Shown here piece by piece: positions 1-64,000 of a stretch of 64,000 nucleotides of DNA (positions within the stretch are counted from its first letter, which is position 1; the number at the start of each line of letters is the position of its first letter). The notes beneath the pieces are model-generated. The model saw nothing but the letters and a program-made list of their open reading frames with translations. It had not been told where the DNA came from and did no database searches. This stretch comes from Nitrosospira sp. Nsp11. GTDB taxonomy: Bacteria > Pseudomonadota > Gammaproteobacteria > Burkholderiales > Nitrosomonadaceae. The stretch covers positions 62,001 through 126,000 of the forward strand of contig NZ_FRBV01000003.1 in assembly GCF_900142705.1 (NCBI RefSeq). Direction: 5' to 3'. Both the position numbers and the translations under genes were made by a program.

Positions 1-246
1 CAGTTTCTTTTGCTCCTCCGCCTTTTTCAGCATTTCTTGGGCGGTATTTTGGTATTGCTTCGCCAGTTTATCGTGGTCGGCATAAGTTTTCGCACTCTTT
101 CCAGCTCTGTGAATATTGTCATTCTGCGCTTCGAGAGGACTCATTTGCGCGCAGGAAGCCAACAAGCCAAGCGCAGACAAGATCACAACGAATGTTCCTG
201 ATTTTGTTTTCACGATGGAACCCAAATAGAATGAAGGTAGCTTCAT
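1..246 (-). CDS. Small lipoprotein, 3' end outside window
   Basis: The minus-strand frame is open from an ATG at 246 to the window edge (82 codons seen). A GTG at 213 in the same frame is an alternative start. After a basic start the sequence has a hydrophobic stretch (FVVILSALGLLASC) ending in a lipobox LASC, so it should be a lipid-anchored envelope protein. The mature part begins with polar sequence, then is rich in Lys, Glu, Gln and Ala with a helical, coiled-coil-like pattern (KAEEQKKL at the edge). It resembles short lipoproteins of unknown function. The region upstream (247-425) carries two short dyads and a 12-bp inverted repeat, suggesting regulated transcription, possibly by the neighbouring NarL-type regulator. 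The function is unknown. Confidence 0.6.
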   Translation of the reverse strand, partial: MKLPSFYLGSIVKTKSGTFVVILSALGLLASCAQMSPLEAQNDNIHRAGKSAKTYADHDKLAKQYQNTAQEMLKKAEEQKKL

Positions 247-276
247 GCTAACTCGGTTCATACCACCAAATATATT

Positions 277-310
277 GGGGAAACCCTGGTTTTTTGCTAA
301 GGGAAACCCT
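277..310 (-). promoter_or_regulatory. Paired GGGAAACCCT boxes upstream of lipoprotein gene
   Basis: GGGAAACCCT occurs at 278-287 and again at 301-310, 23 bp apart (about two helical turns). Each is an imperfect dyad. On the minus strand a TATATT-like -10 lies at 269-274, next to the first box, and no good -35 is visible. This layout would suit an activator. That the adjacent NarL-type regulator binds here is inference. Confidence 0.4.
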
Positions 311-314
311 TATG

Positions 315-351
315 CAACTTTTATATGACAGAAGTTGCTATATAAAAGTTG
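315..351. promoter_or_regulatory. 12-bp perfect inverted repeat
   Basis: CAACTTTTATAT at 315-326 is exactly complementary to ATATAAAAGTTG at 340-351, with a 13-nt centre. It lies about 70 bp upstream of the likely start of lipoprotein transcription. It could be an operator. It is too AT-rich, and lacks a T-run, to be a convincing terminator. Confidence 0.45.
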
Positions 352-425
352 ACAGTATATGGGTCGCCCAAGAAAACCAGACAGAAACATCGGACAATCT
401 GACGTAAAACCCAAGGCAATGCCTG

Positions 426-1082
426 CTATTGCGGTTCGGAAATCCAGTGGGTGGCATAACGTATCAAATCCGCACCGTCTTTCAGGTTCAATTTGGTACG
501 AATGTTGAAGCGATGCGTTTCGATAGTTTTAATACTACGGCTAAGCAACTTGGCAATTTCCTGACTGCTATGCCCGGATCCGATCAAGTGCAGTACCTCG
601 AACTCGCTCGGAGTCAGACTGTTGACCAACGGCTCAGACTCCGAATTTCCAGTCGCGACCCGGTTCAACAGCCTGGCGTGCATGGGCTTGCTCAGATAAA
701 TATTTCCCCTTAACACCTCGCGGATCGCAGTTATCAGCACTTCACCCGGCTCCTGCTTCATTACGTAGCCACGCGCGCCCGCCCGCAAAGCGCGTTCAGC
801 ATACACGCCCTCGTCATGCATGGAAACGACGAGTACGGGTAATGCCGGCATCGGAATGTGTATGCTTTTTATGACCTCAAAACCAGAGAGGGTCTTGAGA
901 GACACATCCATTAAAACGATATCGGCATGATGCCCTGTTTTGAGGGTGGCTAGTGCTTCTTCGCCGTCGCCCGCCTCACCAAATACCTCCATGTCCGGCT
1001 CAAGATTGATGAGCATCGCCATACCATGCCGCAACATGGCGTGATCGTCCACCAGCATTACTTGTGCTTTCAAGGCTGACAT
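426..1082 (-). CDS. NarL/FixJ-family response regulator
   Basis: This is a 218-aa two-domain regulator. The receiver domain (about residues 6-120) has the acidic pair D12-D13, the phosphoacceptor Asp59 (LMDV), and the Lys of the YVMKQE loop. The C-terminal LuxR-type helix-turn-helix (about 150-212) contains LTPSEFEVLHLIGSGHS and the recognition segment SIKTIETHRFNI. It should be phosphorylated by the kinase encoded just upstream and then bind DNA. The ATG is preceded by GGAG, and only 12 nt separate it from the kinase stop, so the two genes form one transcript. Its targets are unknown. The dyads upstream of the neighbouring lipoprotein gene are candidates. Confidence 0.9.
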   Translation of the reverse strand: MSALKAQVMLVDDHAMLRHGMAMLINLEPDMEVFGEAGDGEEALATLKTGHHADIVLMDVSLKTLSGFEVIKSIHIPMPALPVLVVSMHDEGVYAERALRAGARGYVMKQEPGEVLITAIREVLRGNIYLSKPMHARLLNRVATGNSESEPLVNSLTPSEFEVLHLIGSGHSSQEIAKLLSRSIKTIETHRFNIRTKLNLKDGADLIRYATHWISEPQ

Positions 1083-1094
1083 ACGGGAAAACTC

Positions 1095-2480
1095 CTACAC
1101 CATTCGCATTGCGAGCCGCACTTCCATTCCCCCTTCCGGGTGCGACAGGAATTCCAACGTCGCGCCAAGCTGCCGGGCACGATATTGCATAATTTTAATG
1201 CCCATTCCCGGGGTTGCCCCGCATTTTTTTTTGAAATCGGAAAAGCCGCTGCCATCATCACGGATCGATAAACGGAGCATTCCTTCCTCTGAAATCAGCG
1301 AAATTGTCACATGCCGCGCGCGGCCATGACGTATCGCATTATTGGTAGCCTCCTGAGCAATCCGGTAAAGGTTAAGCGCAAAATTCTTATTCTTGACGAT
1401 GACATTATTTTTGCATATCAAATCACAAGTAATCTTATAGGTAACTGCGATTCTCGACGCGAATTCCCGCAACGCGTCCATCAGGCCATTAGTCTCCAGC
1501 TCAAACGGAAGCAACCCCTGCGCGAGCTGCTTGCATTGCATCACGGCGACCTGTGCCTGGGCGGCGATGGATGCGGCAACCGTTGCCACATCCCCACTTC
1601 CCGATACGGATATTTTTTTTTCCAGCGCCTTGGCTTGATATCCAATCGCCGCAATCTGCTGCCCGAGATTATCATGCAATTCCTGGCCGATCGAACGCTG
1701 GTGTTCTTCTGCTATGGAAACCAGTGTCTGTTCCAGACGTTTGCGCTCAAGCCATCTCTCCAAATCGGTCGCGACCGCGTCGATGAGCCGCTGCTCTTCC
1801 GGCACCAGGAATGGCGTATCTTCCGGATAGAAAACACGCAACTGGCCACAGAGCTCATTGTTGGCGTTAATCTCCGAGTGCAGTTCGTGTGTGGAGCCCC
1901 GGCCGTAATTATCGGAAGTGAAGCGCCTGCCATCGAGTTCAATCATCGCCGTGGCGATCTCCGGGAATTGCATGGCGGGTATCAGGTGCTCAAAAATCTG
2001 CTGGCAAACACTATCTACCGATAGCTCCAGCCCCATACCCCGGCGAATCTCGTAGAGACAGGTGATTTCTTTCAGACGCTCGCGCAGCGCCTCATCGATC
2101 TGTTTCCGCTCGAACCACCTCTCCAGATCGGTCGCGACTGTGTCGATGAGCCGCTGCTCTTCCGGCACCAGGAATGGAGTTTCCTCGGGATAGAAAACAC
2201 GCAACTGGCCGCAGAGTTCGTTGTTGGCGTTAATCTTCGAGTGCAGTTCGTGTTTGCGGCCCTCACGGTAATTATCAGAAGTGAAGCACCTGCCATCAAG
2301 TTCGATCACGGCGGTTGCGATTTCCGGGAATTGCATGGCCGGTATCAGGTGCTCAAAAATCTGCTGGCAGACGTTATCCACCGATAATTCCGGCCCCAAG
2401 CCCCGGCGAATCTCGTAGAGGCAGGTAATTTCTTTCAGACGCTCGCGCAGCGCCTGGCCTGCATTTGCATGTTCATCCAT
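1095..2480 (-). CDS. HisKA_3-type sensor histidine kinase with duplicated sensor
   Basis: This is a 461-aa soluble kinase with no membrane segment. Residues 10-130 and 131-251 are two near-identical copies of a 121-residue GAF-like sensor segment (each begins ALRERLKEITCLYEIRRG). They are followed by a HisKA_3 dimerisation segment with the phosphoacceptor His269 (GQELHDNLGQQ). A HATPase domain follows, with its N box at NNAIRHGRA, a DDGSGF G-box and GMGIKIMQYRA. It pairs with the NarL-type regulator downstream, 12 nt away. No haem- or metal-binding motif is obvious in the sensor repeat, so the signal is unknown. The copies differ at only about 15 residues, which indicates a recent in-frame duplication. 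Confidence 0.9.
   Translation of the reverse strand: MDEHANAGQALRERLKEITCLYEIRRGLGPELSVDNVCQQIFEHLIPAMQFPEIATAVIELDGRCFTSDNYREGRKHELHSKINANNELCGQLRVFYPEETPFLVPEEQRLIDTVATDLERWFERKQIDEALRERLKEITCLYEIRRGMGLELSVDSVCQQIFEHLIPAMQFPEIATAMIELDGRRFTSDNYGRGSTHELHSEINANNELCGQLRVFYPEDTPFLVPEEQRLIDAVATDLERWLERKRLEQTLVSIAEEHQRSIGQELHDNLGQQIAAIGYQAKALEKKISVSGSGDVATVAASIAAQAQVAVMQCKQLAQGLLPFELETNGLMDALREFASRIAVTYKITCDLICKNNVIVKNKNFALNLYRIAQEATNNAIRHGRARHVTISLISEEGMLRLSIRDDGSGFSDFKKKCGATPGMGIKIMQYRARQLGATLEFLSHPEGGMEVRLAMRMV
1728..2453 (-). repeat. Two tandem 363-bp copies inside kinase gene
   Basis: The DNA for kinase residues 10-130 (2091-2453) and 131-251 (1728-2090) is a direct tandem repeat of exactly 363 bp. 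It keeps the reading frame, and both nucleotide and protein copies are visibly alike along their whole length. Copies this close could be lost or gained by homologous recombination. Confidence 0.9.
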
Positions 2481-2917
2481 AGGGGGACGGACCCCATCCG
2501 CATGTCTTTTGTTCTAACTGATCTTTAACGGATTTCATCATTCGATCAATTCAATCTCACGTTTCGCCCGTCTCTTGAAATGCACTTGAATATTTCAGCC
2601 TATTTTATATCAGCCATCGCTTCTAGTGGGTCATTGCTATACGCGAGGGAAATCCTCTGGATGTGCGTGATTACATCGCACGATGGCGGCAATCCTTCAA
2701 GCCACGTGATGCACGCAATGGGCGACAAAATGGGTATCATGCTGAAGTGGACCATTTCACAACTCGCATCGTAACTGCACAACCATAACCCGCAGCCTGA
2801 ATGTTCTGCATATCCAGAGAAATAGCTCATCGGTTGGCGTTACTTGTAAAGAGACATAACGTGTAAGGCGGCGATAAGCGTAGCGTATTGCGCCGTACGA
2901 GTGATCGGGATATAAAA
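2481..2917. other. Intergenic stretch, no convincing gene
   Basis: This stretch lies between the divergent kinase and tpm genes. The short frames here (up to 76 codons on the minus strand) have no ribosome site or recognisable motif. It should hold the promoters of both flanking genes, but no clear -35/-10 pair was found. Confidence 0.4.
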
Positions 2918-3577
2918 ATGGAAAAAGATTATTGGCAGGAGCGCTGGAAGCAGGAAGAAACCGGTTTTCACCAAAACGAGGTCAATCCCTATTTGCGCCA
3001 ATACTGGCAGGAGTTACATCTCGCCGCCGGCAGCGAAGTGTTCGTGCCGCTGTGCGGAAAAAGCCGGGATATGTTGTGGCTTCGTGAACAAGGATGTGCA
3101 GTGCTAGGTGTGGAAACCAGTGCGGTCGCAGTGCAAGCATTCTTCAAGGAGAACGGCTACATTCCTAACCACGCCAGCAGCGAAAAATTCGACCGCTATG
3201 ATGCTAATGACATACGAATCCTGTGCGGGGATTTTTTTGACTTGAGCAAACACGACCTGGCGAAAACAAGCGCGGTGTACGATCGTGCGTCTCTAATCGC
3301 GCTGCCGCCGGAAATGCGCGAACGTTATACACGCCACTTGTTGAACATTCTACCGCCCGCAGCGCAAATCCTGCTGATCACTCTGGATTATCCCCAACAG
3401 GAAATGGCAGGCCCCCCGTTTGCGGTTTCTGCGAACGAAGTCGAAGCGCTCTACCACGAGCAGTTCACGACACGCCAGCTGTCGCAAATGGACGTGCTCG
3501 CGCAAGAACCACGCTTTCAGGCACGTGGCTTAAGTCGGTTACAGGAAAGTGTCTTCCTTCTGGCACCGCATAAATAG
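2918..3577 (+). CDS. tpm: Thiopurine S-methyltransferase
   Basis: This is a 219-aa SAM-dependent methyltransferase of the bacterial TPMT family (usual length about 218). Family members methylate thiopurines and, in bacteria, also selenium and tellurium compounds. Visible family features are the opening MEKDYWQERWKQEETGFHQ, the SAM-binding VFVPLCGKSRDMLWL, GVETS, and the later VYDRASLIALPPEMRERY. The ATG at 2918 matches the usual N-terminus. An upstream in-frame TTG at 2888 would add ten residues with no family match. It is a single-gene unit convergent with mltB. The physiological substrate in this organism is unknown. Confidence 0.92.
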   Translation: MEKDYWQERWKQEETGFHQNEVNPYLRQYWQELHLAAGSEVFVPLCGKSRDMLWLREQGCAVLGVETSAVAVQAFFKENGYIPNHASSEKFDRYDANDIRILCGDFFDLSKHDLAKTSAVYDRASLIALPPEMRERYTRHLLNILPPAAQILLITLDYPQQEMAGPPFAVSANEVEALYHEQFTTRQLSQMDVLAQEPRFQARGLSRLQESVFLLAPHK

Positions 3578-3659
3578 CGAAACTGAGCAGCTATTTCAAA
3601 AATCGAGTATCTTCCCTAATCGACTACGAATGGAGAGTCAAAATCTTGCACAAGCAATT

Positions 3660-4655
3660 TCAATTTGAATTTCTTGCCGCGCGAATCTCGTCAGCCAGTT
3701 GCAGCACGCTCATGGCGTAATTCACGCTGCGGTTATAACGAGTGATGACGTAGAAATTATTGAAACCCAGCCAATGTTCGTTTCCGGTTTCATTTTCCAG
3801 TTCGATCAGCGTAGCCTGGCGGCCACCCGGTATGGCGACTTGCGGCGCAATGCCCAATTTTCTCATTCTTTCCACGGTATATGCTGGTCTTTCCCCTGCG
3901 TATATCGCCTCCCGGTAGTTTTCGCCGTTGACGAGGGCGGACGCGACTATCGCTTGCTCTGTTTCCCAGCCGTAGCCCTTCAGATAATTGGCGACGCTGC
4001 CAATGGCATCCACCGTGCTGCCCGACAAATCGACCTTGCCATCATTATCGAAATCCACGGCATATCGCCGATAGCTGCTGGGCATGAATTGCGGGACGCC
4101 GATAGCCCCCGCATACGAACCTTTGATGCTCAGCAGGTCTGAACGCTGTTCCCGCCCCAGCAGCAAGTAATGTTCCAGTTCGTCGCGAAAGAAAGCAGCA
4201 CGCTTCGGATAATCGAACGCCAGCGTGGTCAACGCGTCCAGCACGCGATACTTACCGGTTTGTACGCCATAGTTTGTTTCGACACCGATTATGGCAATAA
4301 TGATTTCTTCAGGAACGCCAAACTCTTTGCGCGCCCGCTCCAAGGTCGACGCATGGCTGTTCCAGAAGACAACGCCATCGGTGACACGCTGGGGGGTAAC
4401 AAGCATTGGACGGAATTCATACCATGGCTTGGAGGTAGCGGGGCGCGAAATCGCATTGACGATGGCCGGCTGAAACTGGGCCAGGCGGAAAATACTTTCG
4501 AGTTCAGCCTGGGTGAATCCATGCCGTTCCACCATCTGGCCGATGAAAGTTTCGAGTTCCGGTCGCAATGGTGCTGCTGCCGCGGTTGCACCGGTCGTAC
4601 CCGCCGCGCATCCAGCGAGCGTCAGAAATCCGAAGGCATAGAATAGCAGTCGCAT
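3660..4655 (-). CDS. mltB: Lytic murein transglycosylase B, lipoprotein
   Basis: This is a 331-aa SLT_2/MltB-family enzyme that cleaves peptidoglycan glycan strands to give 1,6-anhydromuropeptides. The N-terminus is a lipoprotein signal (MRLLFYAFGFLTLAGC), so it should be anchored in the envelope. The catalytic Glu lies in IIGVETNYGVQTG at about residue 128. Later family motifs are SYAGAIGVPQFMPSSYRRYAVDFDNDGKVDL and VANYLKGYGWE. No C-terminal peptidoglycan-binding domain is present, as in classical MltB. The gene is alone between tpm (convergent) and the AddA-like gene. Confidence 0.92.
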   Translation of the reverse strand: MRLLFYAFGFLTLAGCAAGTTGATAAAAPLRPELETFIGQMVERHGFTQAELESIFRLAQFQPAIVNAISRPATSKPWYEFRPMLVTPQRVTDGVVFWNSHASTLERARKEFGVPEEIIIAIIGVETNYGVQTGKYRVLDALTTLAFDYPKRAAFFRDELEHYLLLGREQRSDLLSIKGSYAGAIGVPQFMPSSYRRYAVDFDNDGKVDLSGSTVDAIGSVANYLKGYGWETEQAIVASALVNGENYREAIYAGERPAYTVERMRKLGIAPQVAIPGGRQATLIELENETGNEHWLGFNNFYVITRYNRSVNYAMSVLQLADEIRAARNSN

Positions 4656-4828
4656 GAATTCTCCCTAGTTTGCAAGTACAGAAAGCTGTTTATCTTTTTC
4701 ACTATTGATCATTATTGATCGGCTTCATTCTCTTCAGCAAACTCATCGCTTTTCGGAAAACGCTGAATCAGCTCTCTCCTTAACGGGTGCGCGACGGCGC
4801 TTTCAGGATGGCCTGCCAGAAAGGCACT

Positions 4829-7800
4829 TTACCGCGTATCGCCCCACTCCCGCCATCCCTTCAGTATTGGGAAATAAAGCCCTCGCTTCACCGGCTGGCC
4901 ATCGAGCGAGCGCATAAGCACCGCATAACGGTCGAGTTGGGCGCGATAGCGCTCCTGCTCGCTGTCGAGAAAGCCTTCCAGGTCCGAGCCTTCGTGACTA
5001 CTGGTCTTGTAGTCCACCACCCATCGCTGGCCGCTCTCATCGCGAAAGGTACGATCGATAACGAGATCGATATACTCGCCTTCGGCTATCGTTGTCATGC
5101 GCAATTCGTTGCTAGCATCCCGCTGTGGGCCGAGCAGCCACTGTCCCCGCCGATCACTTACCGCATGGGTAAGAGCGGTTATTACCTGTTTGACAGCCGC
5201 ATCGGTATCGCGCTCATTACCGCTCATGCCGTGGGCAGCGAATTGACGCTTGAAAATATCCCGCAACTCGAGAATCTTCACTGAGCCCCAGTTCTCCACC
5301 CCGTCCTCGGCGATGCGCTGTAGCCAGCGGTGTACGATATTGCCGATAATACGCGCCGTTTCCCCCGCCCATGAGTACTCGATCTCGCCCTGAATCGTCG
5401 ATACCTGCTGCTGAGCCCTCCACTGTACCGAGGGCGGCGCGGCCGGCAGGGTCCAACCCGAGACAAGACGCCGGAGAGACTGATCGATCGCGTATTCGCC
5501 TGTCGCGCGCGGCTCTTTATCATCAGCGGCAAATAACGCGCCTGAAGACATCGCTTGTGCCGCAGCTTCTGCATAAATAGGCTCTACCATCGGCCAGATT
5601 TTACTCAGCAGCGTTTTTCCCGCAGGCGACTTCAGTTCAAAAGGGCCGCCCCCTTCGCGAACACCCGCGCTGCCCAGCAGATGCAGGCGCTGTTTGGCAC
5701 GTGTTGCAGCCACGTAGAGCAAGCGCCCATCCTCCAGGCGTTCTTTTTCACCGTCGAGTTTCTCCAGCCATGAGTAAATGCGGTCAGCCTCCCCACCCGT
5801 TTCCTGAATCGGCGCGAGCAATAAGTCGTTACCTTCGCTTGGCTCTTCCGTAGCAAGCGCAGGCCGTAAATACTCCATCCACATGAATAGCTTCTTATCG
5901 TTGCCGCGCGATGACCGGCCAAGACCGGGTACGATGACATGATCGAATTCCAGGCCCTTGGCCTTGTGGATCGTCATGATTTGCAGGGTATCGTCCGCTT
6001 TTACGTCAGGCAGTGCGAAAAGCCTGACGAGCCCTTCCTCCAAGGCAACGACGGTGAGAACGCTGCTTTCGTTTTCGTTTGCTTCGAGGTAATCAAGATA
6101 GGCAGCGGCATCTTCGAAATCTGTCGCATCTTCAATACAGGCGGGGCCTCCCAGCGCAAGCCATGCTGCCTCAACAGTGTCACGCAGCGATTGGCGGCAA
6201 CGGTGAGCCATGCATTCCACCAATACTTTCCGCACGCGTAGAAGCCGGATATAACCATCGGCGGAAACCGATGCCATGCAAACGTCATCATTGATCAATT
6301 CCCACACTGTACGATCAGGTGGCTTTGCCGCGCTATCTCTCCCGTCTGCTTGGGTGTCGCTAACGACCGCATCAGTAATATCGCCAATACTGGGTTGGGA
6401 ATGCACCGATACAAGTGCGTGCATGTCCGCGAGCGTGAGGCCGCACCATGGCGCGCGCAGCAAAGCGAGCCAAGCCATTCTATCGCCAGGATGCGCCAGT
6501 GCGCGGGTCAACGCCAGCAAATCCTGAACGATGGGTCTGCGCGCCAGTCCTTCAATTTCTATCGCGCGAAAGCGAATGCCGGCTTCCTTCAGCCGAGGTA
6601 TGATTTCACCGAGATGGCTACGGTTGCGCACCAGAATTGCCGTGGTGGAGCCGGGATCATCGCGTTGTGCTTGCGCGACGATCTCCACCACTTTTACCGC
6701 CTCGGCTGCGTGGTCATCATTGAAAAACGGATGCACGCTGACCCCTGTGCCTTCCAGCACGCTGCGCGTTGCGATGGAGTGTGCATAAGATACCGCTCCA
6801 AGGGCGATATCCTCCCGCTCCGGCATTACCTGCGAGAACGTGGCATTGACCCAATCGACGATGCCGCGCTGTGATCGGAAATTAGCGGAAAGAGCGCTCG
6901 GCTGCAATGCGACATTGCCTATTCCCTCTGCGCGGGCGCGGAGGAATAACCCAACCTCAGCCTCGCGGAATCGATAGATGGACTGCATGGGGTCGCCGAC
7001 CGCCAGGACACTGCGGCCATCCCCCGGCTCCCATCCGGCGGTCAATTTCACGACCAGATCATACTGGCTGATCGATGTATCCTGGAACTCATCTATCAAT
7101 AAGTGCTGAATACGGTAATCGAGCGCGAGTGCAAGATCGGTAGGCATCTCGGGTTCGCCGAGCGCTCGCAGGGCGCCCTGCGCGACCTCGGTAAAGTCCA
7201 CCTTGTTATGGGCTTGAAACACAAGCCTGAGCTGCGCCACTGCGCGCGGAAGCAGTCGCATTATCGAGCTAAGCACTTGCCATTGCCGTTCGGTGTAAGC
7301 AGGGGGCGGAAGCTTTTCACGAATGTCATATAACGCCAGGCAAAGCGCGCTGTCATCTTGCTCAGCCAGATGCGTAACCAATGCCCGCACCCTGTCCTTC
7401 CATGAGTCCGCCATGGCTTTTCTGGCCTTGGGCTCCGGGGGAAAACCCTCTGTTATGGTGTGTCGCTTGCGCCATGCGCCTTCTTTTACGAGCAACAGTT
7501 CGGCAATGGCATGCCAGCAGGGAACATCTCCCTCGTCATCGCCAGGAAACGTGCTGAGTTCGCAAAGCTGTGCATAGTCGACGACGGACGAACCCTTGCC
7601 GCTGTTCGCCAGATTGCGTGAGGAGTAGCGCATCAGCTCAACCAGTTCGTCCCGGCTCGAGGCAGGAAATAGTGAACACAAGCGCCGGAGCGCATCACGG
7701 CGCGCGTTCTTCAACGCCCCTTCCAGTTCATCGCGGTCCTTGCCGTGAATATGCCGCAGCCAGTGATCGCGTCGCGCCAGCATTCCGATGAGCAATATAG

Positions 7801-8422
7801 CAACGCGTGCCGCATCATTGTCGAGATGCTCCAGCAAATGCTCGACATCCTGCGCCACGACATCGTTCCCCTCGACAAGACCAATGGTGGCACGCGCTGC
7901 ATCGGCATATAAATCAGACGCGTCCTCGATAGTTTCCGGCTGAGAGCCGAACTCCGACAGCACAGGCATCTGCCGCGTCAGCGATGCGCACAGTGAATCG
8001 AATGTCTGGACACGCAATCGGGCCGGACTATCGAGAATATGCCAGCCAGCCCGTTCGTCCCGCTGCAAGACAGCGACGGCCAGCTCCCGTGTCAGCCTTT
8101 CGTACTCCGTTTGAAGCATTTCAGACGGATAAGATGACGTATCGCGGGCCTGCACAAGCGCCGCCATCAATCGTTCACGCATCTCTGCAGCCGCTTTTCG
8201 CGTGAATGTAATCGCAACGATTTCTTCCGGCTCATCCACAAGCGTCAACAGCTTGAGATACCGCTGTATCAGAAGCCCGGTTTTGCCTGATCCGGCAGGC
8301 GCCTGAACAATAAAGGAATGGGCCGGATCAAGTGCACGACGCCGCTCGGCAAAGTCCGGGGCCGGACCGGACGCCAAGTGCGGCGCGAGTTCCGTATGGA
8401 ACAAAGGCGATGTGCTGCTCAT
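4829..8422 (-). CDS. addA: AddA-like helicase-nuclease (UvrD/RecB superfamily)
   Basis: This 1197-aa protein should process double-strand DNA ends for recombination together with the overlapping upstream gene. Superfamily-1 helicase motifs are clear: Walker A APAGSGKT at 41-48, AITFTRKAAAEMRERL, motif II IDEFQDTSISQYDL, DPMQSIYRFREAEV, and TIHKAKGLEFDHVIVPGLG. The C-terminal PD-(D/E)XK nuclease motif is visible as YIDLVIDRTF followed by WVVDYKTSS at about 1115-1140. The start ATG overlaps the stop of the upstream gene as ATGA, with GAGGAGGG inside that gene's last codons, so translation is coupled. Many annotators would call this an exonuclease V beta-like subunit. AddA is the better fit because of the AddB-like partner. 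Confidence 0.88.
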   Translation of the reverse strand: MSSTSPLFHTELAPHLASGPAPDFAERRRALDPAHSFIVQAPAGSGKTGLLIQRYLKLLTLVDEPEEIVAITFTRKAAAEMRERLMAALVQARDTSSYPSEMLQTEYERLTRELAVAVLQRDERAGWHILDSPARLRVQTFDSLCASLTRQMPVLSEFGSQPETIEDASDLYADAARATIGLVEGNDVVAQDVEHLLEHLDNDAARVAILLIGMLARRDHWLRHIHGKDRDELEGALKNARRDALRRLCSLFPASSRDELVELMRYSSRNLANSGKGSSVVDYAQLCELSTFPGDDEGDVPCWHAIAELLLVKEGAWRKRHTITEGFPPEPKARKAMADSWKDRVRALVTHLAEQDDSALCLALYDIREKLPPPAYTERQWQVLSSIMRLLPRAVAQLRLVFQAHNKVDFTEVAQGALRALGEPEMPTDLALALDYRIQHLLIDEFQDTSISQYDLVVKLTAGWEPGDGRSVLAVGDPMQSIYRFREAEVGLFLRARAEGIGNVALQPSALSANFRSQRGIVDWVNATFSQVMPEREDIALGAVSYAHSIATRSVLEGTGVSVHPFFNDDHAAEAVKVVEIVAQAQRDDPGSTTAILVRNRSHLGEIIPRLKEAGIRFRAIEIEGLARRPIVQDLLALTRALAHPGDRMAWLALLRAPWCGLTLADMHALVSVHSQPSIGDITDAVVSDTQADGRDSAAKPPDRTVWELINDDVCMASVSADGYIRLLRVRKVLVECMAHRCRQSLRDTVEAAWLALGGPACIEDATDFEDAAAYLDYLEANENESSVLTVVALEEGLVRLFALPDVKADDTLQIMTIHKAKGLEFDHVIVPGLGRSSRGNDKKLFMWMEYLRPALATEEPSEGNDLLLAPIQETGGEADRIYSWLEKLDGEKERLEDGRLLYVAATRAKQRLHLLGSAGVREGGGPFELKSPAGKTLLSKIWPMVEPIYAEAAAQAMSSGALFAADDKEPRATGEYAIDQSLRRLVSGWTLPAAPPSVQWRAQQQVSTIQGEIEYSWAGETARIIGNIVHRWLQRIAEDGVENWGSVKILELRDIFKRQFAAHGMSGNERDTDAAVKQVITALTHAVSDRRGQWLLGPQRDASNELRMTTIAEGEYIDLVIDRTFRDESGQRWVVDYKTSSHEGSDLEGFLDSEQERYRAQLDRYAVLMRSLDGQPVKRGLYFPILKGWREWGDTR

Positions 8423-11187
8423 CCCTCCTCTTCCTGCTCGGTAAACTCCTTCCCTGCCCGCTCATAAATACGGCAAACGGATCGCACGTCACAGTAGCGG
8501 CAAGTGTGCGGATAGGTCTTGGGATCGATTTTGGCATTTCCGCCGATGAAATCGGCCGCGATACGGGCTAGATCGGCATGCCAGGCCGCAACCAGGTCTT
8601 CCCACGAGTCATGCTGATCCGCCAAGCGTGACTCGCCCAGCGCTTTTCCACCCGGCAGCAGGTCGCCATCACGCGCAAGTGCAGTGAACCGCATCTCTCC
8701 CGCTTTAACCTGCGCAAATGCAACCGCAACCGCGGCTGGTTCGGCAGTAATGAGATACAAGGGCAGTTGCGGTTCTTCCGGACGCTCGCCAAGCATGGCG
8801 CTCACCGATGGCGCCCGCGTTTTGTAATCGATGACAATGCGGCGTCCGTCGCTGAGCTCGTCTACACGATCGAGACGCGTCGCCAGTTCAAGCCCGCCGA
8901 TTTCGATGCTGCGTTTGTCTTCGATAGCAATGACCGCAAAGTCATTCCGCTTCTTGTCTTCATTAAGCCACTCGTGGGCCAATCGCACCAGGCGCCGCTG
9001 CTCGATCACCGCAAAACGACCCGAAAGCGTAGTCGGACGGTCGCGATGGATATGTGCGGTCGCGTCTTTCGCGGCCTGCATGAGCATCGCTCCAAGATCG
9101 TCATCACTCATGGCGTCAAGCGCATTTTTGGTTTTGAGCTGACCCCAGACCTGCGCGAGTACATGATGCACCAGTATGCCGCGCTGCATTGCATCCAGCC
9201 CAATGCCCGGCGCTTTTGTTCCGGACGCACCCAGTCGATGGATAGCGAAAGCCCGGAATGCGCAGGCCGCCTGATCTTTTATCACCGCCATGCCGCCATT
9301 GGCCATACCGCTAGCGCCGTTGCCTGCATCTATTGCCGGTGCTTCGTCATTTTTTATGCGTTCAAGCCGTCCGGCGCGATGGATCAGATCGCGGTGATTT
9401 GCATAATCGGGTAGTTCAAGCTCGCAAACGGCAATATCCGCTATCAGCGGGCTGGGTGCGAGCGCCCGCCCATCGCGGCCGTCCCCATGCCGTGGGTGAC
9501 TCAGGATAACTTCGTTCGCCGCCGAGAACCAGGCTTTGGTAAGCCGGGACGCAAGCGCCAGGGAAGCGCCGGCCGAACCCTGCGGCAATGCGGCGGCTTG
9601 CTGAAGTTCAATCGGCAGAAAAGGATTGGGACGCGGCTGTGGCGGCCACGCTTCATCAGATAAGCCCATTACCCAAAGATGATCGAACGTCATGCCGGCA
9701 GCTTCGAGAACGCCAAGTATCTGGATAGGAACATCCGGGGTCTCAGGCTGAAACAACACCTCGGCAGCCATATGGCGCAGACGCGATAGTGCTTTGCCGT
9801 AGCTAGAGTTCGGCATAACGCCGTCGAGGGCAGCGAAGTCGGCGAGAACCTCATGCCATTTTTTCAATATCTGATATTCCGCCGAATCCAGAGCACGTTC
9901 GCCCGGAAAACCCATGATCCTCAGCACCTCGGAAAAGACCCTGGCCAACGCTGAGGGCGCTTGCGAACCGCGTAGCTTTACTTTGCGGAACTCGGCATAG
10001 GCGATTAGAACCCTCGCTAGAACCGGGCAGCTTTTACCGTCATGTTCGCGCTCGATAAGAGCAAGCAGCCGTTCAAGTGTAATTGTGGGCTCGGTACGAT
10101 TGCGCAGTTGAGCATCAAGCCTTGCGCGCTGTGCCATTTCAGTTTCGCCGCCGCTGAGAAAAGGCGATCGGAGCAAGAGGCTTGTGCGCTCGAATCCGAT
10201 TTCTCCCTTGCCGAGTTCGAGTATCAGGAAGGCGGCGTTTATCAAAGGATACGAAGCCAGAGTCTTACCAAGCGATGCATTAAACGGCAATACGCGCTTG
10301 GCTGCACCCGGTAGTGATCGCTGGATATCGGGCTCCATCATCGAACTGAAGATGCGCAGGATGGTGCTTCGGTGCTCTGAAAAGGCCGGAACGACGACGC
10401 CAACGCGAGCCGAGCCATTTGCTTCGATTCGTGCCCGCGCCCAAGCAGCCGCGTGATAAATCTCCTCACCGGCGTCGTCATATTGCACGCGTCGCGAACC
10501 GGGATTTTGCGATGACCGTTGTGGCTGCGGTTGCGCCAGCATTACTTCACAACCTGCATCCTCAAGCTTGACCAACAAAGATGCCTGCTGCGGGGTAATG
10601 ATATCGAAACCATAGCAGATCAAGCGCCTCGGTTTTTTGATTTCAGGCCGCAGGCACAGCTCGGCTACGAGGTTGCAAAGCCGTGCACGATCGGTCTGCC
10701 GTGCGCGGTGGGTTGTTTCCTCATAGTATCGCGACCAATCCCGAAACGCCTTGCCATCTTCATTCAGCGGGAAATTCGCGAGCTGCGGGGTGAGGCGCCA
10801 TGCATGGGCGAGTTGCCATGCCTCGCGAGCGAGCCGTGCAGCCTCCGCGACGGCAAGCAAAACCGTGCCCGTATCCGAACGGGCAATGGCGTCCTCCCAT
10901 AACACCTGCTCTTGGGCAGGCCTGAGCAACGCGGGCAGGTGAGAGGCTTGCGCGGAGTAAAGCGCATCCTCGTAGAAACGTTCGATGAATGTGGAGATCG
11001 GCAGGATATCCGCCGAATCCCAGGCAGAGATGACTTCGGCTGACCGCGTCCGGTCGAACTCGCGTTTCAGTGTAGCTGCGAGCCGCCGGTTAGGCGTAAC
11101 GACCGTGACACCGTCCATTGAGCCGACATCACGGCCGACAAAAAAATCCGTCAGAAGAACTTGGGGGAAATTCAGAATGGAGGACAT
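8419..11187 (-). CDS. AddB-like PD-(D/E)XK nuclease, probable DNA repair protein
   Basis: This 922-aa protein belongs to the betaproteobacterial 'probable DNA repair protein' family that accompanies AddA-like helicases. The N-terminal part is a degenerate helicase fold (VTVVTPNRRLAATLKREF replaces a good Walker A). The C-terminal nuclease has RLDRVDEL and IVIDYKTRAPS. A Cys in QAACAFRAFA plus CRYCDVRSVC near the end match the four cysteines of the AddB iron-sulfur staple around the nuclease domain. It is the first gene of a two-gene operon with the AddA-like gene (4-nt overlap). Function by family: end resection and RecA loading in double-strand break repair. Confidence 0.85.
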   Translation of the reverse strand: MSSILNFPQVLLTDFFVGRDVGSMDGVTVVTPNRRLAATLKREFDRTRSAEVISAWDSADILPISTFIERFYEDALYSAQASHLPALLRPAQEQVLWEDAIARSDTGTVLLAVAEAARLAREAWQLAHAWRLTPQLANFPLNEDGKAFRDWSRYYEETTHRARQTDRARLCNLVAELCLRPEIKKPRRLICYGFDIITPQQASLLVKLEDAGCEVMLAQPQPQRSSQNPGSRRVQYDDAGEEIYHAAAWARARIEANGSARVGVVVPAFSEHRSTILRIFSSMMEPDIQRSLPGAAKRVLPFNASLGKTLASYPLINAAFLILELGKGEIGFERTSLLLRSPFLSGGETEMAQRARLDAQLRNRTEPTITLERLLALIEREHDGKSCPVLARVLIAYAEFRKVKLRGSQAPSALARVFSEVLRIMGFPGERALDSAEYQILKKWHEVLADFAALDGVMPNSSYGKALSRLRHMAAEVLFQPETPDVPIQILGVLEAAGMTFDHLWVMGLSDEAWPPQPRPNPFLPIELQQAAALPQGSAGASLALASRLTKAWFSAANEVILSHPRHGDGRDGRALAPSPLIADIAVCELELPDYANHRDLIHRAGRLERIKNDEAPAIDAGNGASGMANGGMAVIKDQAACAFRAFAIHRLGASGTKAPGIGLDAMQRGILVHHVLAQVWGQLKTKNALDAMSDDDLGAMLMQAAKDATAHIHRDRPTTLSGRFAVIEQRRLVRLAHEWLNEDKKRNDFAVIAIEDKRSIEIGGLELATRLDRVDELSDGRRIVIDYKTRAPSVSAMLGERPEEPQLPLYLITAEPAAVAVAFAQVKAGEMRFTALARDGDLLPGGKALGESRLADQHDSWEDLVAAWHADLARIAADFIGGNAKIDPKTYPHTCRYCDVRSVCRIYERAGKEFTEQEEEG

Positions 11188-11212
11188 GCGGTAAAAAGCG
11201 ACCGCTGCCGGA

Positions 11213-11536
11213 TCAGCGTTCCAGTTTGTCCAGTTTCCCGGTTACCTTTGCCCAGTCGTCGGCATCGGGGGGAGAGTCTTTTTTCTCAATGATGGGCTTC
11301 CATGCTTTCGATAACTCGGCGTTGAGCGCCGTGAAATGCTGTTGATCCGTCGGCACGTCATCCTCGGCATAAATTGCATCCACTGGACATTCAGCCACAC
11401 ACAGAGTGCAATCGATACATTCATCGGGATCAATTACCAGAAAATTAGGCCCCTCGCGAAAGCAATCCACCGGGCACACATCCACACAATCAGTGTATTT
11501 GCACTTGATACAGCTTTCTGTTACTACATAGGTCAT
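11213..11536 (-). CDS. fdxA: 7Fe ferredoxin (3Fe-4S/4Fe-4S)
   Basis: This 107-aa ferredoxin is of the FdxA type, a soluble low-potential electron carrier. The first cluster region has [18 protein letters not shown], and the second has [16 protein letters not shown]. The C-terminal extension (residues 60-107, ending GKLDKLER) is typical of this family and absent from short bacterial ferredoxins. The start ATG is preceded by GGA. The gene lies 25 nt upstream of the AddB-like gene and could be cotranscribed, but a functional link is not implied. Confidence 0.95.
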
Positions 11537-11816
11537 GACGGATCCTTGCTGGGCTCTTTGAGAATTCGCAATTTTACCAGAAAATTTACGAATGCCGCTA
11601 TAACTCTACAACCGGGACCCAGGCCGCCTGCAGGGGTTTAAGGCGAGAATCAAAGCTGGGATGCCGCCGTTGAAAGCGGAGTATGCCCGACTATGTATAA
11701 CCGCACCTATAGGATGAGTTACCGCCAGGCCGCTTTTCTTTTTGCACGTTTGTACGTTTGTACTTGAGCGTTTGTATAATTCCGACCGGTCCACCGCGGT
11801 TACAGAAAATGTTCCG

Positions 11817-13832
11817 TCACGACGTTTGTCTTGCATTGATTGCCAGCGAGACAACCAACGCTCCAACTGTTACCGGCCATTGCAATTTCAAAGTCACAGC
11901 CTGCATGATTTTTTCGAATCCCTCTTCCGACTGTGATACCGAATAATAAGGCTGCGCGTGTAAATCGGCTGGAACAGATGCTTTCAGTTCGACGCTTCCT
12001 CCCAGCACATCATCATCAAGCGTTATATCGGTCATAGAGGAGAGCTCGAGTAGTTGACCGAAACCACCCGGAATTTGTCCCCGATAAATATAGCGCCCCC
12101 CCCAGCCATCGCAACTTGGCATTGCAAGGTTGATCTCGGTGCAGAATATGCCCTCCGCTTCAGCGGCGAACAAATATGACACCTGCAACCAGTTGCCCGC
12201 AAGGGCGATACTTTTTTTTACGTATTGCGAATACACCTCCGTCTGGCAGACTGAATCATCACCATTGGATGGTTCATGCCGATAGGTTATAAAATCACCA
12301 TTCAGGCGATCCACGAACAACCCCCGAGCATGATCGTCAGCGACCATATCCCCGGCAGTTATCTTATCCTTGAAGCTGAGCCGTTCATGCGCCGAGGCAA
12401 TTCCGGCATTGCTGTGCTCATGCGGGCCATCCTCGCGTTGATGGATTTTACGATAATAATGCTCGCCCTGGCGCCGCAACGTATCGCCAAAATTATGCGT
12501 CAGCAGATAGGAATCCAGTTCGCAGATAACGCCTCCGTCATCCATCTTCAATACCGCCTGGATTTTACCGGTCTGCAAATACATTTCCTCGGTCCCGTCG
12601 AGATCAGTATCTTCCAAAAATCTTGCCGGGCGGGGGGTGCAGGCGTCGAGCATCGCTTCCAGCTCGACGATGGCTTTAAATACCGCGCGCCTGAGATGAG
12701 GGAGATACAAGCCTCCGAATAAGCCATGCCAATATGCATCGTTGGCCTGAGACTCATACAGCTTATGCTTCATGGCGACGCTACGTTGCCGCTCCGGCAG
12801 CGAGGCAAGCCGCTTGGAAAGGCCCAGCATGCGCTTGTGCATCCAGTTGGATTCCGGATAGCGCGAAAAAAAATTTTTCCAGATGCCACCGCGCAGGAAC
12901 GCCTTGTTGCCGTCATACCAGCCCGCCGCCTTGGCCTGCTGCACAAGGTCGGCATAAACATTGGCAGGCCCTGCAGGAAGTGTCCACTCGTTCATTTCTA
13001 TATATGAAGTGGTTGGGAGATACACTACACCCCGGGTTTTCTCGACGGCATGATAATCCCGGTAGTGCTGGGTGCGAATTATGGGCGACGCCAGCACTCC
13101 TTGAATGAAGTTATCAAGCCAGCCTTTTTCATATACCCACTGATAAGTTTCCGGCCAAATACCGAATTTTTCGATATCGTCAAAATAGACGGCGGCATTG
13201 CCATGCCCGGCTGTACTGTTTTCAGCCAGAGACTCTATATACGCTACCGCTTCATCCGCCGGAGAAAACGGCAGCCGGTAACGCAACGCTTCGGAGATGG
13301 GAAACAGATCGAGTTTGCGCTCGTCCTCTTCGGTAGTGAAATAACCATCCAGTTCCGCAGCTGTTTTGCCAGCACAAAGAAAATGATAATCGTCCACGAT
13401 CACGTAGCGTATACCACAATCCGCTAACGCGGGAACTACTGTTGCTTCCCACACGCGCTCGGTCAGCCATGCACCTTGCGGGCGCCGCCCCAGCTTCATC
13501 TCCAGCTTATCGGAAAATGTCTGGATCTGCCCGATGCGATCGCGATTGGGAATCACGGCCAGGACCGGCTCTGTATCGCCTGCGCCGAATAGCTCAACCT
13601 GACCGCGCATCACCATCTCCCGAAGCAGCGCCATGTCTTCTGGATAGTGATCAAACAGATAATCCAGCAGCCAGCCGGAAATATGCACCGCGAAACAAAA
13701 GCTGGGATAGCGGTGAAGGACTTGCAGGAAAGGCCGGTAACAGCGCAGGTGGGCGTCAGCCAGCACTTCTGGAAAATTGCCGACCGGCTGGTGAGCATGA
13801 ACGCCGAAAAGCAGGGAGACGGGTCGGGACAT
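11817..13832 (-). CDS. GH57 alpha-amylase / 4-alpha-glucanotransferase
   Basis: This 671-aa glycoside hydrolase family 57 enzyme has a C-terminal domain of the DUF1925/DUF1926 type seen in 4-alpha-glucanotransferases. The N-terminal barrel begins VSLLFGVHAHQPVGNF. The likely nucleophile Glu is in GAWLTERVWE and the acid/base Asp in YVIVDDYHF. It should disproportionate or hydrolyse alpha-1,4-glucan. The chosen ATG at 13832 has AAGGAGA five bases upstream; the GTG at 13862 has no such site. It sits in a minus-strand run with the next GH57 gene and glgC, so it is probably part of glycogen turnover. Amylase versus transferase activity cannot be decided by eye. Confidence 0.85.
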   Translation of the reverse strand: MSRPVSLLFGVHAHQPVGNFPEVLADAHLRCYRPFLQVLHRYPSFCFAVHISGWLLDYLFDHYPEDMALLREMVMRGQVELFGAGDTEPVLAVIPNRDRIGQIQTFSDKLEMKLGRRPQGAWLTERVWEATVVPALADCGIRYVIVDDYHFLCAGKTAAELDGYFTTEEDERKLDLFPISEALRYRLPFSPADEAVAYIESLAENSTAGHGNAAVYFDDIEKFGIWPETYQWVYEKGWLDNFIQGVLASPIIRTQHYRDYHAVEKTRGVVYLPTTSYIEMNEWTLPAGPANVYADLVQQAKAAGWYDGNKAFLRGGIWKNFFSRYPESNWMHKRMLGLSKRLASLPERQRSVAMKHKLYESQANDAYWHGLFGGLYLPHLRRAVFKAIVELEAMLDACTPRPARFLEDTDLDGTEEMYLQTGKIQAVLKMDDGGVICELDSYLLTHNFGDTLRRQGEHYYRKIHQREDGPHEHSNAGIASAHERLSFKDKITAGDMVADDHARGLFVDRLNGDFITYRHEPSNGDDSVCQTEVYSQYVKKSIALAGNWLQVSYLFAAEAEGIFCTEINLAMPSCDGWGGRYIYRGQIPGGFGQLLELSSMTDITLDDDVLGGSVELKASVPADLHAQPYYSVSQSEEGFEKIMQAVTLKLQWPVTVGALVVSLAINARQTS

Positions 13833-14011
13833 CGAGTTCTCCTTGAGAGAAAGCTTAGCCACTCACTTGCGCCGCTACGCGCGGCCCAGGCTGGCGCTGG
13901 TCAGGTGAAATGCATCAGGTTGCATTATGTGGCCTGGAAAACCAACTCGACTTTCCTGGTTGAAATGCCGCTCTCAAGCTTGCGCCGGCAGTAATGCGCG
14001 GCAGGCTTCCT

Positions 14012-15787
14012 TCAAGAGGCGCGCCGCATTGCGCCCGACTCTTGAGCCACAACGCCGCCGCCGTGGCTGATAGGCTGATGTACGGATACGGGTACCGGCA
14101 ATTTCAGTAAGGAATAAAGATTAGCCAGATTATCGCGGAATAATTGGTCAAAGCTCGATACTACGTTCGGCGGATTGTAATCACCTAGCCACCAGAACCA
14201 GTCGGAGCTTTCGCAGGAAGCGAGTTGCCGTTCGGCTTTAGCTCTTTCCTCCTCGGTCAAGCGCCTGCTTTGCATCACCAGGTCATAGCTATGCTTGGCC
14301 GCGCAGAGTAAATCCCAGGCACAGTTTTTGTCCTGATCGCCGATCCATGTGGAAAATGTTCCGTATACCCAACTCCCTGCCGTCAATATCGGCAAGCGGA
14401 CGACGTCGGCCGGCTGTATGCTTCCCAGATAATCCTTATAAGTGGTCACCTCGATTGCGGGGTGGTTTTCAAGAATTCCGTAGAGATCATTGAGGAAGTA
14501 ATAGCCGTTGTAAGGATAGTATTCCCATGCATTCTCGCCATCGAGAATAATACTTACCACTGGACTTTCTCCAGATAGTGCATTGCGGCCGATATCTTCG
14601 AGAGAGTGCACCAAATGCTCGGCGGCATCTCGTCCAAACCACTTGGAGTACTCAAAGCCGATCATGTCGGATAGTTTTTCGTCTCGAAAGAAGCATGTGA
14701 CGCTATTGGCCTTACCCTCCAGATGGTAGGGCTTGTAGAGATAGCGGCCTCGCTCAGGCAAGGGTCTGCCCCCATACGACTTGCGCAGGCTATTCGCCAA
14801 CACATTTTCGCCGCTGGCGCTCCATTGACAATCGTGGTCCGCCAGAATCTCGAGCATTGCAGTTGATATCGCGCCTTCCGCAGGCCATACGCCGCCGGGC
14901 CTTATCCCGAAGCGACTCGCATGGCTCTCGATTGCTGACGTCAACTGAAACGCGACCCGGTTTTTCCCTCCTGGATAAGTACTTTCGACCGGCAGTCGCA
15001 CCTCGGGCATGCTATCGCGCGCGGAAGAAAAGTCTATCAATAGCGGGGCGAGGGGATGGTAATGCGGCGTCGTGGATAATTCGATCTGGCCTGACTCAGC
15101 CAACTTGCGATAGCGAGGAATCAATCCCTGTATCAACTCTCCGATCACATTGAGCAAGTCTATCCGGTCGGCATGGGTGAAGCCTCTGTCCTGCGTCATC
15201 AATCGCACTACTGCCTCATTGGTCCTGCGCACGCTTTCGCCTGTCCACGCCAAGTGATACCACACGATCAGATCCGCCAGATACTGCCCCGAAAGATAGG
15301 ACAGTTCAGCCTCTCCGCGTGCCCGCAACGTTTCGTGCATATCATGCAGCCGCTTGTAGGTTGGGTAGGGTTGCATCATGGTGACATGATTGCTGCGAAA
15401 ACAACTGTCAAACGCCCGTATGCGATCTCGCGCAGAAACCTGTTCCAGGTCGGGCGTCGCCAGCAAACGCAAGAGCGGATCCCGAAACTGACCCGACGCG
15501 AACTGTGCCGCATAATCCTCAAGTTGATCCAGCAGTACCGGCACAAAATTAACCACCGCCTTCATGGACGGATGCGCTTCAAGGTGGGCCACCATGTCGC
15601 TGTAGTCCTTGATGGCGTGCAGATACACCCATGGCAACGTAAATTCGCCAGTTTCGTAATTGCGGTAATCCGGCTGGTGCATATGCCACAGCAAGACTAA
15701 ATGTATTGGTTGCATTTCTATCTGACCTGATGGAAGGTGTCGGCTGGACAAGCCCTGCGGTCGGGGCGGAACCTGCTTGATCGGCAT
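14012..15787 (-). CDS. GH57 family glycoside hydrolase
   Basis: This 591-aa GH57 protein is of the group often annotated alpha-amylase/alpha-mannosidase. The N-terminal motif is IHLVLLWHMHQPDYRN. GGVWPAEGAIS carries the probable nucleophile Glu, and ILDGENAWEYYPYNG the second catalytic region. It presumably acts on glycogen or maltodextrins in the cytoplasm; no signal peptide is seen. An internal ATG at 15715 (MQPIHLVLLWH) is an alternative start giving a more typical N-terminus. The longer start at 15787 has AAGG upstream. It is flanked by the other GH57 gene and glgC on the same strand. Confidence 0.85.
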   Translation of the reverse strand: MPIKQVPPRPQGLSSRHLPSGQIEMQPIHLVLLWHMHQPDYRNYETGEFTLPWVYLHAIKDYSDMVAHLEAHPSMKAVVNFVPVLLDQLEDYAAQFASGQFRDPLLRLLATPDLEQVSARDRIRAFDSCFRSNHVTMMQPYPTYKRLHDMHETLRARGEAELSYLSGQYLADLIVWYHLAWTGESVRRTNEAVVRLMTQDRGFTHADRIDLLNVIGELIQGLIPRYRKLAESGQIELSTTPHYHPLAPLLIDFSSARDSMPEVRLPVESTYPGGKNRVAFQLTSAIESHASRFGIRPGGVWPAEGAISTAMLEILADHDCQWSASGENVLANSLRKSYGGRPLPERGRYLYKPYHLEGKANSVTCFFRDEKLSDMIGFEYSKWFGRDAAEHLVHSLEDIGRNALSGESPVVSIILDGENAWEYYPYNGYYFLNDLYGILENHPAIEVTTYKDYLGSIQPADVVRLPILTAGSWVYGTFSTWIGDQDKNCAWDLLCAAKHSYDLVMQSRRLTEEERAKAERQLASCESSDWFWWLGDYNPPNVVSSFDQLFRDNLANLYSLLKLPVPVSVHQPISHGGGVVAQESGAMRRAS

Positions 15788-15832
15788 AAATTATTTGCCT
15801 TATGCCCTCGCTGTCTTATTACAACTTGTTTA

Positions 15833-17092
15833 TCACCTGACATAATGTATTTTCTGCCCCAGCATTTCCGGAGTAATAAGCGTAATGCCATTTTCGGTGA
15901 CATAAAAGCGCTCGCGGTCCTCCTCCGGGTCAAAACCAGCCATCAACCCAGGAGGAATTATACAATTCTTGTCCACAACGACGCGTCTCAGGCGCACGTT
16001 TCGGCCGATGTCCACGTTGGGTAATATTACTGAATCCTCGATACTGCTGTAGCTGCGTACCTGTACATTTGAAAATAATAACGAGCGGCGCACGGTTGAC
16101 CCACTGATAATGCACCCGCCAGAAACCATTGTATCCAGTGCTTGTCCACGCCGGTCATCGTCGTCGAAAATAAACTTGGCGGGGGGCAGTTGTTCCTGGT
16201 GAGTCCAGATTGGCCAATCCTTGTCATATAGATTGAGGTCCGGCGTAATACGGGTTAGATCAAGGTTCGCCTCCCAATAGGCATCAATGGTGCCAACGTC
16301 ACGCCAATACGGCACACCCGACGCCATATTGACACAACTGTGGACAAAGCGGTGGGCAAATACCCTTCCGCGAGGCACCAGGTACGGGATCATGTCCTTG
16401 CCGAAATCATGGGACGAATGCTCGTCATCATGGTCATGAATCAGCTGTTCGAAAAGAAATGACGCATTGAACACGTAGATACCCATGCTCGCAAGCGCGT
16501 GCCCAGGCTGGCCGGGAATGGCTGTGGGAACTGCAGGCTTTTCTTCGAAACCGTTGACGCGCCATTCGTCATCGACGCTCATGATGCCAAGCCCACCTGC
16601 CGTCTCCAAGGGTACGTCGTGACAGGCTATCGTCATCTCGGCGGACCTTTCGACATGATCAGCAAGCAGCTTGCCATAGTCCATTTTGTAAACGTGATCA
16701 CCGCCCAGGATCAGCACGTAATCCGGATTATGAACTCGAAGTATATCGATATTTTGATACACCGCATCGGCGGTTCCCTGGTACCAGGTTTCTTCGATGC
16801 GCTGTTGAGCTGGCAATAACTCGACAAATTCATCGAATCGCCCATCAAGAAATCCCCAGCCGTGCTGAATATGGCTGATCAGGCTCTGCGCTTTATACTG
16901 TGTTGCGATTCCGATACGTCGAATGCCGGAATTAACACAATTGGAGAGAGGAAAATCGATAATGCGGAATTTGCCGCCGAATGGCATGGCGGGCTTTGCA
17001 CGCCAGTCTGTAAGCTGTCTCAAGCGGGTGCCGCGCCCGCCCGCCAGTATCATCGCTACCGAATTACGCGTAATCTGGCTGATATAACGCAA
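15833..17092 (-). CDS. glgC: Glucose-1-phosphate adenylyltransferase
   Basis: This 419-aa enzyme makes ADP-glucose from ATP and glucose-1-phosphate, the committed step of bacterial glycogen synthesis. The nucleotide-binding loop is [39 protein letters not shown]. Later motifs are [24 protein letters not shown] and the C-terminal left-handed beta-helix region ([17 protein letters not shown]). Translation most likely begins at a TTG, supported by AAGGAG eight bases upstream and by the position of the nucleotide loop. It is expected to be allosterically controlled, as in the family. It is the first gene of the minus-strand glycogen run. Confidence 0.95.
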
Positions 17093-17504
17093 GCCCGCTT
17101 CTCCTTTTGTTTAGAGAACCTCGCCTCTGAAGAAGTTCCCAGTGCGTCGCTCATCGATGGCAGAACCGCACTATTCAAACTGATCAGGCGTGCACGACGA
17201 AAGCTCGCACTTACTATTCGTAAAGAGCAACGCCAGGAAGCGTAACGTAGTGAACGTCCGCTGGAACCCGGAGTGAAAGGGCGTCCCCTGCAAGCTGCCT
17301 GCTGTGCCAGGCTCCAAGCCGAAAGGAGGCGCCCCCAAAGCATCGTAATAAGCCACCGTCGGGTTCGTCAGTGCCGGGATGCCGCGAAAGCCTGTTCCGG
17401 TCCTTACCCCACGCATCTCCCGCAACAGGCGTATGCGCGGACTCCTACGTCTCAGGAAATCCCTTCTCCTGGAGTCCGTAAAACTGCCTCGCATCCACTC
17501 AGGC
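17093..17504. other. Intergenic stretch, no supported gene
   Basis: The stretch lies between the carbonic-anhydrase-like gene and glgC, both on the minus strand. Overlapping frames exist on both strands, but none has a ribosome site or a recognisable domain. It should contain the glgC promoter. Confidence 0.4.
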
Positions 17505-17858
17505 TTATCCGGAAACTCCCTGGGGTTGAACTTCTTCCCAGGTTCCATCGAGCTTGATATAGAACAGTTTTGGCTCGAATCCAAGTGAACGGGCAGTATC
17601 CGCCGCCTTGTAAAGGTCCTCCTTTACCGCACCGGCGCCACAGTCCTCGTGAACGGAGAGCACAGCCACGTGGCTATCATGCAGCCTCTTCGAAAGCCCC
17701 AGATGAGTTTCAAGCTGTTCTTTATTTGCCGCGCCCCCGGCGCATATCACTCGATCAAACGTTCCCTCTTTAACATTCAGGTACTCAAGTAATTTGTCAA
17801 TTGTGCCCTGAATCCGAAAGTCCATACATCCAAACACAGCGTGAGAACATGTATGCAT
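17505..17858 (-). CDS. Dwarf beta-carbonic-anhydrase-like protein
   Basis: This 117-aa protein keeps the zinc-site pattern of beta-carbonic anhydrases in a much shortened chain. CMDFR (Cys11, Asp13, Arg15) matches the C-x-D-x-R motif. HEDCGAG (His70, Cys73) matches the H-x-x-C-G motif. VICAGGAAN lies between them, as in the family core. Ordinary beta-enzymes are about 200 residues or more, so the N-terminal helices and C-terminal part are missing. It may be an enzyme, a zinc or bicarbonate-binding remnant, or another small member of the fold. It sits divergently upstream of glgB in the glycogen cluster of an autotroph. Activity is not shown by sequence. Confidence 0.7.
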   Translation of the reverse strand: MHTCSHAVFGCMDFRIQGTIDKLLEYLNVKEGTFDRVICAGGAANKEQLETHLGLSKRLHDSHVAVLSVHEDCGAGAVKEDLYKAADTARSLGFEPKLFYIKLDGTWEEVQPQGVSG

Positions 17859-18050
17859 TTGTTTTTCCTTATTTTATTTATCCCCAAGATACTGGAGCGA
17901 AGCAATGAAGGGATAGAGATTGTGCCCCTCTCCAAATTCCCCGTCAAGTAATCCGTTCAGTTCGTAGAGAACGAATAAATTGTGCGAGTCTGTCGCAAAT
18001 GTCTGTCTGGATTATGCTATCCCGAAGGGGAAGAGCATGAGGAGGGGAGC

Positions 18051-20366
18051 ATGAAGCGGACAAGAAGGTTACAGGAGGTTCAGGAAATTACCCGCGTTGA
18101 ATTTCAATTCATGGCCATGTTCCGCCTTATCCTTCAAGCTATAATCGGACGTATGCAATCCGATCTGAAACATCACGGCGTAACGGTCAAAATCGACCCA
18201 TCCCTGGAAGCGCTGTTGGCAGCCCGACTTCATAATCCTTTCAGTTATCTCGGTGCTCGCATGGAGCATGGCCATAGCTTGATTCGGGTATTTTATCCGT
18301 ATGCGATAAATGTATGGATCAATATAGAAGGTAGCTTCGAGGGGATGAAGCGGGCACATCCTGCCGGAGTTTTTGAATGGCGCGGCGTCGCGTTGCCGTC
18401 CATGCCATATCTTTTGCGCGTCGAAGACGGTAACGCATGGCCGGAAGCATGCGTGTACGAAACTTATGACGCCTATGCCTTCCAGCCGCAAATTTCCGAT
18501 TATGACGTCTATTTGTTCAATGAAGGCCGGTTACGGCAAGCTTATCGAACCCTGGGTTCGCATATCGCGGAACGAGGGGGTATCACCGGCGTACTTTTTT
18601 CGGTATGGGCGCCTAATGCCGAGCGGGTGAGTGTTGTAGGCGGCTTTAACCGGTGGGACGGCCGAGTGCATCCGATGGCGGTTCATGGCTTCAGTGGCGT
18701 TTGGGAACTCTTTATTCCCGGCCTCCCCCCGGATTCACTCTACAAATATGAAATACGCAACCGCGACAGTGGTGCAATCCTTCTTAAAACCGACCCCTAT
18801 GCCAGACACTATGAATTGCGGCCCAACAATGCAGCGCGCACGCCCGTGGTTGGCAAAACAGCATGGGACGACGCTGAATGGATGATAAACCGTGCTACGT
18901 GGAATTGGTTGCAGGCGCCGCTGAACATTTACGAAATTCATGCCGGGTCCTGGAAGCGGCATCCTGATGGAGGTTTTTACTCTTATCGTGAACTCGCCCG
19001 GCATTTGATTCCTTATGTGCGTGAAATGGGCTACACCCATGTTGAGTTGATGCCAATTTCAGAGCATCCGCTTGACGAATCCTGGGGTTATCAGACGACC
19101 GGCTATTTCGCACCTACCAGTCGTTTTGGTTCACCAGACGACCTGAAATATTTCGTTAATGCCTGCCATCTGGAGGGCATCGGCGTAATTCTAGACTGGG
19201 TGCCGGCGCACTTTCCTCAAGATGCTTTTGCGTTGTCGCGATTTGATGGTAGCGCACTGTATGAACACGAGGACCCTCGTATTGGCCTGCACCAGGACTG
19301 GGGAACACATATCTTCAATTTTGGGCGCAACGAAGTCAAATCGTTTCTGTTATCCAGCGCCCATTTCTGGCTATCGGAATTTCATCTTGATGGCCTGCGC
19401 GTGGATGCCGTTGCGTCCATGCTCTATCTGGACTATTCACGCAAGCCGGGTGAATGGCTACCCAACAAATATGGAGGCAGGGAAAATCTGGAAGCGATCG
19501 ATTTCCTGCGTGAACTGAATATAATGGTGCATGAGGAATTCCCGGGGGCATTGACGCTGGCGGAAGAATCCACTTCATGGCCAGCAGTATCTCGCCCTGC
19601 CTATACCGGCGGTTTGGGATTTTCCATGAAATGGAATATGGGCTGGATGAACGATACGCTATCCTACATCCGTAATAACCCGGTTTATCGGCGTTTCTAC
19701 CAAGACCAGCTTACTTTTGGCCAGTTGTATGCGTACACGGAAAATTTCGTCCTGCCGCTTTCGCATGACGAAGTAGTGCATGGCAAGGGATCGCTGCTGG
19801 GCAAAATGCCGGGCGACGCGTGGCAGCAATTCGCAAACGTACGCCTGTTATTCACTTACCAGATGACTTATCCCGGTAAAAAGCTCAATTTCATGGGCAA
19901 TGAATTCGCCCAGGGACGTGAATGGAACTCAGGACGGGAACTGGACTGGGGTCAATTACGCGACGAACAACACCGCGGCGTCAGGGCTGCATTACGCGAC
20001 CTCAACCATTTGTATGGCAGTATCGTCGCATTACACCAGCTCGATTTCTTATGTGATGGTTTCGCGTGGGTGGACTGCCATGATGCCAACAATTCTGTCA
20101 TAAGCTATCTGCGCCGCGCATGCGATGGCTCATTCGCCCTGATCGTTCTCAATTTTACGCCTGTGCCACGCACACGTTATCGCATCGGTGTACCAGCCAA
20201 AGGCAGGTACACCGAATTATTCAACAGCGATTCCTCACACTACGGCGGCAGTAATCTGGGCAACATGGGGTGCATCGATACTACCGGCGAATCATGGATG
20301 GGAAGGCCCGACTCGATCGTTATCAGCCTCCCGCCGCTGGCGGGGATTATTCTTTCGCTTGAATAA
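18051..20366 (+). CDS. glgB: 1,4-alpha-glucan branching enzyme
   Basis: This 771-aa GH13 enzyme forms the alpha-1,6 branches of glycogen. The order is: N-terminal N1 region with [21 protein letters not shown]48 ([28 protein letters not shown]), then the barrel with [12 protein letters not shown] and the nucleophile Asp in [16 protein letters not shown]. The acid/base Glu is in LAEESTSWP and the third Asp in [20 protein letters not shown]. The ATG at 18051 has a strong AGGAGG five bases upstream. A later ATG at 18153 also fits family N-termini but lacks a site. It is followed by glgA after about 370 bp, on the same strand. Confidence 0.95.
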
Positions 20367-20737
20367 TGCTCCCCTGGCAAAATATGAATGGATGAGGTGG
20401 GGCTTGCCGCATCGCCCTATCGCGCTTCTAATCGATAATCGCCCGACAAATGGCTGACGCGTTGGAGTCGCGAAGACACGTCAAATAAACAAGACTCTAC
20501 CGATCGTCTGCCTTTCCAGCAAGCCGTAGCAAAACGTACCTGACAATCGAACTCGCCTGGCACAACGGTGGCCAGGAGTACTCAACGCGGGCCTGCGCCA
20601 GCTTATTCCTTTTCTGATGAATGGCGGCATCAAGACGACGCCATGCTCGATCGGCGAGTTTCGGATGGAAATCAGTGAAATCCAGGACTGATCTTCATTT
20701 CTCGCTCTTTCCAAGAAAATCTTAATGGGTGGACCTC
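20367..20737. other. glgB-glgA spacer, no supported gene
   Basis: No start codon with a ribosome site or conserved motif was found on either strand. The stretch is long for an operon spacer, so glgA may have its own promoter here. Confidence 0.4.
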
Positions 20738-22219
20738 ATGTCACGAGCTTTAGCAAATTCCAATCCCGGCGTTCTGTTTATCACGCCGGAAATTTATCCC
20801 CTGAATAAAACCGGGGGCCTCGGGGATGTCAGCGCGGCGCTGCCGCCAGCGTTGCGCCGGTTGAAGATCGACGTACGTTTACTCATCCCAGGCTATCCTC
20901 GAGTACTGTCGGGCCTCAAAAACAAACAAAAGATCGCCGAATTCAGGAATCAATTCCCATTTCCGCCGTCGACGCTGCTATCCGCAAAGCTGCCGCTGGG
21001 CGCATCCGCATTTCTTCCCACTTTCATCATTGATTGCCCCGTACTGTACAACCGGGAAGGTGGCCCATACGTGGATAGTGCCGGACACGACTGGCCTGAT
21101 AATGCTTTGCGTTTCGGACTTCTCTCGAAAATTGGCGCAGTTCTGGCCAGTAATGCCAGCCCGCTTGTCTGGCGTCCACGGGTAGTGCACTGCAACGATT
21201 GGCAAAGCGGCCTGGTGCCGGCGTATTTGCATTTCCATAGAGGAAAAAAAGCGGCATCGCTGATGTCGATACACAATCTCGCTTTCCAAGGTGTATTTCC
21301 GCCCGATACGGTAGCTCAGCTGGGCTTGCCTGTCGAAAGTTTTGATATAAATGGCCTGGAATATTACGGCGACATGTCATTTCTCAAGGCTGGGCTCTAC
21401 TATTCCGACCACATCTCCACCGTGAGTCCGACGTATGCTGAAGAAATTCAGACGGCGCCGCTGGGCTTTGGCATGGAAGGGCTGCTGGCTGCACGGCGCG
21501 AGCATATCAGTGGGATCATCAATGGCATCGCTTCAGAATGGAATCCTGCTACTGATCGCTATATTACGCAAAATTATGCGATTACCAATCTTGCAGCCAA
21601 AGCCCACAACAAAACTGCATTACAACAATTGATGGGGCTGGCTGCCGAACCCCATATCCCGTTATTCGGCGCCGTCGGGCGGTTTACTTATCAGAAGGGT
21701 TACGATCTTTTATTGCAAGTTGCAGCGCGGTTGACCGAAATACCGGCCCAACTGGTGATTCTGGGCAGCGGTGAAACGGCGCTGGAGCAGGAGTTCGCCA
21801 GGCTGGCAAAAAATTATCCGGGGAAAATGGCCGTCCGTATCGGCTTTGACGAAAAACTTGCCCATTTGATAGAAGCGGGCGCGGACAGCTTCCTGATGCC
21901 TTCACGCTTCGAACCGTGTGGCCTGAACCAGATGTACAGCCAGCGCTACGGTACGCCTCCGCTGGTACACGCGACCGGCGGCTTGCGCGATACCGTAGTC
22001 GATTGCACGCCTGCGGCTCTAGCCGACAAAAGCGCCAGTGGTTTTTTGTTCCACGACATGACCGCAGACGGTTTTCTCAGCGCGATTCGGCGGGTCGCCG
22101 TTGCTTATCACGATAAATCAGTGTGGTGCCGCTTGAAAAAAAACGGCATGACAAAAGATTTTAGTTGGCATTCAAGCGCTGCTGCGTACCGGCAAATCTA
22201 CTTGTCGCTTTTCTCCTGA
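20738..22219 (+). CDS. glgA: Glycogen synthase (ADP-glucose)
   Basis: This 493-aa GT5 enzyme extends glycogen by transferring glucose from ADP-glucose. The ADP-glucose-binding KTGGLGDVSAALPPAL lies near the N-terminus, and VVHCNDWQSGLVPAYL follows. The C-terminal GT-B half has GAVGRFTYQKGYDLL and the catalytic-site PSRFEPCGLNQMYSQRYGTPPLVHATGGL. The ATG at 20738 is preceded by GGTGGA; an in-frame GTG nine bases earlier is possible. It works with glgC (substrate), glgB (branching) and glgP (breakdown) in this cluster. Confidence 0.95.
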   Translation: MSRALANSNPGVLFITPEIYPLNKTGGLGDVSAALPPALRRLKIDVRLLIPGYPRVLSGLKNKQKIAEFRNQFPFPPSTLLSAKLPLGASAFLPTFIIDCPVLYNREGGPYVDSAGHDWPDNALRFGLLSKIGAVLASNASPLVWRPRVVHCNDWQSGLVPAYLHFHRGKKAASLMSIHNLAFQGVFPPDTVAQLGLPVESFDINGLEYYGDMSFLKAGLYYSDHISTVSPTYAEEIQTAPLGFGMEGLLAARREHISGIINGIASEWNPATDRYITQNYAITNLAAKAHNKTALQQLMGLAAEPHIPLFGAVGRFTYQKGYDLLLQVAARLTEIPAQLVILGSGETALEQEFARLAKNYPGKMAVRIGFDEKLAHLIEAGADSFLMPSRFEPCGLNQMYSQRYGTPPLVHATGGLRDTVVDCTPAALADKSASGFLFHDMTADGFLSAIRRVAVAYHDKSVWCRLKKNGMTKDFSWHSSAAAYRQIYLSLFS

Positions 22220-22252
22220 TTTCCCCGCCGAGATAGAGCAATTGCGGGGAAA
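22220..22252 (+). terminator. Hairpin after glgA
   Basis: TTTCCCCGC at 22220-22228 pairs perfectly with GCGGGGAAA at 22244-22252 across a 15-nt loop. It begins immediately after the glgA stop. No T-run follows, so termination is plausible but not certain. Confidence 0.4.
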
Positions 22253-22370
22253 ACCTGGAGCCTTATTCGGCGTTTTGAATCACAGGGAGGATATTTGTTT
22301 CAATGATTGGGTGGGGCCGCGAAGCATGGCGCTGGCGCGCGCCCCCTTGGACTAAATTGAAAAAAGGAAA

Positions 22371-24926
22371 TTACACCCACACCATCATGCCCATTTCAAA
22401 TGGATGCGTCAGCAATAGTTGATATGGATAAACGCGTATGTAATAGTCCAGCTTTCCGCATAAATCCGGAGTAAGGCTCAGTGAATACAGGTGCTCGCCC
22501 GATTCTTCGATGCCGCTAAATTCGAACCTGATATGATTGAACTCACGTAAAGTGACCTTGTTGCGCTGACGGCAAATCAACATTTCCACTATCACGTCCT
22601 CAGGCTGTAAACCATTCAGCCTTACCGCGACATCAAACTGCACAGCATCACCAAAACTGATACGCTTGCGTGGTGTATCTAATCGACGAATCGCTACGCC
22701 TTCCCATGTTTTCCGTACGAAAGCTTTCCAGGCCGCGATTTTTTTCGCCCCGCTGAAGTCATCGGCGGCGTAAAGTGCCCCTTGCCTGCTGGCCGGCACA
22801 TAAAACTTCTGGGTGTACTCCTTTACCATGCGCGCGGCCGTGTAGCGCGGCAACAACGATATCATTGAGTCTTTCGCCATTTTCACCCACCCTGGGGAGT
22901 AACCCAATTTATCGCGCGTATAGTAGAGCGGCACCACGTGATCCTGCAGCGTTTCATAGAAATCCCTGCTCTCTTCCTTGTCGCGCCGCGCCATATCCAT
23001 GTTTTCCGGTCCGGGCTTGATCGCCCAGCCATTCTTGCCGTTATAGCCCTCGCCCCACCAACCATCGAGCACGCTCAGGTTGAGTGTTCCATTTATACCT
23101 GCTTTCATGCCTGAGGTCCCGCTTGCCTCCAGCGGATATACCGGGTTGTTGAGCCACACATCGACTCCGGCCACCAACCGCCGGGCTAGACGTAAATCGT
23201 AATCCTCAACCAGCAAAAGTTGTCCCTCAAATTCTGGCAGCTGGGCAACCTGGTTGATGCGGCGAATCAGGTCCTGCCCCGGGACATCGGCGGGATGCGC
23301 CTTACCCGCAAAAATAATCATGACCGGGCGGTCCTGATTGAGCATGATCCTGCGCAACCAGTCGAGGTCATCGAATAGCAGTGTCGCGCGTTTATACGTG
23401 GCGAAACGGCGCGCAAAGCCGAGCGTCAAAATGTTTGGATTTATGGGATCAGTGAATCTCAGCAGGCGGTCGAGATGCGCTTCAGAACCATGATTGCGGG
23501 AAATTTGAACCGCGAGACGCGCACGTATGCTATATAACATCTGGGATTTCAGTGTTTGCCGCACACTCCAGAACAGGTGATCGGGAATGGCGCTGATACG
23601 CGACCAGTAATCGGTATCACACATATTGCTACGCCATTCATAGCCGAGATAGCGGTCGAATAAATCCGGCCATTCCTGAGCCAGGAAGGTCGGCACATGC
23701 ACGCCATTGGTGATATGCGCCATCGGATTTTCTTCCGGCTCGATCTGTGGCCATAAATCTCTGCAGATTCGCGCGGAAACGTTGCCGTGTATCTTGCTCA
23801 CGCCGTTCTGAAAACGCGAGCCATGAATGGCAAGATTTGTCATGTTAAAATCGTGGCTGCCGCGAACGCGGCCCAGCGCCATAAATTCTTCCCGGGTGAT
23901 TTCAAGATCACGGTAAAACCCTTCGAAATAAGCGTCCATCATGTCATCGCCGAAGTGATCATGTCCTGCCGGTACCGACGTATGGGTTGTGAACACCGTG
24001 CTTGCCGCCACTGCCTCCAGCGAGCTCGCAAAATCCAGCCCTTCTTGCACCAGATTACGCATACGTTCCAGCATCATGAACGCAGCATGCCCTTCATTGA
24101 TATGCCATATCGTGGGCTTGATTCCCACCGCCCTCAAGGCGCGGACACCGCCAATGCCCAGCAGGATTTCCTGCTTGATGCGCAGGTTCCGGTCGCCACC
24201 ATAGAGTTGATGCGTGATATCGCGGTCTTCTGGAGAATTTTCCGCTAAATTCGTATCAAGCAGATAAAGCGTAACGTGACCGATCTTTGCCTGCCAGACC
24301 TTCACGACGACCTTCCGTTGCGGCATTTCCACTTCGATTCGTACTTCGGAACCATTGTCGCCCAACACGGGCGCTACGGGGAGATCTTCAAAATCCGAAT
24401 CAGTATAGGTAACTCTTTGATTACCCAGATTATCGATGGTCTGGAAGAAATATCCCTGACGGTAGAGCAAACCCACCCCGACGAATGGCAAGCGCAAATC
24501 GCTCGCTGCCTTGCAATGGTCGCCCGCCAGGATGCCAAGGCCACCCGAATAAATTGGAAAGCTCTCATGAAAACCGAACTCGAAACAAAAATATGCCACC
24601 CGGTCATCAGGGTGCAAGCCTGCCGTTGCGCCGTTTCGCACGGGCTCTGAATGATATGAATCGTAAGCCGAAAGAACGCTGTTGTAATTAGCCAGAAATA
24701 CCTGGTCCTCCGCGGCTCTCAGCAGCAGAGACTCATCCACGCGCTTGAGAAAGTCTTTGGGGTTGTGTCCCACTGTCGCCCAAAGGCTGGGATCCCGCCG
24801 GGAAAATAGCGAGCGCGTGGAGCGGTCCCAACTGTACCAAAGATCATTCGCCAGTTCCTCAAGCCGCGATAGACGAGGGGGTATTTTTGGATTGACAGCA
24901 ATAGTAAATACAGTGCCGGAGGACAT
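22371..24926 (-). CDS. glgP: Alpha-glucan (glycogen) phosphorylase
   Basis: This 851-aa GT35 enzyme is of the TIGR02094-type alpha-glucan phosphorylase group. It releases glucose-1-phosphate from glycogen. Family features are DDRVAYFCFEFGFHESFPIYSGGLGILAGDH near the N-terminus and HITNGVHVPTFL in the middle. The pyridoxal-phosphate site is YPLEASGTSGMKAGINGTLNLSVLDGWW with its active-site Lys. The ATG at 24926 is preferred over an in-frame TTG at 24962, because the remaining N-terminus (MSSGTVFTIAVNPKIPPRL) fits. It converges with glgA. The protein differs from E. coli GlgP in length and N-terminus, as expected for this subgroup. Confidence 0.92.
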   Translation of the reverse strand: MSSGTVFTIAVNPKIPPRLSRLEELANDLWYSWDRSTRSLFSRRDPSLWATVGHNPKDFLKRVDESLLLRAAEDQVFLANYNSVLSAYDSYHSEPVRNGATAGLHPDDRVAYFCFEFGFHESFPIYSGGLGILAGDHCKAASDLRLPFVGVGLLYRQGYFFQTIDNLGNQRVTYTDSDFEDLPVAPVLGDNGSEVRIEVEMPQRKVVVKVWQAKIGHVTLYLLDTNLAENSPEDRDITHQLYGGDRNLRIKQEILLGIGGVRALRAVGIKPTIWHINEGHAAFMMLERMRNLVQEGLDFASSLEAVAASTVFTTHTSVPAGHDHFGDDMMDAYFEGFYRDLEITREEFMALGRVRGSHDFNMTNLAIHGSRFQNGVSKIHGNVSARICRDLWPQIEPEENPMAHITNGVHVPTFLAQEWPDLFDRYLGYEWRSNMCDTDYWSRISAIPDHLFWSVRQTLKSQMLYSIRARLAVQISRNHGSEAHLDRLLRFTDPINPNILTLGFARRFATYKRATLLFDDLDWLRRIMLNQDRPVMIIFAGKAHPADVPGQDLIRRINQVAQLPEFEGQLLLVEDYDLRLARRLVAGVDVWLNNPVYPLEASGTSGMKAGINGTLNLSVLDGWWGEGYNGKNGWAIKPGPENMDMARRDKEESRDFYETLQDHVVPLYYTRDKLGYSPGWVKMAKDSMISLLPRYTAARMVKEYTQKFYVPASRQGALYAADDFSGAKKIAAWKAFVRKTWEGVAIRRLDTPRKRISFGDAVQFDVAVRLNGLQPEDVIVEMLICRQRNKVTLREFNHIRFEFSGIEESGEHLYSLSLTPDLCGKLDYYIRVYPYQLLLTHPFEMGMMVWV

Positions 24927-24997
24927 AGGTAATTTGAAAGGGAAAGTGGAGAGTTGCCTCAACCCGAAAGCCGAGAGGGAATCGCGTAGCTGGATTT

Positions 24998-25237
24998 AAC
25001 CTAAATCCGATAGTTGGACGGGGTGAAGTGTACGGTTTTTGGGGTGCAGGGCAAGGCGCAACGACGCGGAATGGTCGTTCCATTCCAAGGAGTTGCAACG
25101 CAGCCATGTGCCCCCAAAACTGTGCAATTCACCTTGTAGCGCCCTCACCCGGAAGATGAACGTCAAATAATATGAAATGTTGTTATTAATCATGATACTG
25201 ATCTATTAAATGAGCATTCAACTACCGGATTTAGGTT
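24998..25237. repeat. 240-bp hairpin element with terminal inverted repeats (MITE-like)
   Basis: AACCTAAATCCGATAGTTG at 24998-25016 and CAACTACCGGATTTAGGTT at 25219-25237 are inverted repeats with one mismatch. Inside, 25018-25074 and 25080-25136 form a long imperfect hairpin whose tip is GGAATGG-TCGTT-CCATTCC at 25068-25086. No coding frame fits. A 59-bp mini-version of the same ends lies at 42776-42834. It resembles a non-autonomous mobile or extragenic repeat. Confidence 0.7.
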
Positions 25238-25246
25238 TAATCAGCG

Positions 25247-25792
25247 CTATGCTTTGATAAAGTGCTCGCGATAGTATCTCATCTCAGCAATGGAGTCGTA
25301 AATATCCGCCAGCGCCTCGTGCTTGCATTGCTTTGTCAAGCCTGCCGAGATTTCCGGCTTCCAGCGTTTTACCAATTCCTTCAGGCTGCTTACGTCCAGA
25401 TTACGATAATGAAAATACGATTCCAGCTGTGGCATCCACCGCGCCAGAAAACGCCGATCCTGACATATAGAATTGCCGCACATGGGAGAGATTCCCGCGG
25501 CAATATGCTCTTGCAGGAACGTAATCATGGACGCCTCTACCTCGGCTTCCTTCAGGCTGGAAGATCTCACCTTGTCCATGAGGCCGGATTTTGCATGCGT
25601 AGACTTATTCCAGTTGTCCATGCCGTCAAGCACGGCTTCGGACTGGGATAGGACCAGCACCGGCGCTTCCGCCACCATATTCAGTTGAGAATCAGTTATC
25701 ACGAGAGCGACCTCGAGGATATGATCATCCTGCGGACTGAGCCCGCTCATTTCCATGTCTATCCAGATGAGGTTATTATTGTCTTGTGCCAT
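25247..25792 (-). CDS. orn: Oligoribonuclease
   Basis: This 181-aa DEDDh 3'-5' exoribonuclease degrades 2-5-nt RNA oligomers and pGpG to mononucleotides, and is essential in many proteobacteria. The first acidic pair is in LIWIDMEMSGLSP (Asp12, Glu14 of the chosen start). HILEVALVITD and the C-terminal HEALADIYDSIAEMRYYREHF carry the remaining catalytic His and Asp. The ATG at 25792 gives the exact usual length; the upstream TTG at 25819 would add nine atypical residues. It is divergent from the M48 protease gene, with an inserted repeat element just downstream. Confidence 0.95.
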   Translation of the reverse strand: MAQDNNNLIWIDMEMSGLSPQDDHILEVALVITDSQLNMVAEAPVLVLSQSEAVLDGMDNWNKSTHAKSGLMDKVRSSSLKEAEVEASMITFLQEHIAAGISPMCGNSICQDRRFLARWMPQLESYFHYRNLDVSSLKELVKRWKPEISAGLTKQCKHEALADIYDSIAEMRYYREHFIKA

Positions 25793-25890
25793 AATTTGAT
25801 CACTTTGCTGAATTTTCAACGTGTAATTGTGTCATATCGGTACTGACCCGTCACCTTTCATTGTGTTGCCGCTGCGCCCACTCATAGACC

Positions 25891-27147
25891 ATGCAAACGT
25901 TCACCACCCTCTTTCTTGCCGCTCTGACGCTTACTTTTTTAGCGCGGATATGGCTGGCAACACGTCACATCCATCATGTTCTCGCACATCGAGATCGCGT
26001 GCCCGACGAATTCTCTTCCAGGATTACATTGGAGTCGCACCAAAAAGCGGCTGACTATACCTGTGCCAAAACGCGGTTGGGATATATCGGCATAACGCTC
26101 GATACGTTGCTTCTGCTGGCACTTACCTTGGGCGGCGGATTAAATGCTTTGGCGGGTTTCTGGTCAAATTGGTTTGGCGACCCGCTGATACACGGCATAG
26201 CGCTTATTGTCAGCGCGGTGCTACTGATGAGCGTAGCAGGAATTCCGGTAAGTTATTATCGAACTTTTGTTATCGAACACAAATTTGGCTTTAACAAAAT
26301 GAGCCCTCGCATGTTTTTTCTCGACCTGATCAAGCGCGCGATGCTGGGAGGACTGCTGGGCATCCCGCTGCTACTCGGTATTTTATGGTTAATGCAGAAA
26401 ATGGGGCCGAGCTGGTGGTTTTACGCCTGGCTCGCATGGATGGGCTTCAATCTGATGGTTCTCGCCATCTTCCCGACCTGGATCGCGCCGCTTTTTAATA
26501 AGTTCACCCCGCTTGAAGACGCTCCGCTCAAGGCACGTATTGAACAACTGATGCGGCGATGCGGCTTTAAATCCAGCGGGCTTTTCGTAATGGACGGCTC
26601 ACGCCGCAGCAATCATGGGAATGCTTATTTTACCGGTTTCGGCAAGACCAAGCGGATTGTTTTTTTTGACACATTGCTTTCTCGTCTGGATACACCCGAG
26701 ATCGAGGCGGTATTAGCGCATGAATTGGGACATTTCAAACGACGCCACGTTATCAAACGTATCGTATGGACGTTCGCCATGAGCCTTGTATTTTTATGGG
26801 GACTGGGTTATTTGATGCAACAGGACTGGTTTTACGAGGGATTAGGGGTTTCCGTTTCGCACATGCCTTCCTCCGCTATGGCGGTGCTGCTGTTTTTTTT
26901 AGTAATGCCCACGTTCACTTTTCTGTTCCAGCCCGTGGCAAGTCTATACTCGCGCAAGCATGAATTCGAGGCTGACGAGTATGCTGCAGGTAACGCATCG
27001 GCCACTGACCTCATACGTGCGCTACTAAAACTCTATCAGGATAACGCTGCCACGCTGACTCCAGACCCCTTGCATTCGGCATTTTATGATTCCCACCCGC
27101 CCGCCGCGATGAGAATAGCGCGTCTGCAAAACCTGGCGCATAATTGA
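25891..27147 (+). CDS. Ste24-like M48 metallopeptidase, membrane protein
   Basis: This 418-aa integral membrane zinc protease is of the Ste24 type. Several hydrophobic segments are seen (about residues 5-25, 65-90, 105-125, 150-175, 290-310, 325-345). The zinc motif is AHELGH within EAVLAHELGHFKRRHV, and the third ligand Glu is in KHEFEADEYAAG. Family members cleave membrane proteins or prenylated peptides; in bacteria they serve membrane-protein quality control. No clear ribosome site is seen before the ATG. The gene starts a plus-strand run with a pterin dehydratase and rsgA; this order is common in betaproteobacteria near orn. Confidence 0.9.
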   Translation: MQTFTTLFLAALTLTFLARIWLATRHIHHVLAHRDRVPDEFSSRITLESHQKAADYTCAKTRLGYIGITLDTLLLLALTLGGGLNALAGFWSNWFGDPLIHGIALIVSAVLLMSVAGIPVSYYRTFVIEHKFGFNKMSPRMFFLDLIKRAMLGGLLGIPLLLGILWLMQKMGPSWWFYAWLAWMGFNLMVLAIFPTWIAPLFNKFTPLEDAPLKARIEQLMRRCGFKSSGLFVMDGSRRSNHGNAYFTGFGKTKRIVFFDTLLSRLDTPEIEAVLAHELGHFKRRHVIKRIVWTFAMSLVFLWGLGYLMQQDWFYEGLGVSVSHMPSSAMAVLLFFLVMPTFTFLFQPVASLYSRKHEFEADEYAAGNASATDLIRALLKLYQDNAATLTPDPLHSAFYDSHPPAAMRIARLQNLAHN

Positions 27148-27197
27148 ACTTCTGGAGTAGGATCAGCTATTTTTTTCACTGACCAGCAGGAGTACCA

Positions 27198-27539
27198 ATG
27201 AGCGCCACTGCCAATGATCTCACTAGAAAGCAATGCAAACCCTGCGAGGGCAACATGCCTCCACTTTCTCCCAAGGAAATAACGCTGCTGATGCAACAGC
27301 TCGAGGGGTGGGAGTTTTTCGATAAAATAATTAAAAAAAGCTATAACTTCAAGAACTATTATCAGACGATGGCTTTTGTTAATGCCGTTGCCTGGATTTC
27401 CCATCGCGAAGATCATCACCCGGACATCATGGTTGGTTACAATAAATGTAAAGTCGAATATACCACCCATGCAATCAACGGATTGTCCGAGAATGACTTC
27501 ATTTGCGCGGCGAAAATCGATACCCTATTCAACATTTGA
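27198..27539 (+). CDS. phhB: Pterin-4a-carbinolamine dehydratase
   Basis: This 113-aa protein of the DCoH/PhhB family dehydrates 4a-hydroxytetrahydrobiopterin; bacterial members may also serve molybdopterin or other pterin metabolism. Diagnostic sequences are the N-terminal LTRKQCKPCEGNMPPLS, YNFKNYYQTMAFVNAVAWISHREDHHPDIMVGYNKCKVEYTTHA (the active-site histidine pair lies in DHHPD), and GLSENDFICAAKID. CAGGAG lies upstream of the ATG. It overlaps the probable rsgA start by 4 nt. No phenylalanine hydroxylase gene is visible here. Confidence 0.92.
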   Translation: MSATANDLTRKQCKPCEGNMPPLSPKEITLLMQQLEGWEFFDKIIKKSYNFKNYYQTMAFVNAVAWISHREDHHPDIMVGYNKCKVEYTTHAINGLSENDFICAAKIDTLFNI

Positions 27540-28423
27540 GAACACTTCAGCGGGTTCCAACCACGTCGCCGATTACCGGGCAGATAGTCGCCGCATTCGG
27601 CAGATCTTTTCTCGTTAAAACCGTAAGCGGAGCAGCACTGTCGTGCGTAATGCGTGGAAAAAAGGGGGGGGTCGCCTGCGGCGATGTGGTGGAGGTTCAG
27701 CCGACAGAATCAGGGCAAGGCGTAATTGAAAACATAATGCCTCGTAGCGCGCTATTGTATCGTAGCGATGCTTTCCGCGAAAAACTCATCGCCGCCAATA
27801 TTACGCAGGTTATTATCGTAGTGGCTGCGGTGCCGAGTTTTAGCGAAGAACTGATTAATCGCTGCATCGCTGCAGCTGAGAACCAGCGTATAAAAGTACT
27901 GATCGTACTTAACAAGGCGGACCTGATCCAGCCGACAAGCACTGCTTCCAACATCCTCTCCCTCTATCGGGAACTTGGCTATTCGTTACTGCAACTCAGC
28001 GCAAAGACAGATATTGAACCGTTATTACCCCATCTGTACGACCATCTCAGCGTCCTGGTGGGCCAGTCCGGAATGGGCAAATCCACTCTTATCAATGCGC
28101 TCATCCCGGCGGCGGAGCGCGCCACCTCCGGTATTTCCGTTGCGCTTGATACTGGGCGACATACCACTACCCATGCCCGACTCTACCACCTCGATGACAA
28201 TAGCCGGATAATCGATTCTCCTGGCATGCAGGAATTCGGTCTTCATCATATTGACAGGGATGCGTTGGCGTGGGGATTTGTCGAATTTCGCCAATACATG
28301 GGACGATGCAGATTCAATAATTGCCGCCACGCGAATGAACCTGGCTGCGCGCTTGCACAGGCTGTTCAGGAAGGCAGGATCAGCGCCCGGCGCTTCGCTT
28401 TTTATCAAAAGCTGGCTAAATGA
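27536..28423 (+). CDS. rsgA: Ribosome small-subunit-dependent GTPase A
   Basis: This circularly permuted GTPase assists 30S subunit maturation. The order is an OB-fold (GQIVAAFGRSFLVKTVSGAALSCVMRGKKGGVACGDVVEV), G4 NKADLIQPT, G1 GQSGMGKSTLINAL, G3 DSPGMQEFGL and a C-terminal zinc knuckle (CRFNNCRHANEPGCAL). No ATG or GTG lies before the OB-fold. A TTG at 27536, overlapping the stop of phhB as TTGA, is the best start (295 aa); a second TTG lies at 27503. Either implies translational coupling to phhB. Confidence 0.9.
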   Translation: MRTLQRVPTTSPITGQIVAAFGRSFLVKTVSGAALSCVMRGKKGGVACGDVVEVQPTESGQGVIENIMPRSALLYRSDAFREKLIAANITQVIIVVAAVPSFSEELINRCIAAAENQRIKVLIVLNKADLIQPTSTASNILSLYRELGYSLLQLSAKTDIEPLLPHLYDHLSVLVGQSGMGKSTLINALIPAAERATSGISVALDTGRHTTTHARLYHLDDNSRIIDSPGMQEFGLHHIDRDALAWGFVEFRQYMGRCRFNNCRHANEPGCALAQAVQEGRISARRFAFYQKLAK

Positions 28424-28520
28424 CTCACCTATATAACTTCACCCCTTATCGTGAACATGATGGCGCCTAACTGAAGCAACTTCGGTCCAAATGAAAAAGT
28501 TAAGCGTTCCGGCAAAACAA

Positions 28521-28575
28521 CGGGAGGTACTTAAACAAGTACCTCCCGCAGAATTAATGTTCCCGAAACGGGAAC
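28521..28575. terminator. Two consecutive perfect hairpins
   Basis: CGGGAGGTACTT at 28521-28532 pairs perfectly with 28537-28548 around the loop AAAC. A second hairpin, GTTCCCG-AAA-CGGGAAC, spans 28559-28575. They lie between convergent rsgA and the GGCT-like gene, and probably terminate transcription from both sides. No long T-run follows either stem. Confidence 0.55.
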
Positions 28576-28586
28576 TGGCTTTTGCC

Positions 28587-29171
28587 TTAGACTTCGTTGA
28601 CTACTGCCGCCCGACGCGCATCCATATCAACCTCGAATCGCGCTAGAGACAAATCACCGTACAACAGCGCTTCCCTCTCGGCGCAACGCTCTACATTGGC
28701 ATCGCCTTGCGCTTCAAATATCCGCAGCCATTCGACATATTCGTTCGGCAGGCCATGCTCGATAGCGCCCAGGACAACCATCGCCTTATGCCAGTGATAA
28801 GGCCGAAGCACGGCCTCTTTGTAACTCCCGGCAAAAGTCAACGCGGTGTGTGTGCCAGTTGACGTAACGACTGGAATATTCAGTTCGCTGTAGCCTGTTC
28901 CGAGGCCTTCCGCCTGATTCAGGCTTTCTCTATCCTTTATGCTTATCTTATAAAGAACGCCATAAACCCGGTTCCTCTGATTACCGGTTGCTTCGATATT
29001 GCTTTTCCCGGAACCGTCACGACTGACCTTTCCAAAGGTAAACCTGTTTCCTTCGATGAAGCCAATGTCTACCGCTACTGCTGATGGCGCGATATTCGAG
29101 GCGTTTATTCTGCGAGAGAACATGTTCGCCCCGTAAGCGAAATAAAGAAATGTGTTAGTCGATGTTAGCAT
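28587..29171 (-). CDS. Gamma-glutamylcyclotransferase-fold protein
   Basis: This 194-aa protein has the GGCT/AIG2-like fold. The substrate loop is YFAYGANMFSRRI, matching the Y-x-x-YGSN-like motif near the N-terminus. VYGVLYKIS and LNQAEGLGTGYSELNIPV carry the expected catalytic Glu. Later YKEAVLRPYHWHKAMVVLGAIEHGLP matches family members, which act on gamma-glutamyl amines or as cyclotransferases. The substrate here is unknown. It is a single gene with a long AT-rich upstream region containing repeated TTCACAAAT-like motifs. Confidence 0.75.
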   Translation of the reverse strand: MLTSTNTFLYFAYGANMFSRRINASNIAPSAVAVDIGFIEGNRFTFGKVSRDGSGKSNIEATGNQRNRVYGVLYKISIKDRESLNQAEGLGTGYSELNIPVVTSTGTHTALTFAGSYKEAVLRPYHWHKAMVVLGAIEHGLPNEYVEWLRIFEAQGDANVERCAEREALLYGDLSLARFEVDMDARRAAVVNEV

Positions 29172-29555
29172 GATGGAAATGCCTATAAATAGGTTAGCTG
29201 GTTAAAAGTAAAACGCCCAAGTTTTGCATGTATAACTCGTCACTTAATGACAACGTGTTACTGACGGTATGACAACCAGGGTAAGAATTACGCTTTCATG
29301 CCGATCTTTTACACCGAGATGAACACTTGCTTCGTCCATCCTATAAAGAAGCTCGACCACCAAATCGCACTTCCCTGACATTTTTTCCCCTCTTGAATCG
29401 CTTGTAGGAACATTTTTAAGCGGACTAAGGGTATTTAACTACTTCACAAATACTTGACAAATAGTATATACATTTTTCACAAATTCACAACTATTTTATG
29501 CATTCACCACAAATTCTTCACATCCTGGATAAAAATTTTTTAATCTTACGGGCGC
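29172..29555. other. AT-rich intergenic with repeated TTCACAA motifs
   Basis: No gene is seen. The motif TTCACAAAT occurs at 29443-29451 and 29476-29484, TTCACAA again at 29484-29490, and TTCACC/TTCACA variants to about 29522. The same motif in reverse (TTTGTGAAG, TGTGAAG) recurs at 31699-31757 and about 35540-35575. It may be a binding site shared by the carbon-transport region. Confidence 0.4.
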
Positions 29556-29990
29556 CTAGTGGGGCCGGACCAACAAAATTGAAATTTCGACATCTTTTAC
29601 CAGTTGCTCCGCCACAGAGCCAGTAACCAAGCGCTCCAGGCCGCGGCGGCCTTCCGTACCCACAACGACCAGGTCAGCGCCCCATTCCGTAACGGCAGCG
29701 GCGATGGCCTCCACGATAGCAGTCCGGCCGTATCTTTCTTCTGCTTCCAGTAAACGAGTCTCCACTATAGGCGTTGCACTGGTAGTAGCCGTTGTCCTGG
29801 CACGTTCCAGCAGCGCCGCTCCGGCTTTCCGGTTATTAACCTCATCATCGTCGATCCCCTTCATCCCTTTCGTCACAGTATGGACGATGCATAGTACGGC
29901 TGCATCGGTAGCTGCAATATACTGGGCCTCCTCCAATGCGATCCGGGAAATTTCATCGTCGGCGATAGCTACCATGATCTTCTTGTACAT
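29556..29990 (-). CDS. Universal stress protein, UspA family
   Basis: This is a 144-aa single Usp domain. The C-terminal ATP-binding signature G-x2-G-x9-G-S/T is present (VVVGTEGRRGLERLVTGSVAEQLV), so it is probably of the nucleotide-binding class. The N-terminal KIMVAIADDEISRIALEEAQ is typical. The start has AAGGAG five bases upstream. It lies 77 nt downstream of the SulP-type permease on the same strand, so the two are probably cotranscribed. Usp partners of SulP transporters are common and suggest energy- or stress-linked control of transport. Confidence 0.92.
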   Translation of the reverse strand: MYKKIMVAIADDEISRIALEEAQYIAATDAAVLCIVHTVTKGMKGIDDDEVNNRKAGAALLERARTTATTSATPIVETRLLEAEERYGRTAIVEAIAAAVTEWGADLVVVGTEGRRGLERLVTGSVAEQLVKDVEISILLVRPH

Positions 29991-30067
29991 TAAGACTCCT
30001 TTTATAGGTGATTTATAAAAAGGGGCGGCATCAGTGCCCGCCCCAATTAAATTGTATCCCCGGTCAG

Positions 30068-31414
30068 CTAGTCAGCGGTGCCGCCTGTCGAAAATTTCTC
30101 GAAATATTTCTTGATGATGACCTTGCTCGGTATCTTGCCAGCCTGTTGAAAAACCAGGTAGTTGATAAGCCCATGAACCGCTAGTGCTACCAGCATGCCT
30201 TCGAAGATACCTATCTTGAAGACCAGCAAGGCAGTAAGAACTGAAAGCATCAACGCATATTGTCCGTAGTTTGCGACGTGCCACAATCCCATGACCATTT
30301 TCCAGCCCGAGAAAATCATGATTGCGGCCAGCGAGAACTTCGGCAAATACTCAAGATAGTGCGAATTGAAGAAGAAGAAGAGAACGACCAAACCGACGAT
30401 GGCATTCGAAAACTTGGTATATGCCCCGGCCAGTCTATTGGTGGTGCTTTTAGCCAGTCCGTCCAAATTGGTCATGCCACCAAAAAAACTCGCGCCCATA
30501 TTGCTTATCCAGATAGACCACAAGCTGTTATTGGTGTTGCATTTGCGCCCCAGCGGATCTATTTTTTCGATCGCGGCGTTGCTCATTACCTGCTCTATCA
30601 CATCGATCGTGGCAAGCATCGCGGCGAACCCCACGATATACACCCACATCATTGCGCTCTCGATGTGCGGCATCGGGAGGGAAAGCGTAAACGGAACGTC
30701 CTCCACGAATAGCATGGACAACGGCAAGAATTGAGCCAGCACGATACTTGCTATTATTAGCAAGAAGTAAGGAATTGCGGGCTTTGTATCCTTGAATTTT
30801 GAAAACAGGTATACAAACCCGGCGAAACCGACTATCGATATAAGCACGATCTGGATGCGTGCCTCGTTCCAGAATACATCGGCTGTTTCCTGGTCTGCCG
30901 GTATCTCATAACAAAATGTAGCAAATTTGAGACCTATCTTCAGGCCCACTCCCGCCAACAGACCTTCTACGAGATAAACCGGCACCGCCTGCAAAATATA
31001 CCGCTGCCAATTGTATTTCCATACGACCGCTTGCATGGTGGCAGTCAGGAAAATGACAAAAGCCATATTTTCTATACCGAAAGCATGAACGCCCATCGCC
31101 AAAGCAGGCGCGAGACCTGCCGCCACCCCCGGCACGCCGATATAATTGCCCGGCTTGAAAAAAGCATTGACCCATCCGATGAAACAGGCAAAAACGACCG
31201 TCGCCAGCGCTACTTTGATAGGATACTCCGACATCATGGCAATGCCGATCGATAGCGGGACCGCCATGGTTCCAGTTATAATTCCAGCCTGAACGTCGCG
31301 AGCGAGATACTTGACCTGAAACCCTGCCGACCCTGGCGCGACAACTTCTTCCGGGGTGGCAGCGGGCACATGATCGTCGGTTGACAGCGACTTATCGATA
31401 GTAGATGAACTCAT
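30068..31414 (-). CDS. SulP-family anion permease (putative bicarbonate transporter)
   Basis: This 448-aa multi-spanning permease has about 11-12 hydrophobic segments. The SulP core opens with LARDVQAGIITGTMAVPLSIGIAMMS and continues YIGVPGVAAGLAPALAMG. The usual cytoplasmic STAS domain is absent: the chain ends shortly after the last membrane segment. Substrates in the family include sulfate, bicarbonate and other anions. The neighbouring UspA, SbtA and PII-like genes favour bicarbonate, but this is inference. AAGGAAGG precedes the ATG. Confidence 0.8.
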   Translation of the reverse strand: MSSSTIDKSLSTDDHVPAATPEEVVAPGSAGFQVKYLARDVQAGIITGTMAVPLSIGIAMMSEYPIKVALATVVFACFIGWVNAFFKPGNYIGVPGVAAGLAPALAMGVHAFGIENMAFVIFLTATMQAVVWKYNWQRYILQAVPVYLVEGLLAGVGLKIGLKFATFCYEIPADQETADVFWNEARIQIVLISIVGFAGFVYLFSKFKDTKPAIPYFLLIIASIVLAQFLPLSMLFVEDVPFTLSLPMPHIESAMMWVYIVGFAAMLATIDVIEQVMSNAAIEKIDPLGRKCNTNNSLWSIWISNMGASFFGGMTNLDGLAKSTTNRLAGAYTKFSNAIVGLVVLFFFFNSHYLEYLPKFSLAAIMIFSGWKMVMGLWHVANYGQYALMLSVLTALLVFKIGIFEGMLVALAVHGLINYLVFQQAGKIPSKVIIKKYFEKFSTGGTAD

Positions 31415-31640
31415 GGTACCTATCCTTCCTTTTTAAAAAATTTAAACATAACTTCAAACGAAGAAAAAACTGAGAGGGACCTGCTTTCCGGCGGTTGTTC
31501 GACGTCTGCTCAATTTCGTCATAAGTAAAAAACAGCTGATCTGGAAGTAACCTGAAGTCCTTAACTGGCTTGCCCACAATCAGATGCTGAAGCGTTTGCT
31601 TAGCCGGCTTTGGCAGCCGCTTTTGCAGCGGATTCAACAT
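31392..31640 (-). CDS. Hypothetical small basic protein, doubtful
   Basis: This is an 82-codon frame starting ATG with TAGAG upstream, ending inside the first codons of the SulP gene (23-nt overlap). The N-terminal two thirds (MLNPLQKRLPKPAKQTLQ and on) look protein-like; the C-terminus, rich in Arg, Lys and aromatic residues, does not. No family was recognised. It may be a real leader gene or just an open frame across the SulP promoter region. Confidence 0.25.
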   Translation of the reverse strand: MLNPLQKRLPKPAKQTLQHLIVGKPVKDFRLLPDQLFFTYDEIEQTSNNRRKAGPSQFFLRLKLCLNFLKRKDRYHEFIYYR

Positions 31641-32515
31641 TTAAATCTCTACAAATCCATTAAGGCATTAAAAGCAACGCTAACATAGCACCAGCGATGT
31701 GAAGAATATGTCTGTTAAATGTCAAGAATTTGTGAAGTTTTAAATATCTACTTCACATCACGCAAAAGCGGGTTTGCTCATTCTTGTGCCAATATGCGTT
31801 TAAGTCGTTTTTATACAGCTACTTAACTGATAATAATTTCTGGATATGACACGCTTTGAATCGATGGTATTTGTGACATATGTCAATTTTATGTAGGTAA
31901 ATCGGAATTACCGCATAAGGAGTAAACGCGCGTCCAAGCCCAATTAAATGGAAGGTGTGCGTTAACCGAAAAAGAATTGAGATAGTATTCGGGCTGAAGC
32001 CCTACTATGCTTTGGTGCGGTGATTTGGGCCGACGACGTGATCCCGCGAAATAGCTCTGAGATCAACTGTATCCTGGAAAAGCTGCCATAGTCACGTGCC
32101 GTTTTTTCCGGTTCACGTGGACTTGGGGACTTGGGCGGGGATGCATTTAACCTGAATCGGCCCCAGCCGCTCATTTTTCAGCTCGCTTGTCAGCTCATTG
32201 TCAACCAAGTGCTAAATTGAAAAGAGATTTTTGTACCCATCCATCTGCCGGATCAGGTTTAAGAAGGACCTGCTCAGGTGGTGAATACTGCCTGTTCCTT
32301 GTTGAGCCGAACCACAATTTTCCCTGTTTCTCAAAGGCGTGCGGGGGCAAGGTCAGGCACACGATGAATCTGGGTAAGTGGGGTGGAAGGTGTGACGGTA
32401 AATCCGATGGGCTACCCATTGAGGCAGAGTGGCCTCTCCAGAAGATGGCGTAGACCAGGAGAGAGCAGGCGCCCGAAGCGCGGCCGCGGCAATTCGATCG
32501 TGCGCAATCCCGACT
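31641..32515. other. Long non-coding or decayed stretch
   Basis: No supported gene lies here. It holds TGTGAAG copies at 31699 and 31731, the latter inverted as ACTTCACA at 31750-31757. The perfect 12-bp palindrome TGACATATGTCA sits at 31874-31885, inside a sequence like FNR/DNR-type sites. The part from 31960 is GC-richer and has short frames on both strands, looking like eroded mobile DNA next to the IS630-like fragment. AACCTGAATCGG at 32149 and CCGGATCAGGTT at 32248 may be diverged ends of the repeat found at 24998. Confidence 0.4.
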
Positions 32516-33022
32516 TCACGCTTCTGGATTATTTTTCTTCTGACCCGTTCTTTGCGGTGGATGCATGGCCGTTGCATCTGTTTTTACGTGGTGCGCCAGC
32601 TTTGACCATCCATGGCGGCGAAGCAACTGATATACCGTCGATGTCGACACGGACCCGCCTACGCATCTTTCAAGTTCGGCTTTCAATTCGTGTATAGGAA
32701 GAGCGCCCGAGGCCTGGGCTTGGGTAACGAATGGAGCGAGAAACTGTACTTCTTCATCGAGACTCATTCGTGCGTGATTGCGCAGTCCCTTTTTTGTTTT
32801 GACCTGTTCAGCGCCGGCCTCAATTCGCTGAAACCGCGTCCGCAGTTTTCCCGTTCTACTTTTAGATAAACCGATGATGACGGCTGTCTGTTCCAATGAC
32901 AGCCCGAATTCCAGCGGAAGAAGTAATGCCTGAGCAGCACGCAACGCCTCGACTGTTTTGGCTGAGGCGATTTTTTCCTTCGCCACTTCCACAAACTCCC
33001 GTCCTGTCGCAGGTCTCGCCAT
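32516..33022 (-). pseudogene. IS630-like transposase, N-terminal half only
   Basis: The 168-aa frame has two DNA-binding parts typical of IS630-family transposases. A helix-turn-helix lies at about residues 40-70 (LSLEQTAVIIGLSKSRTGKLRTRF). A winged-helix region lies near 120-150 (GGSVSTSTVYQLLRRHGWSKLAHH). The catalytic DDE domain that should follow is missing: the frame stops right after GQKKNNPEA and nothing similar continues downstream. It is therefore a remnant, or one half of a split transposase. No terminal inverted repeats were found. A start at 33022 (MARPATGREFVEVAK) fits the family; an in-frame GTG lies at 33073. Confidence 0.65.
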
Positions 33023-33553
33023 TTGTATTCTCAACTCAGGTTTATACCGAATAATTCGGCTAACTTCAGCCACAATTCAATTTCGCCAGCAGGTTGATCA
33101 ATTAGTTGGATCTCGATCGTTAAACTCGAATCAGGAAACTACAGTCAGCTTGCGAGTCAAGCCATCCTTCACTCCATCTTCCGATTCGGCCGCCCAAGAC
33201 GCCAATTCCCTTGAGAACGCGGCCTTACCATCTTTCATACCTTTTGGATTGAAGTGCGAAATCCATAAAATCCGTTCCCTGCACCGACTGGAACGAATCA
33301 GTTCCCCGGCTGTTGCGTTCGATATAAGCCGGGGAATTTGATGGCGCCCGGTCAGGAGTAGTTGCCATAATTATTAATAAGCCGGACGGCGGGAGAGCCG
33401 AAAGCCAACTAGCAACGTCTTTTCGGGAATTGATGATTTGGCATAATCAACTCCTTAGGTTATTAGAAACTGGCAATGGTCGGTTTAAAAACTCAAAAAG
33501 GCGCATTCTCTTTCTTCTTACTTCATATCCTTGAAGCGCCACGCTAAGACGGA
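33023..33553. other. Intergenic stretch, probable gene debris
   Basis: No complete gene is seen. A minus-strand frame without a proper start runs from about 33375 down to about 33130, ending LTRKLTVVS. It reads protein-like (RILWISHFNPKGMKDGKAAF in its middle) but was not recognised. It sits beside the IS630-like fragment and may be a remnant. Confidence 0.35.
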
Positions 33554-33883
33554 TCAATAGGAAGCTGCAGGCCCTATAACCCATTTGCAGTCCGACATCA
33601 GGCACATTCCGCCATATTCTTTCAGTTTTGGACGAAGCGCCATCACCACTCTCTCAGCCTGCTTTTCTTCGCAAGCCAGAATCACTATGGCATTTCTTTC
33701 CTCCAGAGCAATGTCATCCGGGCGCCGCTCGCCGCGCGATCCAAGGCCACCTCCATGTCTCATGAACGTGTAGCCGCGCACATCGACTGTTCGTAACAAG
33801 GCAATCAGATCACCGAGTTTTTCTTCATCGATGACGATCTCTATGCGTATCATCGAAATTAAAACGTCTGCTCTATTAAACAT
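33554..33883 (-). CDS. PII-like protein, CPII/SbtB type
   Basis: This 109-aa protein has the PII-like ferredoxin fold pattern. It opens IRIEIVIDEEKLGDLIALLRTVDVRGYTFMRHGGGLGSRGERR, where the second half corresponds to a short T-loop. It continues NAIVILACEEKQAERVVMALRPKLKEYGGMCLMSDCKW. The end CLMSDC recalls the C-terminal cysteine loop of carbon-linked PII-like proteins. SbtB and the Thiomonas CPII protein bind adenyl nucleotides, and CPII responds to bicarbonate. Lying 128 nt downstream of sbtA on the same strand, it probably controls that transporter. GGAGAG six bases before the ATG supports the start. Confidence 0.8.
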   Translation of the reverse strand: MFNRADVLISMIRIEIVIDEEKLGDLIALLRTVDVRGYTFMRHGGGLGSRGERRPDDIALEERNAIVILACEEKQAERVVMALRPKLKEYGGMCLMSDCKWVIGPAASY

Positions 33884-34011
33884 GGTTTCTCTCCCCAGAA
33901 TATTTATGCGTTGATAGTCGGATTTGAATACTCAGCCGGGCCGAAATACTTCTTGAAAGGATTTCAATGAATTGATGAATCACCCCCAGATAACAGCGGC
34001 ATCCGTTTTCG

Positions 34012-34992
34012 CTACACACCCGCCAGATACTGGGCGGCACCGTAATACAAGGGAATACCGATTACCACATTAAACGGAAAAGTCACGCCGAGTGACAGAG
34101 TCAGGTAAAAAGATGGATTAGCCTCCGGCACAGCCAGGCGCATCGCAGGCGGCACGGCGATATAGGAGCAACTCGCTGCAAGCACGGTGACCAGCGTGAC
34201 TCCGCCTACCGAGTATCCAAGCCAGAAGTGACCGACCATGAGGCCGCAAATCGCGCCGATCAGAGGCATCGCGATACCGAAACAGACGAGGAAGACCCCT
34301 ACCGCCTTAAATTCCGACAGCCTTTTTCCCGCTTCCATGCCCATATCGCACAGGAACAGGCACAAGGCGCCCATGAATATGGTTTCAAAAAACGGCTCGA
34401 TCTTGTGATAGCTTGGGTCCGAGACCACTGCACCTATTCCCATGGAGCAAAACAGCAAAAGAATACTGCCATTGGTGAAGGCTTCGCGCAGCAGGTGCAT
34501 ATACATCCCCTTCTCGCCCTTGGTAGCCCCCCCCATTACTTTCCGCGAATAACCGGCCAGCACCAGACCGATCATGATTGCGGGGGACTCCATGATTGCC
34601 AGCATGATGACCGGATAAGCTTCAAAGGTCACGCCGATGCCACCCAGGAACGCCACCGCCGTCATGTAAGTGCCCGCGCTCACCGAGCCGTAGTGCGCCG
34701 AAATTGCCGCGGCATTGAGCGGGTCGATCTTTCCAAGCCCCCGCAAAATAATATATGCGAGAATAGGCAAGCCAATACCAAACAGAAAAGCCGCTCCCAC
34801 GGCAGGCAGGGCATCGCCCATAGACCCCTGAGTCAGAGCCTTGCCGCCATGCAACCCGATACCTATCAGCAGATAAATAACGATCATCTTGTGCATATCG
34901 GGCGGAAATTTAAGATCCGATTTGATCACCTGCGCGAACATACCGAGGGCGAAAAATAGTATCGCCGGTACGAGAAGACTGGTAATTGACAT
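34012..34992 (-). CDS. sbtA: SbtA-type sodium-dependent bicarbonate transporter
   Basis: This 326-aa membrane protein of the SbtA family (formerly DUF897) has about ten hydrophobic segments in two inverted halves. Family sequences are LLIGIGLHGGKALTQGSMGDALPAVGAAFLFGIGLPILAYIILR, AAAISAHYGSVSAGTYMTAVAFL, ESPAIMIGLVLAG and the second-half AASCSYIAVPPAMRLAVPEANPSFYLTLSLGVTFPFNVVIGIPLY. In cyanobacteria SbtA imports bicarbonate with sodium. AAGGAGGG precedes the ATG. It is paired with a PII-like protein downstream, matching the sbtA-sbtB arrangement, and fits an autotroph with RuBisCO. Confidence 0.92.
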   Translation of the reverse strand: MSITSLLVPAILFFALGMFAQVIKSDLKFPPDMHKMIVIYLLIGIGLHGGKALTQGSMGDALPAVGAAFLFGIGLPILAYIILRGLGKIDPLNAAAISAHYGSVSAGTYMTAVAFLGGIGVTFEAYPVIMLAIMESPAIMIGLVLAGYSRKVMGGATKGEKGMYMHLLREAFTNGSILLLFCSMGIGAVVSDPSYHKIEPFFETIFMGALCLFLCDMGMEAGKRLSEFKAVGVFLVCFGIAMPLIGAICGLMVGHFWLGYSVGGVTLVTVLAASCSYIAVPPAMRLAVPEANPSFYLTLSLGVTFPFNVVIGIPLYYGAAQYLAGV

Positions 34993-35038
34993 GGTAAACC
35001 CTCCTTATGTAGTTATTAACCCACTTGAACTATTACGA

Positions 35039-35254
35039 TCACCCGGCCTTCAGGACCAGCCGCGATGGGCGCACTCGAGCCATTGGCTGGTATGTTCGAG
35101 CGGCCAGGAGCTCGATGGAGAGTACTTCACCGACTTGCGGGAAAGCAGCCGAGCCCGCAAGCGCGTAGAGGTTCCCGTCAACGAAGATCTTCGATCCGAT
35201 CTCCCCAACATTTCCACGGGGGTGGCGGAGTTCGCACTTTTCGCGGGCCTGTTC
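35039..35254 (-). pseudogene. Unrecognised C-terminal gene remnant
   Basis: A minus-strand frame of 71 codons is open between stops at 35255-35257 and 35039-35041, and contains no start codon. It reads convincingly as protein: KIFVDGNLYALAGSAAF, then QVGEVLSIELLAARTYQP, ending RLVLKAG. Other frames are also open here because of base composition, so this is a candidate only. The family was not recognised. Confidence 0.3.
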
Positions 35255-35284
35255 TCAGCACGGGACTTTTTTGCATCTCTCAAG

Positions 35285-35301
35285 TATATGACTGTCATAT
35301 A
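35285..35301. promoter_or_regulatory. Perfect 17-bp palindrome TATATGAC-T-GTCATATA
   Basis: TATATGAC at 35285-35292 and GTCATATA at 35294-35301 are exact inverted copies around one T. It lies about 300 bp upstream of sbtA. It could be an operator for sbtA or for the lost gene whose remnant lies between. The binding protein is unknown. Confidence 0.45.
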
Positions 35302-35635
35302 GCCCTCCGAAGGTGAATGAAAATTTCTGGAACGGTGACGGAATCGGTAACGATTCTTTGCTGGGTTCGCATTGGTTTATCCTTATTTGTAAATCAAAAA
35401 TGTATAGAATGGTGGAAGCTGCAGCGGTAACAATAGTTTTCTTAATACCAGTAAAATCATGGAACAACTCGTTGCTTTACGGCTGCGAAACAAACGTTAT
35501 AGTTGTGCTTCCATGAAGCACAGATTGCCACAACCCATGTGAAGAACCTGTCGCGGGGTTGTGATTAATTTGTGAAAGGCAAAAAAAGAACGATCACGAA
35601 GCGTGATGTTTTTGGAAACCGCAAATGCAGGAGGA

Positions 35636-36904
35636 TTACGGAAAGGTGATGTGGAAGGTGGCGCCTTTTCCCGGCGTGCTATCGACCTCTATGATCCAGC
35701 CATAGTGGTCGCAGATACGCTTGACAATCGCGAGGCCGATTCCCAGGCCTTCGCCTTTTGTCGACCCGCGAAAAAAGCGCTCATAAAGGAGGGGCAGATA
35801 GGAGGGTTCGATGCCGATGCCGGAATCGGAGATTGAAAGACGCTTCCGGCTGAAATTTACGCGAATAAAACCGCGCTCTGTATATTGCACTGCATTGCGA
35901 AGCAGATTCACAAGAGCCGTGTGCAATGCTTGCCGGTTTAGCGTGAGGACAGCATTCGGCTCTACTGCAACCTCGAACATGAGGCGTTTTCGATATATTT
36001 CAGTGCATACAGGCTCCACTGCATCATATACGCACTCGGCGATTGCGACGGGCTCCATGATGCCCAGCGCCTGCTCGCGAGCAAGGAATAACAACGCCTG
36101 CAATTGTTCTCCCATGCGAGTCGCTGCGACCTCGATCATTCCGATGCGCGCTCGCGCCCTCTCCGAGAAGCCCGGTTCCGTAACGAGCAGTTCGCAACTC
36201 GTAAGGATGGTAGTGATCGGAGTACGCAACTCATGACTTATGTTCGCGGTGAACTCCTGCTCGCGTCGCAGCATGCGTGTGATGCGGTTCTGATAGTCGT
36301 CCAGTGCGCGGGCTAGTTGCGCCACTTCCTCGTCCTGACCGGGCTGGATCATTGTTGCGTCCTGTCCCGCGCCGGGCGCTAGATGTCTTACTCGCTCCGC
36401 GAGATCGGTAACTTGCCTGACAAGTACTCCTGCAAGCAGATACCCCACCAGCAACGCAACCCCGACCACCGAAAGAAGGGATAAAATGATAAGAAGCCTG
36501 AGTTCCTGTTGCCGCTGATCATGAAGCCCGATTTCATAGGCAACAAGAAATTTGACGCCGTCGACATGGCGTACCGCGACCCGAATCTCCTCCGGGCCCC
36601 TGAAAACCTTGTGGCGTCTATAATTGAGCCCTTGCAAGTACTGTGGGAGTTTGGATTCCTCGGCGGGATCATGGATAATGTACTTTTCGAGATTTGAGCC
36701 CACCTGGGGAACAAAATCACTACTCTGGCGATAGCGCTCGAGCAGATAGTCCATCTCGGTTTCCATGATTTGCTCGATATGCGCCTCTTCGATATCGTCA
36801 GAAGCAATATACAAGCTGATACCAAGCGTTCCGACGACGACTATGCAGAATACCGCAAAGGCCAGCGCAACTCGTCGGCGTAGGCCACGTTTAATCCCTG
36901 GCAC
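35636..36904 (-). CDS. OmpR-partner sensor histidine kinase (QseC-like)
   Basis: This inner-membrane kinase has two membrane segments: RRVALAFAVFCIVVVGTLGISLYIA near the N-terminus and LLIILSLLSVVGVALLVGYLLAGVLV after a periplasmic sensor of about 110 residues. HAMP follows, then HisKA with the phosphoacceptor His in FTANISHELRTPITT, and HATPase with NLLRNAVQY, DSGIGIEP and GEGLGIGLAIVKRICDHYG. The GTG at 36904, overlapping the regulator stop, gives the usual short N-terminus (VPGIKRGLRRR). In-frame ATGs at 36931 and 36952 are possible. It forms a two-gene operon with the response regulator. Its signal is unknown. Confidence 0.88.
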   Translation of the reverse strand: MPGIKRGLRRRVALAFAVFCIVVVGTLGISLYIASDDIEEAHIEQIMETEMDYLLERYRQSSDFVPQVGSNLEKYIIHDPAEESKLPQYLQGLNYRRHKVFRGPEEIRVAVRHVDGVKFLVAYEIGLHDQRQQELRLLIILSLLSVVGVALLVGYLLAGVLVRQVTDLAERVRHLAPGAGQDATMIQPGQDEEVAQLARALDDYQNRITRMLRREQEFTANISHELRTPITTILTSCELLVTEPGFSERARARIGMIEVAATRMGEQLQALLFLAREQALGIMEPVAIAECVYDAVEPVCTEIYRKRLMFEVAVEPNAVLTLNRQALHTALVNLLRNAVQYTERGFIRVNFSRKRLSISDSGIGIEPSYLPLLYERFFRGSTKGEGLGIGLAIVKRICDHYGWIIEVDSTPGKGATFHITFP

Positions 36905-37574
36905 GGGAAATGAGGCGGTACCCAAGTCCATGAATTGTCTCAATCGGATCATAGCCGCCAGCGCGACTTAATGCACGGCGCAATTCGTGCATATGGCTGC
37001 GCAATGTATCGCTGGTTCCCTGCGTGTCGCCCCAGACTTCGGATTCAAGTTCCCTGCGACTGAATACGCGGCCGGGCTCGCCCATCATGAGTGCGAGCAG
37101 GCGGATACATTTGGGGGGCAGCTTAACGGGTGTGCCGGCAAAAAGTACTGATAGCGTTTTGGGATCAAATGACAGATCGCCGGTTTCCAGCATGCGGCTG
37201 GTAACCTTTCCGCCATGCCGTTTATGCATCGCGACGAGACGGGCTTCGACCTCTTTTAGCGCAAACGGCTTGATCATGTAATCGTCGGCGCCGTGATCAA
37301 ATCCTTTGAGCTTATCCTCCAGCGTATCACGCGCGGTCAGCATCAGCACCGGCGTGTCAAGGTCTGCTTCCTGGCGGAGTTTCCGGCACAATGTGATGCC
37401 GTCCATGGCCGGCAGACCAAGATCAAGCAGAATCCCATCAAATTTCTGCGTTACCGCGAGATGCAGACCCGTGATGCCGTCAGCGGCAGCATCGACACTG
37501 TGACCGCGCGCCTCGAGAAAATCGTAGAGGTTTGTGGCAATAGCCGGATCATCTTCAATAATAAGTATATGCAC
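36891..37574 (-). CDS. OmpR-family response regulator
   Basis: This 227-aa regulator has a receiver domain with the phosphoacceptor Asp51 (GILLDLGLPAMDG), acidic pocket EDD at 7-9, and switch regions LMLTARDTLEDKL and DDYMIKPFALKEVEARL. The C-terminal winged helix ends HELRRALSRAGGYDPIETIHGLGYRLISRA. It is cotranscribed with the overlapping kinase gene. Divergence to QseB/PmrA-like regulators is visible in spacing and motifs, but the regulon is unknown. The adjacent sbtA region is one possible target. Confidence 0.92.
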   Translation of the reverse strand: MHILIIEDDPAIATNLYDFLEARGHSVDAAADGITGLHLAVTQKFDGILLDLGLPAMDGITLCRKLRQEADLDTPVLMLTARDTLEDKLKGFDHGADDYMIKPFALKEVEARLVAMHKRHGGKVTSRMLETGDLSFDPKTLSVLFAGTPVKLPPKCIRLLALMMGEPGRVFSRRELESEVWGDTQGTSDTLRSHMHELRRALSRAGGYDPIETIHGLGYRLISRARD

Positions 37575-37795
37575 GGGAAGGCTTACTAAAAAATTATAAG
37601 ATAAAACGGCTATTTAATTTTAACAACACCCTAAAAATATGCCCGATTTGAAAAATATAGCTGATTCCGACGGAAATCAACATCGACCCAAAATCGCTAC
37701 TCGCGCTTAACTTGGCTCGGGGTTCGTTGAGAATCTAGCACAGTTCGATATGTTTTGTTGGTATTTAATGCCTTTTTTATTTATAAAATTGCGTA

Positions 37796-38857
37796 TTAGC
37801 GATATTTGCGGCTGAGGGCATGAACTGCTTCCACCAAGGTCAGGGCATTCTCCGGTGGAGTAAACTGCGAAATGCCATGGCCAAGATTGAAAACATGGCC
37901 GTTGCCTTTTCCGTAACCGGAAAGAATTTTTTCCACTTCAGCAGCAATCACTTCCGGTGTGGAAAACAGCACTGCGGGATCAATATTTCCTTGCAAGGCA
38001 ACTTTGTGTCCAACCCGTCGGCGTGCCTCGGCGATATCTACGGTCCAGTCGAGTCCAACCGCATCGCAACCACTATCCGCAATGCTCTCCAGCCATAGCC
38101 CGCCACCCTTCGTAAAAACGATGTTAGGCACGCGCTCACCACCATGCTCGCGCTTTAGTCCCGCCAGTATCTGACTGATATAGCGCAAAGAAAATTCCCG
38201 ATAGGCTGCGTGAGACAAGGCACCGCCCCAAGTATCAAAAATCATCACCGCTTGGGCGCCGGATTCGATTTGTGCATTCAGATAAGCGGTTGCAGCCTGC
38301 GCGGTAATATCGAGAATGTGATGCAACAGATCCGGTCGCCGGTACAACATGGTTTTGATCTGGCGGAAATCGGTACCGCCGCAACCCTCCACCATATAAC
38401 AGGCAAGCGTGAAAGGACTGCCGGAAAAGCCGATCAGCGGAACCCGGTTGTCCAACGTCCTTCGGATTTGAGAGACCGCATCCATTACGTAACGCAGGTG
38501 TACCTCGGGATCAGGTACCGTAAGCGCACGAATCTCCCATTCTTCACGTAAGGGTCGCTCGAACTTGGGCCCCTCGCCATCGGAGAAATAGAGCCCCAAC
38601 CCCATCGCATCGGGGATAGTTAGAATGTCCGAAAACAATATTGCAGCATCCAGCGGGAATCGCGCCAGAGGCTGCATCGTAACTTCAGTCGCGAAATCCG
38701 GATTTTTGCAAAGAGCGAGAAAGTTGCCGGCACGAGCGCGCGTCTGGTTGTACTCGGGCAAATATCGCCCAGCCTGGCGCATCAGCCACACCGGTGTATA
38801 TTCAGTAGGTTGCCGCAGGAGAGCCCGCAGCAGGGTATCGTTCTTCAATCTTGTCAT
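37796..38857 (-). CDS. hemE: Uroporphyrinogen III decarboxylase
   Basis: This 353-aa enzyme decarboxylates uroporphyrinogen III to coproporphyrinogen III in haem synthesis. Signatures are [20 protein letters not shown] at about 22-41, [21 protein letters not shown] with a conserved Asp, [18 protein letters not shown] and [29 protein letters not shown] near the C-terminus. GGAG precedes the ATG. A haem-protein-rich ammonia oxidiser would have high demand for this step. Confidence 0.96.
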
Positions 38858-39164
38858 CGGCTCCAGTTTAATCGTACAAACTCAGCAAGAAACAGCATCG
38901 TTTATGCGCCAGTTCCCGGGTAACAGCTTGTGTCCCGGATCATACCCCGTTGGAACTCATCTTCCTGAGGACAGATTGTTCGCGGGCTTAACTTGTTAAT
39001 GTTATCAGCTATTGGCTTCCGGGTACATGGTCGCCAGCAAGTGGCGATTGTGGCGGAACTTTATCCTTGCCGGCGCCAGCCTTTACGGTGACCCCAAATA
39101 GGCAGCAAATGAAATGAATAAAAGATGTTAAAGACATAGTAGCAGCAAACGCATAGTAGAAGCG
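38858..39164. other. hemE-dgt spacer, nothing recognised
   Basis: This is a stretch of about 300 bp between the end of dgt and the start of hemE, both on the minus strand. No gene or convincing terminator was seen. It should include the hemE promoter. Confidence 0.35.
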
Positions 39165-40286
39165 TCAGCTCTCCTCGATGGCAAATAACCGTCTATATTC
39201 CCGAATTGCATAACGATCGGTCATGCCGGCAATATAATCGGCCACCGCCTGATGCTTATCGTGATGATACTTTGACTGAAATACTGGAGGAAGCAGCCGG
39301 ATATCCGAGCAAAACGCCTTGAAGAGTGCCTGGATCGTGTGTCGCGCCTTGGCGCTCATGCGCGCCACTTTGTAGTGCCGGTACAGATAATCACGCAGAA
39401 ATTTTTTCAGTTCCTGTTGTTCCTGCCAGATTCCCTTGCTGAAACCAATCAGGGATGGAGCCGCCCGCACAGCCTCAAGACTATCCGGACGGGTATCCGC
39501 GATATTGGCGGCGCTTTGACTGATCAAATCCCCCACCAGCGTATTGATCATGCGTCGAACGGTTTCATGAACCAGACGCCGTCCCGAGATGTCAGGGTAA
39601 TGACTTCTTGCCATCGATAAATGCCGATCGAATATTTTGACTTCCGCAAGTTGCTCCTGGGTAATCAGGCCGGAGCGCAAACCGTCGTCTACGTCGTGGT
39701 TGTTGTAGGCAATTTCATCGGCAAGATTGGCCAGTTGTGCTTCCAGTGACGGTCGCTGATCCGAAAGGAAACGCTCGCCCACATCTCCAAGTTTAACGGC
39801 ATTCTTTCTGGCGCAGTGCTTGAGGATGCCTTCACGAGTTTCGAAGCACAGGTTCAGGCCGTCAAATGCGCCGTAACGCTCTTCCAGCACATCTACCACA
39901 CGCAGAGATTGCAAGTTGTGCTCAAAGCCGCCGTAATCTTTCATGCAGTCGTTCAGCGCTTCCTGCCCGGCGTGACCGAATGGCGTATGGCCGAGGTCGT
40001 GCGCCAAGGCAATAGCTTCTACCAGGTCTTCGTTGAGATTCAAATTGCGCGCCACCGAACGGCCGATTTGCGCCACTTCCAGGCTGTGCGTCAAACGCGT
40101 GCGGAACAGGTCGCCTTCGTGATTTACGAAAACCTGAGTTTTGTATACAAGCCTGCGAAACGCGGTGGAATGAATGATGCGATCGCGATCACGCTGGAAG
40201 GCGGTACGTCCTGGCGCTGATTCTTCCGCGATGCGACGGCCGCGCGAACTGGCCGGCGTTACCGCATAAGGCGCCAGCTCATGCAT
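39165..40286 (-). CDS. dgt: dGTPase-like dNTP triphosphohydrolase
   Basis: This 373-aa HD-domain enzyme removes triphosphate from deoxynucleotides, limiting dNTP pools. Features are [24 protein letters not shown], the HD metal ligands in [10 protein letters not shown] and [21 protein letters not shown], and [14 protein letters not shown]. The ATG at 40286 ([10 protein letters not shown]) overlaps the end of aroB by 8 nt. A TTG at 40304 is less likely. The aroB-dgt pair is a common betaproteobacterial arrangement and implies coupled expression. Confidence 0.93.
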
Positions 40287-41379
40287 TGGCAGTACATTCC
40301 ACAAGAGTTTCAGTCAATATATCCGCCGGTACATCCGAATGGAGCACGGCCTCGCCTATATGCCGCAGTAAAATGAAACGCATATTCCCTCCCTCTACCT
40401 TCTTGTCCAGTCCCATCAAGCGCAGGTATGTTTCGGGACCGAGAGCGGGCGCTATAGCAGAAAGCCCTGCTTGCGCATAAATTTTCCGGATTCGCTCTAC
40501 CTCGGCCTCACCGATCATTCCCATGCGCCTGGATAGTTCCGCAGCCAGCATCGTACCGGCTGCAACTGCTTCGCCATGCAACCAGACACCGTAACCCATC
40601 GCATTTTCGATGGCGTGACCAAAAGTATGCCCTAGGTTGAGTAATGCGCGACCACCGCTTTCGCGTTCGTCGGCTTGCACAACCTCCGCCTTGTTTACGC
40701 AACTTCGGCGTATTGCCTCGACCAGCACATCAGCGTCGCGGATAAGGAGCTTGGCCATATTCTGTTCTAGCCACTCCAGAAAGCCGGGGTCGCGGATAAG
40801 GCCGTATTTGATGATCTCGGCAATGCCTGCGCGCAATTCCCTTTCCGGCAACGTATCAAGCGTTGCTGTGTCTGCCAGTACGACCCGGGGCTGATAAAAA
40901 GCGCCGATCATATTTTTGCCAAGCGGATGATTGATACCGGTCTTACCGCCTACCGAAGAATCGACCTGTGCCAGAAGTGTCGTTGGAATTTGAATAAACG
41001 GCACTCCCCGCAAATATGTCGCGGCGGCAAACCCGGCCAAATCACCCACGACTCCGCCGCCAAGGGCGATGATGGGCGTGCTTCGCTCACAGCGGTGACC
41101 AAGAAGCGCATCGAATATGGAGTTCAGCGTCCGCCAATTCTTGTGCTCTTCCCCGTCGGGGAGAACGATGGGTACGGTCGCCACGCCTTGGCCTTCCAGC
41201 ACGCTGCGCAGCTTTTCCATATAAAGGGGCGCTACCGTAGTGTTTGTGACGATTGCGGCGCGCTTTCGCGGCAAATGGTCCAGGATAATTTCGGAATGGC
41301 TCAGAACCCCATTGCCGATATGTATCGGGTAACTACGCTTACTTGGCGTAGAGGCAAAATCTACCGTGATTGTTTGCAT
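40279..41379 (-). CDS. aroB: 3-dehydroquinate synthase
   Basis: This 366-aa enzyme is the second step of the shikimate pathway, converting DAHP to 3-dehydroquinate with NAD and a divalent metal. Family motifs are [57 protein letters not shown] and the metal ligands in [30 protein letters not shown]. No aroK is found upstream in the window. The stop overlaps the start of dgt. Confidence 0.96.
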
Positions 41380-41477
41380 GGTTTAGCGGTTCTCGAAGCA
41401 CGATTTCTATTCTTGTCTACCTGATGATCAACAGGTTTTTGTTGGGCGGAACTCATCATGGAATAGCAAGCAATCTT

Positions 41478-41891
41478 TCAAAATGGCTTAACCACAACCA
41501 GGATTACCACTGCAATCAGGATCGCCACCGGAAATTCATTAAACCACCGGTAATAAACATGGCCGCGCCGATTGCGATCATACTTGAAATCGGCGAGCAG
41601 TTTTCCGCAGTAGAGGTGATACGCGATCAGCACGATGACGAGTGCAAGTTTTGCATGCAACCAGCCGCCAGAAATTCCATAACCCAGCCAGAGCCAAAGA
41701 CCAAAGAGAATTGTCAGCACTGCGCCAGGCGTCATGATCCCATAATAAAGTTTGCGCTCCATCACCTTGAAGCGCTTGATGCCTGGTGGGTCATCGCTCA
41801 TCGCATGATAGACAAACAGACGCGGCAAATAAAACAATCCTGCAAACCAGGTCACCATGAAAATGATGTGTAGCGATTTTATCCAGAGCAT
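41478..41891 (-). CDS. hemJ: Protoporphyrinogen oxidase HemJ
   Basis: This 137-aa membrane protein (UPF0093/HemJ) has four hydrophobic segments. The conserved N-terminal LWIKSLHIIFMVTWFAGLFYLPRLFVYHA contains the invariant His and Arg. KVMERKLYYGIMTPGAVLTILFG and the later WLHAKLALVIVLIAYH and RWFNEFPV are family signatures. HemJ oxidises protoporphyrinogen IX to protoporphyrin IX in bacteria lacking HemG or HemY. It complements hemE nearby. Confidence 0.93.
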   Translation of the reverse strand: MLWIKSLHIIFMVTWFAGLFYLPRLFVYHAMSDDPPGIKRFKVMERKLYYGIMTPGAVLTILFGLWLWLGYGISGGWLHAKLALVIVLIAYHLYCGKLLADFKYDRNRRGHVYYRWFNEFPVAILIAVVILVVVKPF

Positions 41892-42200
41892 CTCTGATTC
41901 TTCTTAGCCTGAACCTGGCATCTATATGAGGTCGGGGGATAATGTATGGCGCGAGAGCAAGCACGGGCAATCTGCCGCGAAAACCGGGCGACCCGCTCTG
42001 CAAGAGCCGTAAAAAACAGCAAAAAAAACGCAGCAGCCGATTAGTTCATTGGGTGCCGGTAGGCCAGCACCCTGCCATGCAGAAATCGAGCATACCATAG
42101 CCGAGCATGCCCGGATGAAAAGGAATATCATCGAAAACGCATCTTGGAGCAGCAAAACGAGGAAGAACCTACATACTGCAAAGCACGTGGCGCCCAGTCT
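41892..42200. other. Spacer between nfu and hemJ with one hairpin
   Basis: GGGTGC at 42051-42056 pairs with GCACCC at 42067-42072 around a 10-nt loop that has two more pairs. On the minus strand T-rich tracts follow at some distance (about 42010-42030), so it may end the SUF transcript, but the fit is poor. No gene was seen. Confidence 0.35.
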
Positions 42201-42761
42201 TTATAGCGCGACAACTTCGATATCGGGTTCTATTGATCTCAGCATATTCTGAATACCTCGCAACGTGCCTGAGATCGAGCTCGGGCAGGTGCCGCAAGCA
42301 CCTTGATAATGAACGCTAAGCTTGTTGCCATCGAGCCCGAGCACATGCAGGTCGCCGCCGTCATTTTGGAGATAAGGACGAACCTCCTCGTCGAGCATGA
42401 CATTGATAGTATCGAGCCGCTGCTGGTCCTCCGGACTTAAACCGGCAATCGCACTGGTTGCCGCAGCTACTGTTGCGGCTGATTGCGCATCGGCCGCGGG
42501 CGCGGCGCGGATGGGATCGGCCACCTCGCGTGCAAGGTCTTGCCAGTCGGCGCCGCCGTCTTGCGTTACCGTGATCCAGCGATCGACATAAAATACGTTA
42601 GTCACATGATCGATGTCGAACAATGCCGAGGCAAGTGGATCGTCTTTCGCCTGCTCGGCATTGTCATACGAACATGTCACCCCCCAGGTCAATGGCTCCT
42701 TCAGGATGAACTTCAGCGCGTTTCGATTTGGGGTGCCTTCTATTTCCGCTATTTTTGGCAT
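42201..42761 (-). CDS. Nfu-type iron-sulfur carrier (Nfu_N plus NifU C-terminal domain)
   Basis: This 186-aa protein has an N-terminal Nfu_N domain (IEGTPNRNALKFILKEPLTWG, about residues 7-85) and an Ala-rich linker at 86-106. The C-terminal NifU-like domain (VMLDEEVRPYLQNDGGDLHV) carries the cluster-binding CGTC at 156-159. Such proteins receive [4Fe-4S] clusters and pass them to apo-targets. It is the last gene of the SUF operon, separated from sufU by a 72-bp gap that carries a small repeat. AAGGAACAGGAA precedes the ATG. Confidence 0.9.
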   Translation of the reverse strand: MPKIAEIEGTPNRNALKFILKEPLTWGVTCSYDNAEQAKDDPLASALFDIDHVTNVFYVDRWITVTQDGGADWQDLAREVADPIRAAPAADAQSAATVAAATSAIAGLSPEDQQRLDTINVMLDEEVRPYLQNDGGDLHVLGLDGNKLSVHYQGACGTCPSSISGTLRGIQNMLRSIEPDIEVVAL

Positions 42762-42775
42762 TTCCTGTTCCTTTC

Positions 42776-42834
42776 AACCTAAATCAGGTATTTGGACGGA
42801 TGAAGTGGAGGCGGTCAACTACCGGATTCAGGTT
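42776..42834. repeat. 59-bp mini copy of the AACCTAAATC repeat
   Basis: AACCTAAATCAGGTATTTG at 42776-42794 and CAACTACCGGATTCAGGTT at 42816-42834 match the ends of the element at 24998-25237, and the flanking GGACGG-TGAAGTG is also shared. The interior is almost gone. It sits in the sufU-nfu gap and touches the sufU stop codon, so it lies within the operon mRNA. Confidence 0.65.
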
Positions 42835-43316
42835 CAAGCATCACCTATTGGAGCATGCATCGGGTCATCCTCGGACTCGGTCGAGATAGTGGTCACGGCA
42901 TTGAGCGCAGCATGCAGCGTATGCCACGGCAAAATCGCGCATTTTACACGCGTTGGCAGATCACGCACGCCTGCAAACACGGTGAGCCGCCCCAGATGAT
43001 GCTGGCCCTCGAGATCGAGCGTGCCGGTCGCCATATCACGAAACTCCTTGATCAGCGTCTCTGCATCCGCGCGTGTTTTGCCTTTCACGACGGTGGTCAT
43101 CATCGAAGCCGATGCCTTGCAGATCGCGCATGATTCACCGTGGAATGCAATGCCGTCAATGCGCTCTCCCTCGAGGTTTAGCGCAATGTCGAGGTGATCG
43201 CCGCATAATGGGTTATGGCCAACCGCATGGTGGCTTGCTTTATCAAGCGTGCCATAATTACGGGGCTTCTTGTTGTGGTCGAGAATAACTTCCTGATAGA
43301 GTGATTTCGTGTTCAT
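42834..43316 (-). CDS. sufU: SufU-type Fe-S assembly protein
   Basis: This 160-aa IscU-fold protein is of the SufU subclass. The three conserved Cys and the Asp are present: Cys38 and Asp40 in NPLCGD, Cys63 in GESCAICKASASMM, and Cys126 in RVKCAILPWHTL. The SufU-specific insertion between the second and third Cys (EFRDMATGTL to LTVFAGV) is visible, unlike IscU. In Bacillus, SufU is a zinc-dependent sulfur acceptor for SufS. The ATG overlaps the last base of the sufS stop (TAATG). SufE, the usual proteobacterial partner, is not in the operon. Confidence 0.93.
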   Translation of the reverse strand: MNTKSLYQEVILDHNKKPRNYGTLDKASHHAVGHNPLCGDHLDIALNLEGERIDGIAFHGESCAICKASASMMTTVVKGKTRADAETLIKEFRDMATGTLDLEGQHHLGRLTVFAGVRDLPTRVKCAILPWHTLHAALNAVTTISTESEDDPMHAPIGDA

Positions 43317-44575
43317 TACATGAAAATTTTTTGCACGGTGCGAAGGCCCGCGATAAATGCATCCACCTCGGCCATCGTATTGTAAAAAGCAAACGAAGCA
43401 CGTGTCGTCGCGGGTACCTTGAGGCGCAGCATTACCGGCTGTACGCAATGGTGCCCGGTCCGTACCGCGACCCCTTCCTGATTCAGGAGCGTGCCGATAT
43501 CATGCGGATGCACGCCCTCGACCTCAAACGACAGTACCGCGGTCTTCATTGCAGCCGTGCCGATAATACGCACGCCCGGCATACAGCTTATCTGTTCAGT
43601 CGCATAGTTGAGAAGATCAAGCTCGTACGCGGCGATTGCGTCCAAACCGATCGAGGATAAATAATCAACCGCGGCGCCGAGTCCGATCGCAGCTGCGATC
43701 GGCGGTGTACCTGCTTCAAATTTGTGCGGTATGGAATTGTATGTGGTTTTTTCGAAAGTTACCGACAAAATCATGTCTCCGCCGCCCTTGAATGGCTGCA
43801 TGCGCTCAAGTAGCTCAGCTTTGCCGTAGAGCACCCCTATGCCCGTTGGTCCGCATAGCTTGTGGCCGGAAAAAGCGTAGAAGTCGCAGTCGAGATCTTG
43901 CACGTCCACCGTCATGTGCGGCACGGCCTGCGCGCCATCGATCAGCACCGGTACATTGCGCGCATGCGCGAACGCAATCATTTCCTTGACCGGATTAACT
44001 GTACCCAGTGCATTCGACACATGCAACACACCTACGAATTTGGTTCGCTCGGTAAACAGTTTTTCGTATTCATCGATGAGGAGCTCCCCGGCATCGTTGA
44101 TGGGCACAACACGGATCTTCGCGCCCTTCTCTTCCGCGAGCATCTGCCAAGGCACGATGTTGGAATGATGCTCAAGTGTAGTCAGAATGATTTCGTCGCC
44201 GGCACCGATGAATTTTCGGCCGTAACCATGCATAACGAGATTGATCGCATCGGTGGTGCCACTGGTGAAAATGACTTCCCTGTCTTCGCGCGCGTTGATG
44301 AAACGTTGCAATCTACGGCGCGACCCCTCGTATTCCGCAGTGGCCAATTCGGATAAATAGTGCACGCCGCGATTGATATTGGCGTGCTGGGTCGTCTGGT
44401 AGCGTACCAGGCGGTCAATTACCGGTTGCGGCATCTGGCTGGACGCCGCGTTGTCGAGATAGACCAGTGGTTTACCCTCAACCTGGAGCTCGAGGATCGG
44501 AAAATCAGCGCGAACGCGGTCAATGTCGAACGTCGAAGCGAATTGCGGCTTTAGAGTGGAATCTATTATCTTCAT
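43316..44575 (-). CDS. sufS: Cysteine desulfurase SufS
   Basis: This 419-aa pyridoxal-phosphate enzyme (group II) takes sulfur from cysteine. It opens with VRADFPILELQVEGKPLVYLDNAASSQMPQPVID. The cofactor Lys is in FSGHKLCGPTGIGVLYGK and the persulfide Cys in GVAVRTGHHCVQPVM. HHSNIVPWQ and FEAGTPPI are also family marks. The ATG at 44575 lies 2 nt after the sufD stop. A TTG at 44581, overlapping that stop, is the alternative. It acts with SufU (next gene) to feed SufBCD. Confidence 0.95.
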   Translation of the reverse strand: MKIIDSTLKPQFASTFDIDRVRADFPILELQVEGKPLVYLDNAASSQMPQPVIDRLVRYQTTQHANINRGVHYLSELATAEYEGSRRRLQRFINAREDREVIFTSGTTDAINLVMHGYGRKFIGAGDEIILTTLEHHSNIVPWQMLAEEKGAKIRVVPINDAGELLIDEYEKLFTERTKFVGVLHVSNALGTVNPVKEMIAFAHARNVPVLIDGAQAVPHMTVDVQDLDCDFYAFSGHKLCGPTGIGVLYGKAELLERMQPFKGGGDMILSVTFEKTTYNSIPHKFEAGTPPIAAAIGLGAAVDYLSSIGLDAIAAYELDLLNYATEQISCMPGVRIIGTAAMKTAVLSFEVEGVHPHDIGTLLNQEGVAVRTGHHCVQPVMLRLKVPATTRASFAFYNTMAEVDAFIAGLRTVQKIFM

Positions 44576-44577
44576 GG

Positions 44578-45894
44578 TCAATCTCGTTGAGTCCGCTCAA
44601 GTACCGTTCGCTCAAGCCGGTGCTTGAGGGATGCAATGGAAATGCGATCGATAATTTCGGCGCCAAACGCGTAAGTCAGCAGATTGCGCGCCACTACCTC
44701 GGATAGTCCACGACTCTTGAGATAAAACAGCTCCTCACTGGCGAGTTGACCAACGGTGGCGCCGTGCGCGCACTTTACGTCGTCCGCAAAAATTTCAAGC
44801 TGTGGCTTGGTGTCGACACGCGTCTTCCCACTCAGCAGCAAGTTGCGGCTCGATTGCGTGGAATCAGTATGTTGAGCCCCTGGACGTACTATTATCTTAC
44901 CGTTGAACACGGCGTGCGCAGCGCCGTCCACGATGCATTTATGTAACTGGCGGCTTGTGCAATTCGGCACCGCATGATCAATGCTGGAATGGGTATCGGC
45001 AAGCTGGCGTTCCGTAATCAAGGCGAGCCCGTCAATCGTGCACTCGGCTCCCTCCGCCGCAAGCAGCACATTCAAATCATATCGTGAAATACGCGCACCC
45101 AGCGCGACGCTGACCGATCGATAGCGGCTAGCATGCGCTAGCGATACCGCACAGTTTGCGATATGAAACGCGTGGATGCTATCTCGCTGCACCCGGATGT
45201 GATTGACCTCGGCATTATCTCCCAGCGCGATTTCTGCCACCGCATTGGTGACATACGCGCCTTCATGAAGCGTAACATAATCCTCGACGAGCGTGACCGA
45301 ACTACCCGATTCGGCAATCAGAAGGCAACGCGGATGGCTTGCAGCCTCTGGCTGTGTTGCAATGAACAACACATGCACCGGTTCCCTTGCCGCCGTCTCA
45401 CGCGGTACCACGACCAATGCCCCGTCGTGGAGAAACGCGGTATTCAGTGCGGTGAACAGGTTATGCTCAAACCCGGCATGGCGCCCAAGATGCGGCTCTA
45501 TTGCCACGCCATGCGTGGCAATAGCCGTCGACAGATCCGTGACTACCAAACCGAGCTCCTTGGCCCTATTCGGCGATGTTGAAAACTGCGGCATATATGC
45601 GCCATCGACGAACACGAGCCTGACCGCCGCTTCGTCCAGATAGAAACGTTCCACGTCGACAGTTTTCACCCTCGATGCACCGCGCAGCGGCTGGAAGGAC
45701 AGCTTGGCAAGCGGTGAAATATCGGTAAAGCGCCACTCTTCGTCCCGAGTAGTCGGCACCTTTAATGTACCGGCACGGTCAACAGCATTTGCTCTCAACT
45801 GATTAAACCATGCGAGAGGGCTGGGCGGCAGTTGTGGCTGTCCCTGAAGCAAGCTTTCGAGATAGCTGTTGCCGGTAACCATGCTCATGCTCAT
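44578..45894 (-). CDS. sufD: SufD, Fe-S assembly scaffold subunit
   Basis: This 438-aa beta-helix protein of the SufBC2D complex has [20 protein letters not shown] near the N-terminus, then a repetitive beta-helix. The C-terminal signature is [67 protein letters not shown]. Its start overlaps the sufC stop by 4 nt (ATGA), and its end abuts sufS. Together with SufB and SufC it assembles clusters on the complex. Confidence 0.95.
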
Positions 45895-46679
45895 GCCTCG
45901 ACCGCAGCACGTTGCTCGGCGCCGACCCAGTCATATCCACGATTTTCGAGATCGAGTGCAAGCTCTTTGTCGCCGGTCTTGATGATGCGACCTGCCTCCA
46001 TTACGTGCACGTAGTCCGGCACGATGTAATTAAGAAGGCGTTGATAATGGGTGACCAATATGATTGCATTATCCTTGTTGGCCAAGCGGTTCACACCCTT
46101 GGTGACGATCCTTAGCGCATCGATGTCGAGTCCGGAGTCGGTCTCGTCGAGAATCGCCAGCCGTGGCTCAAGCAGCGCCATTTGCAATATCTCGTTCCGC
46201 TTTTTCTCACCGCCGGAAAAACCTTCATTGACGCCACGATCGAGAAAATCGGGGTTCATGTCCAGCAATTTCATTTTTTCACGCACCAAGTCATCAAATT
46301 CGAGCGGATCAAGCTCATCCTTCCCGCGTTGTGCCTGTACAGTATTGTAGGCGAGACGCAAAAAGTGGCTATTGGCAACGCCGGGGATCTCGACCGGATA
46401 CTGAAAGGCGAGGAATACGCCCGCGCGCGCGCGTTCCTCCGGTTTCAGATCAAACAGATCATTTCCTTCAAACGCCACCGAACCGCCGGTTACCTGGTAT
46501 GCGTCGTGGCCGGCCAGCACCTTTGCAAGGGTGCTTTTGCCCGAGCCGTTTGTGCCCATGATTGCGTGCACTTCACCGAATTTGACCGTAAGGTCTATAC
46601 CCTTGAGGATTTCGATACCGTTGACAGTCGCTCGCAGCCCACGTATTTCAAGTAACGTTTTGCTATCCTGATAAATCAT
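45891..46679 (-). CDS. sufC: SufC ATPase
   Basis: This 262-aa ABC-type ATPase of the SUF complex has Walker [10 protein letters not shown] at 42-50, [15 protein letters not shown], the signature [15 protein letters not shown], Walker [17 protein letters not shown] and the switch His in [12 protein letters not shown]. It is soluble and drives cluster assembly by binding SufB and SufD. It overlaps both neighbours by 4 nt. Confidence 0.97.
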
Positions 46680-48112
46680 CCGACGCTCCCTTCGAGCTTG
46701 AATCCGAGCAGCTTGGTCGCTTCGACCGCGAACTCCATCGGCAACTGTTGAAATACATCCTTGCAGAATCCATTAATGATCATCGATACCGCTTCCTCGC
46801 TGCCGATACCACGCTGGGCAAAGTAAAATAGTTGGTCTTCACCAATCTTTGACGTTGATGCTTCATGCTCGACCTTGGCTTCCTGGTTGCGAACCTGTAT
46901 GTAAGGAAAGGTATGGGCTCCGCATTTGTCGCCGATCAGCATTGAATCACACTGCGAATAATTACGCGCCCCAGTAGCGGTAGGCGCGATTCTGACCAGT
47001 CCGCGGTAGCTGTTATTGGAATGGCCGGCCGAGATACCCTTGCTGACTATGGTGCTGCGCGTATTTTTTCCGATGTGAACCATTTTGGTGCCGGTATCTG
47101 CCTGCTGATAGTTATTGGTGACAGCCACCGAATAAAATTCTCCTACCGAGTTTTCGCCCTGAAGAATACATGAAGGATACTTCCAGGTAATAGCCGATCC
47201 GGTTTCAACTTGAGTCCACGAAATACGCGAATTAACGCCCTTGGCCAAGCCACGCTTGGTAACGAAGTTGTAAATGCCACCCATGCCGTTTTCGTCGCCC
47301 GCATACCAATTTTGCACTGTCGAGTATTTGATGTCGGCGTTGTCCAGCGCTACCAGCTCAACCACTGCGGCGTGCAATTGATTCGTATCGAATTTGGGCG
47401 CGGTACAACCCTCGAGATATGAGACCGATGAACCCTCCGCGCCGATAATGAGAGTGCGCTCGAATTGTCCCGATTCCTCCGTATTGATTCGGAAGTACGT
47501 AGCCAGATCCATGGGGCATTTCACGCCTTTGGGAATAAAGCAGAATGTCCCATCCGTAAAAACGGCGGAATTGAGCGCAGCGTAGTAATTGTCGCCCACC
47601 GGCACCACCGTACCAAGATACTGCTTCACCAGGTCCGGATGCTCATGAACGGCTTCCGAAATTGAGCAGAATATTATGCCCACCTCGGCAAGCTTCTGCT
47701 TGTAGGTCGTCGCAACCGACACGCTGTCGAAAATCACATCTACCGCTACGCCGGCGAGCGCTGCCCGCTCATGCATCGGCACCCCGAGTTTCTCAAAAGT
47801 GCGCAGTAATTCGGGATCAACCTCGTCCATGCTGTTCAGCTTCTTTTTCTGCTTCGGCGCCGCGTAGTAGCTGATTGACTGAAAATCAATCTTCGGATAC
47901 TTGACGTTAGGCCACCGTGGCTCTTCCATCTTGAGCCATTGCTCATACGCCTTCAGCCGAAACTCAAGCAGCCATTCGGGCTCCTCTTTCTTTGATGAGA
48001 TGAGGCGGATAATGTCCTCGTTAAGCCCTTTTGGCGCGATATCGGACTCGATCTCGGTAACAAAGCCGTGCTTATAAGGCTGATTGACCAGTTTTTGTAA
48101 TACTGCACTCAT
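46676..48112 (-). CDS. sufB: SufB, Fe-S assembly scaffold subunit
   Basis: This 478-aa core protein of the SufBC2D scaffold has N-terminal [44 protein letters not shown]. Its middle has [50 protein letters not shown]. The C-terminus is [57 protein letters not shown]. Length and motifs match the family. It is followed by sufC with a 4-nt overlap. Confidence 0.97.
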
Positions 48113-48210
48113 GTCGATTGCTCCAATGTCGTTTTGCCTTGAGGATACGTCAAGGCATTGCCGCTCCGTATACGGCTCTTGTTTTTTTACTTCTCAGATC
48201 TTTGACATAA

Positions 48211-48552
48211 CTAAACTTTGGCTGGTTCTTTCAAACTGAAGCTTTCACCGCAGCCGCATGTATTGTCGACGTTGGGATTTTCAAATTTGAACGAATCATT
48301 AAGCCCTTCCCTGACAAAGTCCACACGGGAACCATCCAGGAAAGGCAGACTGCTGGCATCAACCACTACACTGGCGTTATAAGATTCGAACATCTGATCG
48401 CCAGCAAGAATTTCGTCAGCATAGTCGAATGTATAAGCAAACCCGGAGCAGCCCACCTTTTTCAAGCCGATGCGCAGCGCCAATCCCTTGCCCCGCTTTG
48501 CAAGCTGCTTCCGGATCTGTTTGGCTGCGTTTTCGGTTAATGTTACTGCCAT
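48211..48552 (-). CDS. sufA: A-type Fe-S carrier (SufA/IscA family)
   Basis: This 113-aa HesB/IscA-family protein has the three cluster ligands: Cys35 in KKVGCSGFAY, and Cys99 and Cys101 in NTCGCGESF. It carries assembled clusters to targets. The ATG at 48552 with GGAGA five bases upstream is preferred to an in-frame TTG at 48564. It sits between iscR and sufB and is probably the second gene of the operon. Whether it functions as SufA, IscA or ErpA cannot be told by eye. Confidence 0.9.
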   Translation of the reverse strand: MAVTLTENAAKQIRKQLAKRGKGLALRIGLKKVGCSGFAYTFDYADEILAGDQMFESYNASVVVDASSLPFLDGSRVDFVREGLNDSFKFENPNVDNTCGCGESFSLKEPAKV

Positions 48553-48618
48553 GCTATTCTCCAATTACCATTCGCAAAATATGGTGACCAGAATAAAGGC
48601 GGAGATCCTTGATCGGAA

Positions 48619-49140
48619 TCACGCCGAAAATGCGGCATGCCCAAGCTCAGGCACAACCTTTTCCGACGGAATTACGTTTCGCATATCGAGCATTTGCATA
48701 ACGCCACTCTCTCTCGCCTTGTTTGCATCACTTCTAGCTTTCTGGTCATCAACCAACTGTTTCAACGTCACAGCACCAAGGTGATCGAAAATGAGTTCAT
48801 TGAGCTTTACCCATAAGTCGTGAGTCATGCACTTTTTATCGTTGTGACAATTTTCCTTTCCGCTGCATTGCGTCGAGTCGATCGGTTCGTCAACAGCGAG
48901 GATAATCTCCGCAATCGACACGTGCGCCGTGTCCTTAGCCAAACAATAACCGCCACCCGGACCTCGCACACTGTCGACGAGCCTGCGCTGGCGCAGTTTG
49001 GCAAACAATTGCTCAAGATAAGATAGCGAGATTTGCTGGCGCTGACTAATTTCGGCGAGCGTCACAGGGTGAGCGCTGTGCTGCATTGCAAGATCCAGGA
49101 GTGCCGTTACCGCAAACCGTCCTTTGGTTGTTAGCCGCAT
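48619..49140 (-). CDS. iscR: Rrf2-family Fe-S regulator IscR
   Basis: This 173-aa winged-helix repressor carries the canonical [2Fe-2S] ligands Cys92, Cys98, Cys104 and His107 (QCSGKENCHNDKKCMTHDLW). The N-terminal MRLTTKGRFAVTALLDLA and QISLSYLEQLFAKLRQRRLVDSVRGPGGGY form the DNA-binding half. The ATG at 49140 has GAGGAG upstream; an in-frame TTG at 49170 is not needed. It heads the SUF operon and its promoter has two IscR boxes, so it should repress itself and the operon when clusters are plentiful. Confidence 0.96.
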   Translation of the reverse strand: MRLTTKGRFAVTALLDLAMQHSAHPVTLAEISQRQQISLSYLEQLFAKLRQRRLVDSVRGPGGGYCLAKDTAHVSIAEIILAVDEPIDSTQCSGKENCHNDKKCMTHDLWVKLNELIFDHLGAVTLKQLVDDQKARSDANKARESGVMQMLDMRNVIPSEKVVPELGHAAFSA

Positions 49141-49198
49141 GATAAACTCCTCTTTACTCTTGTGATTCAATCAAATAGGGATATTGATCAAAAACCGG

Positions 49199-49234
49199 TT
49201 CAGTCATTACCAATACTTCAGTCATTACCAATAC
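49199..49234. repeat. Perfect 18-bp tandem duplication
   Basis: TTCAGTCATTACCAATAC occurs at 49199-49216 and again at 49217-49234. It lies in the iscR leader just downstream of the promoter and its last four bases enter the proximal IscR box. Its effect is unknown. Confidence 0.8.
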
Positions 49235-49283
49235 ATGACTGATTTAGTCAACTATAAGATACCTGATTGATTTAGTCAACTAT
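49231..49283 (-). promoter_or_regulatory. iscR-suf promoter with two IscR boxes
   Basis: On the minus strand TTGACT (49279-49274) and TATAGT (49256-49251) are separated by exactly 17 nt. Two 25-bp boxes of the type-1 IscR pattern (ATA-x3-GACT-x5-AGTC-x3-TAT-like) lie at 49231-49255 and 49259-49283, 28 bp apart. They cover the -10/+1 and -35 regions respectively, which fits repression by cluster-loaded IscR. Confidence 0.85.
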
Positions 49284-49503
49284 AACAAAACGTCTCCGGC
49301 AGAAGGTCAACATCTGCCGCAAATAAGCGCGGGACACGTCTGTCACCCCTCCCAGTCGCGGCAATTGCCCGAGACAGTCTTTGACGCTCGATAGTTGCTC
49401 CGCAGACACCCTGATCGGTGAATATCCGTTTACACCCCACTTTGTTCAAAGCGTCTATCTGCAAACCCGAATTCTGGTCACGGGTGGATACCGCGCATAG
49501 CCA
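49276..49503 (-). pseudogene. Serine recombinase (resolvase) N-terminal remnant
   Basis: The minus-strand frame reads LCAVSTRDQNSGLQIDAL then NKVGCKRIFTDQGVCGA, and continues RQRLSRAIAATGRGD. This matches the start of Tn3/Hin-type resolvases, including the catalytic-Ser segment V-S-T. The start codon is lost, the frame drifts after GRGD, and the rest of the catalytic and DNA-binding domains is absent. It is a decayed fragment abutting the iscR promoter. Confidence 0.75.
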
Positions 49504-49668
49504 ATTATTATGAATTTGCTTTCTTTATTTTTGCCCTTGCCCTTTTGCAATAAGCAGGTTTCTTGCCTCAACTGATTCAACTTCTAAACACTTGGAAGTG
49601 GCGCTTACGCTCTGGAGCATAGGAAGCGGAAATCTGTCTTGGTATGGCGACAGGAAAAAATCTTATAG

Positions 49669-49717
49669 TTCATGTGTTTGATTGAAGCACATGAACAAGC
49701 GTCTCCCGTGGGGGACG
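49669..49717. promoter_or_regulatory. Two dyads upstream of sigma-54 promoter
   Basis: TTCATGTG (49669-49676) and CACATGAA (49688-49695) are exact inverted copies. A second dyad, CGTCTCCC-GT-GGGGGACG, lies at 49700-49717 with one G-T pair. They centre about 120 and 95 bp upstream of the expected transcription start, a usual distance for sigma-54 enhancer sites. The activator is unknown; PrsR is a reasonable guess for a PEP-CTERM gene. Confidence 0.45.
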
Positions 49718-49777
49718 AAATTTTGCTTAAAACTGGCAAAATATCTGTAATCCACTGATTTAAAGATTAATATTTTC

Positions 49778-49793
49778 TGGCATACAAATTGCT
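49778..49793 (+). promoter_or_regulatory. Sigma-54 (RpoN) promoter
   Basis: TGGCAT-N5-TTGCT matches the -24/-12 consensus, with the invariant GG at 49779-49780 and GC at 49791-49792 correctly spaced. It lies 110 bp before the PEP-CTERM gene start. Transcription should need RpoN and an enhancer-binding protein. Confidence 0.85.
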
Positions 49794-49902
49794 TTTATGC
49801 CTATAGCCGCGCTATTGCCGTGTTTGTTTCATTAGACGCCATTGGCCGGCTGCAGCTTCATTTTTTTCAAAAACAATATTAAAAACCTGGAGAATAAGCA
49901 TT

Positions 49903-50739
49903 ATGAAAATCAATAAGAAAAAGGTGGTACTCGCCCTCGTTGCGGTGTTTGGGCTCGCGGCGGAATCGTCAGCATCTGGCGGATTAGGAGTTTCTGCAGG
50001 ATTAGGAGCACCTACGGGACTTAGCGGTTCCACAGGCTCAGGCGCTTATGCCGGATCCGGCGCTTCTACGAACCTAGGCACCTCTACAAGCTTAGGAACT
50101 TCCGCCAACATGGGAACTGCTACCGGTGCAGACATAGATTTGGGAGTTTCTAATGACCTGGGAGTATCTACCCGCTTAGGGGTTTCCGCAGGAGCCAAGG
50201 TTTTAACCAGCACATCCGGTCTAACCGCGCTCGATGCTGGCATAGCAGCCACCATGCCGGTGCCAGCCACAACCAAGGTAACGTTGAGCTCACCGGCGAT
50301 CGCCGTCACGAGCGAAGTCATCGCTGCACAAGCGGTGGATAATACAACCACGATTACCGTGGGTGCACCCGCTGTCACCGCGATCACCAAGGGCGATGTC
50401 ACGGCTCCAAAGCTCAGCCTCTTTGCTGATGCAAATGCCTCAACCTCTACCGGGATCAGCGCGTGGGTCGCATCGGCAGCTGGAACCAACAATACCGGAG
50501 TATCTGCCGTGCTCGGTACAGATATCGCATATGCAGGTGCTGATATAGCAGGTCAATTAACTGACACCCCTGGTTTCAGCACAACAGTGGGGGTCGAAAA
50601 CCCGCTTCCCCTCCAACTGGCAATCACGGGGGACGCTGCAGTTTCAGCAGTTCCGGAAGCCAACGAATATGCCATGATGTTGGCCGGGCTCGGACTGATG
50701 GGTTTCATGGTAAACCGTAGAAAGGAAAAGCTGAAATAG
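49903..50739 (+). CDS. PEP-CTERM sorting domain protein, low-complexity repeats
   Basis: This 278-aa exported protein has a signal peptide (MKINKKKVVLALVAVFGLAAESSASG). The mature part at about 28-105 is made of short degenerate Gly/Ser/Thr/Ala repeats of the type L-G-x-S/T-x (GVSAGLGAPTG, NLGTSTSLGTSANMG, DLGVSTRLGVSAG). A Thr/Val/Ala-rich stretch follows. The C-terminus is a PEP-CTERM sorting signal: VPEANEYAMMLAGLGLMGFMVNRRK, with the motif, a hydrophobic segment and a basic tail. Such proteins are processed by exosortase, usually in exopolysaccharide or floc formation; no exosortase gene is in the window. GGAG lies 10 nt before the ATG. No homologue of the repeat body was recognised. Confidence 0.88.
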   Translation: MKINKKKVVLALVAVFGLAAESSASGGLGVSAGLGAPTGLSGSTGSGAYAGSGASTNLGTSTSLGTSANMGTATGADIDLGVSNDLGVSTRLGVSAGAKVLTSTSGLTALDAGIAATMPVPATTKVTLSSPAIAVTSEVIAAQAVDNTTTITVGAPAVTAITKGDVTAPKLSLFADANASTSTGISAWVASAAGTNNTGVSAVLGTDIAYAGADIAGQLTDTPGFSTTVGVENPLPLQLAITGDAAVSAVPEANEYAMMLAGLGLMGFMVNRRKEKLK

Positions 50740-50754
50740 AAATACAGAAAGCCT

Positions 50755-50809
50755 GCTGAGGTGCGCCCGGGGCGCTTGGTTTGTTCAAGCGCCCCGGGCG
50801 CACCTCAGC
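50755..50809 (+). terminator. Very strong hairpin after PEP-CTERM gene
   Basis: Bases 50755-50778 pair without a mismatch to 50786-50809 (24 bp, mostly G-C) around the 7-nt loop GTTTGTT. ATATTCTTTTGTT follows. It begins 16 bp after the stop codon and should end or stabilise the transcript. Confidence 0.8.
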
Positions 50810-51069
50810 AATATTCTTTTGTTGCCTCCTTATTTACCCAAACGACGCCTGATGCCCCGGATCGTCCACTTCAGCCACTACCGGGTTTTTTCACTCGGAT
50901 TCGACCGCGCTGCCCATTCCGGCATTTGGCGCCACTCCCCCTAGATTTGCTGCTGCGCACCTGGACTCTTTTTGTAGTCACTGGATGATGATTTGAACTT
51001 GCTTGAACACTGTTAAACGGATTTTTGTAAAAGAAACAACTGGCAGGAGAGGGTCCCTCGAGAATCCAG

Positions 51070-51714
51070 CTAACTGGAAGGTTGCGTCAGGGTACTCTCG
51101 CGGCGACGGAGATTCATATGGGCTTTTACCAACTCAATCGCCTGATGGCGAAACCGATTGCCATCCGTATCTTTTACCCACATATGCAACAGTCCGATAA
51201 AAAATAGATGCGTATCCATCGCCAACTGAGCAGGATCGCGCAATGGAAGCAGCTGCTCCTGGGCTTCCGCGCGCTCGTAAATCAACCGCAATTTTTCCTC
51301 GATATCAGAACAGTTACACAAAATTTGCTGCAAAACAGTAGCGAACTCATCTACATATTCACACTTTATCATCAGGATTTCATATACCTGGCGCGTTTCG
51401 ACGCTGTCCACCAGGGATTGAACAGTGCCGCATAAAAAATTTTCTATACACGTAAGCGCATCTTCACAACCTTCGACCAGCAGAGTATCGTCCATGCGAT
51501 CAATCAATGGCAGCAATACTTGCTCACGCATGGCCTGAAACAGATCGAGTTTATTACTGAAGTGCCAATAAATCGCACCCCGCGTGACACCGGCCTGGAC
51601 CGCGATATGTTCCATCGTTGTGCGGCTTACACCGCGCGTCAGAAATACCTGGCGCGCCGCCCCGATCAGGCGCTGCCGGGTTAATTCCGAATTTTCCTTT
51701 GTTTTACGGGCCAT
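51070..51714 (-). CDS. TetR/AcrR-family repressor of RND pump
   Basis: This 214-aa regulator resembles AcrR/TtgR. The N-terminal helix-turn-helix is at about 12-58 (TRQRLIGAARQVFLTRGVSRTTMEHIAVQAGVTRGAIYWHFSNKLDLFQAM). The C-terminal all-helical ligand domain has a Cys-rich middle (CEDALTCIENFLCG) and FFIGLLHMWVKD. It is divergent from an RND operon, with an AcrR-like palindrome in between. By family rule it should repress the pump until a hydrophobic ligand binds. It may also repress itself. Confidence 0.9.
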   Translation of the reverse strand: MARKTKENSELTRQRLIGAARQVFLTRGVSRTTMEHIAVQAGVTRGAIYWHFSNKLDLFQAMREQVLLPLIDRMDDTLLVEGCEDALTCIENFLCGTVQSLVDSVETRQVYEILMIKCEYVDEFATVLQQILCNCSDIEEKLRLIYERAEAQEQLLPLRDPAQLAMDTHLFFIGLLHMWVKDTDGNRFRHQAIELVKAHMNLRRRESTLTQPSS

Positions 51715-51776
51715 GGTCCAGTTGCTTTTCCAGTCATTAATTTATTTACATTGATGTGCTTCTTATGTATATAATT

Positions 51777-51800
51777 TACATACATACACGAATGTATGCA
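51777..51800. promoter_or_regulatory. AcrR-like operator
   Basis: The 24-bp sequence has half-sites TACATACAT and GAATGTATG in inverted order with the same spacing as the AcrR box of E. coli acrAB, differing mainly in the centre. A TATAAT at 51770-51775 lies next to it, so a bound repressor would block the pump promoter. Confidence 0.8.
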
Positions 51801-51845
51801 AGATGTTTCTTTTTGACTGTTTCCGTTTACTGCGTGGGGTTAAAG

Positions 51846-53102
51846 ATGTCAGCTGCCAAATATTATAAAAATGATAAAAACAGACTTGGCAATCTGATGG
51901 CGACTTCGCATTCGAAAGCGACCATCGCGTTTATTATTGGCATTGCCATGAACATTGCATTGGCCGCTTGTGGCAAGAGTGATCAGGCCTCCAATCAACC
52001 GCCTGCTGGAATGGCGCTCCCGGTAAGCGTGATCGAAGTACAACCCACTAGTGTGCCGATCAGTGCCGAGGCGGTCGCACAAACCGAAGGCGCCAAGGAA
52101 GTCGAGATACGTCCTCGCGTCGGCGGTATTTTGCTCAAACGCCTCTATGAAGAGGGGGCGGCGGTAAAGCTGGGCCAACCCATGTTCCTGATTGATCCTG
52201 TACCCTATAGAAATGCCTTGGCCCAAGCAAAAGCGCAACTCGCAGAACAGAAAGCCCGCATTGCACAGACGGAGCGCGAAGAAAAGCGCTTGCGCGATCT
52301 ACTTGAAACGCAGGCCGTCAGCCAGCGCGAGTACGATAATGCAGTCTCCGATAACGCAATCGCAAACGCCTCCCTGGAGCAGGCGGAAGTTCGCGTGCGC
52401 GATGCCGAGCTAAATCTCTCTTATACCTCCGTGCCGGCTCCGGTGACCGGAGTATCCGGCCGCTTCCAATTTTCCGAGGGAACGCTGGTTGAAGCCAACA
52501 CCAGTCTTCTGACGACGATTGTCCAGTTATCGCCGATCTGGGTACGCTTCAGTTTATCGGATAACGAACTGGCGCAGATCGGTGGTCCGCTACATGAACA
52601 AAACGTGCAGCAGGTAACCTTGATACTGCCGGATGGCTCGGAATACCCCAAAAAAGGCAAGTTGAATTTTGCAGCCAGCGAAATCGATCCAATGCTGGGT
52701 ACGCAGCAATTGCGCGCAACTTTCGAAAACGTGGATCAGCGGCTTTTGCCAGGGCAGTTTGTGCGTGCGCGCGTAACCACCGGCGAACGTGATGGCGTTT
52801 TTCTCGTACCCCAGGTTGCAGTGCAGACGTCCGATCTGGGAAATATCGTGTATATCGTCAATGAAAAAAATGAAGCCACCATGCAACCGGTTGTAACCGG
52901 CCATTGGCTGGGCAAGGAGTGGGTCATCCTGAGCGGTCTCAAAGCGGGTGATAAAGTCATAGTCGACAATATAATCAAGCTTCGCCCCGGAGCCGCTGTG
53001 GCGCCTAACCTGCTTCGTCCAGAGACACCCGTGGCGACCCATGCTCCGGGATCACCGCCTGCTGAGACTTCTGCTCGGCCCGACCCAGAGAAACAGACTT
53101 AG
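51846..53102 (+). CDS. RND efflux periplasmic adaptor (AcrA/MexA-like)
   Basis: This membrane-fusion protein (418 aa from the ATG at 51846) has a lipoprotein signal (AFIIGIAMNIALAAC), then a barrel-sandwich half (EIRPRVGGILLKRLYEEGAAVKLGQPMFLIDP). A coiled-coil hairpin follows (about QAKAQLAEQKARIAQTERE to LEQAEVRVRDAELNLSY), then TSVPAPVTGVSGRFQFSEGTLV and the beta-barrel and membrane-proximal domains. An ATG at 51897 is an alternative start that places the signal at the N-terminus; neither has a good ribosome site. It is first of a three-gene operon with the pump and the outer-membrane channel. Confidence 0.92.
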   Translation: MSAAKYYKNDKNRLGNLMATSHSKATIAFIIGIAMNIALAACGKSDQASNQPPAGMALPVSVIEVQPTSVPISAEAVAQTEGAKEVEIRPRVGGILLKRLYEEGAAVKLGQPMFLIDPVPYRNALAQAKAQLAEQKARIAQTEREEKRLRDLLETQAVSQREYDNAVSDNAIANASLEQAEVRVRDAELNLSYTSVPAPVTGVSGRFQFSEGTLVEANTSLLTTIVQLSPIWVRFSLSDNELAQIGGPLHEQNVQQVTLILPDGSEYPKKGKLNFAASEIDPMLGTQQLRATFENVDQRLLPGQFVRARVTTGERDGVFLVPQVAVQTSDLGNIVYIVNEKNEATMQPVVTGHWLGKEWVILSGLKAGDKVIVDNIIKLRPGAAVAPNLLRPETPVATHAPGSPPAETSARPDPEKQT

Positions 53103-53114
53103 GCGGAAATCATC

Positions 53115-56100
53115 ATGACAAGATTCTTCATCACGCGACCTATTTTTGCGTCCGTAGTATCCATTATCATCGTACTTGCGGGGTTGGCAGCCGCGATGCA
53201 ATTGCCCATCGCACAGTATCCGCAAATTGCGCCGCCGACCGTGCTGATCACCGCGACCTTTCCAGGCGCCAGCGCCGATACCTTGGCTAAAACGGTCGCT
53301 GCACCGATTGAGGAGCAGTTAAGCGGTGTCGAAGATCTATTGTATTTCAGCTCCAGCGCCGATTCGAGCGGTACGCTGACAATAACCGTGACCTTCGAAG
53401 TCGGCACGGATGTCGATCAGGCAACTTTCAACGTAAGCAACCAGGTAAATATTGCTCTGCCGCGCTTACCGGAGGAAGTCCGCCGCACCGGCCTGATAAT
53501 ACAAAAGCGTTCCAACGACATTCTTCTGGTTTTTATGCTCGTCTCCAAGGAGAAGGGCAAGTACGACCCCCTGTATCTGAGCAATTATGCGACGCTTAAC
53601 GTGCTGGATGAGCTAAAACGCACCAAAGGAGTGGGTGACGCGATAGTTTTCGGGGGACAGGATTATTCCATGCGTATCTGGCTGCGCCCTGACCGCATGG
53701 CTCAATTAGGCGTTACTACCACGGATATTGCCGCAGCTATTCGATCTCAAAACGCTCAATATGCTGCGGGCAAGATAGGACAGGAACCTGCACCTGCGGA
53801 TCAGCAGCTGATTTATACCGTTAACGCCAAAGGCCGGCTGCTGGAACCTGAACAATTCGGCAATATTATCCTGCGGGCCGATGGGCCGCGCGGCGCACTT
53901 TATCTCAAGGATGTAGCCCGCATCGAACTGGGTGCGCAAAGTTACGATGTGCGCACTGCACTCAATGGCGAACCGGGCGCGGGCATTCCCATCTTCCTTC
54001 AGCCCGGTGCAAATGCGCTGGAGACGAAAGAAGCCCTCGTCGCCAAAATGGAGGAATTGAAGACTCATTTCCCTGAAGGAATGGATTATGTAGTGCCTTA
54101 CGATACCAGCCTGTTCGTTACAGCCTCGATCTGGGAGGTCATTAAAACGCTGGGCGAAGCGATGATACTGGTGATACTGGTTGTGTACCTTTTCCTGCAA
54201 AGCTGGCGCGCCACGCTCATTCCCCTTGTCGCGGTGCCGATCTCTCTCATTGGCTCGTTTGCGGGACTATGGTTGTTCGGCTTCTCCATCAACACGCTTA
54301 CGCTGTTTGCGATGGTGCTGTCTATCGGCATTGTGGTGGACGATGCGATAGTGGTGCTGGAAAATATCGAGCGCTTGATGGACGAGGAACAATTATCACC
54401 GATGAAAGCTGCCATCAAATCCATGGAGCAGGTTTCACGGGCCGTTGTAGCCATTGTATTAGTGCTGTGTGCAGTGTTTGTGCCTGTAGCCTTCATGGGC
54501 GGCATTGCCGGTGAGCTATATCGCCAGTTTGCCGTAACGGTTGCGGTAGCAGTGGTAATTTCCGGCATAGTAGCGTTGACGCTCACACCGGCGTTGTGTG
54601 CCATTATCCTGAAAACCACTCATGGAGAATCTGCATTCTTCAGAAAATTTAACGGTGGATTCCGGCACTTGACCAATTTCTATACCCACACGGTCAGCCT
54701 GACATTACATCACCCCATTATTGGTGCGCTCGTATTCGCAGGAATCGTCGGCGTGGCAATTTACCTGGGCAAAACGGTTCCCGAGAGTTTCGTGCCGCCT
54801 GAAGACCAAGGCTATGTGGTGGCCGCGACGATTCTGCCTGACGGCGCAACGCTGTCTCGAACAACCCAGACGGCTGAAGCCGTGCGCGCTGCCATTGCAG
54901 AAGACCCGGCAGTTTCCCACCAGTTTGTGGTCAACGGTTACGATCTTATCGGCGGCGGAAACAAGACAAGCTCGGCAACCATGTTCGTGACATTCAAAGA
55001 TTGGTCCGAAAGAATTGCCACTGCCGAGGATATCGTCAACAAGCTGTTCGGTATCGGCATGCAGCAGCCTGACGGCATCGCGATAGCATTTAATCCCCCT
55101 GCCATCCGGGGGTTGGGTACCGCAGGGGGGTTTGAAGTTTATGTGCAGGCCCGCGGCGGATCGGACCCCTTGCGATTGTCGGGGGTCGTGAGCAATCTCA
55201 TCGACGCATTGAACCAGGAACCGCGCCTCGCCGGCATCAATACTTTCTTCCGTCCCACAGTACCGCAATTTTTTATCGAAGTGGATGAGGCCAAGGCGAT
55301 TTCGCAGGGAGTATCAATTGCTGACCTGTATGCCACCTTGCAGAGTACTATGGGTTCGCTCTATATCAACGATTTTAACAAGTCCGGTCGCACCTATCGC
55401 GTACAACTGCAGGCAGAACCCCAATACCGTATGAAGCCGGAAGATCTCGGCAGAGTGTACGTGCGTTCCGAATCCGGTGCGATGGTGCCCATGTCGGCGC
55501 TGAGCACGATAAAAAGCATCGTCGGTGCGGAACAACTGGAGCGCTATAATGGTCTTCTTGCCGCTAAAATCATGGGAAGTGGCGCACCCGGCGTAAGCTC
55601 AGGTGACGCCATTAAACTCGTGGAAGAGATCGCGGCAAAAAACCTGCCGGATAATTATCAGATTAGCTGGACGGCACAGGCCTTCCAGGAGAAACGCACG
55701 GGTTCCGCAGCAACTCTCGCTTTCAGTTTTGCCATTATTATGGTATTTCTGATTCTGGCTGCGCAATTCGAAACCTGGGGATTGCCTCTGGCCGTTATCA
55801 TGGCCGTGCCCTTTGCGCTGACAGGTGCGCTTCTGGCGGTGCTGGTACGCGGGATGCCGAATGATATTTACTTTCAGGTTGGCTTGATTACACTTATAGG
55901 GCTGGCGGCAAAAAATGCAATCCTGATCGTGGAATTCGCCAGCCAGAAAATGAAAGAAGGAATGCCGGTTGCAGAAGCCGCGGTTGAAGCTGCACGGTTG
56001 CGTTTTCGCCCTATTGTCATGACTTCCATGGCTTTTGTGCTGGGGATCGTACCGCTGGTAATCGCGACCGGGGCCGGGGCCGCCGCACGCCGCTCAATGG

Positions 56101-56252
56101 GAACCGGCGTCTTTGGCGGCATGCTGCTTGCGACTTTTGTCGCAACCATATTCATTCCGTTATTCTTCACATGGCTTACTCGCAAAAACCCGGGAAAGTC
56201 GGCTGAAGATGTACAACATGTACAAGAGGAAAGGGCAAATGCGCCACTATAA
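53115..56252 (+). CDS. RND multidrug efflux pump (AcrB/MexB-like)
   Basis: This 1045-aa HAE1-type proton/drug antiporter starts with MTRFFITRPIFASVVSIIIVLAGLAAAMQLPIAQYPQIAPP. It has a twelve-membrane-segment layout with two large periplasmic loops. The proton-relay Asp pair is in GIVVDDAIVVLENIERLM, and the second-half motif is GLAAKNAILIVEFA. Length and sequence match the AcrB group. It follows the adaptor by 12 nt and overlaps the channel gene by 14 nt. Confidence 0.96.
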   Translation: MTRFFITRPIFASVVSIIIVLAGLAAAMQLPIAQYPQIAPPTVLITATFPGASADTLAKTVAAPIEEQLSGVEDLLYFSSSADSSGTLTITVTFEVGTDVDQATFNVSNQVNIALPRLPEEVRRTGLIIQKRSNDILLVFMLVSKEKGKYDPLYLSNYATLNVLDELKRTKGVGDAIVFGGQDYSMRIWLRPDRMAQLGVTTTDIAAAIRSQNAQYAAGKIGQEPAPADQQLIYTVNAKGRLLEPEQFGNIILRADGPRGALYLKDVARIELGAQSYDVRTALNGEPGAGIPIFLQPGANALETKEALVAKMEELKTHFPEGMDYVVPYDTSLFVTASIWEVIKTLGEAMILVILVVYLFLQSWRATLIPLVAVPISLIGSFAGLWLFGFSINTLTLFAMVLSIGIVVDDAIVVLENIERLMDEEQLSPMKAAIKSMEQVSRAVVAIVLVLCAVFVPVAFMGGIAGELYRQFAVTVAVAVVISGIVALTLTPALCAIILKTTHGESAFFRKFNGGFRHLTNFYTHTVSLTLHHPIIGALVFAGIVGVAIYLGKTVPESFVPPEDQGYVVAATILPDGATLSRTTQTAEAVRAAIAEDPAVSHQFVVNGYDLIGGGNKTSSATMFVTFKDWSERIATAEDIVNKLFGIGMQQPDGIAIAFNPPAIRGLGTAGGFEVYVQARGGSDPLRLSGVVSNLIDALNQEPRLAGINTFFRPTVPQFFIEVDEAKAISQGVSIADLYATLQSTMGSLYINDFNKSGRTYRVQLQAEPQYRMKPEDLGRVYVRSESGAMVPMSALSTIKSIVGAEQLERYNGLLAAKIMGSGAPGVSSGDAIKLVEEIAAKNLPDNYQISWTAQAFQEKRTGSAATLAFSFAIIMVFLILAAQFETWGLPLAVIMAVPFALTGALLAVLVRGMPNDIYFQVGLITLIGLAAKNAILIVEFASQKMKEGMPVAEAAVEAARLRFRPIVMTSMAFVLGIVPLVIATGAGAAARRSMGTGVFGGMLLATFVATIFIPLFFTWLTRKNPGKSAEDVQHVQEERANAPL

Positions 56253-57636
56253 TGCATGGGTCAGAATACTGTTCTTACTCCCGATCCTGGTCGTGACCTC
56301 TTGCGCCATGGGGCCCGACTATGTCCGTCCCCATATCGACACCGCTGACAGGTTTCGCATGGCTGAAAATGAAGGGCACTCCATTGCCAATCTGCCATGG
56401 TGGGAGTTGCTTCACGATGATGTACTTCAACAGCTTATCCGGCAGGCTTTAGCGGAAAATAAAGATCTCAAGCAGGCCGTGGCAAGCGTTGAGGAACTCG
56501 AGGCCCGCAGCGCAATCAGCCGTTTTGACCTGCTCCCGAAGCTCGAATACAACATCAACGCGCCTGCATTCGGCACTCTCGGTGGATTCCTTTTCCCCGG
56601 ATTTCCCACACCGTACAGCTACTTCGCACAAAATAACGTGGCTTGGGAAATAGATGTCTGGGGCAGGCTCCGCCGCGCCAACGAAGCCACTCGTGCCGAC
56701 TTGATGTCGCGCGAAGAAAATCGCCGGGCCGTTGTCCTCACACTGGTGAGCTCGGTAGCACAATCCTATTTCGATCTTTTGCAATTCGACATGCAGTTGG
56801 GCATTGCGCAAAACGCACTGCGGTCTTGGGAAGAATCGGTCGCCCTCTCCCGGGCACAACTACGCGGCGGCGTCATCTCGAGACTTGATCTGGATCAGTT
56901 CGAGGCAGAACGGGCCAACGCGGCAACGCGCGTGGCGGAGATCGAGCGTCAAATGGTTCAAAAAGAGAATGAGCTGAGCGTATTGCTGGGCAAGAATCCA
57001 GTACCGATCGGTCGGGGGATTGCATTGACAGAGCAACTGTTGCCGCCCGTGGTGCCGGCCGGCCTTCCCTCGGAGCTTTTGCAGCGGCGCCCCGATATCC
57101 TGCAAGCAGAACAGACGCTGGCAGCAGCAACCGCCAGGATTGGAATGGCCAAAGCGGCGCGGTTTCCCAGAATTTCGATCACCGGTTTTCTGGGCGTGGC
57201 CAGTCCGGCATTGTCCAAGCTGCTTGTTACGGGAAGCGAATTTGGAGCGGCGGGCGTCGGCTTGGCAGGCCCATTGCTGAATCCGCAAAGCCTGGGGTTC
57301 GAACAGCGGGCAACTGAGGCTCAGGCAAGGCAGGTGTTGGCCAAATACGAGCAGACCATTCTTGTGGCCTTCAAGGAGGTTGAAGATGCCCTAGTGGCTG
57401 TTCGTACGTTCAATGATCAACGTACGGCGCAGCAGGAACAGGTCGAGGCATTGCGCTCGGCTTTGCGTGTGGCTGACCTTCGCTATAAGGGAGGCATTAC
57501 CAGCTATGTGGACGTGCTTCTTGCCGAGCGCAATCTGTTCGATGCCGAGTTTGGGCTCTCGGCAACACGCCGTATGCATCTGGTGTCTGTCATTCAGCTA
57601 TATAAGGCCTTGGGCGGAGGATGGTTGCCATCGTAA
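56239..57636 (+). CDS. Outer-membrane efflux channel (OprM/NodT family)
   Basis: This 465-aa outer-membrane factor is a lipoprotein (signal ending LVVTSC). It has the duplicated OEP domain: DYVRPHIDTADRF, ALAENKDLKQAVASVEELEARSAISRFDLLPKLEYN and later RRPDILQAEQTLAAATARIGMAKAARFPRISITGFLG. The ATG at 56239 has AGAGGAAAGGG upstream and lies inside the end of the pump gene. It closes a MexAB-OprM-like operon. Confidence 0.94.
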   Translation: MRHYNAWVRILFLLPILVVTSCAMGPDYVRPHIDTADRFRMAENEGHSIANLPWWELLHDDVLQQLIRQALAENKDLKQAVASVEELEARSAISRFDLLPKLEYNINAPAFGTLGGFLFPGFPTPYSYFAQNNVAWEIDVWGRLRRANEATRADLMSREENRRAVVLTLVSSVAQSYFDLLQFDMQLGIAQNALRSWEESVALSRAQLRGGVISRLDLDQFEAERANAATRVAEIERQMVQKENELSVLLGKNPVPIGRGIALTEQLLPPVVPAGLPSELLQRRPDILQAEQTLAAATARIGMAKAARFPRISITGFLGVASPALSKLLVTGSEFGAAGVGLAGPLLNPQSLGFEQRATEAQARQVLAKYEQTILVAFKEVEDALVAVRTFNDQRTAQQEQVEALRSALRVADLRYKGGITSYVDVLLAERNLFDAEFGLSATRRMHLVSVIQLYKALGGGWLPS

Positions 57637-58129
57637 ACGAGCATCACGATACCATTTAGCCCCGGCCAGCAATGTTACCTGTCCTTCAGTTCTTGACGTA
57701 TTTTCTTTGTACCCGGTCTTTTTGCAAGACTTGCAAGGTTTGACGTTTAAGCACCGGCCAGACGTATCCTCATGTACCAGTACCCTTCGCAAGCTTCGCT
57801 ACGTTTTTATATTGCTTCACTGGCCTGCTGCGGATCACTCATAATGGAAGAAGCAAGGAAGCGCTTAGTTTTTTAATTTGCTGGCAGTTCGTACTTCATA
57901 GCGAATTGCGGCTGAGGCGCGGCGGGAATCAAGAGCAGCAGGCGGAAACAATACGACATTCATAGCCCATGGCCTCCCGCTATGTGTCAGTCGTGGTCTC
58001 AACCGAAACCGCAATACGAATATCGATTATCGACTACCCAGAGCTGAATTTCCGGCAAAACCCAATCGCCGGTAATACGATCCCTGGGGAACCTGTCTTT
58101 TATCCGGGGCAACCCGAGAGCCGGGGTAT
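57637..58129 (+). other. Spacer between RND operons, nothing recognised
   Basis: This is a stretch of about 490 bp with no supported gene. It should hold the end of the first operon and the promoter of the second. No TetR or LysR regulator gene and no strong palindrome were seen, so control of the second pump is unclear. Confidence 0.4.
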
Positions 58130-59368
58130 ATGAATCTGCTAACTCAGCGGTTAATAGAAGTAGTCATCCGGGATGGAACCCTCGTTATTCGCATGAGCGT
58201 GGGATTACTCCTGATTCTCCTCGCCGCGTGCTCTGAGAAATCAGCGCCACCCTCAGCCCAGCCTGCCCCTGAAGTGGAAGTCATTACCGTAACCACACAA
58301 ACGATTCCGGACGAGCCGGAGTTTATCGGACGAACAGAGGCCTTCCGCCCCGTGGAAATTCGGCCACAGGTTACCGGTATCATTCAAAAAATATTTTTTA
58401 CCGAAGGCCGGAATATTCGCAAAGGTGAACAGTTATATCTCATTGACCCTGTTCCCTTTAAAGCTGTTTATCTCAGTGCCAACGCTCGCGTGGCCCAGAC
58501 TCAGGCGCGACTTGTCCAGGCGGAGCAGGATCTGGTCCGTGTGAGGCCCCTTCTTGAGGAACAGGCTGTCAGCAGAAAAAATGTCGACGATGCCGTGGCC
58601 GAGACGCTGGCGGCCAAAGCCGCGCTGGAAGCCGCGCGAAGCGACCTGGTGAAGGCGAAATTCGATATGGATAATACCCTGATCACGGCGCCGGTAAGCG
58701 GCCGAGTCGGCCGTAGCCAGTTCTACGAAGGAAGGCTGGTCTCCGCGCAGACCACCCTTCTTACGACTATCGATCAATTGGACCCCATGTACGTCAACGT
58801 AAGCGTCCCGGAAAGCTATCTCCTGCGGCGGCGTCGCGATCTTGCCGAGCACAGGATCGAGAGACCGGACATTTTTCAGCTGCGGGGTGTGATGACCTTT
58901 TCGGATGGGAGCGTATATCCAGGAGAAGGCCTGCTTGATTTCGCCGATGTCAACCTGCGGACCGAGACAGGGATGCTACAGACGCGGTTCACATTTCCTA
59001 ATCCCGAAGGGGGCTTCGCGCCGGGGCAGTCCTACTTTTATCCGGGGCAGTTCGTCAAGATTCGCCTCAAGGGGTATATCCGGCCCGATGCGATCCTCAT
59101 CCCGCAGCGAGCCGTTCAACAAATGCCTACCGGATCGTTTGTCTACGTGATCGGCGAGGGCGGCAAGGCGGAGCTTCGTCCTGTTCAAGCTAGCTTGTGG
59201 TATGAAAACGAGTGGTTGATCGACGATGGCCTTCAGCCAGGGGAACGGGTGGTGGTGGAAGGTTTTCATCGGGTCCGGCCAGGGGCTCAGGTGACCGCTG
59301 TCCCATTCCAGGGTGGAAAGACTCCCAATAGTCTTCCGGAGGAAAAACCCACGCAGAACGCATCATGA
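58130..59368 (+). CDS. Second RND periplasmic adaptor
   Basis: This 412-aa membrane-fusion lipoprotein has the lipobox LLAAC in SVGLLLILLAACSEK. The lipoyl-like half is RPVEIRPQVTGIIQKIFFTEGRNIRKGEQLYLIDP. A coiled coil follows (RVAQTQARLVQAEQDLVRV and KAALEAARSDLVKAKFDMDN), then TLITAPVSGRVGRSQFYEGRLV. The ATG at 58130 gives a long n-region; an ATG at 58193 would start just before the hydrophobic core. The stop overlaps the next gene as ATGA. It is clearly paralogous to the first adaptor. Confidence 0.92.
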   Translation: MNLLTQRLIEVVIRDGTLVIRMSVGLLLILLAACSEKSAPPSAQPAPEVEVITVTTQTIPDEPEFIGRTEAFRPVEIRPQVTGIIQKIFFTEGRNIRKGEQLYLIDPVPFKAVYLSANARVAQTQARLVQAEQDLVRVRPLLEEQAVSRKNVDDAVAETLAAKAALEAARSDLVKAKFDMDNTLITAPVSGRVGRSQFYEGRLVSAQTTLLTTIDQLDPMYVNVSVPESYLLRRRRDLAEHRIERPDIFQLRGVMTFSDGSVYPGEGLLDFADVNLRTETGMLQTRFTFPNPEGGFAPGQSYFYPGQFVKIRLKGYIRPDAILIPQRAVQQMPTGSFVYVIGEGGKAELRPVQASLWYENEWLIDDGLQPGERVVVEGFHRVRPGAQVTAVPFQGGKTPNSLPEEKPTQNAS

Positions 59369-62300
59369 GTTCCCATTTTTTTATTGATCGTCCAATTTTT
59401 GCCTCGGTCCTGTCCATCATTATTGTGGTGCTGGGCCTGGTGTCTTTGCAAAAGCTCCCGATAGCGCAATTTCCGCAAATCACGCCACCTATGGTGCAGA
59501 TCGATGCGGATTATCCCGGCGCAAGCGCGGAAGTTGTCGCAGAAGCCGTGGCGCGGCCGATCGAGGTACAGCTTCCCGGTATCGACAATCTCCTCTACTA
59601 CGACTCCACCAGTACGAATGATGGGCACATGACGATGAGGCTCACGTTCGAGATTGGCACTGACGTGGATATCGCGCAGGTCCAGACCCAGAACAGGCAA
59701 CGCCTTGCCGAACCCCAGTTGCCCGATGAAGTCATCCGCCAGGGTGTAACCGTAAAAAAGACGTCGCCGGATTTGCTGGCGGTCATCATGTTGACCTCGA
59801 CCGATCCCAGGCATGAGACTGTTTTTCTCTCGAACTATGCCCTGCTTCGCGTTCTCGACAACGTCAAACGAATCCCGGGTGTCGGCGACGCCATCATCTT
59901 CGGTGCGCAAAATTATTCGATGCGGTTGATCCTCAATCCTGTCCGAATGGCGCAACTCGATATCACGCCGACCGAAGTTGCGGCCGTGGTCCGCGAGCAG
60001 AATCGCGATTTCCCCGCCGGGAGGATAGGCCGCGAACCTACGCCCAAAGGCACCGAACTCACTATTCCCGTCATTACACGTGGCCGAATGAGCGAGGTCA
60101 AGGAATTCGAGGATATGATCGTTCGAGCGTATCCGGACGGTTCCATGGTCCGGATGAGGGATATCGCGCGGGTGGAACTCGGTGCTCAATCGTATGACCT
60201 CGAAGGGCGATGGAACGGGCAGCCCAATGCGTTCCTGCTGACCTTTCTCTCCCCGGGCGCCAATGCGCTCGAGACCGTCAAACACGTTCGCCAGGAAGTG
60301 GAAAAGCTGTCGAGAAGTTTTCCGGCAGGCGTGTCCTACGATATTCCCTATGACACGACCACATTCATTGATGTCTCCATCAAGGAAGTGGTGAAAACCC
60401 TTATTGAAGCCACGCTCCTGGTCATCCTGGTCGTCTTTCTTTTTCTTCAGAGCTGGCGTGCGACGCTCATCCCGGCCGTCGCCGTTCCAATTTCCCTCAT
60501 CGGAACCCTGGCCGGGATGGAAGCGCTGGGATTCTCGATTAATACGCTGACTCTGTTCGGCATGGTTCTTGCAATCGGCATCGTCGTGGACGATGCCATC
60601 GTCGTGGTGGAGAATGTCGAGCGGCATATGACCAAGGGAGGCCTGTCCCCCAGGGATGCAGCCAAAAAAGCCATGGATGAAGTAACAGGGCCGGTGATTG
60701 CAATTGTCCTTGTACTGGCTGCCGTATTTGTTCCGGTCGCTTTTTTAGGCGGTATCACCGGTGAGCTGTATAAACAGTTTGCCATCACCATTGCCCTGTC
60801 TGTCGCCATTTCCGGGTTCGTGGCGCTAACGCTCAGCCCCGCGCTTTGCGCGCTGGTTCTCAAGCCGGGCCATGACTCCGCCAACAAGTTCTGGAATATT
60901 TTCAACCAGTCGTTTGACTGGCTACAGAGCCGTTACGTTGGAACCGTCGGGATGATTCTGAAGCGATCCTTGATTGCCCTGGCCATCTTCGGAGCCCTGG
61001 CAATCGTCATCCTCGGGCTGTTCAAGACCATTCCAGGTAGTTTCCTTCCGGAAGAAGATCAAGGCTATTTTATTACCATCGTCCAACTGCCGGAGGGCGC
61101 CTCCAAGACACGAACAATCGAAGTCTTGAAAAAGATAGAACGCTATTTCATGGCGAATCCGGCGGTCCATTCAACGGATGTCCTGGCGGGCCAGAATTTT
61201 GTGTTCGGCACGCGGGGCACGAATCAAGCAACGATGTTCGTGCCGCTGCAACATTGGGATACACGCACCAATCCCAGCGATCAGGTCCCGGGTCTTATCG
61301 CGGCGGCTTTCGGGGAATTTGCCAAAATTCCCGAAGCCTTGATTCTTGCATTTAATGCGCCCTCTATCCCGGGTCTTGGTTCCACAGGAGGTTTTTCGCT
61401 TCAATTGCAAGACCCCAGCGGTGGCGATTTTACGGAGTTCGCCGCTGTCGCTCAGGAGTTTGTAACCAAGGCGGTGGAATATCCGGCGATCGCGGCTGCC
61501 AATACGAATTTTCGCGTGAGCACCCCGCGGTTGTATGCCCAGGTAGACCGCGAGCGGGCTAAAGCACTGGGCGTGCCCATTTCTGAAGTCTTCGATACCA
61601 TGCAGGCTTATTTCGGAAATCTGTATGTAAACGATTTTGTGAAATTCGGTCGCGTCTACCGGGTGCAAACAGAGGCGCTACCGGAGTATCGTTCCCGCCC
61701 GGACGATATCAGCAAGGTATATGTGCGCGCCCAGAATGGGACGGAACATACCATGATCCCGCTGGACTCGGTCGTGTCCACCGAATTCAGCAGCGGCCCG
61801 GATCCGGTTACGCATTTCAACGGATTCAATACCGCACTCGTGCTGGGCGGCGCCGCGCCGGGATACAGCTCGGGGCAGGCGCTGGAAGCGCTGGAACAAG
61901 CAGCAAATGAGATTCTGATACCGCGCGGCTATACAATCGACTGGAGCGGGATATCTTTTCAGGAGCAGAAGGCTGGAGGACAGTCCATCATGGTGTTTGC
62001 CTTCGCTCTGCTCATGGTCTTTCTGGTACTGGCTGCCTTGTACGAAAGCTGGTCTGTTCCCTTCGCAGTCATTCTTGCGATACCTTTCGGTGTTCTGGGC
62101 GCACTGCTGGCTATATGGACTCGTGGGTTAACGAATGACATCTATTTTCAAATCGGGTTGATAACGCTGATCGGCCTAACGGCAAAAAATGCAATCCTGA
62201 TTGTTGAATTTGCGAACCAACGCTACGCCGAGGGCGTGCCACTGATCGATGCCGCGCTCGAAGCGGCACGGCTTCGTTTTCGGCCTATCATCATGACCTC

Positions 62301-62538
62301 CATGGCCTTCATCCTGGGTGTGTTTCCCCTTGTGGTTGCGTCCGGGGCAGGAGCGGCGAGCCGGAATTCCATCGGGACGGGCGTGTTTGGCGGTATGCTG
62401 GCTGCCACATTCCTGGCCATTTTTTTTGTACCGCTCTTTTTTGTCATGATCGGCAAGATCGCTCGGCGAGGCAAGCGACTAACAGCCGAGCCTCAGCAAA
62501 TTCCGGTTGGCGATTTGTCTTCTGAAGAAAAACCATAG
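59365..62538 (+). CDS. Second RND efflux pump (HAE1 family)
   Basis: This 1057-aa pump starts MSSHFFIDRPIFASVLSIIIVVLGLVSLQKLPIAQFPQITPPMV. The proton-relay segment is GIVVDDAIVVVENVERHM, and the second-half motif is GLTAKNAILIVEFANQRY. Helix-rich segments and two large periplasmic loops follow the family plan. It overlaps the adaptor by 4 nt. No outer-membrane channel follows, so it may share the OprM-like channel encoded upstream. Confidence 0.95.
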   Translation: MSSHFFIDRPIFASVLSIIIVVLGLVSLQKLPIAQFPQITPPMVQIDADYPGASAEVVAEAVARPIEVQLPGIDNLLYYDSTSTNDGHMTMRLTFEIGTDVDIAQVQTQNRQRLAEPQLPDEVIRQGVTVKKTSPDLLAVIMLTSTDPRHETVFLSNYALLRVLDNVKRIPGVGDAIIFGAQNYSMRLILNPVRMAQLDITPTEVAAVVREQNRDFPAGRIGREPTPKGTELTIPVITRGRMSEVKEFEDMIVRAYPDGSMVRMRDIARVELGAQSYDLEGRWNGQPNAFLLTFLSPGANALETVKHVRQEVEKLSRSFPAGVSYDIPYDTTTFIDVSIKEVVKTLIEATLLVILVVFLFLQSWRATLIPAVAVPISLIGTLAGMEALGFSINTLTLFGMVLAIGIVVDDAIVVVENVERHMTKGGLSPRDAAKKAMDEVTGPVIAIVLVLAAVFVPVAFLGGITGELYKQFAITIALSVAISGFVALTLSPALCALVLKPGHDSANKFWNIFNQSFDWLQSRYVGTVGMILKRSLIALAIFGALAIVILGLFKTIPGSFLPEEDQGYFITIVQLPEGASKTRTIEVLKKIERYFMANPAVHSTDVLAGQNFVFGTRGTNQATMFVPLQHWDTRTNPSDQVPGLIAAAFGEFAKIPEALILAFNAPSIPGLGSTGGFSLQLQDPSGGDFTEFAAVAQEFVTKAVEYPAIAAANTNFRVSTPRLYAQVDRERAKALGVPISEVFDTMQAYFGNLYVNDFVKFGRVYRVQTEALPEYRSRPDDISKVYVRAQNGTEHTMIPLDSVVSTEFSSGPDPVTHFNGFNTALVLGGAAPGYSSGQALEALEQAANEILIPRGYTIDWSGISFQEQKAGGQSIMVFAFALLMVFLVLAALYESWSVPFAVILAIPFGVLGALLAIWTRGLTNDIYFQIGLITLIGLTAKNAILIVEFANQRYAEGVPLIDAALEAARLRFRPIIMTSMAFILGVFPLVVASGAGAASRNSIGTGVFGGMLAATFLAIFFVPLFFVMIGKIARRGKRLTAEPQQIPVGDLSSEEKP

Positions 62539-62599
62539 CGGCTATGCGATCAGCACAAATGTTGGCTGCCGAAATCAGCCGTCTCGGTCGTAACAAGGT

Positions 62600-62640
62600 G
62601 AATAACAGGACGCTTCTTTAATCCTTTGCTCCTGTTATTC
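62600..62640. terminator. Hairpin between convergent RND pump and cbbR
   Basis: GAATAACAGGA (62600-62610) pairs exactly with TCCTGTTATTC (62630-62640) around a 19-nt loop. It overlaps the last codons and stop of cbbR. No T-run is seen on either side, so its role as a two-way terminator is tentative. Confidence 0.45.
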
Positions 62641-63541
62641 CCGGCATCAGCGCCGGCGCCTCCTTCAACAAGAATTCCCTGAATGCTTGCGCTACGCTTG
62701 AAAGCCGTTTGTTTTTTCGGTGTACCACATGCCAATGGCGAATGATTGGAAAATCCTGCACATCCAGAATCGAGAGACGCTTTGTCTCCAATTCCAGCTC
62801 GGCCGTATGCAACGACATGATGCCCAGCCCCATCCCCGCTTGTACTGCCTGCTTGATCGCCTCGCTGGTATCCGTTTCCATCCCCCGGTTAATGGCAATA
62901 TGGTGCGCCGCAAAAAAACGTTCCATCGCACCGCGCGTGCCCGAACCGGGCTCACGCACGAGGAAAGTTTCCCGCTCCAGCCGTTTTACGGGAATACGGC
63001 GCTTTTTGCACAAGGGGTGATTCGGGGGAGCAATGACCACCAGTGGATTTTCCATAAAAGATTCCGTGGCGATATCCAGATCATCCGGTGGCTGCCCCAT
63101 GATGGCCATATCGACCACGTTGTCGGATAATTGCTTCAAAACCGTTTCCCGGTTGGCGACATTCAGGCTGACAGTAACGCCGCTATAGCGCTGGCAAAAC
63201 CTGGCGAGCAGGTGCGGGGCAAAATAATTGGCGGTGCTTACCACCGCGATATTCAGTTTGCCTCGCTCCAGACCCTTCAATTCATCGAGCGCCAGCTCCA
63301 TATCGGCCAGTTGTTGGGAGATTGCGCGGCTGTAATGATAAAGTTCGCGCCCCGCATCCGTCAGATAGATTTTCTTACCCATCTGTTCGAACAGCGGCAG
63401 ACCGATACTTTGCTCCAGCTGCTTGATCTGCATCGAAACCGCGGGTTGGGTCAGGAAGAGGCTTTCAGCCGCGCGCGAAAAACTCAGGTAGCTGGCAACG
63501 GACTCAAAAACCTTTAATTGCCTCAGAGTAAGATGTAGCAT
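62618..63541 (-). CDS. cbbR: LysR-family RuBisCO operon activator
   Basis: This 307-aa LysR regulator has an N-terminal HTH (LTLRQLKVFESVASYLSFSRAAESLFLTQPAVSMQIKQLEQSIGLPLFEQMGK). The C-terminal effector domain contains VVSTANYFAPHLLARF, typical of CbbR. It lies divergent from cbbL with 142 bp between. CbbR proteins sense metabolites such as RuBP or NADPH and activate the cbb genes. Identification rests on both motifs and position. Confidence 0.93.
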   Translation of the reverse strand: MLHLTLRQLKVFESVASYLSFSRAAESLFLTQPAVSMQIKQLEQSIGLPLFEQMGKKIYLTDAGRELYHYSRAISQQLADMELALDELKGLERGKLNIAVVSTANYFAPHLLARFCQRYSGVTVSLNVANRETVLKQLSDNVVDMAIMGQPPDDLDIATESFMENPLVVIAPPNHPLCKKRRIPVKRLERETFLVREPGSGTRGAMERFFAAHHIAINRGMETDTSEAIKQAVQAGMGLGIMSLHTAELELETKRLSILDVQDFPIIRHWHVVHRKNKRLSSVAQAFREFLLKEAPALMPGITGAKD

Positions 63542-63587
63542 GGTCGTTTTGCCGGGGTCGATTTTGAGGAATCATATAAGATAAAGA

Positions 63588-64000
<413 letters not shown>

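Follow-up and report, generated by a model that had tools for sequence, protein, structure and literature searches.

SbtA and the PII-like protein CPII partner carboxysomes in cyanobacteria and Thiomonas, and the CPII gene sits at a carboxysome locus. SbtB carries a C-terminal CGPxGC motif described as a redox loop (PMC10117731). For BicA, the STAS domain is reported to be essential for transport (PMC13249358). The operator tag of CreB and BlrA is TTCAC-N6-TTCAC (PMC4689548). Organisms that combine inorganic-carbon (DIC) transporters with a cytoplasmic carbonic anhydrase include six ammonia users by the count in PMC10880623. In the literature searched, DIC supply in carboxysome-less ammonia oxidisers seems little studied, as does the differing pH fit of sister soil Nitrosospira. 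A literature search joining Nitrosospira with SbtA gave no such paper among the matches listed, and one on ammonia-oxidizing bacteria, DabA and Nitrosomonas found none with SbtA; both covered few subscription journals.

Here we analyse a 64,000-nucleotide stretch of the Nitrosospira sp. Nsp11 genome, referred to as the window. An earlier note had placed in it uspA, a STAS-less sulP, a CPII-like PII gene and sbtA, and open reading frames and Pfam matches bear out these calls and their positions. Two genes form a conserved flank of the island, hemE (37796..38857, minus strand; TIGR01464, above cut-off) and a dGTP triphosphohydrolase gene (39165..40304, minus strand; NF002326, above cut-off). Additional to the earlier note are an HTH open reading frame between the PII gene and sulP, the role of the neighbouring kinase–regulator pair as the fixed core of the locus, and arrays of TTCAC repeats. 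The stretch most likely imports bicarbonate. We consider it fairly probable that it is a DIC uptake island operating without carboxysomes, in which an SbtA–PII pair and a SulP–UspA pair are jointly controlled by the kinase and regulator through the TTCAC repeats, with an HTH protein and a red-type RuBisCO as further parts.

Two candidate bicarbonate transporters and their proposed partners

The sbtA gene (34012..34992, minus strand) encodes a member of the Na+-dependent bicarbonate transporter family. Its Sbt_1 domain (PF05982, 358 bits) is full-length, covering profile positions 1-307 of 308, and the protein aligns to Synechocystis SbtA Slr1512 (7cye) with E 4.9e-31. The neighbouring PII-like gene (33554..33883, minus strand; Pfam P-II, E 2.2e-10) completes the predicted pair, an arrangement in which the PII gene lies within 1 kb for 30 of 32 SbtA copies across the family. 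The single PII sequence found no match in the PDB at E 0.1; a profile search did, and its best match was CPII (E 1.4e-7). With the structural model, Foldseek ranked TTHA0516 first and CPII chains 2 to 12. The T-loop base RxxR (R50, R53), which in SbtB coordinates the phosphates of ATP, is retained, and GLGSRxxR is present in all 15 proteins scanned. The SbtB-type C-terminal CGPxGC loop is absent from 15/15 PII-like proteins scanned. Within the CPII/SbtB type, the protein is nearer to CPII than to SbtB. SbtA would import bicarbonate with Na+, gated by a PII-like protein that may read adenylate, and perhaps bicarbonate, levels.

The second pair consists of sulP (30068..31414, minus strand), encoding a SulP/SLC26-type permease of 448 aa, and the adjoining uspA (29556..29990, minus strand; Pfam Usp, E 6.5e-21). 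As first proposed, the permease lacks STAS: Pfam matches only Sulfate_transp (PF00916), at residues 37-383 (E 2.6e-20, 73 bits against a cut-off of 23.2), and finds no STAS domain in the 448 residues. The NCBIfam sulP model scores 57 against a cut-off of 380, and the NCBIfam BicA model NF050096 gives no match at E 0.001. Its 78 named relatives are 422-523 aa long. The AlphaFold model had a mean pLDDT of 39 and was not used. UspA carries the ATP-binding signature of universal stress proteins, G-2x-G-9x-G(S/T), here GTEGRRGLERLVTGS; 8 of 9 Usp proteins scanned have it. As a regulator, UspA probably stands in for the absent STAS domain. SulP itself would be a second anion transporter, most likely for bicarbonate.

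How SulP is placed among its relatives bears on this substrate. The genus holds 25 close copies (69-100% identity) in 12 genomes. When only the best copy of each genome is taken (12 of these 25), SbtA is 2.2-3.3 kb away in 11 cases, the exception being a genome without SbtA (G016), which argues for a neighbourhood beyond chance. Among the remaining 13 copies, 3 have a second SbtA at a distance of about 5 kb, whereas the other 10 are near none. In relatives, flanks as fetched, up to 7 kb per side, were scored for DIC genes, namely DabA, SbtA, carbonic anhydrases (Pro_CA_2, CsoSCA-like, alpha-CA, iota-CA) and RuBisCO/CbbR. These occur at 27 of the 78 named loci.

Alternatively, only SbtA–PII might serve carbon, with SulP–UspA carrying sulfate, nitrite or another anion and being a neighbour by history. 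SulP families are diverse in substrate (PMC10880623), and 51/78 named loci show none of the scored DIC genes. Of the 72 loci whose flank is long enough to show a uspA gene, 38 have one immediately downstream of sulP and 34 lack it. Members of the subfamily are also known from Syntrophobacteraceae and from an alkaliphilic Desulfobulbus, sulfate-reducer lineages, which makes sulfate uptake conceivable. Against this stand the linkage of SulP to DabA, SbtA, RuBisCO and each of the four carbonic anhydrase types, seen across three genera (Nitrosospira, Nitrosomonas and Nitrospira), and the same operator-type motif upstream of both sulP and sbtA. We regard bicarbonate, not sulfate or some other anion, as the most likely substrate of SulP, and the separate-anion explanation as unlikely, though the best placed of the alternatives.

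A sensor–regulator pair and phased TTCAC repeats

Next to sbtA lies a sensor histidine kinase gene (35636..36952, minus strand; HATPase_c and HisKA), overlapped by a gene for an OmpR/PhoB-family response regulator (36891..37574, minus strand; Response_reg and Trans_reg_C) that is conserved among 8 aligned orthologs. The link to carbon uptake suggested earlier for this pair is sustained in relatives. In 29 of 30 genomes the kinase ortholog is no more than 10 kb away from SbtA, DabA or an island-type SulP, and in 25 no more than 2 kb; in G024 it is unlinked. Which transporter it adjoins differs between relatives. The pair appears to be a conserved point of control, joined in different relatives to different inorganic-carbon transporters, and the kinase may sense a DIC- or pH-related signal. 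Membership in CreBC was considered and rejected, because regulator and kinase score below the NCBIfam cut-offs (CreB, 152.9 against 273 bits; CreC, 106.6 against 356 bits).

Upstream of sulP, by 284 bp, is a candidate operator of the form TTCACA-N27-TTCACA (31698..31736, minus strand), with four half-sites in an 11-bp phase. The same 11-bp-phased form lies 546 bp upstream of sbtA (35538..35576, minus strand), and two adjacent arrays in reverse orientation lie past uspA (29443..29522, plus strand). In the genus set, all nine sulP–uspA loci (L063-L066, L068-L072) have the sulP array in this position and one or two arrays after uspA; in L068, the array after uspA has TTGACA as an outer half-site. 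The window arrays are a phased variant that lacks the exact TTCAC-N6-TTCAC tag. In relatives, the exact CreB-type tag is found upstream of dabA, sbtA or sulP. The long form was not reported near dabA in SbtA-less genomes, where the shorter tag is present. The adjacent kinase and regulator would co-control sbtA–PII and sulP–uspA through these repeats.

The motif precedes 31 of 124 DIC transporter genes and 1 of 548 other genes, a comparison that is partly circular because the window itself supplied the long form, and because several of the gaps between kinase and transporter had been inspected ahead of the count. By gene, the strict motif is upstream of 10/24 SbtA, 17/82 SulP, 4/7 DabA and 0/11 DabB_c15. 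Among 65 named loci not duplicating the other set, SulP has the motif in 5 of 7 with a kinase ortholog in the locus and in 1 of 58 without (p 1.5e-5, a value that, like the other Fisher value below, overstates independence since the genomes are related). The Nsp11 genome has 10 exact 33-bp motif matches, 4 of them at this island, and a reversed-pattern control gave 0 matches in all 23 genus genomes. No such site was found upstream of the RuBisCO-linked sbtA copy L073.

The kinase and regulator could instead serve hemE or envelope stress, with the TTCAC arrays belonging to another CreB-like regulator. The pair adjoins hemE at every flank read. Further arrays precede a DUF6733 gene and occur elsewhere, so the operator is perhaps not specific to the island regulator, and the missing strict motif at DabB_c15 points the same way. 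So does G018 (93% complete), which gave no kinase match though the module and TTCAC arrays are present. The 29 kinase orthologs adjoining a DIC transporter of whatever type argue against this explanation, as does the tag falling, in several lineages, between the kinase and dabA, sbtA or sulP. We judge it improbable, somewhat more so than a separate anion for SulP.

The HTH gene and a proposed link to RuBisCO

A conserved open reading frame between the PII gene and sulP (32516..33022, minus strand) encodes an HTH protein with HTH_23/HTH_33 matches, 168 aa long if translation starts from the ATG at position 33022. Its matches in Pfam and NCBIfam put it close to IS630 transposases, which would suit a stray insertion-sequence remnant without function. 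The IS630 transposase model reaches 30 bits, where the cut-off is 100, and covers model positions 7-111 of 299 only; no DDE domain was found, and the protein is not a full IS630 transposase. The frame accompanies 19 of 21 genus sbtA–PII pairs. All 19 copies occupy the same relative place, never more than 1.1 kb from a PII gene, and the 23 genus genomes have no other match. Median dN/dS is 0.086, which indicates purifying selection, and mean column identity across 14 aligned sequences is 83%. On this conservation and the dN/dS we reject a functionless remnant as very improbable. A sample of 368 further genomes of the class gave no homolog at E 1e-8, and hence no source outside the family. The protein is related to the N-terminal, DNA-binding part of IS630 transposases and is a probable local regulator, which could add a further layer of control. 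Upstream of it lies a cytochrome P460 gene remnant (33134..33428, minus strand; tblastn pieces of 39-56% identity). An intact P460 gene (PF16694) holds the equivalent place in some relatives, such as L080.

At the end of the window are cbbR, of the LysR type (62618..63541, minus strand), and the start of cbbL for the RuBisCO large subunit (63609..64000, plus strand), which runs on past the window; cbbS and cbbX come after it, outside. The RuBisCO genes had been put at 29 kb: cbbL starts 28.6 kb from sbtA, a distance that alone is weak evidence. In Nitrosospira sp. Nsp14 (L121) the order is sulP-cbbR-cbbL-cbbS-cbbX-sbtA-PII-HTH, with the PII gene split into two pieces. The cbbRLS-cbbX genes are contiguous with transporter island genes in both L121 and L073. 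Imported bicarbonate would pass to this CbbX-associated, red-type RuBisCO.

The carbon-concentrating role proposed in the earlier note is well supported as DIC uptake, from context in relatives, and is not supported as a carboxysome-type mechanism. Such a mechanism, favoured by the carboxysome partnerships of SbtA and CPII elsewhere, is scarcely credible, since a search for BMC shell proteins gave 0 matches in the Nsp11 genome (99.97% complete), BMC proteins are confined to 1 of 23 genomes in the genus, and 5 of 6 BMC-bearing relatives lack SbtA.

Possible cassette exchange and comparison with known systems

SbtA and DabA are complementary across the genus. Of 23 genomes, 4 have both, 9 have SbtA only, 10 have DabA only and none has neither (Fisher p 0.0016). 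A putative carbonic anhydrase gene of the Pro_CA_2 type (17526..17858, minus strand; PF20393 at 28.9 bits, just under the cut-off of 30) lies within the island in several relatives and 12 kb off here. It was matched in 10 of 61 genomes (2 as fragments only), all 10 of which have SbtA.

A wider reading, which we offer tentatively, is that a family-wide two-component "socket" senses DIC or pH and drives whichever cassette adjoins it (SbtA–PII, SulP–UspA or DAB) through a CreB-tag-like operator, the SbtA–PII cassette of Nitrosospira travelling with a regulator of its own, a domesticated IS630-type DNA-binding half. If so, the choice of cassette would set the usable form of inorganic carbon, and hence the pH range open to each ammonia oxidiser. 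The complementarity of SbtA, for bicarbonate, and DabA, of a CO2-active complex, makes this pH/DIC niche hypothesis testable on cultured strains. Candidates for such work at the island are its set of exchangeable transporters, the conserved sensor–regulator pair and the putative DNA operator.

The locus resembles several described systems in part. Like cyanobacterial SbtA–SbtB, it joins an SbtA-family transporter to an adjacent PII-like gene with the T-loop RxxR common to both; unlike that system, it has neither the CGPxGC loop nor a carboxysome, and it carries an HTH gene after the pair. CPII of Thiomonas intermedia (5d4n, 5drk) is the top sequence-profile match and supplies fold matches 2 to 12, but the fold alignments show only 16-22% identity, and the island's PII gene adjoins sulP and a two-component system rather than a carboxysome locus. 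With BicA the island SulP shares its family and a proposed bicarbonate substrate; it differs from the STAS-bearing BicA in being followed by a uspA gene and in failing to match the BicA model. DAB/DAC (DabA/DabB) fills the same island in relatives, whereas the Nsp11 genome itself gave no DabA match. CreBC/BlrAB likewise combines an OmpR-family regulator with a kinase, and its operator tag recurs at relatives' transporters. The island proteins, however, fall under the CreB/CreC cut-offs, the arrays are a longer, phased variant, and the putative targets are DIC transporters.

Gene content of the island and the RuBisCO

An earlier note had proposed a candidate inorganic-carbon (DIC) uptake region consisting of uspA (29556-29990), a sulP lacking its STAS domain (30068-31414), a gene for a CPII/SbtB-type PII-like protein (33554-33883) and sbtA (34012-34992). 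All four lie there on the minus strand and belong to the families it assigned; the SulP match is restricted to the membrane domain, and no STAS was matched. The neighboring kinase (HK, 35636-36952) and regulator (RR, 36891-37574), and cbbR/cbbL some 29 kb away, were also recovered.

The window covers positions 62001-126000 of contig C19 in a 3.21-Mb genome. In that genome cbbX comes after cbbL and cbbS and scores above its cut-off. Association with CbbX, which we take to be a mark of red-type RuBisCO, assigns the enzyme to that type. No Pro_CA match was found in this genome; 18 of the 23 Nitrosospira genomes in our set of 61 relatives have one. A Pro_CA_2 protein gives a borderline match 12 kb from uspA. 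Its gene lies among glycogen-type genes (14012-24962) encoding a GH57 protein, a GlgC-like nucleotidyltransferase, a branching enzyme, a starch synthase and a phosphorylase.

A two-component core with differing transporters

The kinase has an ortholog (E 1e-60) in 30 of the 61 relatives and in 22 of the 23 genus genomes, the sole exception being a 93%-complete draft (G018). One stop was flagged inside the matched stretch in 15 of the 30 matches. It was taken collectively, not match by match, as the gene end, because the open reading frames in the loci read are 422-443 residues long. In 29 of the 30 genomes the distance from the kinase to SbtA, DabA or this SulP is at most 10 kb, and in 25 it is at most 2 kb.

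The order dgt-hemE-RR-HK occurs in 10 of 13 loci examined. As for the exceptions, L194 has hemE-RR-HK with no dgt match, L198 begins within the kinase, and L197, a second SbtA locus, has no RR or HK orthologs. The kinase is followed by dabA-dabB-SulP (L187, L188, L189, L199), sbtA-PII-dabBAB (L190, L191), sbtA then dabB with no PII (L196), sbtA-PII (L192, L193), sulP-uspA-dabBAB (L097, L098, L100), or a CsoSCA-like carbonic anhydrase with an inverted DabA/DabB complex (DAB; L195). L194, from genome G024, has no transporter near the kinase. In the window the kinase is followed by sbtA-PII-HTH-sulP-uspA, which reads as an sbtA-PII-HTH cassette inserted between HK and sulP with loss of DAB, a direction we infer.

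Across the 23 genus genomes, 4 carry SbtA and DabA, 9 SbtA only, 10 DabA only and 0 neither (Fisher 0.0016, uncorrected for phylogeny). Such an exchange between a transporter of bicarbonate and a complex active on CO2 suggests a difference in pH niche. PMC10880623 describes pH trends of this kind across autotrophs.

SbtA falls into two deep types, one 86-97% and the other 42-45% identical to the window's protein, and relatives differ in which of them occupies the locus. Nitrosovibrio tenuis has both in tandem (L065:5781-11798).

A SulP scan of a genome collection found 199 relatives, of which the best 80 gave 78 loci. Most belong to Nitrosospira, Nitrosomonas or Nitrospira, and a few lie elsewhere; 13 duplicate genomes of the 61-relative set, leaving 65. 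In 72 loci 900 bp or more of downstream sequence is available, and in 38 of these UspA follows SulP immediately. One or more DIC genes (DabA, SbtA, RuBisCO, CbbR or any of four kinds of carbonic anhydrase) occur in 27 of the 78, against a chance expectation of a few per cent, a figure estimated from a handful of such genes per 3-Mb genome rather than computed as a control. In L121 (Nsp14) and L073 (Nsp2), cbbR-cbbL-cbbS-cbbX is flanked by SulP and sbtA-PII-HTH; the PII gene of Nsp14 is split into two pieces.

The SbtA-less Nitrosospira examined (L187:12055-13707, L188, L189, L199) carry a SulP of about 550 residues beside dabA-dabB. It belongs to another branch, with 27-29% identity to the window's, and its alignment to SulP proteins of solved structure runs through their C-terminal domain. 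In records labelled Nitrosomonas and related ones (L108:4800-5849, L110:5622-6704, L134:5668-6741), a CsoSCA-like carbonic anhydrase stands between dabB and sulP; in Nitrosospira L195 (7673-8788) one follows the kinase. No carboxysome genes were seen in these four loci.

The PII-like protein and its HTH neighbor

A profile search gave CPII as the best solved relative of the PII-like protein, and its predicted model (mean pLDDT 83.5) ranked TTHA0516 first by fold and CPII chains at ranks 2-12. RxxR at the T-loop base is present, and CGPxGC absent, in all 15 PII-like sequences scanned. C94 and C99 are invariant in 15 sequences and may offer a lead to a different redox site.

Between PII and SulP lies an open reading frame (32516-33073) that the earlier note did not report. 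It first appeared to be an IS630 scrap, but the same protein stands after the PII gene in relatives, where it is 155-170 residues long counted from a shared start. It contains two HTH domains and lacks a catalytic one. Among the 61 genomes, 12 from the genus contain 19 matches between them (73-100% identity), all with a PII gene within 1.1 kb. The HTH gene lies within 3 kb of 19 of the 21 genus SbtA copies; the two without it are in G002, near a contig end, and one copy in G011. Three weaker matches fall in the family: G026 has one at 44% identity that contains a stop, and G027 has the other two, both of them pieces. A search of 368 further genomes from the class found none at E 1e-8. The median dN/dS of the HTH gene, taken over the 72 of 91 pairs for which dS was defined, is 0.086, near the values for SbtA and SulP (both 0.067) and lower than those for PII (0.126) and Usp (0.153).

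Several relatives have a gene for the haem protein cytochrome P460 between PII and the HTH gene (L080:9719-10372, L068:10168-10809, L071:9068-9694), reduced in the window to a broken remnant (33134-33428, minus strand).

A candidate operator and a proposed mechanism

Upstream of sbtA (35538-35576) and of sulP (31698-31736) stand four half-sites in 11-bp phase, the outer pair being TTCACA-N27-TTCACA. Nine of the 21 TTCACA/TGTGAA hexamers in 64 kb sit in three intergenic spots of the island. This long form, derived from the window itself, precedes sulP in 9 of 9 genus-set sulP-uspA loci (L063-L066, L068-L072), and sbtA, or a carbonic-anhydrase gene preceding it, in most genus-set loci. In L067 the long form appears only with TTGACA, and RuBisCO-linked L073 has no long-form array. 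The whole genome holds 10 occurrences, 4 in the island; a reversed-pattern control gave 0 in all 23 genus genomes. The others are an array ahead of a DUF6733 gene and another on contig C34, which shows that the motif is not restricted to carbon genes. TTCAC arrays precede a DUF6733-cluster gene in SbtA-positive and SbtA-negative Nitrosospira alike (L167:5683-5765, L170, L171, L174, L175), possibly marking an additional target or another regulator. After uspA stand two adjoining TTCACA arrays in reverse orientation (29443-29522); they are conserved in relatives, and no gene that they face is an obvious target.

In other lineages a shorter TTCAC-N6-TTCAC lies between the kinase and dabA, sbtA or sulP. 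PMC4689548 gives this sequence as the cre/blr tag. Either form occurs in 31 of 124 DIC transporter upstream regions versus 1 of 548 others, a count that excludes L167-L186 (fetched because motif-bearing) and the named duplicates; p values are rough, the sequences being related. By class, the motif precedes SbtA in 10/24, SulP in 17/82, DabA in 4/7 and DabB_c15 in 0/11. In three SbtA misses (L066, L080, L198) it stands before the Pro_CA_2 gene preceding sbtA. Among the 65 non-duplicate SulP loci, it was found in 5 of 7 with a kinase ortholog versus 1 of 58 without. In L187, L188, L190, L192, L193, L199 and L097 (the place of L075) the gap that follows the kinase had been inspected by eye before the count. 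Among kinase loci whose gap had not been pre-read for the short tag, L117, L133, L141, L143, L160 and L189 match and L098, L100, L191 and L196 miss.

Family identities, gene order, conservation and the motif are established here; the substrate, the signal, regulator binding and partnership we infer. Most likely, SbtA and SulP would both raise cytoplasmic bicarbonate, which would in all likelihood serve a carboxysome-less red-type RuBisCO and anaplerosis. The kinase/regulator pair most probably switches both transporters on. Post-translational trimming would most likely follow, PII acting on SbtA and UspA on SulP.

Each protein family is already known. The literature searches found no description of the combination, of exchangeable transporters beside a fixed regulator, of the operator or of the HTH companion. 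PMC8115632 already proposes SulP-type HCO3- transporters for Nitrospira marina, so there is precedent for a nitrifier SulP that carries bicarbonate. What stands out is the STAS-less, UspA-linked form of SulP.
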